Virus record (IMG/VR): IMGVR_UViG_3300033145_000399
Location: 1 to 42,866 of that record
Length of the DNA stretch: 42,866 nucleotides
Strand: one strand, 5' to 3'
Source: a virus
In this document: one piece after another, positions 1 to 42,866 of the stretch
How the letters are laid out: every line of letters starts with the position of its first letter
Numbering within the stretch: the stretch's first letter is position 1
Program-made: the position numbers and the translations under genes
Notes under the pieces: generated by a model
Databases searched by the model: none
Told to the model about the DNA's origin: nothing
What the model saw: only the letters and a program-made list of their open reading frames with translations

Positions 1-114
1 AGAATATTTAGCACTTAATTCAGCTCTATACTTACCAAACATCCCTGGAACTGTCTCATCTTCACGCAATGGAACAAACTTCAAACCAAGCAATTTAGAG
101 ATAGCAGTTTGCAA
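1..114. repeat. Terminal direct repeat, left copy
   Basis: Bases 1-114 are identical to 42753-42866. The repeat lies wholly inside a minus-strand gene that stays in frame when the ends are joined (998 codons in 1-2994, then 39 codons in 42636-42752). This is what a circular assembly with an end overlap looks like. A genuine short terminal repeat of a linear virion DNA is possible but less likely, because the repeat sits in coding sequence. Confidence 0.95.
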
Positions 115-2994
115 TGGAAATGTCTCAATATCATTGCCAGACCATCTTTTCCTACCGGTAGCAGATTCACCAATTTGGAAAGCAGCCTCACCTACACTAG
201 GGGCTAGAGTTTTAGCCCAATGCAAAGCTTTTATTCTCGCTGCTTCTAATGGTGGAGCACCTTCTGGAACAATTTTATTTTTAGTAAAGGCATCATAATT
301 AGTAGACTGTTGAACCACCTCTTTAATAAGAGGGTTTAGATTTTTTAATAAACTGAAAGCATCAGGGTCAAGATTGAACCAATCATCAGCATCACCATAT
401 GGAAGGATATAAGCCATATCAAAATAAAGTAAATTGCCATCAGTATCTTTGAAAGGCATACGAACCATAAAACGATTCTTCATCCATTCTGGCATAAACT
501 CTTCACGAGCCTCTTCTTCTTTAGAAAGAGATTCTATCGCTTCAGCTACTTTATTGTATTTGTTTATTGCTTTAGGGTTTGTGATGGCTGTCTCTAAAAC
601 TACAGGCACAATCTTTCTGGGATAAGTATAAAATGGCATCATAAACCTTTTGATAAAACCTTTTTCAAAATTAGTTATAGCTTGATAATTAATCAAATAT
701 TTATGAGCAGAACCTACTGCTTGTTGCATATTCATGCCACTATCAATCTTTGTTAGTACATGAGTAAATTTCCCCCACTCCTCACTAAGTTGCATAAATT
801 GAGAACCAGCCCTACCAACCTTTTTTAAATTGTTTCCCATTCTTGATACAAACCCAGCTACATCATTACTACCCTTTAATGAAGTCAATAACATTCCTTT
901 TAATTCAGTGTCTACAAACTCACCCATCATCATTCCTGCCAGTTTCGCTTCTTCTAATAATTTAATATCACCGGCATCACCAGCACCAAGCAATGTCTTG
1001 GCTGCTCTTTTATATTTACTCCAATCTTTAATAGCTGAAACACCACCTAAATCATTTAGGACAAAGTTGTTATAAAAGTTACGCATTAACATACCTGGAT
1101 TCCAAACAGTTTTACCAGCTTTCCAGAAATTCAACATTTGATCCCATACCTTAGTAGCTGTTCCAGGTTTTTCAAACACCCCTTTAACTAAAGCGTGTTC
1201 TGCTTCTGGCAATACAGTCTCAGCCAAATCTCTATACCTCTTCTTGTCTCTACCAACAAAATTAAAGGCATTTCCAAGAGTATCTTTATAGTTGTCACCA
1301 TGCCTGACCCATTTCCCAGCCTTCACAAAAGCATTGGCTTCTTTGACTGTAACTGCACTAAACTTTTTTAGATAGGCGATCATCTTTTGCTGTTCAAGCA
1401 ATGCAGACATATCAGTTATGGCTTTAGCTACAAGGAAGCCAGGTTGTTCAATTTTACCAGCTCTCTTTTGGAAAGCTTCACCAAACTCTATCATCTCTTG
1501 TTTAGAGAAGTTAAATGTTTCACCACCCTTTTTCCATCCATCTTTAACCTTCCTATATTTCTCAAATTTCAATTGGGTTTCACCAAGCTCTTCTAAGGTT
1601 TGTTTTTTAGCTAAACGATATAAAGCACTTTTTGGGATTGCTACATCAGAAGTCTTGCCAATAGCAGATGCTAACTTTTTACCAAAATCAGCTCCATCAC
1701 CAAGCTCAAACATTTCATATAATGTTGGAAGGTAATTACCAGCTCCTTTTTTATAAACTTGTTCTGGAAGCAAACCAGCCTTAACCATTAAGCTACCAAG
1801 ATCATCAATCATTGTACGAGCTTCTGTGACTAACTTAGCTACATCAGCAGGTAGATCAGCAACTTTCTCAGTGCCAGTTAATGCTTTGAACATTGCTTGT
1901 TGAAGATCAGGAGCAACTTTAGTTATCTTTTCTCCAATCTCTAAAGCTTTTCTTTGTGATGTTCTAATAGCTATTTGCCTTGCTTCATCTGCAATTTTAG
2001 TTCCAGCAGATTGACCATAACGATATTGTAGAGCCTTCTTACCTATCTTTAATCCAGAATCAGAATACATCACAGCCTTACCAACCCACCCCACTGGTTT
2101 ACCAACAGCCTGAGCTTCCATACTTGCGGTTTTAACACCATCAAACCAATTCCCAAGCTTAGTACCAATTTTAGATAGTGGTTTTTGAATAACATCAAAT
2201 GGTAACAAGGTTTTCTGCCATGTAGCACCTGGAATACCAAATCTACCAAGCTGACGAGGTAACCAACTAACATCTGCCTGAATACCAGGTTTAACCAAAA
2301 TGTTAGCAAGTCCTTTCCCATAGTTACCAGTTTTAGGATCAATATGTGGGACTACAAATTTTCTTACAAAATCATTACGAGCAGCCTGACCAAAGTTTGC
2401 TACACCGGCAGCTTTCTTTGCTTTAACTAAAGCCTCTAATTCATTAGCTCCTCTTTTGGTCATCCAAAAGTCATCCAGCCTGGCAACAGTTTTTACAACA
2501 TCTTCAGTTTTATCAAACTTACCAACCATTCTAATAACATCAGATATCTTATCAATCTTTCCAAATAGCCCAGCTCCAGATACAAAGTTAATAGGATCAA
2601 GCATAATATCCATAGCCAAGCCACCAACCATAGCAGTCATTTTATTTGCACCCTTCTCTTTTAATACATCAGAAAAAGTAGTTTTATCTTTACCAGCAAG
2701 CCCACGCCATAGAGATGTGATTGGATGGAACTCTTCTCCATCAATCATGTCTAAAGAGAAGTTGGCTACTGCATAGTTGAACCTTTGAGTTTTATCACCA
2801 ATCCAAGATAGTGTCCTACCAGTCGTGGTATCGTTCCACCAAGACTTCTGTTCTTTGGTCTCAGCATATGGTTGATTAGGTGGGTTCGTAGAAACAGCAG
2901 ACATCCTATCGGACAATTCGCTTTGATATTCTTTTTTCCATCCAAGCCAGCTCTCACTGCTTGGTAGCTGATTTTCTTTAAGCTTGTAAGCCAT
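1..2994 (-). CDS. Large virion-associated protein, LPD38-like (5' part of a gene spanning the contig ends)
   Basis: The frame is open from ATG at 2994 (MAYKLKENQL) to base 1 and continues in frame at 42752-42636 once the 114-bp overlap is removed, giving a protein of about 1036 aa. It follows the 452-aa virion protein by 2 bp and precedes the scaffold gene, a typical place for internal or ejected virion proteins of short-tailed phages. The C-terminal third holds an aromatic/basic stretch (RFMMPFYTYPRKIVP) and a motif around YILPYGDADDWF that recall the LPD38 region of large polyvalent phage proteins. I infer that resemblance from memory and did not compute it. The sequence is Lys/Ala-rich with helical segments; no catalytic motif is obvious. 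No clear ribosome-binding site precedes the ATG. Confidence 0.75.
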   Translation of the reverse strand, partial: MAYKLKENQLPSSESWLGWKKEYQSELSDRMSAVSTNPPNQPYAETKEQKSWWNDTTTGRTLSWIGDKTQRFNYAVANFSLDMIDGEEFHPITSLWRGLAGKDKTTFSDVLKEKGANKMTAMVGGLAMDIMLDPINFVSGAGLFGKIDKISDVIRMVGKFDKTEDVVKTVARLDDFWMTKRGANELEALVKAKKAAGVANFGQAARNDFVRKFVVPHIDPKTGNYGKGLANILVKPGIQADVSWLPRQLGRFGIPGATWQKTLLPFDVIQKPLSKIGTKLGNWFDGVKTASMEAQAVGKPVGWVGKAVMYSDSGLKIGKKALQYRYGQSAGTKIADEARQIAIRTSQRKALEIGEKITKVAPDLQQAMFKALTGTEKVADLPADVAKLVTEARTMIDDLGSLMVKAGLLPEQVYKKGAGNYLPTLYEMFELGDGADFGKKLASAIGKTSDVAIPKSALYRLAKKQTLEELGETQLKFEKYRKVKDGWKKGGETFNFSKQEMIEFGEAFQKRAGKIEQPGFLVAKAITDMSALLEQQKMIAYLKKFSAVTVKEANAFVKAGKWVRHGDNYKDTLGNAFNFVGRDKKRYRDLAETVLPEAEHALVKGVFEKPGTATKVWDQMLNFWKAGKTVWNPGMLMRNFYNNFVLNDLGGVSAIKDWSKYKRAAKTLLGAGDAGDIKLLEEAKLAGMMMGEFVDTELKGMLLTSLKGSNDVAGFVSRMGNNLKKVGRAGSQFMQLSEEWGKFTHVLTKIDSGMNMQQAVGSAHKYLINYQAITNFEKGFIKRFMMPFYTYPRKIVPVVLETAITNPKAINKYNKVAEAIESLSKEEEAREEFMPEWMKNRFMVRMPFKDTDGNLLYFDMAYILPYGDADDWFNLDPDAFSLLKNLNPLIKEVVQQSTNYDAFTKNKIVPEGAPPLEAARIKALHWAKTLAPSVGEAAFQIGESATGRKRWSGNDIETFPLQTAISKLLGLKFVPLREDETVPGMFGKYRAELSAKYS

Positions 2995-2996
2995 AA

Positions 2997-4355
2997 TTAT
3001 TTATTAAACCAAGAAGCTGGGTTAAATAAATTAAACTTAGCCGGCTTTTTGGTTTGTTGATTAGTTTGTGGAGTTTTTCTAAGGTCTTGACCACCAGATT
3101 GATTAGGGACAGCTTCTAATCCTACTCTGCTTGCTCCACCACCTTCAATTAATCTTTCTCTAATTGCTGGATTGTTTTGAGCTAGATCTTGCTCTACTGG
3201 ATTTAGAGGTAAGATAGGACCTTCTTTACCTGACAATGCGTAACTTAAACTACTCATCATGCCAGTGTTTATTGATTCAGTTGTAGGAGCGTTCATTAAT
3301 TGATTGAAATCATTTACATCCTTAACCTTAGTTAGATCAACAATGTTAGATTTCTTAGAATCAATTTCAGATATTTGATAGTCAGCAAGTGGAGTAGCAT
3401 CTAAAGCCCAATCAATACCAAGTTTATTAGCAGTCTCTTTTGGCATTTGAGCCCAAGTATTTGAGTTAGTACGATAATATAGATTGTCTGGATTATTAAC
3501 TCCATAGAATAGATCACCAGGCTTAGCTCCAGAAGGAGAGTTGCCATATATCTGGGTTGCATCAAATCCACCTTTGCTTCCTGGCTCTACACTAAATGTG
3601 AAATCTTTAAATCCACCAAGCTCTGTGCCTGGTTTTTGAGTTAATGTAACTCCAGCAAAATTGATTACGCTTTGATCTTTTCTAACAGGAAGGAATACAT
3701 TAAAGCCATTCATATCAGCTCCATCTATGCGACCATAGTCACCACTAAAACCTTCAGGTTTCATGCCAGAGTTGGCAATATCCCAATCCAACACCTTGCC
3801 ATTAGCCCCTAATTTGTAATACATATCATACCCACCTACGCCTTTTTTAGAAGAAGCGAGAGCATCACTATAGAAATCTTCTTTTTGTTTTAAATCTGAG
3901 AGCATTTGCTGTGTATCAGTAACACGAGCTAAGCTTGCCCCATTTATAGTTAAAAGATTAAGTTCCTGGCTGATTAATGCTTCTTGATGTTTGACACCAC
4001 TAAGCACTGAGGATAGATACAATTCTGGATCTCTTAGTCCAGCAGTCTTAGCATCTTGTTTGATTGAATTAAATAAATTATCAACACTAATATCTCCACC
4101 ACTGAGCATCTCCATCTTTTGAGCACTATTCAAATAAGTCTCTATTTTTTGTAGAGCATCATATTTCTGCTTCTCATCATCAGCACCATGAAGGCTGGAT
4201 TTAATTCTATCAGCAGCCTGGCGTAAAGCATAAGGAGAATCAGGGCTAACCTTTATTGTTAAATCTGCTTCTTCAAGTGCTCTATCTAATATGTTAAAGC
4301 TACTTCCGCCTGCGGATTTAAAACTTGGTAAAGATTTTATTACTACTTTAGGCAT
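2997..4355 (-). CDS. Predicted virion structural protein, 452 aa, function unknown
   Basis: The start at 4355 is supported by AAAGGA eight bases upstream. It lies one base after the 595-aa gene and two bases before the 1036-aa gene, in the head-gene cluster. The N-terminal half (to about residue 160) is helical and charged. The middle (about 165-330) is rich in Gly, Asp, Tyr and aromatic residues, as in beta-rich virion proteins. The C-terminus ends in a Gln/Pro/Lys-rich linker and an aromatic tail (NPASWFNK). I recognise no family. Position suggests an internal virion or ejection protein. Confidence 0.75.
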   Translation of the reverse strand: MPKVVIKSLPSFKSAGGSSFNILDRALEEADLTIKVSPDSPYALRQAADRIKSSLHGADDEKQKYDALQKIETYLNSAQKMEMLSGGDISVDNLFNSIKQDAKTAGLRDPELYLSSVLSGVKHQEALISQELNLLTINGASLARVTDTQQMLSDLKQKEDFYSDALASSKKGVGGYDMYYKLGANGKVLDWDIANSGMKPEGFSGDYGRIDGADMNGFNVFLPVRKDQSVINFAGVTLTQKPGTELGGFKDFTFSVEPGSKGGFDATQIYGNSPSGAKPGDLFYGVNNPDNLYYRTNSNTWAQMPKETANKLGIDWALDATPLADYQISEIDSKKSNIVDLTKVKDVNDFNQLMNAPTTESINTGMMSSLSYALSGKEGPILPLNPVEQDLAQNNPAIRERLIEGGGASRVGLEAVPNQSGGQDLRKTPQTNQQTKKPAKFNLFNPASWFNK

Positions 4356-4356
4356 T

Positions 4357-6144
4357 TTATATTCCTTTTAGTTTACTCAATAATTGATTGTTCTGATCTG
4401 CTGTGCCAACATAGGCACTTATTTCTCCCAGACCAAACTCATTAAACTTCTGTGCTCGTTCTTGGCGTGAAGGAAGTTTTGTCTTATAAAAATTATATAG
4501 CGTATTAGCGTTCTGATCAAAATCACCAGTTTGAACAGGTTTAGTGTCAGTGGTTTTAGGTACAGGTGCTCGTTGGGTAGTTATTGGTGCAGTAGGTTTC
4601 TTAGCTCTAAATTCATCTGAATCGGTTAAAGCTTGTTCTAATTCTTGAACACTCTTGCCAGCCCATTTAGAACTACCAAAATCTCTTAACCCAACTGGAT
4701 CAGCATCACGACCTAGAATCTTTCGGTAACTGGCATCAAGCTGTTCTTTACTGAACCCTCCACCTTCCACATCAGCAAGAGTAGGAGCGGTAGCCAATGC
4801 TTCAGCAGTTTTTCCTACACCTTTTTCAAGTGCTTCACCAAGACCAACATCAGGAACTCTAATATTTTCAAATACTATTTTTTTAGCTTGGTCATAACCC
4901 ATTCCATATTCAACCATATATTGTTGGATAGCTTGAGCGGCTTCGGCTGAAGCAGCTAAGACATCTTGTCCAAGACTGGCTGATACTGTGCTTCTTTCTT
5001 TTTCTAGGTTTAATCCAGACAATATCTCTGCCTTGCCTAATTTGGTTAAGTAATCTGTACCAGCTAAAGTTGTTTGCTCTCTGGTCATGGTATCGCTAAC
5101 ATCATTAAGATAAGCTCCAACAGAATCAATCTTTACCCCTTGAGCGGCATTAACAATTGAGACATTGTAATCAGCCAACACAGGGTCATTAATTAGAGTG
5201 TCCATATCTTTAACATCATTCATTAACAAACTCTCCGGCAAAGAATTGCTATCTTTAGTTCCAAACTCACGAAGGTAGTTAGTGTTCTTTTTGTTGTAGT
5301 ATTCTTTTAGCTCTGAACCAAATGAACCAACTACATAGTCACCCATTGTTGCTTTCCAAAATTCTTTTTGAGAAGAGTAGCGAGTGTTGTTATAAACAAA
5401 TGATCCAGTATCGGTAGCCCCCACGAACCTATCCCTTAAAACATTTAATTTTTCAATTGGACTTTTACCATCCAACCCTAAGTTGTCTATTAAATGTAAG
5501 GCATCTTCTACATCAACTGCATTTAAGTCATTCTGTAATAATTGTAATTTAATATCTAAAACTGATAACCTCTCTTCGTCACCACCAAGCATTGATTCTC
5601 TTCTTTCTGATTGAACAATCTCAATTGCTTCACTTAAAGCTACTCTACTCTTATCTGTTTGAGCTAAGACAACTCTATTATCAATCATATTATTATAAGA
5701 GTTACGAGACCCTGCACGAGCTGTTGATAGCTTGGCTTGGATATCATCTCTAAGGCTAGGATCTTGAGTGGTTTCTAATTCATTCTCCAAGAAATCAATA
5801 TGCTGATCCCAACTTGCTTTACCAGTTTTTAAAGCATCATAAGAAACATAATATTTATCACGATATCCTTGCCACTTTTGCAATTTCTTAGTTGAGGCAA
5901 TGTCTTTTTTAACCTGAGCAATCATATCCTTGTCTGAGAAAGGAGCGGTTTTCATTTCACCCAACCACTGCTTCATAAACTTAATTTGCTCAGCGTATGA
6001 GACACCTTCAGATTCAGTTAAGCTAAAAAGTTCATTTTGTTTAGCAACCCATTGGTTTCTAACAACTGACCTAATAGAAGAGATAGATCGTTGGATTGAC
6101 GATCCTAATGTAGATGATGATCTTGCTTTAAATCTAACTGCCAT
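4357..6144 (-). CDS. Predicted virion protein with C-terminal DUF4214-like domain, 595 aa
   Basis: Its ATG overlaps the portal stop by one base (TAATG), with GGAG upstream, so it is probably translationally coupled to the portal. Residues 1-450 are mostly helical with long charged stretches and coiled-coil character. Residues about 465-515 contain a YRKILGRDADPVGL motif followed by an S-D-EF ending, matching the DUF4214 pattern (Y-LLGR-D-GL...S-EF) found in surface and glycan-associated bacterial and phage proteins. Position after the portal suggests an internal or ejected virion protein; the DUF4214-like part might bind surface polymers (inference). Confidence 0.75.
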   Translation of the reverse strand: MAVRFKARSSSTLGSSIQRSISSIRSVVRNQWVAKQNELFSLTESEGVSYAEQIKFMKQWLGEMKTAPFSDKDMIAQVKKDIASTKKLQKWQGYRDKYYVSYDALKTGKASWDQHIDFLENELETTQDPSLRDDIQAKLSTARAGSRNSYNNMIDNRVVLAQTDKSRVALSEAIEIVQSERRESMLGGDEERLSVLDIKLQLLQNDLNAVDVEDALHLIDNLGLDGKSPIEKLNVLRDRFVGATDTGSFVYNNTRYSSQKEFWKATMGDYVVGSFGSELKEYYNKKNTNYLREFGTKDSNSLPESLLMNDVKDMDTLINDPVLADYNVSIVNAAQGVKIDSVGAYLNDVSDTMTREQTTLAGTDYLTKLGKAEILSGLNLEKERSTVSASLGQDVLAASAEAAQAIQQYMVEYGMGYDQAKKIVFENIRVPDVGLGEALEKGVGKTAEALATAPTLADVEGGGFSKEQLDASYRKILGRDADPVGLRDFGSSKWAGKSVQELEQALTDSDEFRAKKPTAPITTQRAPVPKTTDTKPVQTGDFDQNANTLYNFYKTKLPSRQERAQKFNEFGLGEISAYVGTADQNNQLLSKLKGI

Positions 6145-7838
6145 TATTGTTCTCCTTGATTAGGTAACTGTCCTGTTTGACCTCCACCAGGGGAATCTCC
6201 ACCTTGATTTTGGAACTCTTGTAATGCAGCTTCTTCGCCTATACCTTCACCAGGCACTTCTTCTCCTGGGAGACCTTCACCTTCTGGTGGTGCTTCTGGT
6301 GGTGGGGGAGCTATTCTTTGCATTTGCATTTGTGGTTGTTTTGAAATTTCTGGAATTAACATTGGATCACTTAATTCTTTCTCAACTAACTTGGATTCTG
6401 CAAGAGGATCAGGAATACCCAAATTCTTACGAGTAGTATGAAGTGATTGAACTTTAAATAATTGCTTGTTAAGTTCATCAGTTGGATTATGTAAAATAGT
6501 TGCTGGTATAAATACTCCGAATCTAAAGTTGTCATTAAATAGATCCTTAGCACCTTCAACAAATTTAGCGTAGAGACGAGCTATGTTTTCATCAAGCTCT
6601 TCAAACGCTCTTTTATATCTTGGGATCTTGTCAGCGACAGTAATATTAACACCAGTCATTAATGTGCTTAATGCTCTACCGGTTGAACGAGTAAGAGAAG
6701 CACCGCCTTGTCCCCCAAAGAAGATGTCCGACAAAGCTCCGATAGATTTTAGATCAGTGAGTTTGCTATGAGCCCAAGCTTCAGCTCCAAGCGGATTACC
6801 GGAAGCAGGGAAAGCATTAATCTTTGCATCCTCATCACCCAAATCATAAATATCAATATCAGAACTGTTATCCAATGATTCAAGTCTGTCTGGTAAATTA
6901 ACTCCCCAATACTTAGCTCTAATTGAACCACGCATTACTTTTTCTAATCTATCTTCCCATTCGTTGTAGGCTCTTTGTGGATCAAGCAAGTTTTCAATAT
7001 CAGAAATACCATAAGGGCTTCCTGGATTAGGATAGTTGTTTATTAACATCCCAGGAACGAAACCATAGTCATGTTTATGCCACTCAACTAATTGTTTATT
7101 AATAAATACACCCCAGTTTGTTTCATCATAATAAAATTCCACAGTACCCATTGGTAATCCACCAGTTCTGGCTATGCCTGACTTTTGATACATGGATGCA
7201 CCAGTGTCATGCTCTACTACGCCAACATTAGCAATTGGGTCTTTGACTGTGGTGATGGTTATGTTCTTATCTTTTAATTGATCCTTCCATCTTCTTTCAA
7301 TTTCCTTAACATAAATATTCTTCTGTAAAATCATTCCAGACAATTCTCTAAACGAATCATCTTTCCAAATTGGTCTGAAATCTTCTGGCTTGTCTACTGA
7401 GAAATAAAAGATTTGTTTTTCTTCTGGATCCCAAAATGGTCCAGCGATAGCACAGTCACCCTGACTTGATCCAACGATACTTAATTGTTTGAAGAAATTA
7501 ACAAAGTCGTTATTTTCATGTACCAAATCAATTGCCCTTTGTCTTTCAGCAGCCAATACTTGTTCAACTGGATCAGCAATATCATCAACGATAGCAGTAT
7601 GCTCTACTGCCTCATTCGTCAAAAGAGCAGTCATTGAACGGACATTGTGAAACAGGTAATTGTAAATCCTGGTTTTCTCCTCAGCAGTGAACCACTGTTT
7701 GCCTTGAAACATATCTCTGGACTTTCCATAGCCAGCAAATATCTCGTCACCATTTAGACGAGTGGCAGCCTCAGCATCAATTTGTGGTCGGATTTCATTA
7801 ACATATTCTATTAATTCTTTTTCATCTGCGAACTGCAT
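6144..7838 (-). CDS. Portal protein
   Basis: A 564-aa protein encoded directly after the terminase, with a 17-bp overlap. It has the usual portal layout: a helical N-terminal region (DMFQGKQWFTAEEKTRIYNY), a mixed alpha/beta core with a PNPGSPYGISDIENLLDPQRAYNEWE segment split around the conserved Y-N-(E) region, and a long helical C-terminus ending in a Pro/Glu/Gly/Gln-rich tail (about residues 495-564). In the virion the portal forms the ring through which DNA is packaged and ejected. The length is within the range of short-tailed phage portals. No Shine-Dalgarno is evident; translation may be coupled to terL. Confidence 0.85.
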   Translation of the reverse strand: MQFADEKELIEYVNEIRPQIDAEAATRLNGDEIFAGYGKSRDMFQGKQWFTAEEKTRIYNYLFHNVRSMTALLTNEAVEHTAIVDDIADPVEQVLAAERQRAIDLVHENNDFVNFFKQLSIVGSSQGDCAIAGPFWDPEEKQIFYFSVDKPEDFRPIWKDDSFRELSGMILQKNIYVKEIERRWKDQLKDKNITITTVKDPIANVGVVEHDTGASMYQKSGIARTGGLPMGTVEFYYDETNWGVFINKQLVEWHKHDYGFVPGMLINNYPNPGSPYGISDIENLLDPQRAYNEWEDRLEKVMRGSIRAKYWGVNLPDRLESLDNSSDIDIYDLGDEDAKINAFPASGNPLGAEAWAHSKLTDLKSIGALSDIFFGGQGGASLTRSTGRALSTLMTGVNITVADKIPRYKRAFEELDENIARLYAKFVEGAKDLFNDNFRFGVFIPATILHNPTDELNKQLFKVQSLHTTRKNLGIPDPLAESKLVEKELSDPMLIPEISKQPQMQMQRIAPPPPEAPPEGEGLPGEEVPGEGIGEEAALQEFQNQGGDSPGGGQTGQLPNQGEQ

Positions 7839-9408
7839 TTGTTTTCTTAATTATTTGTTTCCCCTTCCAATTTAAGGATAGCACTTTAGTTTTGATAGTA
7901 GAAGTTTTTGGTAGGAGGTGATAAGCCATCATAAACCAAGTCATCACAGTATCTTGTGTGAGCTTCGTGTCATCCAATTGATAATGAGTTAATTCAATCT
8001 CAATCTCCTCGTCAAAGTAAGAACGAATCATGCCCCATCTTTCTACCTTGCCAGATACCGCTTCAGCCCTATTATGAGCCATCATTTTCAGGAGTGCGGC
8101 AAAGGATTTCTGTTTCCTGAGCTTCCCACCAGAGCCACTGGTATCATAAGATTTGGGAGCTAAATCTCTCATCATCTTTTTAAACATCTGACCCCCCATG
8201 CTCTGAGTGTCCATGCGAATAACAGCAGCGTTATATAAATTGCGATAGTAATCTGCCTTAGCCATAAGTTCATACGGATCACCCCCTTGTATTTTCACCC
8301 TAAGACAATGTGTGATGCGAAGTTGAGCGATTTCAGTAATATCAAATATGGAAAAAATAGTAGGATCACCCCCATCCGCTACACCCCAATCTATCATTTG
8401 GATATACTCCCTACCGGATTCTGGTGGTATAGGTTTTTTAGTATCAAGCCATAGATTATCAATAAGTTCCTGCGGTATTCCGGTATCGCCAGTCCTAACA
8501 AAATCACCATAGAGAGCTTGTCTACCAATCTCCCCCTTCTCTTCAAAACTAGCAACCAAAGCTTCACGCCTATCTTCTTCAATAAACTCATTGGCTACGA
8601 ATGATCCCCTAAGCAATATCCAGCCCTCCTCTTTTCTCTGAGCCTTTTTAACAAGCTTGTGATAATACATTTGGCTCTTAGCTTTAGCATCCGGAGTACC
8701 AACTAAATCCAACCTTTGACCATAGGTAATTAAACGAGATTCAATCCTAGTGTCCATGTCACCAGGGAGGTTGTTAGACAGTAAACATTCGTCATAAGAG
8801 ATGAATCCAAACTGCTCTCCTTGAATATTAGCAGCCCCTTCGGAATGAGTAGACATTGACCACATCTTGCAGTTCCCAGCGAAGGTGATCTCCCCCATTG
8901 CCTCGTTTTTGCTTACAAAAAAATCCCCAATAAGACAGCGATTGCTTTTCCTGGTATATGTGCCATCCGGCATCTTCTCAATCCAAGTAAACTCAGATTT
9001 CAACACTGTAATAATATATTCAAAAGCTTTCTTAGCTTGTTTGGAGATAGGCGATAAGTTTAGTGTTTTATAGGGGGTAGCTGCCACAACCCTCTCCGGA
9101 CCAGTAATTCCGAACTTGTAATACAGCATATGAATGTGATTCAAAGCGAGCCACACTGTTTTACCAGATTGGTTGCCAGTAGGGTAGATGAATTTCAAAT
9201 ACGGAGCCTTTCCACGCTTAGCTTTCTTCTGGGTCTCCGCCCAAGCCCTCTGGTTTTCATTTAATTTAACCCCTAATATCTTTTCACAGAAAAAAAGGAA
9301 GTCGTGTCTACCCCTCTGATTCCACGCTAACTGGTTGATCAGTTCTTTTCTCCTCGTTGGCGACAGTTCCTTCAGTAGGGGTATCAGTTCCGGTATCATC
9401 TGATTCAT
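7822..9408 (-). CDS. terL: Terminase large subunit
   Basis: A 528-aa packaging ATPase and nuclease. The ATPase domain has Walker A PTGNQSGKT at residues 76-84 and Walker B GFISYDE at 201-207. The nuclease domain begins near residue 336, with the first acidic motif MIDWG (Asp340) and the second IRMDTQSMGG (Asp400). It drives DNA into the prohead through the portal and cuts the concatemer. It overlaps the upstream gene by about 100 bp and the portal by 17 bp. The start at 9408 has AAGGA nearby; no later in-frame ATG leaves a full N-terminus. Confidence 0.95.
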   Translation of the reverse strand: MNQMIPELIPLLKELSPTRRKELINQLAWNQRGRHDFLFFCEKILGVKLNENQRAWAETQKKAKRGKAPYLKFIYPTGNQSGKTVWLALNHIHMLYYKFGITGPERVVAATPYKTLNLSPISKQAKKAFEYIITVLKSEFTWIEKMPDGTYTRKSNRCLIGDFFVSKNEAMGEITFAGNCKMWSMSTHSEGAANIQGEQFGFISYDECLLSNNLPGDMDTRIESRLITYGQRLDLVGTPDAKAKSQMYYHKLVKKAQRKEEGWILLRGSFVANEFIEEDRREALVASFEEKGEIGRQALYGDFVRTGDTGIPQELIDNLWLDTKKPIPPESGREYIQMIDWGVADGGDPTIFSIFDITEIAQLRITHCLRVKIQGGDPYELMAKADYYRNLYNAAVIRMDTQSMGGQMFKKMMRDLAPKSYDTSGSGGKLRKQKSFAALLKMMAHNRAEAVSGKVERWGMIRSYFDEEIEIELTHYQLDDTKLTQDTVMTWFMMAYHLLPKTSTIKTKVLSLNWKGKQIIKKTNAVRR

Positions 9409-9949
9409 ATTCTTCCATCCTTATTAATTCACTATTATCTATAACACCAAAACGAGAACGCCTCAGTAATTTCTCCATTAATTCATCAGACTTATTGTCA
9501 CGCTCCATTTTGTGAGCCAAATAGCCTTGCGATACCTTGAGACGACTTAATCTAAACATCCAATCCATTACTAACTTGGAATCAATCTTACCAGTGAGCT
9601 TTGCCTGTTCCCACTCAGCCTTCAATCCCATATTAGCCATCATCACGATCATTTGATCTACCTGTTTCAAGAGAACTCCCATTTCCAAGCCCTCGGTAGC
9701 GATTTCAGCAGGTAGCGTATTGATCAATTTATTAACCTGCTCACTTAGCTTGACCTCCCATTTGGTATGCCAATCTCGGAACATCTTTTCGGTTATCTTT
9801 AGGTGAGGGTAGTTCTTGAAAAACTCATTGTACATAGTCCTGACAGGAACCCCTCTGTGCTTGGTCACATATCCAACCAAATCCTTAAATACTTTAGGAT
9901 CTAATTTCTCAATAGCGGACTTCCTGGATCGTTTATCAGTTCTTTCCAT
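9308..9949 (-). CDS. Terminase small subunit candidate
   Basis: A 213-aa protein just upstream of the large terminase. I chose ATG 9949 (MERTDKRSRKS) over an upstream ATG at 9994 because AAAGGGAG lies six bases before it. Residues 10-60 look like a helix-turn-helix (a KHRGVPVRTMYNEF segment followed by ITEKMFRDWHTKW). The middle is helical, fitting an oligomerisation region, and the C-terminus is acidic and Thr/Glu-rich. Small terminases recognise packaging sites and recruit the large subunit. The assignment rests on position, size and HTH-like pattern; sequence identity to a known family was not tested. Confidence 0.7.
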   Translation of the reverse strand: MERTDKRSRKSAIEKLDPKVFKDLVGYVTKHRGVPVRTMYNEFFKNYPHLKITEKMFRDWHTKWEVKLSEQVNKLINTLPAEIATEGLEMGVLLKQVDQMIVMMANMGLKAEWEQAKLTGKIDSKLVMDWMFRLSRLKVSQGYLAHKMERDNKSDELMEKLLRRSRFGVIDNSELIRMEEYESDDTGTDTPTEGTVANEEKRTDQPVSVESEG

Positions 9950-10292
9950 TCTGGAACTCCCTTTCAAAATAAGTAGCAATATTGTTAGCCTCAATCTCTA
10001 TACCAGGATGATAAACAGGTTCTTGCCTGGATGTTAGATTGGAGACCTCATTTATATGCAAATCACCCCCTTGACAAGCGAAATCAGCGAGAATAACCCA
10101 CCTATCACCTTTAGAGTTAGTCAAACCCCCCATATTCCGACACCCACAGGACATCATTATGCCACAAAACACCCTATCATCCACTTCAGCAATATGTGAT
10201 ACCTTAACGAAGTCAGGAGAGCCTCCACACCTACCACACTGAAGCTGTAGCCTATACGCATCAACACTCTGTTTGATCTTTGTTATGTCCAT
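9936..10292 (-). CDS. Cysteine-rich (zinc-finger-like) protein, first gene of the late arm
   Basis: A 118-aa protein with CGRC at residues 19-22 and C43, C49 and C51, a spacing (CxxC-20-C-5-CxC) that suggests a metal-binding fold. It is the first gene of the leftward arm and overlaps the small terminase candidate by 14 bp. A TATACT hexamer sits six bases before the ATG, so the message may start at the initiation codon. Function unknown; a DNA-binding role near packaging or late transcription is possible. Confidence 0.65.
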   Translation of the reverse strand: MDITKIKQSVDAYRLQLQCGRCGGSPDFVKVSHIAEVDDRVFCGIMMSCGCRNMGGLTNSKGDRWVILADFACQGGDLHINEVSNLTSRQEPVYHPGIEIEANNIATYFEREFQNGKN

Positions 10293-10298
10293 ATCCTT

Positions 10299-10304
10299 AG
10301 TATA
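10299..10304 (-). promoter_or_regulatory. Possible late-arm -10 element
   Basis: On the minus strand the sequence reads TATACT, then AAGGAT, then the ATG of the Cys-rich gene. No good -35 is seen 16-18 bp upstream (TAGGGT), so a phage activator would be needed if this is the late promoter. If used, transcription would start at or next to the ATG. Confidence 0.35.
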
Positions 10305-10668
10305 GTCCTATTTTACTTTTAACCCTAGAAACTGAATTTTAAAATAGAAGGGTAGACCATCTCAAGAACATTAACTCTAGTGTCATGCTACCCATTGGTG
10401 GAATCAGGTTTTAATATAGATGAGGTCACTAGATAATTGAATGATGTGCCATGCTTCTTGACTACAATTTTTTTTAAAGGCTGGTCTATTCTCTTTTACC
10501 TATGTCTAAGGATCAATAGTAATAAGCCATTGTTATTCCTTTGGCTCGCACACACAAACCACCATCACCATGCAAGGCAAGGCAATTGATCCAGTGTTCT
10601 ATCTATATATATTATCTATCAAATTAAAGAGCCATTACTTTATTTTTAATACACAGCAACACGCCATA

Positions 10669-10693
10669 AGTTTATAAAGTAAACATATAAACT
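10669..10693. promoter_or_regulatory. Inverted repeat, operator candidate
   Basis: Perfect 8-bp arms AGTTTATA (10669-10676) and TATAAACT (10686-10693) are separated by nine bases, centred about 60 bp upstream of the -35 of the early promoter. The spacing suits a dimeric regulator, for example the phage XRE-type protein at 19447-19884, but the link is inference. In this AT-rich DNA a chance match is possible. Confidence 0.4.
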
Positions 10694-10737
10694 CTATGCT
10701 ATGGATCTATATAATCCAATAACAATATAGTTTACTG

Positions 10738-10766
10738 TTGACAATATGTTTAACAGGGTATATACT
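10738..10766 (+). promoter_or_regulatory. Sigma70-type early promoter P1
   Basis: TTGACA (10738-10743), a 17-bp spacer, and TATACT (10761-10766). The -35 overlaps TTTACTGT, the reverse complement of the ACAGTAAA motif found at other early sites. The region downstream of the -10 reads AAATACAGTTA, shared with promoter P2 and the P4 region. It would drive the rightward arm starting at 10829. Confidence 0.8.
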
Positions 10767-10828
10767 AAATACAGTTAGAACGATTGATCTTTAATAACTA
10801 GGCAAGACAAAGAAAGGAAAACAATATC

Positions 10829-11089
10829 ATGTTACAAATTAATTTAGAGAACTTGGGGACAGTGAATAAAAACCTTGTTACCCTATCCAATACAAAGACT
10901 GGTTACAACCTACGACTGCATTTTAGTTACGAAACAATTGTATCTGTAAACAATACAGTCATTGAGAATTTATGGAGTGTTACAACTGGCAAGCTATTAA
11001 ACCAATTGGAACCTGATAAATCAAAGAGAGTTACAGAAGAGCAACTCAATAGCAAATTAGCAGAAGCATTAAAGGAACTGCTTAAATAA
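10829..11089 (+). CDS. Early hypothetical protein, 86 aa
   Basis: First gene after promoter P1; AAAGGA lies 11 bases before the ATG. The 86-aa product has a beta-type N-terminal half and an amphipathic helical end (LNSKLAEALKELLK). I do not recognise it. First genes of phage early operons often act on the host or on transcription. Its stop codon begins the sequence TAATATATAAA, found in the same position after two following genes. Confidence 0.65.
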   Translation: MLQINLENLGTVNKNLVTLSNTKTGYNLRLHFSYETIVSVNNTVIENLWSVTTGKLLNQLEPDKSKRVTEEQLNSKLAEALKELLK

Positions 11090-11151
11090 TATATAAACAA
11101 TAAAACCGCAACATCTTGCCTAGTTATTAGATATTAATTAAATAAATTATT

Positions 11152-11283
11152 ATGAAGGACTATCTACCAATACTAAAGAAGAGACAAGCCAGAAGATTAT
11201 TTTTCAATGAAGCACTCGCTGGAATATTCTTTGTGCTAACCATGATTATGTTTGTGCTGATCTTCTCGCTCCTATCTGTTTAA
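11152..11283 (+). CDS. Small single-pass membrane protein, 43 aa
   Basis: Frame 11152-11283 encodes MKDYLPILKK followed by a basic patch (RQARR) and a hydrophobic segment of about 20 residues (residues 23-43), so a type with a cytoplasmic basic N-terminus. No Shine-Dalgarno is seen, which lowers confidence. It lies between the first early gene and promoter P2. Function unknown. Confidence 0.45.
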   Translation: MKDYLPILKKRQARRLFFNEALAGIFFVLTMIMFVLIFSLLSV

Positions 11284-11304
11284 TCCACTGACAGTAAAAA
11301 GGTA

Positions 11305-11333
11305 TTGACAGTAAACTATTATGAGAGTATAAT
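11305..11333 (+). promoter_or_regulatory. Sigma70-type early promoter P2
   Basis: TTGACA (11305-11310), a 17-bp spacer, and TATAAT (11328-11333): a consensus promoter. Two direct copies of ACAGTAAA lie at 11291-11298 and 11308-11315, the second overlapping the -35. Downstream sequence TAAATACAGTTATAAC matches the region after P1 and around P4. This is the strongest promoter in the window by eye. Confidence 0.85.
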
Positions 11334-11387
11334 ATAAATACAGTTATAACAAAGGGCGATATATTAATTGATTAAAACAAAAACAAA

Positions 11388-11486
11388 ATGAAGAACAAAA
11401 AGAAATTACATGGATTCAAGTTTGCGAAAAACGCTTTCAGGGCTGACTATAGAGCAACCAGAAAGCCAAAGAGTATCAAGAAATAA
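11388..11486 (+). CDS. Small basic protein, 32 aa
   Basis: Frame 11388-11486 encodes a 32-residue, strongly Lys/Arg-rich peptide starting MKNKKKLHGF. It is the first frame downstream of promoter P2. The leader has no Shine-Dalgarno but carries AAAACAAAAACAAAATG, identical to the leader of the transglycosylase gene at 12006. Its stop codon begins TAATATATAAA. The shared leader and junction argue it is a real gene despite its size. Function unknown. Confidence 0.5.
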   Translation: MKNKKKLHGFKFAKNAFRADYRATRKPKSIKK

Positions 11487-11517
11487 TATATAAATAGTAA
11501 TTGAAAGGAACAAAGCA

Positions 11518-11979
11518 ATGATTAAATTTACATCCGTTGAATTTATGACAGCTACAGAAAAAGAAAAGACAGTCAAAGCATGGGATAGATTTTTAAAGAA
11601 CTATTCAAAAGACTGGAGCAAAGTTTATACTGATAGATTTGGCAACACAATAGAACTTCCATTCAAGTCTTTCTCTAAGCCACTATATAACCATCTACAT
11701 TTACACTGCGGATATATAGCACACTACAATATTTTAGGCTTCTATCACGCACAGTTTAGCACTCCAATGGATCTATATAATAACCTCTTGAAATTCATTG
11801 ATGGTATTGGATGGGGTGGCTATCAGGATATAGGTGATGCAATGGGAGAAGTAGCACAAAAACATCTTCCTGCTATTAAGAAAATGATCACTGATTTAGC
11901 AGAAGAAAGACACAATGACAGTATTGCAGAAGCTAAGAATTTACTGCAATCAAATGGCTACAATGTAGCAACTGAGTAA
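11518..11979 (+). CDS. Early hypothetical protein, 153 aa
   Basis: AAAGGAA lies about nine bases before the ATG. The product is soluble, with a His-rich middle (YNHLHLHCGYIAHYN, about residues 57-71) and a helical C-terminus. The clustered His and Cys could bind a metal, but I recognise no family. It sits in the P2 transcription unit ahead of the transglycosylase. Confidence 0.7.
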   Translation: MIKFTSVEFMTATEKEKTVKAWDRFLKNYSKDWSKVYTDRFGNTIELPFKSFSKPLYNHLHLHCGYIAHYNILGFYHAQFSTPMDLYNNLLKFIDGIGWGGYQDIGDAMGEVAQKHLPAIKKMITDLAEERHNDSIAEAKNLLQSNGYNVATE

Positions 11980-12005
11980 TATATAAAAACTAAAACAAAA
12001 ACAAA

Positions 12006-12749
12006 ATGAATAAATACAATGAAAACTGTTACAAGCCAAACAAGGCAACCACTAACAGTAAACTATACAAGGTAATCGGAACCATCCTTCTAGGAATAAT
12101 CATTCCACTAACTACCTATGTGACAATTATCAATCCACCTATTACTAATGACTACACTCCAATATGTGAAGCCATAGCCAAAGGAGAAGCTGAAGCATAT
12201 TCAGTAGTCAATGGGATCAATACCACTTTTGATCTAACTGAAGATATGAAAGCTGACATATTAAAGAGTGGTAAATGTACAGGATTAAACTTAACAACTG
12301 AAAAAGCCATAGCTATTTCTTTGGAAGTAATACCCACTGAAAAACCACTGACAGTATACGAGAGGGCTGGAGAACGATTTGGTGTACCTCCATCTATACT
12401 TGAGGCAGTACATAGTAAAGAGACGACTGGAAGCTCCTATGTACCATATACAAGACAGGGCGGAGATGGTTACACCTGTATTGTCTCCCCTGCTGGAGCT
12501 ATGGGAGTAATGCAATTCATGCCTAACACTTGGAATCACTACAAAATAGATGGTGATGGTGATGGTGACTTTGATAGATGTGAAGTAGTTGATGCTGTAT
12601 TTTCTGCAAGTAATTATCTAAGTGCTAACTATAAAACACAAGGCACTTGGGCTAAGGCACTCTGGAGATACAACAAAAGTGATATCTATGTAGCCGAGAT
12701 ATTAAGAAGGGCTGAGGTATTAAAACAGGGCAAACAATTAGAGTTATAA
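12006..12749 (+). CDS. Membrane-anchored lytic transglycosylase
   Basis: A 247-aa protein with one hydrophobic segment (residues about 22-43) and a C-terminal lysozyme-like fold. SILEAVHSKETTG carries the likely catalytic Glu139, and SPAGAMGVMQFMP (161-173) is the classic transglycosylase motif. DGDGDGDFDRCE near residues 183-193 resembles an EF-hand-type calcium loop seen in some family members, and SASNYL plus LWRYNKSD complete the domain. It cleaves peptidoglycan glycan strands outside the membrane. Placement in the early arm, away from the amidase and virion genes, is odd: it could remodel the wall during infection rather than lyse the cell. The leader is A-rich with no Shine-Dalgarno. 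Confidence 0.85.
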   Translation: MNKYNENCYKPNKATTNSKLYKVIGTILLGIIIPLTTYVTIINPPITNDYTPICEAIAKGEAEAYSVVNGINTTFDLTEDMKADILKSGKCTGLNLTTEKAIAISLEVIPTEKPLTVYERAGERFGVPPSILEAVHSKETTGSSYVPYTRQGGDGYTCIVSPAGAMGVMQFMPNTWNHYKIDGDGDGDFDRCEVVDAVFSASNYLSANYKTQGTWAKALWRYNKSDIYVAEILRRAEVLKQGKQLEL

Positions 12750-12772
12750 ATATAATTTAGAAAGGAAATCAT

Positions 12773-12976
12773 ATGGCTAAAAAGCTAAAGATTGTTAGAT
12801 CAACAACTGACAATTGGGGTGGAATATGGGTTTGGGATCAAGACGGAAAGCAATATGCAATAAGTAGAACTAGCTTGCATGACATATTGCTTAATGCAGA
12901 AATCACTAACACTAAACAATGCAAGGTAAACACTCATATATTGGGACTTAAATTAGAAAGGAAATCTGATGCCTAG
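12773..12976 (+). CDS. Early hypothetical protein, 67 aa
   Basis: A strong AAAGGAAA precedes the ATG by six to eight bases. The short product has a beta-type pattern (GGIWVWDQDGKQYAIS) and basic ends. It overlaps the next gene by eight bases. No family recognised. Confidence 0.65.
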   Translation: MAKKLKIVRSTTDNWGGIWVWDQDGKQYAISRTSLHDILLNAEITNTKQCKVNTHILGLKLERKSDA

Positions 12977-13364
12977 AAAAAAAGAAGTATACAAAGAGAC
13001 GAAGTTGTATAAAAAAACAACAGATGGTGGAGCAGAATATCTATGTACTAAGCATATAAAAGGATGCAAAGTTGGTGACATTAAGACAGCCATTGTGCGA
13101 TTAGATGGTGATCCACTGCTTATATCTCATACCAAAGTAAAGAAATTATACATGGCTACTTTCAATCTATCCTTTGGTAGTGATGGAGCTATGGAGACAT
13201 ATTTCTACACAAAGAAACTAACACCTGCTGAAATGCTAAGCGATATCACAGGCGGTAATGAAGTTGAAGGTGAAGGTGATGATGTATCTTACGATAATGG
13301 TGAAGTGCTGATCACCTTTCAGAGGGTGGTAGTAATCAAAAGTTTGGATGATTTAATTTATTAA
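12969..13364 (+). CDS. Early hypothetical protein, 131 aa
   Basis: Starts inside the end of the previous gene, with AAAGGAAA upstream. The N-terminus is Lys-rich; the middle alternates hydrophobic and polar residues (beta-type), and an acidic stretch (EVEGEGDD) precedes the last strand. No family recognised. It is part of a run of small, tightly spaced early genes. Confidence 0.65.
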   Translation: MPRKKEVYKETKLYKKTTDGGAEYLCTKHIKGCKVGDIKTAIVRLDGDPLLISHTKVKKLYMATFNLSFGSDGAMETYFYTKKLTPAEMLSDITGGNEVEGEGDDVSYDNGEVLITFQRVVVIKSLDDLIY

Positions 13365-13382
13365 ACTAGAAAGGAGGGCAAC

Positions 13383-13625
13383 ATGGGACAAGAAGAGCAA
13401 TTGAATAAACCTTTTCAAGTGACTTCTGTTTGCAGGACTGATTTGATCAGGGTCTACACAGATAGAGGGCTATCAGAAGAGGAGGCTATTAAAGAGGTGC
13501 TTAAATTTACTGACGAAGAAATGGTATCAGTAGCAAGCAGTATGGCAGATAGTTATTGTGAGACTAATGGCTTCTGGGATAGTCTGTCTGTTTTGGCAGA
13601 AATCTTTGATAAGGAAAGGAAATGA
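13383..13625 (+). CDS. Early hypothetical protein, 80 aa
   Basis: Preceded by AAAGGAGG, the strongest ribosome-binding site of the cluster. The 80-aa product is acidic and mostly helical (LSEEEAIKEVLKFTDEEM). Its stop overlaps the next start (ATGA). Function unknown. Confidence 0.65.
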   Translation: MGQEEQLNKPFQVTSVCRTDLIRVYTDRGLSEEEAIKEVLKFTDEEMVSVASSMADSYCETNGFWDSLSVLAEIFDKERK

Positions 13626-13780
13626 TCTACAACATAATTAACTGGATATTAGTTTTACTGTTGCTAATTATCCTATTAAGTTGGATAATTGAATCATACC
13701 AACAAGGCAGAGATTTTATCCTAAGATGGAGAAGTAGTGCTAAATCAAAGCACAGGAGAAACCAGAGGAAAATAAAATAG
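13622..13780 (+). CDS. Small single-pass membrane protein, 52 aa
   Basis: Overlaps the previous stop as ATGA, with AAGGAAAGGAA upstream, so coupling is likely. Residues 5-23 form a Leu/Ile-rich transmembrane segment and residues 30-52 are strongly basic (RWRSSAKSKHRRNQRKIK), predicting a cytoplasmic tail. Function unknown; small anchored peptides of this kind can act in lysis timing or superinfection exclusion. Confidence 0.6.
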   Translation: MIYNIINWILVLLLLIILLSWIIESYQQGRDFILRWRSSAKSKHRRNQRKIK

Positions 13781-13783
13781 TAT

Positions 13784-13812
13784 TTGTTACCTCGTCTAAA
13801 TAGTGTTATACT
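13784..13812 (+). promoter_or_regulatory. Sigma70-type promoter P3 for the ssDNA-binding protein gene
   Basis: TTGTTA (13784-13789), a 17-bp spacer, and TATACT (13807-13812). It starts four bases after the previous gene and lies about 90 bp before the ssDNA-binding protein ATG. It is bracketed by the TACCTCG/CGAGGTA inverted repeat. Confidence 0.7.
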
Positions 13813-13825
13813 ACTTGGCGAGGTA
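13788..13825. promoter_or_regulatory. Operator candidate around promoter P3
   Basis: TACCTCG (13788-13794) and CGAGGTA (13819-13825) form perfect 7-bp inverted arms that bracket the -10. Because the left arm lies upstream of the expected start site, the symmetry should act in DNA, not RNA. A further CGAGGTA at 13890-13896 overlaps the ribosome-binding site of the gene. Confidence 0.5.
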
Positions 13826-13832
13826 GTAAAAA

Positions 13833-13857
13833 CCCTTCCACTAACAGTAAAGAAGGG
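13833..13857 (+). promoter_or_regulatory. 5'-leader hairpin with conserved motif in the loop
   Basis: CCCTTC (13833-13838) pairs with GAAGGG (13852-13857). The 13-base loop is CACTAACAGTAAA, a motif also present at 12050 and 14551. It lies in the untranslated leader between P3 and the start codon, so it could control translation or message stability. No T-run follows, so it is not a terminator. Confidence 0.45.
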
Positions 13858-13900
13858 CTGGCAACTATCAAATATATTAGTAATCAAAGCGAGGTACAAG

Positions 13901-14536
13901 ATGAAGATGAACGAAAAAGCGTTTGGAAAAGAGACCAGTGAAAGTGGAGGCAATGCTGGTTGGATCAAGTTAGTAGGTGGCGACAACAAAGTCAGAATAG
14001 TCTCCGATATACATATGGCTTTCAAACATAGACTGCAAACCAATGATGGTTGGAAACAGTTTGTTTGTCCTAAAGCTATGAATGATGAGAGCTGTCCTGT
14101 ATGTACTCAAGCTCAAGAGTGGGCTATTGAGAATGAAGGAAGCAAGAAGCCAAATCCATATAGATACACCAAAGTATTTATGGTGGCTGTTATTGATCGT
14201 AAAGATAAAGGGTTGAAGATCCTGGAGAAAGGGAAAACAATCTTTGAACAATTGAATGGGTTTGTCCAAACTCCTGACTATTGTCCAAATGGTAAAATCT
14301 CTGACTTAAAAGATTTTGATGTAAACATTAAGAGAACTGGAGAAGGATTAGATACTAAGTATCAAGTTTTGCCATTGCCAAAAGCAGTAGCACTTACTAA
14401 AGAAGAGCTGGAACTTATTGAAAAAGGTATGCCTGACTTCAGTGCTTTAAGTAAGCCAAAGACTGATGAGCAAATTAGAGAGATGCTTGGAATGGATAAG
14501 CTTACTAAAAAAGAAGCTGAAGAAATTATGAACTAA
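13901..14536 (+). CDS. Single-stranded DNA-binding protein (gp32-like)
   Basis: I chose ATG 13901 (MKMNEKAFGK) because GAGGT lies five bases upstream; the frame is open further upstream, but that would run through promoter P3. The 211-aa product has an OB-fold-type core beginning NKVRIVSDIHMAFKHR and a Cys cluster (VCPKAMNDESCPVC) like the zinc site of T4-type ssDNA-binding proteins. YRYTKVFMVAVIDRKDKG follows, as in that family. The C-terminus is acidic/charged and helical. It should coat ssDNA during replication and recombination, next to the initiator and nuclease genes. Expression looks individually controlled, with its own promoter, operator and leader hairpin. Confidence 0.8.
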   Translation: MKMNEKAFGKETSESGGNAGWIKLVGGDNKVRIVSDIHMAFKHRLQTNDGWKQFVCPKAMNDESCPVCTQAQEWAIENEGSKKPNPYRYTKVFMVAVIDRKDKGLKILEKGKTIFEQLNGFVQTPDYCPNGKISDLKDFDVNIKRTGEGLDTKYQVLPLPKAVALTKEELELIEKGMPDFSALSKPKTDEQIREMLGMDKLTKKEAEEIMN

Positions 14537-14567
14537 CGATAGGTTATATTCACTAACAGTAAACATT

Positions 14568-14831
14568 ATGCCAAAACTAGGATATCTGCAAACACCTGAA
14601 CACAGAAGGAAACTTTCGCTGGCGGCTGGTGGAAAACCACCAAGAAAGCTTGGAAAGACAACCTTCCTGTCTCAGACAACAGTTAGAAAAAAGAGTAAAG
14701 CTAAGAAGGGTCAGATCGCAGCTCACCCAAAGAAGAAGGGGATTACTAAAGGCAAGCCAACACCGCAAAGCACAATCAGGAACATCTCGCATAAGAAGCA
14801 TGAACAGGAGACAAAACGAGCTAAAAAATAA
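14568..14831 (+). CDS. Basic NUMOD3-like DNA-binding protein, 87 aa
   Basis: A very Lys/Arg-rich protein whose N-terminus (TPEHRRKLSLAAGGKPP) resembles the NUMOD3 repeat of homing endonucleases, a DNA-contacting module; no nuclease domain is present. A different frame over the same bases is also open, but this one has the recognisable motif. No Shine-Dalgarno is seen; CACTAACAGTAAAC lies directly upstream (14551-14564). Possible nucleoid-like or DNA-binding accessory factor. Confidence 0.55.
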   Translation: MPKLGYLQTPEHRRKLSLAAGGKPPRKLGKTTFLSQTTVRKKSKAKKGQIAAHPKKKGITKGKPTPQSTIRNISHKKHEQETKRAKK

Positions 14832-14842
14832 GGGGGAAAACT

Positions 14843-15034
14843 GTGAAAAACAAAAGACACATAAACTTGAGTGATAAGCATACAGAAAAAACCTACATGA
14901 AAATATGTAAAAGAATTTTCTCCCCCAGTGTTTTCCTGTCCATAAAAAAACGATACGAGAACAACTACAAAAAGGGTAGATGGATGCCTAAAGCAACTAT
15001 GCCTAAAGCATCTGTTAGGGAAAACAAAGACTAA
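14843..15034 (+). CDS. Small basic hypothetical protein, 63 aa (GTG start)
   Basis: AGGGGG lies six bases before a GTG start. The product is Lys/Arg-rich with two helical stretches (KICKRIF and FLSIKKRYENNYKK). It lies immediately before the replication initiator gene. No family recognised. Confidence 0.55.
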   Translation: MKNKRHINLSDKHTEKTYMKICKRIFSPSVFLSIKKRYENNYKKGRWMPKATMPKASVRENKD

Positions 15035-15076
15035 TTAATATACAGTGTAAAAAAAGAAAGGAGCGTTGTTCATTAA

Positions 15077-15787
15077 ATGGAACTACTTGGTTATACATTA
15101 TGGGCTAGGCAGACATTAGACAGTGATGTTTTCTGCAACAAACCTGATAAATGGTTCAAGATCTGGTTCTATTTAGTATCAAGAGTAAACTTTAAAAAAA
15201 CAAAACAATTCCAGCGAGGTGAATGTCATACCACTTACAGTAAAATAGCTGATTCTACAGGGGCAACTAAGCATCAAATCCATGAGTTCATTCGTTGGTC
15301 AAAGAAATGTCAAATGTTGACCACACAGAAAACCACACGAGGAATGATAATTACTATAGTCCTGTACAGTAAATACCAAGATGCTAAGACTTACAGAAAC
15401 CACACAGAAAACCTAACAAAAACCACACAGAAACCACACAGAAACCACACTATAGTAGAAGAATGTAAGAATGATAAGAATGATAATAAGGATATATATA
15501 TAGGTCAAACCCCCAAACAACAAAACAGAGAATTTTTCTCAAGTCTAGTTTTACAGGAAAAGTTAATCAGTACATTAATGGCAGACGGAAGGGATGAAAA
15601 GTTTGTCCGCAGTGAAATTAAGAAGTTTATAGATTACTGGACTGAGCTAACTCCAAATGGAACCAAGCAATTATGGGAGACTAAAAAAACATTCCAAGTT
15701 AAACTCCGGTTACTTAATTGGTTTAGTAGAGCAAGAGGTGGGGGTGGATATAAAACTAAAGAACAGAAAGGAATTGTAATATCGTGA
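15077..15787 (+). CDS. Replication initiator (lambda O-like role) with winged-helix N-terminus
   Basis: A 236-aa protein with AAAGGAG upstream, 13 bases before the ATG. The N-terminal half has a winged-helix pattern (YSKIADSTGATKHQIHEFIRW, about residues 52-73) as in phage replication-initiation and DnaD/RepA-type proteins. Residues about 108-125 (HTENLTKTT, KPHRNHT) are encoded by a tandem 11-bp repeat, so this linker is the origin itself. The C-terminal half is helical and basic. By analogy with lambda O the N-terminal domain would bind the intragenic repeats and the C-terminal part recruit helicase loading. The architecture is inferred from the sequence; no similarity search was made. Confidence 0.75.
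   Translation: MELLGYTLWARQTLDSDVFCNKPDKWFKIWFYLVSRVNFKKTKQFQRGECHTTYSKIADSTGATKHQIHEFIRWSKKCQMLTTQKTTRGMIITIVLYSKYQDAKTYRNHTENLTKTTQKPHRNHTIVEECKNDKNDNKDIYIGQTPKQQNREFFSSLVLQEKLISTLMADGRDEKFVRSEIKKFIDYWTELTPNGTKQLWETKKTFQVKLRLLNWFSRARGGGGYKTKEQKGIVIS
15320..15454 (+). repeat. Iteron cluster inside the initiator gene
   Basis: Exact copies of ACCACACAGAA occur at 15320-15330, 15399-15409, 15422-15432 and 15433-15443. Partial copies occur at 15332 (ACCACACGAGG) and 15444 (ACCACACTATA), with degenerate units at 15389 and 15411. From 15399 onward the unit starts are 12, 11, 11 and 11 bp apart, close to one helical turn, so a protein would bind them on one face of the DNA. Confidence 0.85.
15389..15510 (+). 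other. ori: Putative replication origin (iterons plus AT-rich unwinding region)
   Basis: The iteron array is followed at once by a purine-skewed AT-rich tract (15451-15503) with repeated AAGAATGATAA-type units and a run of TATATATATA. This layout, with iterons then an AT-rich melting region inside the initiator gene, is that of the lambda origin. No other repeat array of this kind is present in the window. Confidence 0.75.
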
Positions 15788-16362
15788 ATGAATTAGCAAT
15801 AGTAAAATATGTAGTACAGATGCGTAGTGGTGCTGATATTGAAGTCACTAAAAGTGAGGCTGAAATAATCCAGGAAATATTAACCACTATCACTGAACAT
15901 AAGTTCATAAGGGTTAGCAACCAGTCTCTTAATACTGCTGATATTACCACTGTGCTAACTCCAGAAGAAGCCACTAAAGCTCATATGAAGAAGCGTGGTA
16001 TGTGGCAATGTAAGTTTAACAATTGGCATATAAGAAGTGAGCGTTGCCATTGTGGTCAAACTGCTAAGAAGCAGGACAGAAGAGAAGTAGCCTACCTCCC
16101 AATCCCTACTGGTTTAAAAAAGAAAGCATTGGAATGGTTGGCTGAGCAGAATGAGTTTGATCGTGAAGCTGTGAAGTTTGGAGCAATGCGTGTTGGGTAT
16201 CACAAGCCTACTGGATTTTACCTGGCTGTATTGAAGGATAAAGATGGTACGAAGTGTACCAAAATGGAGCAATTCCGAGCTCTTCGCATGGAACAAGATA
16301 GACAAGACGATATATCAAACGCCAATTTTAAAGGCATAATTGAGAAAGGAGATCAAGGATGA
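15784..16362 (+). CDS. Hypothetical protein with Cys/His cluster, 192 aa (GTG start), in the replication operon
   Basis: The GTG at 15784 overlaps the initiator stop; AAAGGA lies 11 bases upstream, and the nearby ATG is out of frame. A possible metal site is formed by C-W-R-ERCHC (MWQCKFNNWH then RCHCG, about residues 74-92). The N-terminal 65 residues look like a small beta/alpha domain, and the C-terminal half has a basic, aromatic pattern. Position after the initiator would suit a helicase loader, but no AAA+ Walker motif is present, so that role is not supported. Confidence 0.65.
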   Translation: MNELAIVKYVVQMRSGADIEVTKSEAEIIQEILTTITEHKFIRVSNQSLNTADITTVLTPEEATKAHMKKRGMWQCKFNNWHIRSERCHCGQTAKKQDRREVAYLPIPTGLKKKALEWLAEQNEFDREAVKFGAMRVGYHKPTGFYLAVLKDKDGTKCTKMEQFRALRMEQDRQDDISNANFKGIIEKGDQG

Positions 16363-16532
16363 ATGAAGATTGTATAAAGCATCTACTTGAGGTGCTGAAA
16401 AAGCTAGAGAAGGAAATGGAAACCTCTTTAGTGTCCCCAAAAGTTAGGGGAGTGATAAGTTATATAACAGGTTACTTGGGCGGTGCTTTAATAGCAGAGC
16501 AAAGTAAGAATAAAAAAAAGAAAGGAAAATAG
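16359..16532 (+). CDS. Small hypothetical protein, 57 aa
   Basis: Starts in an ATGA overlap with the previous gene, with a GGAGATCAAGG upstream. The product has an amphipathic N-terminal helix (HLLEVLKKLEKEME), a hydrophobic Gly-rich stretch (ISYITGYLGGALIAE) that could touch a membrane, and a poly-Lys tail. Function unknown. Confidence 0.55.
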   Translation: MNEDCIKHLLEVLKKLEKEMETSLVSPKVRGVISYITGYLGGALIAEQSKNKKKKGK

Positions 16533-16536
16533 AGTT

Positions 16537-17529
16537 ATGCAAGACATAAATTTTGTAGACATTTGGAACGAGACATTAGTAGGAAAAGAAAGACCGATAG
16601 TACCAAGAGATTACTGTTACGCCTCAGAACTAGGGCAAGACCCTTGTAAGCGTTGGTGTTCAATGAAGGGGTTACCAATGAGTAATCCATTTGATGCCAG
16701 GACTAAGCGTAAGTTTTGGGCTGGTAATATCTTTGAAGATATCATTGTAGATATTTTCGTTAATGCTGGAATCTTTGAGAAGTCTCAAGAAGATGCAAAG
16801 GTTGAGTTCTATCCAGCCGGTGAGAAGTATCTAAGAGTTCATGGTAGACCGGATGCTATGACTATTGAAGTTAAGGATTGGGATCCACTAATAGTAAAAG
16901 CTGAAGAGAATACTGACATTGATGACAGTGTTCGTGAGATGACTGTAAGGCTCCTAAAACATTTCAAAAAGAATTTCCCACAAGGATTACCAAAAGCTAT
17001 TTTTGAGATCAAAACAGTCCATTCAGATACTTTCTGGAGGTATCTGGACACGCTGAAGGTAGGCTATGCTCATCATAGGATGCAAGTTGGTTCTTATATG
17101 AAGCATTTTGGATTTGAGAAAGGGTACATAATCTACTTGTCCAAAGACGATCTAGCAATTGAGCAAGCAGTTGTCTTAATGAAAGATGTTGAACAGGACA
17201 TTATTGATGATGTAGTTACCATGACCGCTTTAATGGCTGAAGATACCATGCCTAAAGTTCCAGCATTGATTAAGTATGATGATGTGAAGCGTAGATATTC
17301 TATTAATTGGGATATTACTAATTCAACCTATCGTGACTTCCAACTTAATACCACGCTTGAACAAGGCGAAGAGGCTGTTAAGTATGCTGATCTGGCTGTT
17401 AGAAGATTAAATGCTGAACTTAAAAAGACGACTATAATTCCTAGAGAAACAGTAGAGAATATTGTTTACAAGAAATCACGCTATCCACTTCCACTCAATA
17501 AAGATGGTGCGGAGATAAAGATCTTGTAA
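16537..17529 (+). CDS. PD-(D/E)XK superfamily exonuclease, 330 aa
   Basis: AAAGGAAAA precedes the ATG. The fold is indicated by an early Glu helix (AGNIFEDI, Glu67), the GRPDA motif (Asp106) and IFEIKT (Glu157, Lys159), the standard catalytic D-ExK set. YCYASELG near the N-terminus resembles the start of Cas4/RecB-type nucleases, but the C-terminal Cys cluster of an iron-sulfur nuclease is absent. Likely acts on DNA ends in phage recombination or concatemer processing, near the ssDNA-binding protein and a resolvase. It overlaps the next gene by one base. Confidence 0.8.
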   Translation: MQDINFVDIWNETLVGKERPIVPRDYCYASELGQDPCKRWCSMKGLPMSNPFDARTKRKFWAGNIFEDIIVDIFVNAGIFEKSQEDAKVEFYPAGEKYLRVHGRPDAMTIEVKDWDPLIVKAEENTDIDDSVREMTVRLLKHFKKNFPQGLPKAIFEIKTVHSDTFWRYLDTLKVGYAHHRMQVGSYMKHFGFEKGYIIYLSKDDLAIEQAVVLMKDVEQDIIDDVVTMTALMAEDTMPKVPALIKYDDVKRRYSINWDITNSTYRDFQLNTTLEQGEEAVKYADLAVRRLNAELKKTTIIPRETVENIVYKKSRYPLPLNKDGAEIKIL

Positions 17530-17789
17530 TGATTAGCATCAGGATAAGTAGTTTATGGAAGGGTCAGTTTGGGATTAGGGATAAGTACCTAAAAGAAGCT
17601 GAAGAAAAAGAAGCTGGTTTTGTCATCCGCTATAAAAAGCAGAAGATGACAATCCCTGCTGACCAGGTAAAACCCATGATCGTGGGACTATCTAAAGAAA
17701 AGTTTAAAGATAGATACTCCCCTACTTGGCATCACTTAGTTTACTATGTGTGGATTCCAGAAGAAGATAAACAATTAACATTAATTTAA
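17529..17789 (+). CDS. Hypothetical protein, 86 aa, coupled to the exonuclease
   Basis: Its ATG shares the last base of the exonuclease stop (TAATG), so translation is probably coupled. The product is basic and beta-rich with aromatic residues near the end (HHLVYYVWIP). No family recognised; an exonuclease accessory or small DNA-binding protein is possible from position only. Confidence 0.65.
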   Translation: MISIRISSLWKGQFGIRDKYLKEAEEKEAGFVIRYKKQKMTIPADQVKPMIVGLSKEKFKDRYSPTWHHLVYYVWIPEEDKQLTLI

Positions 17790-17793
17790 AATT

Positions 17794-18222
17794 ATGAAAA
17801 AAGAAAACAAGGCAACAAATAGTTATTGGTTCGTACCTGTTATATTACTTCTGCTCCTCAGTACATTCTTCTTATTTAACAGCAATGTTAAACGAGCTGA
17901 ACAAATTGAAGAGATGCAGGATGTTATTGAAAGACAGGATCGTACCATTGAGAGTAGGGAAAGAAGTGCAGAAAATTGGGAAGATAAGGCTGTTCAATGC
18001 TTTGCTTCCGAAGGAATAAAAGATGTTCAAGTTCTTGGCATCCATAGTCAAGGTGAAGCTGTGATGGGGGCTTATGAAGATGAGTTAGGGAATGTTTATA
18101 GTCGCATATCAAGAAGCTGGAGAGTTCATCTGCAATTTGCTGGAGACACTGAATACCTAGACTATGAAGAGATTATTTGGGAAGGTATTGATGAAGGAAA
18201 TTACGCTCTATACTATTATTAA
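17794..18222 (+). CDS. Membrane-anchored coiled-coil protein, 142 aa
   Basis: A signal-anchor at residues about 12-29 (WFVPVILLLLLSTFFLF) is followed by a charged coiled coil (residues 33-62, EQIEEMQDVIERQDRTIESR) and a compact acidic/aromatic C-terminal domain (residues 65-142), which would lie outside the membrane. No Shine-Dalgarno is clear. Adjacent to another membrane protein gene, so the two may work together at the envelope. Confidence 0.65.
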   Translation: MKKENKATNSYWFVPVILLLLLSTFFLFNSNVKRAEQIEEMQDVIERQDRTIESRERSAENWEDKAVQCFASEGIKDVQVLGIHSQGEAVMGAYEDELGNVYSRISRSWRVHLQFAGDTEYLDYEEIIWEGIDEGNYALYYY

Positions 18223-18235
18223 CTAATAAACAATT

Positions 18236-18457
18236 ATGAAAAAAGATAAGACATTAGCAGGGATATTAAGCTTCTTTATACCAGGAGCAGGACAGTTGTA
18301 TTGTGGGAAAGTAGGCAGAGGAATTTGGTTCTTAGTTGGTGCGATAGTTTCTTACTGTACAATGTTTATAATAATAGGGTTTGTTTTGTACCCAGCAGTA
18401 ATCGTTTGGTCTATCCTAGATGCTGTAAAGTGTGCTGAAAGGTATAATACAAAATAG
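18236..18457 (+). CDS. TM2-domain-like membrane protein, 73 aa
   Basis: LAGILSFFIPGAGQLYCGK and GRGIWFLVGAI give the TM2 pattern: two hydrophobic segments with a conserved Gly-Gln-x-Tyr-x-Gly loop. TM2 proteins are small two-pass membrane proteins of unclear role, often in pathogens and mobile elements. The gene follows the coiled-coil membrane protein by 13 bp. Confidence 0.7.
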   Translation: MKKDKTLAGILSFFIPGAGQLYCGKVGRGIWFLVGAIVSYCTMFIIIGFVLYPAVIVWSILDAVKCAERYNTK

Positions 18458-18460
18458 TGT

Positions 18461-18489
18461 TTGATTTATAATCTAAATACAGTTATACT
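18461..18489 (+). promoter_or_regulatory. Promoter P4 for the resolvase-like gene
   Basis: TTGATT (18461-18466), a 17-bp spacer, and TATACT (18484-18489), then six bases before the ATG at 18496. The spacer holds TAAATACAGTTAT, which also follows P1 and P2, and a second -10-like TATAAT (18467-18472). Transcription from TATACT would begin at or near the ATG, giving a leaderless message. Confidence 0.6.
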
Positions 18490-18495
18490 ACAAAT

Positions 18496-18936
18496 ATGAA
18501 GAAAAGAAGTGCATCAGCGATAGGTAAAGCGAACAAGGCAAGGGGGGCTGCTTTTGAAAGAGAGGTAGCCGATAAACTAACTAAAGCCTTCTTTGAATCA
18601 AATGTTAAATTTGTACGCACTCCACGATCCGGAGCTTTCGGTAGAACTGATACAAGGCAAGTTGGAGACATAATGCCTACACTTCCTGACCCACGACAAC
18701 CAATGAAGAGAAGGTTTTACGACTTGAAGATCATGGGTCAAACACTAGCGATTGAAGTTAAGAATAGACACCAGCTTCCAATACATGAGTTCTATGAGAA
18801 ACTTAAAAGCGAAGCATCCTCTGAATCCTATCCTGTGATAGCATTTAGAAAGACAGGCACTAGCCAAACATTCGTGGCTATGACAATTGAAGATTGGGCT
18901 TATTGGTTACAAAAACTACATGACAATGTTGAGTGA
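18496..18936 (+). CDS. Holliday-junction-resolvase-like PD-(D/E)XK nuclease, 146 aa
   Basis: RGAAFEREVADKL (Glu21), RTPRSGAFG, VGDIMP (Asp58) and AIEVKNR (Glu87, Lys89) form the archaeal-Hjc/VRR-like nuclease pattern at the usual small size. Such enzymes resolve branched DNA before packaging. No ribosome-binding site precedes the ATG; the TATACT promoter lies six bases upstream, so leaderless translation is possible. It overlaps the next gene. Confidence 0.8.
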   Translation: MKKRSASAIGKANKARGAAFEREVADKLTKAFFESNVKFVRTPRSGAFGRTDTRQVGDIMPTLPDPRQPMKRRFYDLKIMGQTLAIEVKNRHQLPIHEFYEKLKSEASSESYPVIAFRKTGTSQTFVAMTIEDWAYWLQKLHDNVE

Positions 18937-19294
18937 TAAAGAATTAAAGAAAATTCGTACAGGTTTAAAAAAAGCTATTGATGAGATAGTTGATAAGCTG
19001 ATTGAATGGGATCTAAACACCCTTGATGATAAGCTTATAAAAATCATAGGGTTGACCGAGCCATTGATCCAATACAAAGAGGATGTCAGTTATAAGTTAA
19101 ATGTATATCAAGAAGCTAAGATGGAAGAGGGTAAGCCAGTCAACGCTACAGAGGTTCTTGTTAGAGCCAACCCATTATTCAATGAAGTTCTGATCTGTAC
19201 TGCTCAACTACAAATAGCTGATAAGGTAATTCGTACCATGCAGAACAGGCAATACACAATGTCACTAAGAATTAAGAAAGGTATAGATGAGTAA
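18920..19294 (+). CDS. Helical hypothetical protein, about 124 aa
   Basis: I take ATG 18920 (MTMLSDKELK); ATG 18926 or an upstream TTG at 18887 are alternatives, and none has a good ribosome-binding site. The product is helical and Lys/Asp/Leu-rich throughout, without motif. It overlaps the resolvase gene by 17 bp and the next gene by 8 bp, so it belongs to the same operon. Confidence 0.6.
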   Translation: MTMLSDKELKKIRTGLKKAIDEIVDKLIEWDLNTLDDKLIKIIGLTEPLIQYKEDVSYKLNVYQEAKMEEGKPVNATEVLVRANPLFNEVLICTAQLQIADKVIRTMQNRQYTMSLRIKKGIDE

Positions 19295-19535
19295 AAAAAT
19301 AGCACCAGATGTACTTGGAAAAGTAAAAGACAATAGGTTTAAGCAGTGGATGGAGTTATTCCCTAACATCTGGAAACAATTAATAGCCAATCCACACAAT
19401 CAAATAGAATTAATAATTAAAATAGATCCATTAATCCCACCTAACAATGCGAAAGCAAAAAATGATCCTGAGAAAAACATTCAAGGGAATAAGAAAACAA
19501 GCAGGGTTCCTAACTCAAAAAAGTCTAGCAAGTAA
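19287..19535 (+). CDS. Small basic hypothetical protein, 82 aa
   Basis: Overlaps the previous stop, with AAAGG upstream. The N-terminal half is helical with Trp residues (FKQWMELFPNIWKQL) and the C-terminal 30 residues are Lys/Asn/Ser-rich and disordered. The last 89 bp overlap the next gene in another frame, which lowers confidence in the exact end. Confidence 0.5.
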   Translation: MSKKIAPDVLGKVKDNRFKQWMELFPNIWKQLIANPHNQIELIIKIDPLIPPNNAKAKNDPEKNIQGNKKTSRVPNSKKSSK

Positions 19536-19884
19536 GCTAGGTATCAGTCAGCAAATGATGTATATGATGGAGAGTAGGAGATGTTCAGTAAGTTCAATAA
19601 ACTTAATGAATTTGATTTCCATTTTAGGTGTAGATGTTGATAAAATAGTGAGAGTTATATCAATTAACGCTAATAGCATGAATGATGAAGAAAACACAAC
19701 GCCAGAGGCACAAGAAGGTGCATCTGAAGAGGCTAAAACGCCAGGCGAAGGTCAAGGCGAAGATCAAGGCGGAAGCCAGCCAGCAGCTTCAGAAGATGGT
19801 GAGCAAAAAGAAGGGGATGTTCAACCAAGTGACAGCGAAACTCCAAAAGGGAGCGAAGAAGCTGATGGTGAATCTCAAGAATAG
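19447..19884 (+). CDS. XRE-family helix-turn-helix regulator with acidic tail, 145 aa
   Basis: Residues about 12-68 form an XRE/Cro-type HTH (RKQAGFLTQKSLASKLGISQ, then a recognition-helix region with MMESRRCSVSS). Residues 76-145 are an extended Glu/Gln/Gly/Pro/Ser-rich acidic tail with no order. The start may be at the first Met or at the sixth; no Shine-Dalgarno is seen. It is the only clear transcription regulator in the window and the natural candidate to bind the early operators. The acidic tail is unusual for a Cro-type protein. Confidence 0.7.
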   Translation: MRKQKMILRKTFKGIRKQAGFLTQKSLASKLGISQQMMYMMESRRCSVSSINLMNLISILGVDVDKIVRVISINANSMNDEENTTPEAQEGASEEAKTPGEGQGEDQGGSQPAASEDGEQKEGDVQPSDSETPKGSEEADGESQE

Positions 19885-19898
19885 CGAATAGATTGGGT

Positions 19899-19916
19899 GG
19901 ACAAGTTCGCTTGTCC
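19899..19916 (+). promoter_or_regulatory. UUCG-tetraloop hairpin upstream of the nucleotidyltransferase
   Basis: GGACAAG and CTTGTCC flank TTCG, a perfect 7-bp stem with the very stable UUCG loop. It lies 39 bases before the next ATG. No T-run follows, so it is more likely an RNA stability or pausing element than a terminator. Confidence 0.5.
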
Positions 19917-19955
19917 TTCCAGCTTTGTTCACTAATCAATAGAAAGGAGTTTACT

Positions 19956-20807
19956 ATGCGTGGAATTATTCTCGCTGGTGGTAAAGGAACTAGGTTAGCA
20001 CCAATGACCTATGCTACCAACAAACATCTATTACCTGTTGGTGATAGACCAATGATTTTCTACCCCATTGCCACTCTTAAAAAGGCAGGGATCAAGGAGA
20101 TTATGATCATTACCGGTGGGGAGCATCTTGAACAGATCGCTAGGGTTATTAGCGAGACAAGAAAGAGCACTGATGTCATGCTTGAGAGCCACAGGGCTTT
20201 GCTCAGAGGACTTGAGTTCACATTCAGAGTTCAGGATGAAGCTGGGGGTATTGCAGAAGCTTTAAGCTTATGTGAGGGCTTTGCAATGCACGATAATATC
20301 ACTGTAGTGTTAGGTGATAATATCATCCTCGGAGATTTGGACACATCATTCTATACCGGTGGGGCTAAGATTTTCCTAAAGGATGTTTCTGACCCAACTC
20401 GGTTCGGTGTTGTTCAGTTCCATAAGAGTGAAGAAGAGGTTACTATTCCCACTGAAGTTCTGGATGCTGAATCCGGAGAAGATGCTGAGGAGACTAACAC
20501 CTTCCTTAAACGCAAACTCACGATTGAGAAAGTGATTGAAAAGCCTACCGCTCAAGAGGTTGAAACCATTGTCTTTAAGACTGGTATCAGACCTCCTGCT
20601 GTGATCGGTTTATATATCTATGATGCCAGAGTTTTTGACATCATAAGGACTATCAAACGATCCGATAGAGGTGAGTTAGAAATCACTGATGTGAATAATG
20701 CGTACCTTGAGATGAGTGAGTTGAATCATTCCTTCGTTCCAGGAGATTGGTCTGATGCCGGTACTCTGGAAAGTCTTGCAAGAGCAAACGAGCTTGTAAG
20801 CAACTAA
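19956..20807 (+). CDS. RmlA-like sugar-1-phosphate nucleotidyltransferase, 283 aa
   Basis: ATG 19956 has AAAGGAG five bases upstream. The nucleotide-binding signature ILAGGKGTRLAPMTYATNKHLLPVG opens the protein (given here across its G-x-GTRL and K-LLPVG parts), followed by VVLGDNIILGD with the metal-binding Asp, EKP, and GLYIYD. This is the glucose-1-phosphate thymidylyltransferase (RmlA/RfbA) fold and near its normal length. It makes an NDP-sugar (probably dTDP-glucose) in the cytoplasm. It is the last gene of the rightward arm, and its product could feed the glycosyltransferase cassette of the late arm. Confidence 0.85.
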   Translation: MRGIILAGGKGTRLAPMTYATNKHLLPVGDRPMIFYPIATLKKAGIKEIMIITGGEHLEQIARVISETRKSTDVMLESHRALLRGLEFTFRVQDEAGGIAEALSLCEGFAMHDNITVVLGDNIILGDLDTSFYTGGAKIFLKDVSDPTRFGVVQFHKSEEEVTIPTEVLDAESGEDAEETNTFLKRKLTIEKVIEKPTAQEVETIVFKTGIRPPAVIGLYIYDARVFDIIRTIKRSDRGELEITDVNNAYLEMSELNHSFVPGDWSDAGTLESLARANELVSN

Positions 20808-20820
20808 CTTATCTAATAAA

Positions 20821-20854
20821 AAAACACCACAGGAAAGGAATACTGCGGTGTTTT
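20821..20854. terminator. Bidirectional intrinsic terminator between the converging arms
   Basis: AAAACACCACAG (20821-20832) pairs with CTGCGGTGTTTT (20843-20854). One pair is A-C on the plus-strand RNA but U-G on the minus-strand RNA, so the hairpin is slightly better for the leftward arm. T-rich tracts follow on both strands. It lies between the end of the nucleotidyltransferase gene and the end of the holin candidate. Confidence 0.85.
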
Positions 20855-20904
20855 TCTATATGGGCAGGACTTTAAAAAAAGTACCAGTACACTCTTATTG
20901 TACT

Positions 20905-21219
20905 TTAGTTAAGTTCCTTCTTCAATCCATAAAGATATTCAACGATACTATTAACCATGCTACTACCTCTACCGATAGCGATACCGGTTACTATGTAGTC
21001 CAGGTACACAGGGATGCTAAATACGCTACCATCAACAACCTGAGACACTTCTAAGGTTAGATAATTAACGATTTGCAGGTTACTAGCCCAAGCGACAAAC
21101 AATCCCAAAAGGAGTGCTATCCACCAAGACTTACCATTGATCCATTTCCAAAGAGGTTTCAAGTATTCTATCAACCCCTCAATGAACCAAGCCCAAAATA
21201 ATGCCAAAACTATAATCAT
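20905..21219 (-). CDS. Holin candidate, 104 aa
   Basis: Three hydrophobic segments (residues about 2-20, 31-50 and 71-85) and a charged end (YGLKKELN) fit a small phage holin. Its start overlaps the amidase stop by four bases (ATGA), the common endolysin-holin pairing. Holins form membrane lesions that let the endolysin reach the wall. No specific holin family was recognised. Confidence 0.6.
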   Translation of the reverse strand: MIIVLALFWAWFIEGLIEYLKPLWKWINGKSWWIALLLGLFVAWASNLQIVNYLTLEVSQVVDGSVFSIPVYLDYIVTGIAIGRGSSMVNSIVEYLYGLKKELN

Positions 21220-21842
21220 AATTTCTTTGTTAGTTTATATAACTCTTCTGCTTTTTTTGTTATTTGTTTTGCTAATGTCAGTATCTCTTCTGCTGGCTCT
21301 TCTACTGGTCCAAAATACATTGCGATACCACCAGCAATTGCCCTACTGACTTCCTGTAGGTTGTTAAGCAGTCGGTCAACATCTGCTTTGTTTTTAATAA
21401 ATCCTACTTCAATTAATCCTGCTGGAATCTTACTGCTAATTTCTCTAAGCATATGCAGGTTCTTTGTTTTAACTCCACGCTGTCTGAATCCTAAATCTTT
21501 AACCATCTCCCAAATACCAGTAACAAGTTCTTTGTCTGCCTTTGGAGATTTGGGGTGATGAAATATCTCAATACCATTAGCGGTTGGTAGATAGAAGCTA
21601 TTAATATGGACAGATAGGGAAGCTATTGGTTTGGCTGCGTTTATACGATCAGTCCTAGTTTTTAGTGGTAGATAGATATCAGTAGTGCGTGTAAAGAACA
21701 CATCAAAACCATACCCTTTAAGATGCTCACCTATATTCAAAGCAAGCTGTAGAGCTAAATCTTTTTCTCTAAAACCATTTCCTACTGCTCCTGGATCAGT
21801 ACCCCCATGTCCAGGGTCTAATGCTATTAATCTTTTCGCCAT
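21216..21842 (-). CDS. N-acetylmuramoyl-L-alanine amidase (endolysin)
   Basis: An Amidase_3-type zinc amidase of 208 aa. LDPGHGG (His12), REKD (Glu26) and SLSVHINS (His79) are the metal ligands, and LIEVGFI (Glu145) is the catalytic Glu. Residues 185-208 are a short helical tail rather than a wall-binding domain. It cuts the peptide from the glycan strand of peptidoglycan during lysis. No signal peptide is present, so export through the adjacent holin is likely. Confidence 0.9.
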   Translation of the reverse strand: MAKRLIALDPGHGGTDPGAVGNGFREKDLALQLALNIGEHLKGYGFDVFFTRTTDIYLPLKTRTDRINAAKPIASLSVHINSFYLPTANGIEIFHHPKSPKADKELVTGIWEMVKDLGFRQRGVKTKNLHMLREISSKIPAGLIEVGFIKNKADVDRLLNNLQEVSRAIAGGIAMYFGPVEEPAEEILTLAKQITKKAEELYKLTKKL

Positions 21843-21928
21843 ATTCCTATCTCCCTATATCGTTTAATTTTATTATAGAATTTTCTTATCCTTAGTAAAT
21901 AATGAATTATCTTTGTTTTTAAGTCCAT
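21827..21928 (-). CDS. Possible tiny basic peptide, 33 aa, overlapping the amidase start
   Basis: A GGAGG precedes ATG 21928 by four bases. The frame encodes MDLKTKIIHYLLRIRKFYNK and ends inside the amidase start. It may act only as a translation coupler for the amidase or be spurious. Confidence 0.3.
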   Translation of the reverse strand: MDLKTKIIHYLLRIRKFYNKIKRYREIGIWRKD

Positions 21929-22046
21929 TTTTCCTCCGCCTTATTAAAAATAGAATCAAAGCATATATAGCTGTTCCTGCATGGAACAACAAAAATGCTG
22001 TCATTGCTACGAAAAAAGCTAGTGCGATAATTAATGTCCAGTTCAT
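21873..22046 (-). CDS. Small membrane protein in the lysis region, 57 aa
   Basis: Encodes a hydrophobic N-terminal two-thirds (residues about 4-36) with Thr/Ala/Leu/Phe and a basic tail (LIRRRKNGLKNK). The size and charge resemble small holins or antiholins. No clear ribosome-binding site precedes ATG 22046. It lies just upstream of the amidase in the lysis region. Confidence 0.4.
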   Translation of the reverse strand: MNWTLIIALAFFVAMTAFLLFHAGTAIYALILFLIRRRKNGLKNKDNSLFTKDKKIL

Positions 22047-22069
22047 AATATTGTTTATAAATAGATTGG

Positions 22070-22155
22070 AAGGGGCAGGGAATCAAATTCGCCTACCCCT
22101 TTTTGTGTGGCTTGTGAGGGAACCTCTTTCGCCTCACAGCCTCTCGTTTAGAGGT
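22070..22155. other. Intergenic segment with three GC-rich hairpins
   Basis: The 128-bp gap holds AGGGGCAGG/CCTACCCCT (22071-22100), GTGAGG/CCTCAC (22114-22136) and CCTCT/AGAGG (about 22140-22154). The first two share the sequence AGGGAA, five variable bases, then TTCGCCT, exactly 40 bp apart. The first is followed by T5 on the plus strand and could end stray plus-strand transcription. Confidence 0.55.
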
Positions 22156-22174
22156 AATATGAATCGTTGGCTTG

Positions 22175-22360
22175 TTAGTTCGTTTTTGATAAATCAAAGG
22201 GCAGTTCTTCTTGCTCATCTAGCTCAGTCTCCTTTTCAAAAGGAAGGGTTAAAAGCTCTTTACAATTTGTGCACCGGTAGTACGCCATATCTTCACCAAG
22301 TTCTTCAAACCTAGCTCTATATCCGCAGAGAGGGCAAGCGACTTTAAGCTCACGAGCCAT
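22175..22360 (-). CDS. Zinc-ribbon protein, 61 aa
   Basis: ATG 22360 (MARELKVACP) is preceded by AGGAGGTGA, the best Shine-Dalgarno of the late arm; an upstream TTG is less likely. Two CxxC knuckles (CPLCG and CTNCK) about 20 residues apart make a zinc ribbon. The C-terminus is acidic. Zinc ribbons of this kind bind nucleic acid or partner proteins. Its role among lysis genes is unknown. Confidence 0.7.
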   Translation of the reverse strand: MARELKVACPLCGYRARFEELGEDMAYYRCTNCKELLTLPFEKETELDEQEELPFDLSKTN

Positions 22361-22371
22361 ATCGTCACCTC

Positions 22372-22449
22372 CTAAGTACAAGATTTAAAAAGACATCCTA
22401 ATGTAAGGGCTGTTACCAACACAGCTAAAATCCAACGATTCCAAATCAT
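22372..22449 (-). CDS. Tiny membrane peptide, 25 aa
   Basis: GGAGG lies seven bases before ATG 22449. The frame encodes a single hydrophobic segment (RWILAVLVTALTLGCLF) followed by a short polar end. The Leu-Gly-Cys resembles a lipobox but the -3 residue is Thr, so lipidation is uncertain. The stop lies in the ribosome-binding site of the zinc-ribbon gene, suggesting coupling. Confidence 0.45.
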   Translation of the reverse strand: MIWNRWILAVLVTALTLGCLFKSCT

Positions 22450-22478
22450 TTTTTTACCTCCAAACAATCAAGGTGCAA

Positions 22479-22709
22479 CTATCGTTTATTGTTATTGGTT
22501 TTAAGCCAGGTTACTAATTCTCTGATAACCACTGTAAGATTCTTGTCAGCTTCAGTAGAGTGATCTATATGGTTTCCAATTATTTTAATTAGTTCAGCTT
22601 TTTCTTCTGCGTGTTTATCTGTTATCCATTTTACTATTACAATCAGAGCTATAATATTTGCTATAGCTATTCCTGCTAATCCGTATTGTGCTAATTCTGT
22701 TAAACCCAT
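22479..22709 (-). CDS. Small membrane protein with coiled coil, holin-like, 76 aa
   Basis: One hydrophobic segment (residues about 10-28) is followed by a charged helix (DKHAEEKAELIKIIGNHIDH). This arrangement is like BhlA/XhlA-type phage holin or hemolysin proteins, by topology only. It starts directly after the stop of the two-TM gene. Confidence 0.5.
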   Translation of the reverse strand: MGLTELAQYGLAGIAIANIIALIVIVKWITDKHAEEKAELIKIIGNHIDHSTEADKNLTVVIRELVTWLKTNNNKR

Positions 22710-22937
22710 TTAAAACCCTTCCTTCTTTAACCTTATATAACCATATCCAGCTAATACTAGAAGAGCAGATAATAGTAGAAGGTAGTCAACTGCCTGGTAG
22801 ATGAGATATCCTAAGATAACTCCAACCCAGACAATAATTAATATAATCTCTAATATGAAACGATTGGTGATTCGTTTAACAGCAGGAATGATAGTAGCTG
22901 TTTTCTTAACCTCTTTTTCTTTTAGTGTAAGTACCAT
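22710..22937 (-). CDS. Two-pass membrane protein, 75 aa
   Basis: A basic N-terminus (LKEKEVKKTA) leads into two close hydrophobic segments (residues about 28-47 and 50-68) and a Lys-rich end. Size and topology fit a class II holin. Its ATG overlaps the preceding tail gene by one base, and it is one of several small membrane proteins between tail and amidase genes; which is the holin is not settled. Confidence 0.55.
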   Translation of the reverse strand: MVLTLKEKEVKKTATIIPAVKRITNRFILEIILIIVWVGVILGYLIYQAVDYLLLLSALLVLAGYGYIRLKKEGF

Positions 22938-25222
22938 TATGATAGCTCCCTTAAATTAATTGTTGCAAAATATTCAGTCTTATCTTTGGTTCCCATTACA
23001 GGGATAACTGATGTGACACTACTCAAAACAACCCTGCGTGAGTTATCAACTTCTATATCATCAGCATGAGATGTAGCTAAAGTGCCTTTGAATCCTCTCG
23101 TAACTCTGTGGATCATACCAGTTGTAGTGTTCTCATAAAGAATCAGCTCGTTTTGTATTCTTAAAACATCTTGGTTTGGGAACTCATAAGCATTAATAAC
23201 CTTGATGCTACTATTGGTAATTGTCTTACCACTACCATGAGAGTTCTCCATCCTTTTAAGAGTTAGGGTATTGCCAGTAACATCAGTTACTAAACAATAT
23301 TCACTATCATCACCATCATCAATATAGATTTCACAGCCTGCAAAGAAATTGGTTGCACTAACAATCTCCATCTCTACATCATTTCCTGCTGTCTCTGAAT
23401 TACTGTTAGTGGAGTTTGGTTGAGTGCCTGTAATTGCACCATCAAGTTGGCTTGCACAATAATCATAATCTTTAAAGACAACCTTTTTCCCAGATAAATA
23501 AAGAGTGCTTAGCTTGGCACGCAATGATTCACCACGCTCTTGTTCCATAGATCCATCTGGTAGCTCAATGTTTTCACTACAAAGAATTGTCATGTCCCAT
23601 CTCTTATTAAGATTGGGTTGAGGTAGATATCTGACTACAAACGAATCAAAGATTGTGTCCCATGTGCTTGCGGTTGGTTCAGTTAATGTAATTTTAAGTT
23701 GTATCTTTTTAGAGGTTATATCAATAGGTACTGAACCTTCACTAATATCCCCATAGGTAGATTGACTAATATTCGGAGATAGATCAACAAAAAGATCAGC
23801 TTCACTGGTTCTATATGAAACTTTAATTGCTTGGCTACCATGACCCATTTCATTAAAGTACAGTAAAATATCATTCCAATATTTATCTATAGATGGTAAA
23901 CCACCATCTTGCCATCCAGTAATAATATAAGGTTGAGGCATTTTCTTGTTTGACCCACCAACATGAGATTGATTCTCACCTGCACCAGCCCTGTCAGATA
24001 CTATAATAGTTAAGGTAGAGCCTGAACTATATATCCATGTTTGAGCTGGACCACTAAATGATCCTGTGGCTGGAGCTAAGTCTGATATTGGTTCAAAATT
24101 CTCACTACTATCCATTCTCATCAGCACAGCAACACCAGCATCATCACCCCAAATAGCTTCTGATGGGGCATATCTAATTGGGAAGTAAAGATAATCTTCG
24201 CCACCTTTAGATATTTGAGAGTAGCTACCTAAGTCAGTAGAGCCTATACCAAAATTTATAATCTCTTGTACGATCCCAGAAGAAGGAATATATGCTCCAA
24301 CTACTAAATTATTAAAAATGTTTCTTTTCCAAAAATATAATTTCCCATTAAAGAATTTGATACCCTGTAATGTTCCACTCACTTTAAACGCTTCAGCCCA
24401 TGTATCATTAGCGATATCATAAGCCCATATAGTCCTATCATTAGCTACTGCAAATAAATATCCATTACCATATTCAAAGTAATTTGAACCACCTTCAGTT
24501 GAAAGGGTATACCAGTTATTCCATGCTCCAGCAGGAAGGTCTGTAACATCTGTGATTGTATTAGTATCACAATCAACTTTCTTAATATTCATATCAGAAT
24601 CAGCAAACCAAATCCAGGGGGCTTGTCTACACATAGCATAAATTCTAGCAGATTCAGTTCCTACATCTGTAACTGTAGAACCTTCTAATCTCTTTAAGGT
24701 TGAAGCTCCAGCACCATCAGTATGGCATCCAAAAAATTCATATTTACCAATGAAATCTTTTTTAGCACAATAAATCTTTTCTTGTCCACCGCCTGTTGCT
24801 CCTTCCCATACAAGACCTAGAGTTGAGCCACGAATGGTCATTTTGTCATCAGTCACATTGCGACCAAACATTTTCCCATCAGCCTCAGCATAGAAATTAA
24901 GGTTATCAGCATCATCATAAGCAGTAATTAGTTCAGTCCCAGATAGAAAACTGCTAGGAATAGTTTGAGCATCAATACCTAACCCCTGGCTTATCTTTCC
25001 ATCATCAGCCCATAGTCCACCAGGATTAAGTCCACCATTGAAAATATCTTGAGCCCAATACCACCAGTCTTGGAAGTCACCAAAAGACCTATCGCCTTGA
25101 GCGAATCTATTTTCATATAGAGGAGCAGGAGAACTTTGGTAGGCTGGTGAACCTCCTGGAGCTCCACGCACTACGAATCCCTGTCCATCTAATTCAATGT
25201 GATGTGATCTAAGTTTTGACAT
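22937..25222 (-). CDS. Large tail protein, beta-propeller-like, 761 aa
   Basis: Residues about 120-430 show repeated short beta segments with Trp/Tyr and Gly (NNWYTLSTEGG, DRTIWAYDIANDTWAEAF, FFNGKLYFWKR), typical of a beta-propeller. The C-terminal 250 residues hold beta domains, including an ITLTEPTAS stretch and RGFKGTLATSHADD. Large propeller proteins occur in the tail tubes (nozzle) of short-tailed phages, so a nozzle or collar role is likely. It overlaps the coiled-coil gene by 14 bp. Confidence 0.6.
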   Translation of the reverse strand: MSKLRSHHIELDGQGFVVRGAPGGSPAYQSSPAPLYENRFAQGDRSFGDFQDWWYWAQDIFNGGLNPGGLWADDGKISQGLGIDAQTIPSSFLSGTELITAYDDADNLNFYAEADGKMFGRNVTDDKMTIRGSTLGLVWEGATGGGQEKIYCAKKDFIGKYEFFGCHTDGAGASTLKRLEGSTVTDVGTESARIYAMCRQAPWIWFADSDMNIKKVDCDTNTITDVTDLPAGAWNNWYTLSTEGGSNYFEYGNGYLFAVANDRTIWAYDIANDTWAEAFKVSGTLQGIKFFNGKLYFWKRNIFNNLVVGAYIPSSGIVQEIINFGIGSTDLGSYSQISKGGEDYLYFPIRYAPSEAIWGDDAGVAVLMRMDSSENFEPISDLAPATGSFSGPAQTWIYSSGSTLTIIVSDRAGAGENQSHVGGSNKKMPQPYIITGWQDGGLPSIDKYWNDILLYFNEMGHGSQAIKVSYRTSEADLFVDLSPNISQSTYGDISEGSVPIDITSKKIQLKITLTEPTASTWDTIFDSFVVRYLPQPNLNKRWDMTILCSENIELPDGSMEQERGESLRAKLSTLYLSGKKVVFKDYDYCASQLDGAITGTQPNSTNSNSETAGNDVEMEIVSATNFFAGCEIYIDDGDDSEYCLVTDVTGNTLTLKRMENSHGSGKTITNSSIKVINAYEFPNQDVLRIQNELILYENTTTGMIHRVTRGFKGTLATSHADDIEVDNSRRVVLSSVTSVIPVMGTKDKTEYFATINLRELS

Positions 25223-25454
25223 TTTCTTTTATGCTTGGGTCTTTAACATCATATCTAATACCGGTATTATCCATACCCATAATCTTAAACGCCCTCTTCT
25301 GAAGTGCATAAAGGTCAGTCAATTTAACTTTCAAAGCATCTTGTTTGTCAGAAACAACGCCTTGAGCAGCTTCAATCTCATCATTCAATACCTCAATCTC
25401 AGCATTTTTGCTAGATATAAGAGGATCTAAAATTGTAAGTGTATCTCCAGCCAT
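25209..25454 (-). CDS. Coiled-coil structural protein, 81 aa
   Basis: Residues about 8-55 are a continuous amphipathic helix (NAEIEVLNDEIEAAQGVVSD). The gene is squeezed between two tail genes, abutting one and overlapping the other, which argues for a virion or assembly role. No family recognised. Confidence 0.6.
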   Translation of the reverse strand: MAGDTLTILDPLISSKNAEIEVLNDEIEAAQGVVSDKQDALKVKLTDLYALQKRAFKIMGMDNTGIRYDVKDPSIKENVKT

Positions 25455-26285
25455 CTATTTAACATTAATTTTTATAATAGGTTTTGGAAACTTTTTAGCA
25501 TTTCTTTCTTTCAAAGATAACCGCAGATAATAGTCAGCAGTTTTTTCTAATATTTGAATTGGTGTTAGCCCATGCTCATTCTTAACTACTATAGTATCAA
25601 CAGTTGCCTTCTCATTTACTCTTCTAAGAAACCAAAGATGTGAGACATAAAACTTTATTAATTCATAAATTTTATCAGGGAATGAAATTGTACTAGAAGA
25701 AGCTGATCCAACAGCATAAGCTTTCAAATAATGAATACGCATCTGATATCCAGCAGTAGCTATTGGGCTCAAAAGTTTGACATAATTATCTACAGGACTA
25801 TATTCAAATTCTATTTGTTTCCAATTTTCACCACTATCAACTGAGAAATCAACTCCGTAAACTCTGGATAAATCACCAACACTAGAAACATCATAATATT
25901 CCTGGTTGGCTACAGTAACCATAGCAGATGTGTCTCTGCCTTCAGTATAAAAATCACTACGCAACCATCTGATAGCATCAGCAATTAAATCTATATACCT
26001 GGCATCACGCTCAATAGCGGATTGGTATGTGATGTTAATTATTGCTCCATCAGTAGGGGCAGTGGTCATCACAATAGCACCAGTATCATAATCAATAATA
26101 TAATCTGTTGTTTCTTCTTTTGTAGCTCCATCCAATTTGACAGTAGCGGTATTGTCTATCACCGGAACATCCGGCAAGTAGAATGTAGTTTTTGCTCCAT
26201 CACCTGTGTCCAGAACTTCACGATACATTTTGAAATCTCTAAAATGTGGTCGTAGGTGATCAGCAATAAATGTTGCGTAATTCAT
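25455..26285 (-). CDS. Virion protein, head-tail adaptor or tail tube candidate, 276 aa
   Basis: AAAGGAGA lies eight bases before the ATG. Residues 28-90 are a beta domain (TTFYLPDVPVIDNTATVKLDG) of the kind seen in baseplate and tail proteins; residues 95-130 and 205-265 are helical. The mix of a helical core with a beta insertion, size and position before the propeller protein resemble tail tube A/adaptor pairs of short-tailed phages. This is by architecture only. Confidence 0.5.
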   Translation of the reverse strand: MNYATFIADHLRPHFRDFKMYREVLDTGDGAKTTFYLPDVPVIDNTATVKLDGATKEETTDYIIDYDTGAIVMTTAPTDGAIINITYQSAIERDARYIDLIADAIRWLRSDFYTEGRDTSAMVTVANQEYYDVSSVGDLSRVYGVDFSVDSGENWKQIEFEYSPVDNYVKLLSPIATAGYQMRIHYLKAYAVGSASSSTISFPDKIYELIKFYVSHLWFLRRVNEKATVDTIVVKNEHGLTPIQILEKTADYYLRLSLKERNAKKFPKPIIKINVK

Positions 26286-26287
26286 CT

Positions 26288-29263
26288 CTATAATCTCCTT
26301 TTTAACATATTATTATCTTTCGCTTTAAGAGTGTAAACTCCTCTTCTGGAAAGTCTGGCTATATGCCTCTTATTGACAGCTACGAGAGCATACACCGCAC
26401 TGTCTCCTACTTCCATTGTATCGCCAATTGCTGTTTGTAGAAACTCTGACAGATCAAAAGCGAATTGATCAGCAATAACTACAGTGTCGGAGAAGGCTCT
26501 ATTAAATGTTCTCAGTGCTTCTAAAGCATCAGAGATTGTTTGAGTATCTTGAATATTAAAACTAAATACTTTAGCGACAACATCAGAGATTGTTTGGTTA
26601 TCAACGATCCCTTGAACGATAGATTTAATCAATCCATCAGTTATGCTTTCTGTATCTTGAGGTCTTTTGCCTGGCTTAAATGTGGTTGCATCAGATACTC
26701 CTAATTGATCTGCAAACTGCTTCCCTAACATATTAGAAATAGAATCTGCCACAGTCATGGCATCTGATTTAGATATACTTAAAATCTTCGCTATCTGTTC
26801 AACAATAGGCTCATTATCACTAAGGTTTCTAAGTGCATCAGGATTTAATACAGCATCCATTAAATCACTAATAGCTACCGGATCAAGCCTATTCACTCCA
26901 ATGTCTTTTGTTGCTAATTCCGAGATAGCTTCAGCCTCTTGCTTAGCTCCACTGACAGTAAGCTTGATTATTGCAGAAGCATTTATCTGATCAGACAAAG
27001 CTCTACCACGAACCAATAAGATTGAATCATAAATACCAACAGCATCTTCTTTGGTTATACCAGCTACTATAGATAATTGTTCTGTGATTGCACTACTATC
27101 ATCAAGTGCCTTGCCAATATTCCTAGAAATAACCTCTACCATAGATAGAACATCAGCTCGGTTTGCAGTTACTACTAATTTATTAATATCTCCTATAGAA
27201 ATTGTATCAGCCAATTGACGACCAAGCACAGTGGTAAGCCCATCAGCTATTGCCACAGCATCACTTCTTGGTATTGATAATTTATTAGCTATGGCATCAG
27301 CTATAGATTCTGAATCAATTAAAGCAGTAGTAATACTTTTAACAACACTATCAATTATTTGCTCACTTTCAAGTTTTGCTACACCGGCATTGAAATCTAA
27401 TGCTTCAGATATTCCCAATTCATCTAATAGTTCTCTACCGAGTTTAGCTAAAAGAATATCGTAAACAGCAACAGCATCTTGTTTTGGGATAGATGTAATA
27501 AGAGCTAATTGGTCAGCTATCCCCTCGCTTTCATTTAGTTCTCTGAAAGATTTGAATATTTTGAAAACTTGCTCAGCTATTGCTACAGATTCCTCTCTGT
27601 TTACTGATACTAACTTAGCCATTATTTTGTCAGAGATTCGTTGTACATCATCAGCAGAATGTGTTGCTGTTAAAATAGCTATTAACACATCATAGATAAT
27701 CACTGCATCAGCCTTAGATACGCTAACCTTATTAACTATTTCATCAATTATGCTTCCACTATCAGACAAGGATTTACTAATCCCATTTACAATACTTTCA
27801 ACAATAGCTTCGTAATCTTGGGATGATCTCCCAATCCCCATATCTCTACCTTTGCCAAGCCTTGCTTCCATCATGCTGAACAATTCTATTCGTTCCCTAG
27901 TGATCCTTTTGGCTTCTTCTTCAGTTATTGCCATTGCTTCTTGTTCGCCTTTACCAATAACCTTAGTCTCTTCTTCTACCATTCCCATAGAATCTGATAA
28001 TTGTCTTTCAGAAGTCCATATTTTTCTGCTCCAGGGGAATGATGCCTCCAGCACAGACAAAGGATCAGCGAAAGCTTTTGTTACTGCTTTAGGAGTTTTG
28101 GGTGGGTGTATTATGCGAACAACATCAGATAAAGCTTTAAAAAGATCAGATCCACTGGCTTCATATGTAACATAAAGAGAATATTTTTTGTCATCATGGA
28201 CAAATGATGCTGGGTCATCAAACTCAAATGGGAAACCAAAATCACCATAGGAGTGACCTTGATCTGTGTCACCTTCATCCCAAAACATAAATACCAATTG
28301 CTCCGCATATTCCAAAGCTACAATTGGAACATAATCTATAGCAGTTAATGTTGGCTCGGAATCAAATGGGAGAGCTATCCAAGCAGTCTCAGATGCACCT
28401 AATTCTGTAGCATCACACAGACCATCAGTTTCAATAGTAGAATCTGAATGTTTATACAAGGCAGCTAATACATCATATGGACTACCATCTAAGTTTTGTA
28501 AATAAACACTAATGCTTTCCCCATCACCAGCAGAACCAGCAAAAACAGAACCACTAGGAGAACCAGGAACATATTGCAATGATTCACCAACAGAAGTATA
28601 ACCAAAAGTAGGATCAACAAGCACTGGATATTTAGCATTATCTAACCAGGTTTGATCAACAGTGATTCTTAGTTTTCCATCTTCAATATTTAATTCTCCC
28701 CAAATCTCATCACCATTATCGTCAACAACCTTTGGGCGATATATATGACAAACCTTACCAGCTTTATATTGAACACCAGTAAAATTACCTGTTTTATCTG
28801 TGTATATTGCATATGAACCCACTGCATTTTCTGGTCTCATTATTCTTTTAGCCTCATCAATAGATACCTTTTTTAATTCAGCTATCTTGAGAACTGTAGG
28901 ATGGTCATCTGCAATCTCTGATTGATAAAAAGCATCTAAGCCTTTTAGATCAATATCAAATTCAAATATATTTGTCTTAGGCTTAACCAGTAGCTTTATC
29001 TCAATCTCAAACGCTTCTTGCTTTTCGTAGAAATGTACTTCGTAGTCATCCTTTTTGTATTTTATTTTATCCTCTTCATCAACTTCTGTAGCACTTGTTT
29101 CATCAAGATCTACAAATTTAACTGAGAAATTAGATAGCCCATTGTGTCTTTTAAAATCAATGTGAGGTTCAAAATTTTGAGCTTTTGTGTCACCAATATT
29201 TATCTCAATATCGTCATTGAGTACCTTGTATGAAGTTGTATTTTGGTTGTATTCTTTGCTCAT
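26288..29263 (-). CDS. Giant repeat fibre protein with beta N-terminal domain, 991 aa
   Basis: Residues 1-220 form a beta-rich domain ending in the motif DNAKYPVLVDPTFGY, known from phage and bacterial surface proteins. Residues 225-370 are a second, jelly-roll-like domain. From about residue 420 to 965 the protein is a string of about 25 copies of a 17-21-residue unit (consensus L-x-D-x-x-x-I-x-D-x-I-x-K-x-L, for example LIDSESIADAIANKLSIPR). The C-terminus is basic (RHIARLSRRGV). It lies in the tail cluster and overlaps the 619-aa repeat protein by one base (TAATG). A fibre or surface-spanning rod is likely (inference). Confidence 0.75.
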   Translation of the reverse strand: MSKEYNQNTTSYKVLNDDIEINIGDTKAQNFEPHIDFKRHNGLSNFSVKFVDLDETSATEVDEEDKIKYKKDDYEVHFYEKQEAFEIEIKLLVKPKTNIFEFDIDLKGLDAFYQSEIADDHPTVLKIAELKKVSIDEAKRIMRPENAVGSYAIYTDKTGNFTGVQYKAGKVCHIYRPKVVDDNGDEIWGELNIEDGKLRITVDQTWLDNAKYPVLVDPTFGYTSVGESLQYVPGSPSGSVFAGSAGDGESISVYLQNLDGSPYDVLAALYKHSDSTIETDGLCDATELGASETAWIALPFDSEPTLTAIDYVPIVALEYAEQLVFMFWDEGDTDQGHSYGDFGFPFEFDDPASFVHDDKKYSLYVTYEASGSDLFKALSDVVRIIHPPKTPKAVTKAFADPLSVLEASFPWSRKIWTSERQLSDSMGMVEEETKVIGKGEQEAMAITEEEAKRITRERIELFSMMEARLGKGRDMGIGRSSQDYEAIVESIVNGISKSLSDSGSIIDEIVNKVSVSKADAVIIYDVLIAILTATHSADDVQRISDKIMAKLVSVNREESVAIAEQVFKIFKSFRELNESEGIADQLALITSIPKQDAVAVYDILLAKLGRELLDELGISEALDFNAGVAKLESEQIIDSVVKSITTALIDSESIADAIANKLSIPRSDAVAIADGLTTVLGRQLADTISIGDINKLVVTANRADVLSMVEVISRNIGKALDDSSAITEQLSIVAGITKEDAVGIYDSILLVRGRALSDQINASAIIKLTVSGAKQEAEAISELATKDIGVNRLDPVAISDLMDAVLNPDALRNLSDNEPIVEQIAKILSISKSDAMTVADSISNMLGKQFADQLGVSDATTFKPGKRPQDTESITDGLIKSIVQGIVDNQTISDVVAKVFSFNIQDTQTISDALEALRTFNRAFSDTVVIADQFAFDLSEFLQTAIGDTMEVGDSAVYALVAVNKRHIARLSRRGVYTLKAKDNNMLKRRL
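26369..28006 (-). repeat. Coding repeat array, 991-aa fibre protein
   Basis: Translated units of 17 and 19-21 residues alternate, and four units make a higher-order period of about 72 residues (about 216 bp) that starts with (S/Q/E)DAVAI-D. The DNA copies are diverged, so the repeat is clear in protein but weak in DNA, which implies age rather than recent slippage. Boundaries are approximate. Confidence 0.75.
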
Positions 29264-31122
29264 TAACTTAATGTTTTAGGATTTTCCCTATCTAACTTTT
29301 TTATACCATGTCCTGTGAGTGCAGGGAATGGTACTCTTGATAATTGTTTTATTTCAACCCTGGTTAATCTCCCAAACCCAACTACGACTATGAAAACACT
29401 AGATAGTACATCACTTATCGTTGTTATGTCCCCTAAGATTTTTCCAACCTTAGATTTGTATTGTTCACTAACAGTAGAAATATCTCCAGTGATAACCTTA
29501 GAAACAAACATCTGCCTAACTTCATCTAAGCTCAGAGTATCACTAAATGATCTAGCCCACTCCAATATCATATTGATTGAATCAAGCACAATAACAGCTT
29601 CAGTCATATTCTTACCAATTAACACTGTTCTTGCATCAGCCACAGCCTCACTATCCTCTATATGAGAACCTACCAATAAAGATATTTGATCAGTAACAGA
29701 GGCTATATCAGATAGTGATCGGACATACCCTACTGCTGATTGTAATATATCAGAAATATTAGCAGAATCAGTAGTGACCTTACCGATAGATTTAGATAAA
29801 TTAGCTATTATAAGTTGCTGGTCAGTATCACCAAAACCAACACTCTTAATCAATAGATCAGAAATTGGTTCAGTATCATCTAATTCATACAGAGAAATAA
29901 ATACCGCTACGAGCTGATCAGATATTGAGAATGGTTCATTAATAACCTTGCCAACCTTTTTAGCTATATTGAGAATAATTGCTTCACCTTCTCCAAAGCC
30001 TTTTTTAACCCCCATAACACTTAAATCACTAACCGCTACTGTGTCGGAGAATAGTTTGTTTACTTCAATGCTAAAGGCATCAGCAACAACTAAGGCATCA
30101 CTTATACTAATCCCCATTGCCTTTGAAACACTTTCAGCGATAGCCTGGGTATCATTGATAGCCATCCTAATATATTTAACAAGATTATCAACCATCTCTT
30201 CTTGCTCACCTAAACTTTTACCAGCACCAAGAGATATTTGATCTAATATTTGTTCATCATCTAATAAAATTTTCCCTACAAGGCTTTGCAATAATTCAGC
30301 CAGTGCCATAGCATCATCTAAGTCTAAATCAATTTGATCTTGTATCAACCTGGCTACCAAGTCATCAGTAATTCCAACATTATCAAGAATAATTTTACCT
30401 ACATCTTTAGCCATATTAGCTACAATTTGCTCATTCTCTAAATCATGCACATCTATATTTAGATTGCGTTGATCAGAGATAGCCATAGCATCAGATAGAT
30501 TTCTACCAAGTGTAGCTGATAATGTGTCAGCTATTCCAACAGCATCATCTATCGGTTTCCCAATAGCTTTAGCGACTTGATCAGTTAAAGTTTCTGTATC
30601 GTTAAGTATTTTAGAAACCATCTTGGCTACAGTGGTTGTAATTAACTCGCTGTCACTGCCACCTTTTCCAATACCAAATATCGTGAAATCAGAAATGCTT
30701 TCATTATCTGCCAACATTCTACCAAGTTGTGTTTGAATACTATCAGCAATAGCCAGTGCATCAGACTTAGAGACATCAACACTTTTAGCTATTTGGTCAG
30801 TTAGTATTTGAGTATCAAGAAAAACTTTTCCAAGTATTTTAGTAATCTGTTCTTCAATCTCCCCTAACTCTTGATGACCCTGACCAATAGCTTTAGCGTG
30901 TGAATCAGAGACAGAAACAGAATCAGCAAGCTGACTAATAAAAACCACTACTTTTTGCAAATAATCAGAAATTGATTCTGATTCTTCTTTACTTACTCCA
31001 ATTGCCTTAGCAATCTCTTCAAGGATCGGTTCTACATCAGCAAGCTGTTTTGAATCGGAAACCAGAGCACTTCTAATGCTCGCATATTCCACACTAGCAT
31101 ATTCTGAATCTCCATAAAGCAT
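29263..31122 (-). CDS. Giant repeat fibre protein, 619 aa
   Basis: Almost all of the protein (about residues 22-580) is made of about 30 units of the same 17-21-residue motif as the next gene (for example LNDTETLTDQVAKAIGKPI and SDALAIADSIQTQLGRM). There is no separate N-terminal domain. The C-terminal 38 residues are basic (GRLTRVEIKQLSRV), resembling the end of the 991-aa protein. The two genes are adjacent paralogs in their repeat parts and are translationally coupled. No enzyme motif is seen. Confidence 0.75.
   Translation of the reverse strand: MLYGDSEYASVEYASIRSALVSDSKQLADVEPILEEIAKAIGVSKEESESISDYLQKVVVFISQLADSVSVSDSHAKAIGQGHQELGEIEEQITKILGKVFLDTQILTDQIAKSVDVSKSDALAIADSIQTQLGRMLADNESISDFTIFGIGKGGSDSELITTTVAKMVSKILNDTETLTDQVAKAIGKPIDDAVGIADTLSATLGRNLSDAMAISDQRNLNIDVHDLENEQIVANMAKDVGKIILDNVGITDDLVARLIQDQIDLDLDDAMALAELLQSLVGKILLDDEQILDQISLGAGKSLGEQEEMVDNLVKYIRMAINDTQAIAESVSKAMGISISDALVVADAFSIEVNKLFSDTVAVSDLSVMGVKKGFGEGEAIILNIAKKVGKVINEPFSISDQLVAVFISLYELDDTEPISDLLIKSVGFGDTDQQLIIANLSKSIGKVTTDSANISDILQSAVGYVRSLSDIASVTDQISLLVGSHIEDSEAVADARTVLIGKNMTEAVIVLDSINMILEWARSFSDTLSLDEVRQMFVSKVITGDISTVSEQYKSKVGKILGDITTISDVLSSVFIVVVGFGRLTRVEIKQLSRVPFPALTGHGIKKLDRENPKTLS
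29383..31059 (-). repeat. Coding repeat array, 619-aa fibre protein
   Basis: About 30 units with conserved Asp at two positions per unit. The four-unit (about 72-residue) super-repeat is recognisable at least four times, each starting with a (S/D)DA-(A/G/V)-(I/L/V)AD unit and followed by a unit with (L/F)-(A/S)D-xx-(S/A)(I/V)SD. Boundaries are approximate. Confidence 0.75.
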
Positions 31123-31123
31123 A

Positions 31124-33004
31124 CTAAGTATTATCTATTATTAATTGAGCACCAACACAAGTGAAAGTTGTACCTACACCAACCATCCCACCAAATTGAA
31201 TTTTATATTCTTTGTCAGTTAATAGTGTTATAGCTTCAGACCTAATTCTGTCTGTACTTGTAGTTGGGTTATTTATTTCTGAACCATCTACAGGCACACT
31301 ATCTGTAACATTATAAAGCCTAGCAAAACATGGGAAAACTGCATTTGAAGTTTTTAAATGTGCTTCTAAGAAAATTTCAGTTGTACCATATTTAGATGAA
31401 TCATGTTCTATCAACACTTCTCCATAATCAGCCCAATCAATCACTGCTTCTGTTTTTGCTTCAAGTATAACTGGATAATCTGTGAAAGGATCTGATGGAC
31501 CATCACCCTCTACAACCCTAAATTCATATGATGTGAAATTCTCGGCTGCTACTCCAAATTCAATAACCCACTCATCTTCAACTTGATAAGCTGGATTAAC
31601 CTCAACTGCTTCTGTGTCTGCATCCCCTCCAGTTGCTTCTACCCCTTCTCCAGCTACAAAAGTTCTACCATCTAAGCTTAATCTATTTGTGGTTGCATCT
31701 TGGTCTGCAAAGTTAGGAGAATTAACTAATACAACAACAAGTCCCAAAGTTGGCACATCAGTCCAACTTAGATCAAGTTTTTTTCTAAACTGTAATCTTC
31801 TAATTATAGTTTCTTCGGCTCCGCCTGTATCAGCTATGGCATATCTAATTCTAAAATTAGTTGATTTTGCTACATCTTCTATATTGGTATCTTCTGCTGC
31901 CAAAGGAGTTCCGGCATTAATCGCTCCATCATCATCATAAAACCTACCATGTATTTGATTGAATGTAGATGCAGGGGGCGTTTCTGTTGTTGCCTTTGCT
32001 ATTACAGAATAAACTTCTAATTCATCTCCGCCTGGTGATACAGTTACATCTACTACCCTAAATTCGTAGCTAGTATTATCTTCAGCAGCAGCATCAAAAA
32101 CCAAACACCATTCATCCTCAACTTTATAAGCATCAGTTAAATCAACCAATGTTGTACTTGCATCATCTTCTTTACCTTGTCCTGCCATGAAGGTATCACC
32201 ATCTGCTGTAAGCCTCTCAGTAGTGGCATCACCATCAGCAAATTCACTTGATGCAGCCATTTTTACTGGACCAGAGCCAATAACAGGTAGCCACCCTACC
32301 GACCCTTCTTTTCTCCATTCCAAAGACCTTGTAACATTTTTAGCTATATCTCCTATATTATGTATTCCATATCTAAGTCTAAAATTAACCTCTTTTTCTA
32401 CATCAATTATGTCTGTATCTTCGGCTGCTAAAGCAGTACCATCATTAATAGCATCATCATCATCAAAGAATCTAAAATGTTTTTGATCAAGCACAGCTCC
32501 ACCAATAGTTGCTTCTGCGTGTAAATATGTATCTAATGGAACACCTCCATCTACTATTCTGAAATAATACTTTTGACCATTAATAGCATCTGATGTGGCT
32601 TGTATACAATATTCCATTTCTGTATATTCACCATTTTTTATAGTTATGGTTGGGGCTTGAGGTATAAATTCAATCATAAACCCTGGCACAAAATTACCTG
32701 TGGCTGTCAGTTGTGCGGTTGTAATATCTAAATCATTAAAGTTAGGGGATGGTGATAATTGCCAATGTTCTCCCCCACCAGATACAGGTATAATCGGTAT
32801 CCAAACAACCTCATCTAGTGAATATTCAAGTCCTGCATTAAGCTTTATTTGACCACCACTTGTCCTGGCAACTTCTAATCGTAATCTGATGTTTTCTAAT
32901 TTAGATACTGCTGTTATCTCAGTATCTTCATTAGCCTTCCATGTAGCTCCTGATTCAGAGCCATCATCATTTCGCCACCTGTAATGATTTTGTATATTTG
33001 CCAT
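31124..33004 (-). CDS. Tail fibre protein with three tandem beta repeats, 626 aa
   Basis: Three copies of a domain of about 160 residues lie at about 7-169, 176-340 and 352-517. Each opens with H-x-R-(W/F)-x-(D)DD, continues with AxEDT-I-DV and (N)FRLRY, and ends in YEFRVVDG-type strands. A C-terminal beta domain (about 520-626) follows. Such repeats build the rod of fibre proteins. It sits directly upstream of the two giant repeat proteins, whose order is conserved along the operon. The leader is A-rich with no Shine-Dalgarno. Confidence 0.7.
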   Translation of the reverse strand: MANIQNHYRWRNDDGSESGATWKANEDTEITAVSKLENIRLRLEVARTSGGQIKLNAGLEYSLDEVVWIPIIPVSGGGEHWQLSPSPNFNDLDITTAQLTATGNFVPGFMIEFIPQAPTITIKNGEYTEMEYCIQATSDAINGQKYYFRIVDGGVPLDTYLHAEATIGGAVLDQKHFRFFDDDDAINDGTALAAEDTDIIDVEKEVNFRLRYGIHNIGDIAKNVTRSLEWRKEGSVGWLPVIGSGPVKMAASSEFADGDATTERLTADGDTFMAGQGKEDDASTTLVDLTDAYKVEDEWCLVFDAAAEDNTSYEFRVVDVTVSPGGDELEVYSVIAKATTETPPASTFNQIHGRFYDDDGAINAGTPLAAEDTNIEDVAKSTNFRIRYAIADTGGAEETIIRRLQFRKKLDLSWTDVPTLGLVVVLVNSPNFADQDATTNRLSLDGRTFVAGEGVEATGGDADTEAVEVNPAYQVEDEWVIEFGVAAENFTSYEFRVVEGDGPSDPFTDYPVILEAKTEAVIDWADYGEVLIEHDSSKYGTTEIFLEAHLKTSNAVFPCFARLYNVTDSVPVDGSEINNPTTSTDRIRSEAITLLTDKEYKIQFGGMVGVGTTFTCVGAQLIIDNT

Positions 33005-33013
33005 GTTTTTTTA

Positions 33014-34450
33014 TTATGGTGAATGAACCTCTAAAACAGATCCAAATGATATATAAGTTCTTACTTGACTACCACCCATCAAATTTACCCATATAGTGCC
33101 ATTGCTCGCATATAGTTTACCATCAGTGGATAATCTTCTAAGCCTACCAGGGAATACAGAAGCAGTCCCTAGATCATCTACAGTTTCTATAACAACATTT
33201 TGTAAATCTTGATTATTGCAATTGAGAGCTTCGCCTAATGGATTATCAACTTTAGCGTTCCAGTTAAGCCTATCTTCAATTTGTAAGTCTTTTCTTCTAT
33301 AATCTAAAGTTTGGACAACAGCAGGTGATCCTTCTTTAACTACTATTCTAAATAAATGCCACGCTACACCACTACTATTAAGAAAATCTGGGGCATCTGC
33401 AATAGGAGATATTCTTGCTGTGTTTTTACTTGGATATTCTGCTTGTCCAATAACCATATGGAAATTACCTGGTCCAGTTATAAATAGTTCGTCAGCTCTC
33501 CAATAGTCAGCAGTTAAATCAGCCAATGTTCCATCTCCATCATCATACTGAGAAGTGTTTATTTCTTGCTGAGCTGTTGTAGGTGTCCAACCACCAGAAC
33601 CATCTTTTCTCCAATATGTAAAAGTAATTGGGGTTGCTCCATTTAATGTAAACTTTTTATATAAATGGAATCCTACAAAATTAGATACATCAAGTTTCTT
33701 ATTATTGGCTCCATTAATCGTTGTTATTCCACCACTCAATACAATATTCCCATTTTCCCCTTGAGTTGCAGCAAATTGAGTTTGTTTTCTTATAATCTGC
33801 CCTGCTTCCCAGGGACTATTATGAATTTCAACAATATCACTATCGGCTGTGAATACTACACCTAACAAGACATATTGATCATGGTCTTGTTCTGTGGTTG
33901 ATATATCTAAAGCACCAGTTTTATCTATTGCTATAAAATTTATATCATCATCATTGGTAGCTTGATTAGAAAAAGCATCCCAGGTAACCCTTTTGCTAAG
34001 TCCATCTTGAACTACATAAGCAACACCGGAAGCTATATTAATAGTAAGCCCACCATTGTCAGTTATAGCACCGCCTGAAATTGCCCCTGTTGATTTTCTT
34101 TCACTACCCTCTTGGTTTAAATCATCAACTGCTTTTTTAGTCCAAGACATGATCATCTTGTAGGTAGCATCAGCAGTATTTTTAGTAGAAGCTCCAGTAG
34201 ATTCCTGATTTCTTACAATAGTTAAAGTATCAGTTGACCTTGCAGTCACCCTGACTATTTCTACATTTGGATCTTCTGTTGGGTTGGAATAATTAGTAGA
34301 ATCCCACCAGACAAGGTTAAATTCACCATCTGAAGATGGTTGTGGTAACTTAGCTCCATCACCAGTTTTTAAAACTATTGCGGTAGCTGAGGCATCATAT
34401 CCAATAGATACCTCAACTTTCGCAAAGTTTTTCGCTACATCCAAAGACAT
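33014..34450 (-). CDS. Tail fibre/tail protein, 478 aa
   Basis: The N-terminal 110 residues (FNLVWWDSTNY, VEIVRVTARSTDTLTIVRNQE) are the attachment-type domain found at the start of many phage tail fibres, where it links to the tail. The rest is beta-rich with Gly/Asn/Thr and aromatic residues; a repeat-like IPxAD pattern is not obvious. Likely binds to the tail and presents a receptor-binding region. AAAGGGGG precedes the ATG. Confidence 0.65.
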   Translation of the reverse strand: MSLDVAKNFAKVEVSIGYDASATAIVLKTGDGAKLPQPSSDGEFNLVWWDSTNYSNPTEDPNVEIVRVTARSTDTLTIVRNQESTGASTKNTADATYKMIMSWTKKAVDDLNQEGSERKSTGAISGGAITDNGGLTINIASGVAYVVQDGLSKRVTWDAFSNQATNDDDINFIAIDKTGALDISTTEQDHDQYVLLGVVFTADSDIVEIHNSPWEAGQIIRKQTQFAATQGENGNIVLSGGITTINGANNKKLDVSNFVGFHLYKKFTLNGATPITFTYWRKDGSGGWTPTTAQQEINTSQYDDGDGTLADLTADYWRADELFITGPGNFHMVIGQAEYPSKNTARISPIADAPDFLNSSGVAWHLFRIVVKEGSPAVVQTLDYRRKDLQIEDRLNWNAKVDNPLGEALNCNNQDLQNVVIETVDDLGTASVFPGRLRRLSTDGKLYASNGTIWVNLMGGSQVRTYISFGSVLEVHSP

Positions 34451-34466
34451 TAGCTACCCCCTTTAA

Positions 34467-34946
34467 TTAAGAGTTCCCGAAGGTAACAGTCCAAGTGATT
34501 TCTAGTGAATCTAATGCACCTTTATTAATGACTGAGAAGTCATCATATAGGAACATATCACCAGAAGCAGAAGCACTAAATAAGCCAGCTTCAGTTAAAG
34601 CACCTGTACCAGTCCCAGCAGGGAAAGTACATACATAGATGACATCATTATCATCACCGCCAGCACCTTGAGCTGTGCTATCTAAGACAACACGAACTAC
34701 TGAAGTAGCAAGATCTGTATCAGTAGATGTTTGTCCAGATCCAGTACCTACACCCATGTGACTTGCTGAATCGTCTGATCCACCTGAAACAAGATCAGCA
34801 GTTAAGCGATCATATTCAACAGTGACAAGATTGTGTCGTTCAATCTCGCTTTTGACATTACCATCTTTGTCCTTGAGGACAGCCTTGAAATGCCCCACGA
34901 TTGGCTGTTTCGCTACAAACCCATCTCTAGGTTTTGAATTTTTCAT
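34467..34946 (-). CDS. Small tail-associated beta protein, 159 aa
   Basis: I chose ATG 34946 (MKNSKPRDGF) because AAAAAGG lies seven bases upstream; ATG 34952 and 35003 are alternatives. The product has a Gly/Ser/Thr-rich core and a closing block, ALTEAGLF then DSLEITWTVTFG, seen in small phage proteins near tail-fibre genes. It may be a capsid decoration or tail accessory protein. It lies between the glycosyltransferases and the fibre genes. Confidence 0.6.
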   Translation of the reverse strand: MKNSKPRDGFVAKQPIVGHFKAVLKDKDGNVKSEIERHNLVTVEYDRLTADLVSGGSDDSASHMGVGTGSGQTSTDTDLATSVVRVVLDSTAQGAGGDDNDVIYVCTFPAGTGTGALTEAGLFSASASGDMFLYDDFSVINKGALDSLEITWTVTFGNS

Positions 34947-34977
34947 TTCCATAGCCTTTTTGGTTATTAATATTAGA

Positions 34978-36051
34978 TTAAGAAGTTTTGAAAGCTTCAT
35001 CAATTTTATTATCCCATCTTTTTACCATTGTTAAAATAGAGTAGTTTTTTATAGCCCATTTCTTAGCCAGTAAACCTGATTGCTTCCTAAAGTTTTTATC
35101 AGCTATCAGCTTATCTAAGTTGTTAAACCAATCATTAGATGTCTTACAAATAAACAGTGGTAAATTTCTATATTGTGATACATCAGATGCTACTAATGGG
35201 ACACCCATCATTGCACATTCTAACCATTTTAAATTAGATTTACATCTGTTAAATTTAGTATCTGTTAATGGAGCCATCCCAATATCAAGCCCTATATTGG
35301 TTAGTCTTTGAACAAAATGAATCAAGCCCACCTGTGGCTCTACACGATAAGGAAAACCATTAAAGCCAGGGTCATACCCCATAAATACAAATTCAATTTT
35401 ATCACCATACTTTTTATATATCCTAACCAAAGCTTCTTCAACCTGGTTTTTTACTTCTTCACCAGCATAAATATGGAACCTCCCACCATACCAACCAATC
35501 TTAATTTTATCGCTTTTCTCTGATGGGTATAGTGACCATTCTTTAATATCAGTAGCATTTGGGATAGCCCAGGTGGGTCTGTTATACTCTTTACGATAAA
35601 CATTAGCCAATTCTTCAGTGGTAGTAATAACCCCATGAACATAAGGCAATAGCCTATTAACAAAATCCATGTTCATCTTATAAGAATCTATCTCTTCTTG
35701 ATCGCCAGTACCTTCCCATATATTAAGAAGATTATCGTCAGTCTGATAAAGCACAGTTTTGCCAAGCTCAAAGGCTCTTTCAGCCATTAACTCACAATCT
35801 GCAAACTTATATAGCCTGGAGAAGATAACTACATCAGCCCACTCAATAGGGGATAGATCAGCTTCATAGCTATCACAGTTTTCCCTGTCTGGTGTGCTTT
35901 TAAAATACCTAACATCAAGACCACGAATAATTCTAAATTCGTGACGAGAAAATTTAGCTGGTAGAAATGCCCTGTAGTAATCTACTGGACTTTGTTTTAC
36001 CGGTGTACTAATTACTAGAAATAATACCTTTAGACTTTGCAAGTTGTTCAT
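34978..36051 (-). CDS. GT4-type glycosyltransferase, 357 aa
   Basis: A GT-B fold protein. The N-terminal domain has YRAFLPAKFSRHEFRIIRG and the C-terminal domain has KIGWYGGR, DIGMAPLTDTKFNRCKSN and a GVPLVASDVSQY donor-binding segment. It is a close cousin of the next gene upstream (37153-36008), with which it overlaps by 44 bp, and the pair look like a duplication. Sugar and acceptor cannot be told from sequence. Confidence 0.8.
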   Translation of the reverse strand: MNNLQSLKVLFLVISTPVKQSPVDYYRAFLPAKFSRHEFRIIRGLDVRYFKSTPDRENCDSYEADLSPIEWADVVIFSRLYKFADCELMAERAFELGKTVLYQTDDNLLNIWEGTGDQEEIDSYKMNMDFVNRLLPYVHGVITTTEELANVYRKEYNRPTWAIPNATDIKEWSLYPSEKSDKIKIGWYGGRFHIYAGEEVKNQVEEALVRIYKKYGDKIEFVFMGYDPGFNGFPYRVEPQVGLIHFVQRLTNIGLDIGMAPLTDTKFNRCKSNLKWLECAMMGVPLVASDVSQYRNLPLFICKTSNDWFNNLDKLIADKNFRKQSGLLAKKWAIKNYSILTMVKRWDNKIDEAFKTS

Positions 36052-37153
36052 AAGCTTGATCCCATAATTTAGCGTTGTTTTTTATATTATAATTTTCAAT
36101 TACATCTTTTTTAGCAAGCAATCCTAAGTCAGTTCTTAACTGTGGATTCTCAATCAACTCCTTAATAGCTTTGTACCAATCGTTATATCTATTTTTAACC
36201 AATACAGATTTAGTATCATTATATGGAGCTACCTTAGAAGCAACAGTAGGCACACCAAGCAAGCCATATTCAAGATATTTAATATTTGACTTAGCTCTGT
36301 TAAATTCAGTATCACGAAGAGGAGCAAGACCAATATCAAAATCAAGTGTACTTAATCTCTTTGGGTACTTTATCAATGGAACTGGCTTGTAGAATTTAGC
36401 CTCTTTCATATCAAGTTTGTCTCTGGTTAGGTTGGTAAAGAAACAAATCTCAACCTTTTTCCCATACTCTTTTTTTATCTTCTTTAAAGCATCTAACAAT
36501 TCGGTATCAGAAAAATCATACATATGAGACCAAGACCCTTGCCAGCCTATTCTAACTACCCCTTCTTTCCCATCAGCAGTATGTTTCTTTAATGGAAAAT
36601 CCCAATCTTTTAAATCAACAGAGTTTGGCAATACAAACATCTCTGCACTAGCCTTCAGAGTGTCTCTGTACGCATCAGCAAGCTCTTTTGTGGTAACAAA
36701 CATCCCATCAACAAAAGGCAAAGCCCAATTAACAAACTGAATATTCTTAAACATCTTAGGCATATCGCTCATACTACGCTTTAATAGTTGTCCAGCTTTA
36801 TGAATATAGTCATCAGTTTCATAAACAACTATTTTACCCATACCCATAGCTATCTCTGCTGTACCACCAACTAAAGGCACTTGATCAAAATGCCTTTGGA
36901 ATACCACAATATCAGCCCATTTAATATCTGTAGTTATAATTTCTACACGCTCCACTCTTTGCTCACCAATGTTTTTAACAATATTGGTATCAATAGTATC
37001 AAGAACTCTCACATTATGTTTTGAATATCTAGTAGGTAAAATAGCACGATAAAGAGTACAGGCGTTAGCCATACGCTCATCAAACTTGCGTTCCTTTAGA
37101 TTAACACCGGTATTAACATAGATTAAAATATTTAGTTTTTTATTTAATGCCAT
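36008..37153 (-). CDS. GT4-type glycosyltransferase, 381 aa
   Basis: Shares YRAILPTRYSKH, VRIGWQGSWSH, DIGLAPLRDTEFNRAKSN and GVPTVASKVAPY with the following gene, showing a common GT-B template. The C-terminal acid-rich and Asn-rich region is consistent with a family-4 enzyme. It lies in the glycan cassette between a GT2 enzyme and its paralog. The leader (AAAAAACATG) lacks a Shine-Dalgarno. Confidence 0.8.
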   Translation of the reverse strand: MALNKKLNILIYVNTGVNLKERKFDERMANACTLYRAILPTRYSKHNVRVLDTIDTNIVKNIGEQRVERVEIITTDIKWADIVVFQRHFDQVPLVGGTAEIAMGMGKIVVYETDDYIHKAGQLLKRSMSDMPKMFKNIQFVNWALPFVDGMFVTTKELADAYRDTLKASAEMFVLPNSVDLKDWDFPLKKHTADGKEGVVRIGWQGSWSHMYDFSDTELLDALKKIKKEYGKKVEICFFTNLTRDKLDMKEAKFYKPVPLIKYPKRLSTLDFDIGLAPLRDTEFNRAKSNIKYLEYGLLGVPTVASKVAPYNDTKSVLVKNRYNDWYKAIKELIENPQLRTDLGLLAKKDVIENYNIKNNAKLWDQAYEQLAKSKGIISSN

Positions 37154-37874
37154 GTTTTTTATTAAATTTTTCTCTATTAATAGCTACCATCTTTTCTCTA
37201 AAACCTTTTACAGTTTCAAGTGTTTTATTTTTATAGTGATGGATAAGGACATTATTAGCTCTCATTGGTGGATGACCAGCCTTAGCCAATCTCAATTCAA
37301 AATCAGTATCTTCATACCATCCAGGAAAGAACTGTTCATCAAAATAACCTATTTGTTCAAAAGCTTCTTTGCTAACCATAAAGCAGAAACCAGCCAACCT
37401 GTGAGTTTCTACCTGTGGTATTACTTTATCCACTTCAGCAGCCTGTTTCTCCCAATCAGCAGGTAAGTCCTGTTCAGTGAATCTTGGGTAGATACACCAT
37501 AGATTAAACTTCTTAGCTAAGGCATAGAGCTTGTGAGCCCAACCATAACTTACTTTAATATCATTATTAATAATCAGAGCATATTTAGCACCCTTCTTAA
37601 ATGCTAACTTAGCTCCTTGATTCCAACTTGCGGCTACCCCAACATTCTCAGTATTACGAATATAACCACATAACATTGGCTCTTTTTCTAACTCTTCTCT
37701 GGTATCGTCAGTAGAAGCATTATCTACCACAACAACTTTTAGTAAATCAGAATGTTGTCTAATACTATTTAAAGTTTGTTTAGTCCACTTCCATTGGTTC
37801 ATAACCGGTATGACTACAACAACCTCAGAGAACAATCCTCTTTCCAGACCTATATTTCCCACGACTTTCTCCAT
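37140..37874 (-). CDS. GT2-type glycosyltransferase, 244 aa
   Basis: GT-A fold with VVVVIPVMNQW at the start, VVVVDNASTDDT, RNTENVGVAASWNQG and the NND metal motif (ALIINNDIKV). GWYEDTDFELRLAKAG provides the base region typical of rhamnosyl/glucosyl GT2 enzymes. It transfers a sugar from a nucleotide donor in the cytoplasm. Overlaps both neighbours, so part of one operon. Confidence 0.85.
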   Translation of the reverse strand: MEKVVGNIGLERGLFSEVVVVIPVMNQWKWTKQTLNSIRQHSDLLKVVVVDNASTDDTREELEKEPMLCGYIRNTENVGVAASWNQGAKLAFKKGAKYALIINNDIKVSYGWAHKLYALAKKFNLWCIYPRFTEQDLPADWEKQAAEVDKVIPQVETHRLAGFCFMVSKEAFEQIGYFDEQFFPGWYEDTDFELRLAKAGHPPMRANNVLIHHYKNKTLETVKGFREKMVAINREKFNKKHGIK

Positions 37875-38601
37875 CTAATCTATCTTTTAAAATATGACCA
37901 CACTGTCTATCTTCAAAACTTTTTATTGAATAATCTAAATATTTACCATACTCACCTAATGACATATGCCTACAAAGATCAGGGATAACATTACCAACAA
38001 AGTAACCCTTAGCCTTAATCAAGTGGGAGTAAACTGCATCTTCAGAAATCTCATTTGTCCAGATCTGCTCATCCCATCTAACCTTCTCGTTTTTAAACAA
38101 ACCAACTCTAACCACACAAGTACCACCTATATTCCACCAATGCCTATTAATCTTTTTACCATTTTCTTCATAAACCTCTAGTTTCGTATGCTCTTTATCT
38201 TTTGGTAGATGTTGCATCTGGTTCATAATGCCAACTTGTCCAAGCTCAGGCATTGCTTCTAACAATTCCATTGCTTCTAAGTCCCAGCCTTCTATATGAA
38301 CCATATCGTTGTCAGAACTATGCAAGAACAAAACATCCGGATGAGCTCTATCCCATCCTTGATTCCTAGCATACCCAGGGTACATATTTCTAGCATTTAG
38401 AATAACTTTGTCAATTCTCCCATCAAGATATTGCTGTATCAACCATTCCTGAGTTCCATCATCTGAATTATTATCAACAACAATTAACTCACCAGGAACT
38501 TGTCTTGTTTTTAATAATTCACTAACAGTAGCCTTTGTATAGTCTAAACGATTATAGGTTACTATTGTGCTGCTTATTATAGGCTTCAACTGCTTCTTCA
38601 T
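37825..38601 (-). CDS. GT2-type glycosyltransferase, 258 aa
   Basis: I chose ATG 38601 (MKKQLKPI); an earlier ATG at 38646 would overlap the upstream gene by 95 bp. TIVTYNRLDYT, LIVVDNNSDDGTQEW, the ARNQG motif and FLHSSDNDMV fit a GT-A family 2 enzyme. EISEDAVYSHLIKAKGY is the likely acceptor/base region. It overlaps the next gene by 50 bp. Confidence 0.8.
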   Translation of the reverse strand: MKKQLKPIISSTIVTYNRLDYTKATVSELLKTRQVPGELIVVDNNSDDGTQEWLIQQYLDGRIDKVILNARNMYPGYARNQGWDRAHPDVLFLHSSDNDMVHIEGWDLEAMELLEAMPELGQVGIMNQMQHLPKDKEHTKLEVYEENGKKINRHWWNIGGTCVVRVGLFKNEKVRWDEQIWTNEISEDAVYSHLIKAKGYFVGNVIPDLCRHMSLGEYGKYLDYSIKSFEDRQCGHILKDRLDGESRGKYRSGKRIVL

Positions 38602-39262
38602 AATCTTCTTTGGTATCAATTTCTTTAACAAACAATTCTCCAGCATCTACTACTTTCATTGGTATTTCCATGCGATCAAATACATCTTCGTAATAATTCT
38701 GGAAATCATCTTTAGTAAATGTCTCTGCGTACTTTTTTATATACTTTGGAGATATTTTATACAACCCTATAGCTTCACCAATTGGATTCTTAATTTTCTT
38801 ACCAATATTGATTATGCTATCACTGCCTTCTGCCTTAACTGCTACAGCCACCTCTTCATCACCAACCTTGCCTTTTTTAACAATGGCTGCATTTTGAGCA
38901 GGACACTCAACTAACATCTTTAATAGTTTTGGATCAAAAATCACATCACCATTAAGTATCAATAAATCTTCTTGGATCTCTGACCAATCACAAACAATCT
39001 GTACTGAGGCTGCGGTATTAGTAAATTTCCAAAAATGGTTAGCTACCATAGCATTAGCTTCACCAAAATCTTTCAAGATGTGACCAAAGCCATATCCCAT
39101 AACAATATAAACATCATAGCCAGAAATACCGACAGCTTTAAGAGCCTCCATTTGATGACGAATGATTGGTCTATCACCAATCTCTAGGTATGATTTAGGC
39201 TTATCACCATTAAGCCCCTTCATTCTTCTACCCATACCAGCAGCTAAAATTACAGCTTTCAT
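38552..39262 (-). CDS. LicC-like nucleotidyltransferase (CTP:phosphocholine-type), 236 aa
   Basis: ILAAGMGRRM, the KPKSYLEIGDRPI segment, LLILNGDVIFD and VKEIDTKEDYEEA form the pattern of small NTP transferases such as LicC/phosphocholine cytidylyltransferase and related sugar enzymes. Product could be CDP-choline or another CDP-alcohol, or an NDP-sugar. The glycerophosphotransferase-like gene nearby would use a CDP-alcohol donor, so the two could work together. Substrate remains uncertain. Confidence 0.7.
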   Translation of the reverse strand: MKAVILAAGMGRRMKGLNGDKPKSYLEIGDRPIIRHQMEALKAVGISGYDVYIVMGYGFGHILKDFGEANAMVANHFWKFTNTAASVQIVCDWSEIQEDLLILNGDVIFDPKLLKMLVECPAQNAAIVKKGKVGDEEVAVAVKAEGSDSIINIGKKIKNPIGEAIGLYKISPKYIKKYAETFTKDDFQNYYEDVFDRMEIPMKVVDAGELFVKEIDTKEDYEEAVEAYNKQHNSNL

Positions 39263-39264
39263 AA

Positions 39265-39834
39265 TTACTTCTTTAATAAAAATATAGTTTCATAACTTGC
39301 TTCTTGTCCTTCTGGGCTTACCCACATTCTTTCAATCGTGTCCATTACCTTAAACCCAGCAAGGCTAAATATTCTAGTCCATTGCAATATACTCATATCA
39401 GCTAAATGAGTAACCCAATTATCAACAAACTCACTACCTGGCTGTGGTACAACAATAACAACCCAACCACCACCTCTAACAGCCCTGTGGATATTGTACA
39501 TAACCAATAATGGGAAGGGTGAATGTTCTAATACATGACGAGCATAAACACCATCATACTCATGGTCAATTTCCATCAAGTGCATATCTTGACCATCCCC
39601 TATGTGCAAACCAAACTGCGTTACATCCATCCCTTTTTCTTTAAAGATTTCTCCACTACTCTCATCACCGCCAATCTCTAAAATTTTATTAACTTCTGGT
39701 GGGAACATACCAATGCTAACCTGTTTGCTTTCTATCTTTTTAGGATAATCCATATAGTGCATCCTCTTTTCGTGAGAAGCTACTATGCCAAGCAAATGCT
39801 CAATCGTTGCAATGTTATTTTTTGATAATTTCAT
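39265..39834 (-). CDS. SAM-dependent methyltransferase, 189 aa
   Basis: ILEIGGDESSGEIF is the SAM-binding loop, DGVYARHVLEHSPFP the acidic/HxxEH-type motif of class I methyltransferases, and LSLAGFK a late strand. It may O-methylate a sugar made by the cassette. It abuts the cytidylyltransferase gene (two bases) and overlaps the glycerophosphotransferase-like gene by 20 bp. Confidence 0.75.
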   Translation of the reverse strand: MKLSKNNIATIEHLLGIVASHEKRMHYMDYPKKIESKQVSIGMFPPEVNKILEIGGDESSGEIFKEKGMDVTQFGLHIGDGQDMHLMEIDHEYDGVYARHVLEHSPFPLLVMYNIHRAVRGGGWVVIVVPQPGSEFVDNWVTHLADMSILQWTRIFSLAGFKVMDTIERMWVSPEGQEASYETIFLLKK

Positions 39835-40771
39835 TTAATACTCTTATGCACCTTTCAATAGATAATCCTTGATAGTTCAATAATTCTGGGAACTTAACTG
39901 GATCACTTTTTAATATTTTAGGGACTAATTTTATAAACTCTTCATTTGATTTTGCTTGTGGAGCTTTCTTCTGATATTCCAATTCAACACACTGATCAAG
40001 CCTGTCATTGTTCTTGTATTGCGGATATTCGCCTTGTTTTGGATTTACGACACTTATTACCCTTTTACCCAATGCCATAGCTTCCAGGAGAACTGAAGAG
40101 ACATCAGTAACAACCAGATCAGCAGTACCCAAGAAAGGAGCGATATTGTCAGATTTTACCCTATATGGGTACATATCCTTCCATTCCTGCTTAGTAACAT
40201 CATGTAGCTTAACTATCACAGTAGTTTGATCGTTTTGGAGATTCATAATATCTTTACCAACAACCGGAATAGCAGATAGTTCATCATTGAAGGTTGGAGC
40301 GAACAAGATCATTGTCTTAGCCCAATTGTTATTTGGTTGATAGCCATCATTGAAAGCTTTATCTAATTTAGGCATACCGGTAACAATCAGCTTCTCTTCT
40401 GGAACATAAGTCATCATCTGTTCCTTGTGTAAGTCTGATGGAACAAAATGATAATCAACAGCATTTTCCCTTGCTACATAGTCAGGGCGATCAGTGAAGA
40501 AGATTCCCTTACTCCCAAGCCCATGACCTAGATTAATTAAAATGCCTTCTTTGTGAGGTGGTCTCACTCCACTATCAGCAATAAATACAACATCAGGATT
40601 ATCTACTTCCTGTATTTTTAATCCTTGCATAAAAGCACTTTCAGAAACATTCTGATTATTTGACCAAAAGCGACACTCGTGACCTTCAGCCTCTAAAGCG
40701 TGGTATAAATCTTCTAACATAGGAATATGTAGATTGTGACCTATCCAGAATTGTATCTTTAATTTATTCAT
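39815..40771 (-). CDS. CDP-glycerol glycerophosphotransferase-like (TagB/TagF family), 318 aa
   Basis: A GT-B fold protein with VFIADSGVRPPHKEG, INLGHGLGSKGI (close to the conserved GH-LG-KG of this family), an FAPTF block, and VVTDVSSVLLEAMALGKRVI as the donor site. TagB/TagF-type enzymes add glycerol-phosphate units to lipid or polymer acceptors. It is the first gene after the capsid terminator, with no Shine-Dalgarno; the T-run of the terminator lies about 18 bases upstream of its ATG. Confidence 0.8.
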   Translation of the reverse strand: MNKLKIQFWIGHNLHIPMLEDLYHALEAEGHECRFWSNNQNVSESAFMQGLKIQEVDNPDVVFIADSGVRPPHKEGILINLGHGLGSKGIFFTDRPDYVARENAVDYHFVPSDLHKEQMMTYVPEEKLIVTGMPKLDKAFNDGYQPNNNWAKTMILFAPTFNDELSAIPVVGKDIMNLQNDQTTVIVKLHDVTKQEWKDMYPYRVKSDNIAPFLGTADLVVTDVSSVLLEAMALGKRVISVVNPKQGEYPQYKNNDRLDQCVELEYQKKAPQAKSNEEFIKLVPKILKSDPVKFPELLNYQGLSIERCIRVLNEIIKK

Positions 40772-40788
40772 AATAATTTTAATTAAAA

Positions 40789-40817
40789 AGGGGTTACCCA
40801 GTGTAAAAGTAACCCCT
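40789..40817 (-). terminator. Intrinsic terminator after the major capsid gene
   Basis: AGGGGTTAC (40789-40797) pairs perfectly with GTAACCCCT (40809-40817). On the minus strand the hairpin is followed by TTTTTAATT. A second hairpin, CCTTT/AAAGG at 40841-40857, lies between the capsid stop and this stem. Readthrough would be needed for the cassette downstream, unless a promoter exists in the gap. Confidence 0.85.
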
Positions 40818-40877
40818 ATTTACAATATACACTGTTATGCCCTTTGAGTGATAAAGGAGGGCAACCCTTCATTAGTG

Positions 40878-41828
40878 CTAAGCGTTAGGATTCGCAGCGT
40901 ATGTATTGACAACATAGGAGTTAGCCGTAGGTCCCAATTTGAGACCATATACTACATCTGTGCCGATACCAATTTTACGAGCATAATCATCAACTTGCTC
41001 CATCCAGGCAGGAAGTTGACCATATGCTTTAACCATAAATTCACCACCGAAAGCCACCAATTTGGACTTGCTTGCGGAGTTGGTAACATTTTCAGAAATT
41101 CTAATGATCATGCCATTATAAATTCCCATTGCACCAGTGAATATTGGATTGTTATCGCCTCGTGACTGAGCTTCACGCTGAACCTGCAACCAAGTAGAAT
41201 CTTGGCGAAGATTATAAGCATCATAAGGGTGAACTACCACTATGAAATACTTATCTCCGTTAGATGTCTTAATTGGCATTGCACGATTCATTTCCAACGC
41301 TACCTTGATCTTATCAAGTGTAGTTGTTGAAAGTGTGTCGTCTGTACCGAGATCTGCGACAGATGTTGCATTACCAGCATAAAGAATATTAGTTGTCTGT
41401 TCAGAGGCAAAGGTACTAAATACCTTTAGATCCATCTTGTCAGATAACCAAATGCTTAATGCGGTTTGGGCTGTAGTCCTAATGTCAAACAATGCTTGCT
41501 GGTTAGCATACTTGGTCCACTTAACAGCGTGAGCAAGAATAGTCACTGTAACAGTAATCTGTCCTAGTGATAGTTCTTCTTCATTACCAGTTAAGTTGCC
41601 AGTATCGCTAGTGATCCCAGAGCCAGTAAGCAAGGAGATGGTTTGTACATGAATGGTATCTCCAGCAGAGTTCTTGGTTAGCTCATCCTTACGGATGACA
41701 GGCATACCAGAACCTTGTGGACCTTCATATGAGAACCAAAACATTTGCTTCTGAGCTTCCCACAATAAAGCAGCCGCCCAAAATTCTGGGATGGCAACAT
41801 CTACTGTGTTCAAACTAGTGAGTGTCAT
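40878..41828 (-). CDS. Major capsid protein, N4-gp56 family
   Basis: A 316-aa protein with the N4-gp56 pattern: IRKDELTKNSAGDTIHV, LTGNEEEL, VTVTILAHAVKWTKYANQQ, an AQTALSIWLSDKMD helix, then YFIVVVHPYDAYNLRQDSTW, FTGAMGIYNGMIIRISENV. It has an HK97-type fold in this family. It lies 30 bp downstream of the scaffold gene and is followed by a strong terminator, as expected for the most abundant virion protein. No Shine-Dalgarno is evident in the leader. Confidence 0.9.
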   Translation of the reverse strand: MTLTSLNTVDVAIPEFWAAALLWEAQKQMFWFSYEGPQGSGMPVIRKDELTKNSAGDTIHVQTISLLTGSGITSDTGNLTGNEEELSLGQITVTVTILAHAVKWTKYANQQALFDIRTTAQTALSIWLSDKMDLKVFSTFASEQTTNILYAGNATSVADLGTDDTLSTTTLDKIKVALEMNRAMPIKTSNGDKYFIVVVHPYDAYNLRQDSTWLQVQREAQSRGDNNPIFTGAMGIYNGMIIRISENVTNSASKSKLVAFGGEFMVKAYGQLPAWMEQVDDYARKIGIGTDVVYGLKLGPTANSYVVNTYAANPNA

Positions 41829-41858
41829 AGGTTTGCAACTTTAAGAAATAAAATAAAT

Positions 41859-42587
41859 TTAACGATTTCGTGTGACGACAGCACCTTTGAGAGCAACTTT
41901 CTGCTCATCACTTAGTTTCCCCCATCTATTTGCATCTTCAGCTATCCAGGCTCGCAGTTGATCCGTTGACATAGTCTTGGGGTCACCTTCGGCTGTTGTA
42001 ACTGGTTTTGCACCAGGAGAAATATCGGTGGCATCACCTTTCTTGTCTGACTTCGTTTTGTCAGCTTGCATTGTGTCCACTCTATCATCCAAGTAGTCTC
42101 TGACTTGTTCAATGGCTTCCTCAGAATCCATGACCTCACCTTTAACTAATGTGAGTGGGTTTTCGGATAGGAAAGTACGGAGTGTGGTATCATTCTGCAA
42201 TAGTGTTTGATACTTGGGATCAAAACCTAACTGCATAATACCCTTCGTAGCTTCTGTTTCCATTTGGGCTTGTTCAACATCTGCAAGATCTGCTGAATCG
42301 CCAGCATCAGTATCATCAGATTTTGGTCTGGTGACACGAAGCTTTGCTTGGGTTCTGCGGAGTTCCGACTTACTACGCTTTGAACGCTTGTCAGCCTGAG
42401 CCTGTAGAGATTCAGCTCTATCAGTTCTGTCCGCTTTATCCTTGAGCTGGTCATGTTCGGATTTTGTGAGGGTAACCTTTTCCTCATTAGGTTGTGCTTG
42501 CTGGTCTCCAGAGCCATCTTTATTGGCATCATCTGACTTAGTGTCAGTGGAGGCAGTAGGGTCAACCGGTTGTTTTTCATCAACCAT
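41859..42587 (-). CDS. Scaffold protein candidate, 242 aa
   Basis: The sequence is very acidic/polar and low in hydrophobic residues except in a middle helical part (FDPKYQTLL to LTLVKGEVMD). Residues 1-100 hold a charged coiled-coil-like stretch (KADRTDRAESLQAQADKR); the C-terminal helix ends in KLSDEQKVALKGAVV. Placed directly before the capsid gene, it fits a prohead scaffold. AAGGA lies seven bases before the ATG. Confidence 0.7.
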   Translation of the reverse strand: MVDEKQPVDPTASTDTKSDDANKDGSGDQQAQPNEEKVTLTKSEHDQLKDKADRTDRAESLQAQADKRSKRSKSELRRTQAKLRVTRPKSDDTDAGDSADLADVEQAQMETEATKGIMQLGFDPKYQTLLQNDTTLRTFLSENPLTLVKGEVMDSEEAIEQVRDYLDDRVDTMQADKTKSDKKGDATDISPGAKPVTTAEGDPKTMSTDQLRAWIAEDANRWGKLSDEQKVALKGAVVTRNR

Positions 42588-42635
42588 AATTGTTCCTTGT
42601 TTTTAAAATATATAAACTACTTTTAATATAACAGA

Positions 42636-42866
42636 TTATCTGCTCTTAATAAAATCCTGTTTTAATTTTTCTATATCTTCTGTAACTTTTTCACGCATGG
42701 CATCTTTAGATTTATCAGAGTATGAAGGGTTCCTTAGATATCTTGATAAGTAAGAATATTTAGCACTTAATTCAGCTCTATACTTACCAAACATCCCTGG
42801 AACTGTCTCATCTTCACGCAATGGAACAAACTTCAAACCAAGCAATTTAGAGATAGCAGTTTGCAA
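42636..42866 (-). CDS. 3' end of the large virion-associated protein (contig-end fragment)
   Basis: This is the C-terminal part of the 1036-aa protein whose 5' part is at 1-2994. Bases 42753-42866 are the repeated overlap, so only 42636-42752 add new codons (38 residues and the stop). The internal ATG near 42863 is not a start: the frame is open upstream across the joined ends. The C-terminus is Lys-rich and helical (EKVTEDIEKLKQDFIKSR). Confidence 0.85.
   Translation of the reverse strand: MQTAISKLLGLKFVPLREDETVPGMFGKYRAELSAKYSYLSRYLRNPSYSDKSKDAMREKVTEDIEKLKQDFIKSR
42753..42866. repeat. Terminal direct repeat, right copy
   Basis: Identical to bases 1-114. It shows that the contig closes on itself, so the unique genome length is 42,752 bp. 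Confidence 0.95.

Follow-up and report, generated by a model that had tools for sequence, protein, structure and literature searches.

An 18-residue tandem repeat in two predicted appendage proteins of an uncultured phage and in many other viral loci

The shafts of phage fibres govern how far away, and in what geometry, a host is recognised, and only a small number of shaft repeat types is known. A stretch of viral DNA of 42,866 nucleotides, which was analysed as a whole and is referred to here as the window (IMG/VR record IMGVR_UViG_3300033145_000399), carries on its minus strand two neighbouring genes for long repetitive proteins of 991 aa (A) and 619 aa (B). A first-pass annotation made from the sequence had reported both at this place, where they are indeed found, and had read them as giant fibre proteins. 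The locus raises three questions: what the repeating unit is, how widely it occurs, and what kind of structure such arrays would form.

The window begins and ends with an exact direct repeat of 114 bp (1-114 = 42753-42866), so it is most likely the complete, circularly assembled genome of an uncultured tailed phage, about 42.75 kb in size. A terminase large subunit, a major capsid protein and a weak portal match are recognisable. No match to tape-measure, sheath or tube proteins was obtained among the window proteins scanned, which suggests that the phage is a podovirus. The order of the minus-strand block is a phrog_5417-type protein, a tail fibre, a 626-aa protein, B, A, a 276-aa protein, an 81-aa protein, a 761-aa protein and an endolysin (Table 1). 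The 626-aa protein has a segment in common with the 478-aa tail-fibre protein (blastp E 5e-5 to 7e-5), and a segment of the 276-aa protein weakly resembles tail and virion structural proteins. The genes of A and B overlap by one base (TAATG). In both proteins an acidic array (pI 4.2-4.5) is followed by a short basic tail (pI 10-11), and the first ~375 residues of A are non-repetitive.

Table 1. Positions in the window of the two array proteins, their parts and the adjoining genes
Feature	Position	Strand	Basis
276-aa protein after A	25455..26285	-	phrog_11431 E 2e-6; PF03906 and DUF2460 below gathering score
Protein A, 991 aa: N-terminal module, linker, ~25 units, basic C-terminal tail	26288..29263	-	ORF and cyclic profile
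Repeat array of A, residues ~422-936	26455..28000	-	cyclic profile, autocorrelation
N-terminal module of A, residues 1-375	28138..29263	-	tblastn homology to UOF79905
Protein B, 619 aa: almost all ~30 repeat units, then basic C-terminal tail	29263..31122	-	ORF and cyclic profile
Repeat array of B, residues ~27-580	29383..31044	-	cyclic profile, composition
626-aa protein, directly upstream of B	31124..33004	-	ORF; internally similar segments by eye
478-aa tail-fibre protein	33014..34450	-	phrog_25788, phrog_8469, phrog_30299
phrog_5417-type protein	34467..35003	-	phrog_5417 E 8.9e-23

The unit is 18 residues long. Autocorrelation of A and B peaks at lags 18, 36, 54, 72, 90 and 108, and spacings of exactly 18 occur 19 times in A and 15 times in B, with occasional spacings of 20 and 22; the regularity described earlier is real, but the proposed alternation of 17-residue units with units of 19-21 residues is not. 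A cyclic 18-column profile, for which the autocorrelation is the independent test because the profile was refined on A and B themselves, scores 551 for A (residues 366-991) and 573 for B, compared with means of 48 and 49 and maxima of 70 and 65 in shuffled sequences, i.e., about eight times the best shuffled value. By cyclic alignment, near-complete units number ~25 in A and ~30 in B, in agreement with the earlier count of about 55, and the best stretch of the A array (residues 576-791) holds 12 units without a gap. A repeat HMM (rep54) matches B at E 2.7e-95 and A at E 5e-81, values that are partly circular, as window units were among its seeds.

The consensus reads L-S-D-S-x-x-I-S-D-x-[LI]-x-K-x-[VI]-G-K-x, or L-S-D-S-E-A-I-S-D-Q-L-A-K-V-I-G-K-S in its cyclic-profile form. 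Among the units of A and B, all counted cells have Asp or Glu at position 3 and about nine-tenths have it at position 9, and Gly occupies position 16 in about half. The repeat family is defined here, around phrog_12240, by at least three tandem units at a spacing of 18 (or 20) with D/E at position 3, a hydrophobic residue at position 7 and D/E at position 9 (D3-h7-D9); A and B both show this arrangement. The paired Asp residues had raised the possibility of calcium binding; neither the RTX nonapeptide GGxGxDxUx nor the EF-hand loop DxDxDG is present in the unit profile, Pfam gave no match to them either, and the unit fits no known calcium motif.

A higher order is superimposed on this period. 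Seven blocks of 72 residues from A and B align without gaps, and units of the same type score 23.3 (BLOSUM62) across the two proteins versus 9.2 for units of different types, a difference that none of 5000 permutations reached. The four-unit super-repeat of about 72 residues, which the first-pass annotation had seen in both proteins, thus stands. The two arrays also match one another (blastp E 2.8e-32), and this similarity, together with the common four-unit register, supports a shared ancestry of the arrays and the divergence by duplication that had been put forward. As the super-repeat is common to A and B, the four-unit order predates their duplication. Six relatives show no excess of lag 72 over lags 36 and 54, L012 being nearly uniform, and in L020 the super-repeat is one of 18+20; the 72-residue order therefore looks local to the lineage of the window.

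That the repeat is not a named domain, as had been suspected, is borne out by the curated libraries: Pfam and NCBIfam contain no match above their cut-offs, and repeat profiles found only chance-level matches in the PDB, ubiquitin among them. The best library match of A and B (E 2.8e-8 and 8.5e-5, respectively) is phrog_12240, a function-less phage family in PHROGs v4 whose profile was built independently of the window units and is matched weakly. The matches cover only part of its 387 columns, and it comes with neither a function nor a structure. The relatives L116 (E 2.3e-23), L020, L078 and L054 match it as well, yet L036, L029 and L030 carry the repeat without such a match. No paper on an 18-residue phage repeat was found in the open-access literature. 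Searches of isolated phages by tblastn with A, B and relatives returned almost nothing, although the repeat may escape such searches through divergence and the filtering of low-complexity sequence.

The repeat is nevertheless not peculiar to the window phage but widespread. A degenerate DNA pattern of three units (D-x3-h-x-D at a spacing of 18) occurs at 5 places in the window and at none in shuffles; in IMG/VR it picked out at least 120 stretches, about 22 of those listed being real arrays by profile. A second, stricter pattern that included K17 picked out at least 119 stretches, about 100 of those listed being real, and the conservation of D3, D9 and K17 among relatives is partly imposed by these search patterns. 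Besides the window and the Synechococcus phage BUCT-ZZ01, at least 114 viral loci, forming at least 75 clusters at 50% identity, have arrays at E < 1e-9. The first pattern was also run on cellular genome contigs, where none of 116 stretches is a real array (the L233 stretch is of low complexity, a run of LSVSDG). Among 690 genomes from two bacterial phyla (399 and 291), four matches were obtained at E 1e-8, three of them low-complexity or SD/DG-rich; the fourth, L359, is not classed so. Readable cellular matches were rejected as true arrays, being low-complexity or SD/DG-rich stretches. As far as tested, the repeat appears to be restricted to viruses.

The domains and genes that accompany the arrays point to the virion tail. 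In the T4-like BUCT-ZZ01, a protein encoded after a gp6-like baseplate gene (UTS51997) has C-terminal 18-residue units such as KPRSDTQGLSDDKDYYFT. Like those of the window, they carry paired Asp residues six positions apart, but the array comprises only about nine units and is fused behind a baseplate-wedge domain (phrog_17744, PF23786). In L046 the array stands behind a Gly-rich domain; the array gene of L054 is near a central tail fibre J and a baseplate wedge-tail fibre connector, and that of L030 is near a tail spike protein. A 1627-aa viral frame (L118:3-4883) has arrays on both sides of a GH10 domain (Pfam E 1e-72), an unusual cargo for a phage. Many relatives' arrays end in YFAEDYVG-like or LNxxxLN-like C-termini (e.g., L303, L269, L304, L307 and L273), possibly docking peptides for a neighbouring gene product. 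As this motif is not universal among relatives, it is not treated as defining the family; neither A nor B has it. The N-terminal module of A is homologous to UOF79905 of the podovirus isolate ctMEh928 (MW202647; tblastn 30% identity, E 7e-20), whose gene sits just before lysis genes. A search of UOF79905 and the rest of that 22.9-kb stretch (L002) found no 18-residue array.

The most constant neighbour is a phrog_5417-type gene. A partner profile made from six such proteins (that of the window and those of five array neighbours) was run over all loci. Among the matches listed, and counting array loci that are flanked on either side by 700 nt or more, the partner lies within 700 nt in 59 of 64, mostly within 20 nt; by cluster this is the case in 39 of 44, on the same strand in all 39 and downstream in 34. 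Among the matches listed for first-scan viral loci without a strong array, 2 of 102 have it (L032 and L056, both with weak arrays), and it was found in none of the 116 cellular loci. In the window it lies 3.3 kb from the array genes, behind the tail fibre and the 626-aa gene, and in L062 and L088 the distance is about 2 kb. The phrog_5417 family is similar to PF12571, the N-terminus of tail-collar fibres, and in relatives to the podophage GP4 fiber I gp80 (PF23140), in both cases below the gathering score; the neck fibre gp80 of A-1(L) (PMC10966104) is not the same protein as podophage GP4 gp80. In the isolated siphophages BcepGomr, phiAxp-1 and vB_Ade_ART the genes run in the order tape measure, 340-430-aa protein, phrog_5417-type protein and further tail or fibre genes. 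A short degenerate array lies near the C-terminus of the 340-430-aa protein in BcepGomr (E 6e-5), vB_Ade_ART (E 0.002) and phage Simon (E 2e-5); none was found in that of phiAxp-1.

As for the fold, side-chain volume alternates between large and small with a period of 2 across all 18 positions, in the window units and in relatives. In the window units, period 2.0 has a power of 102,756 and no other period exceeds 9,909; in 1103 units of relatives the corresponding values are 64,538 and 9,354. Period 2.0 thus leads by about seven- to ten-fold, and the odd-even column permutation gives p ~0.0005. Since 18 is an even number, the alternation carries on across unit borders, and parity is mostly kept among the spacings of relatives (116 of 16, 20, 22 or 24 versus 33 of 19, 21, 23 or 25). 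Judged at the level of sequence, this alternation with mostly even length changes is the mark of extended beta-strands.

AlphaFold2 monomer predictions (A 576-791 and B 65-208) yielded no stable fold, with pLDDT of 54.6 in a helical run and 41.7 in a run that used 28 mostly in-register homologous rows and gave no secondary structure. The helices of the first run would suit arrays in which 18 residues make five helix turns, as a coiled coil or an alpha-solenoid of short helices, as would the few prolines and a hydrophobic moment peaking near 80-100 degrees, an alpha-like power present in the hydrophobicity of the window units alone. We nevertheless regard helical arrays as improbable: the mean pLDDT was only 54.6, the helices were gone in the second run with its additional homologues, and period-2 size alternation dominates in both window and family. 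Moreover, helices are not favoured by the Gly that about half of the window units have at position 16, nor by the Ser/Thr-rich relatives, and length changes, being mostly +2, would break the helical phase.

The very low pLDDT of the second run and the acidic composition could also be taken to mean that the arrays are flexible, largely disordered linkers. This is very improbable, given that aliphatic residues (A, I, L, V) make up ~39% of the arrays and prolines 0.7-1.4%, and that a strict period and parity are kept across highly diverged sequences. The failed monomer prediction together with the large aliphatic content suggests an obligate oligomer.

One turn of a left-handed beta-helix has 18 residues, and period-2 alternation fits any beta-solenoid; single chains could therefore form stiff rods without trimerisation, each unit being one beta-helix turn, and the array behind a baseplate wedge domain in one phage is in keeping with this. 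We consider such solenoids unlikely. AlphaFold2 as a rule succeeds with single-chain solenoids, yet pLDDT stayed at 42-55 even with 28 rows; the charged D3, D9 and K17 share a strand face with the large hydrophobic residues, which is awkward for a closed monomeric core; and the PDB gave no profile match. Of the rod that the first-pass annotation had envisaged, the fibre role agrees with gene context and relatives' architectures, and the single-chain solenoid finds no support in the two AlphaFold2 runs (pLDDT 54.6 and 41.7).

Our preferred reading, which we hold to be likely, is that A and B are virion appendage proteins (fibre or tail-tip) with shafts of 18-residue beta-type tandem arrays, probably oligomeric. 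It draws on the strict period of the arrays and their beta-type alternation, on the phrog_5417-type genes beside arrays in most clusters, on the tail-fibre and phrog_5417-type genes just upstream in the window and on the arrays of relatives that are joined to, or lie near, baseplate, tail-fibre and tail-spike genes. Each unit would consist of beta-strands whose two faces differ, one bearing large residues (L, D, I, K) and the other small ones (S, A, T, G). Partner strands would be contributed by other chains, the most likely assembly being a homotrimer like those of other phage fibres. The arrays would act as a shaft or spacer that keeps receptor-binding or enzymatic domains off the tail, its length changing as whole units are added or lost. 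The N-terminal module of A, array-free in another podovirus, would be a separate domain, and B nearly pure shaft. Counting against the beta-shaft reading are the two low-confidence AlphaFold2 runs, one helical and one devoid of secondary structure, the alpha-like hydrophobicity power and the missing YFAEDYVG-type motif. There is also no need for a baseplate wedge protein of the BUCT-ZZ01 kind to form a trimer, and this speaks against a single trimeric state for all arrays.

The shafts of the adenovirus fibre and of the T4 short fibre and needle, which are triple beta-spirals and triple beta-helices, have repeats of ~15 or 8 residues with turn Gly/Pro. The window arrays are like them in that short tandem beta repeats would build long viral fibre shafts, but their unit differs in its 18 residues, its conserved D3, D9 and K17, and its lack of a PDB profile match. 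The repeat is probably a common, previously undescribed building block of phage fibre shafts: it is common in environmental phages, unseen by curated domain libraries and linked genetically to a single small partner. More tentatively, it may belong to an undescribed modular fibre system in many podo-, sipho- and myoviruses, with a beta-type shaft whose 18-residue unit is unlike any solved and a dedicated phrog_5417-type partner that docks the shaft to a tail-fibre tip. A profile of the repeat would annotate many function-less proteins, and a single solved structure would give the fold of every one of them.

Some other features of the genome deserve mention. Between the capsid gene and the fibre block (34978-40771) lie several glycosyltransferases (two matching phrog_7162 and one phrog_2456) together with a methyltransferase and a protein of phrog_3980; glycosylation of the virion or of host glycans is a possible role of this region. 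L004, a relative via the capsid protein, has sugar-enzyme-like and methyltransferase-like frames at the same place, by eye. The function-less phrog_3980 is matched by two window proteins, one per strand (19893-20807 and 38552-39262; E 8e-36 and 2e-10). Two lysis-type genes, for a transglycosylase-like protein and the endolysin, are located on opposite strands at 12006-12749 and 21216-21842.
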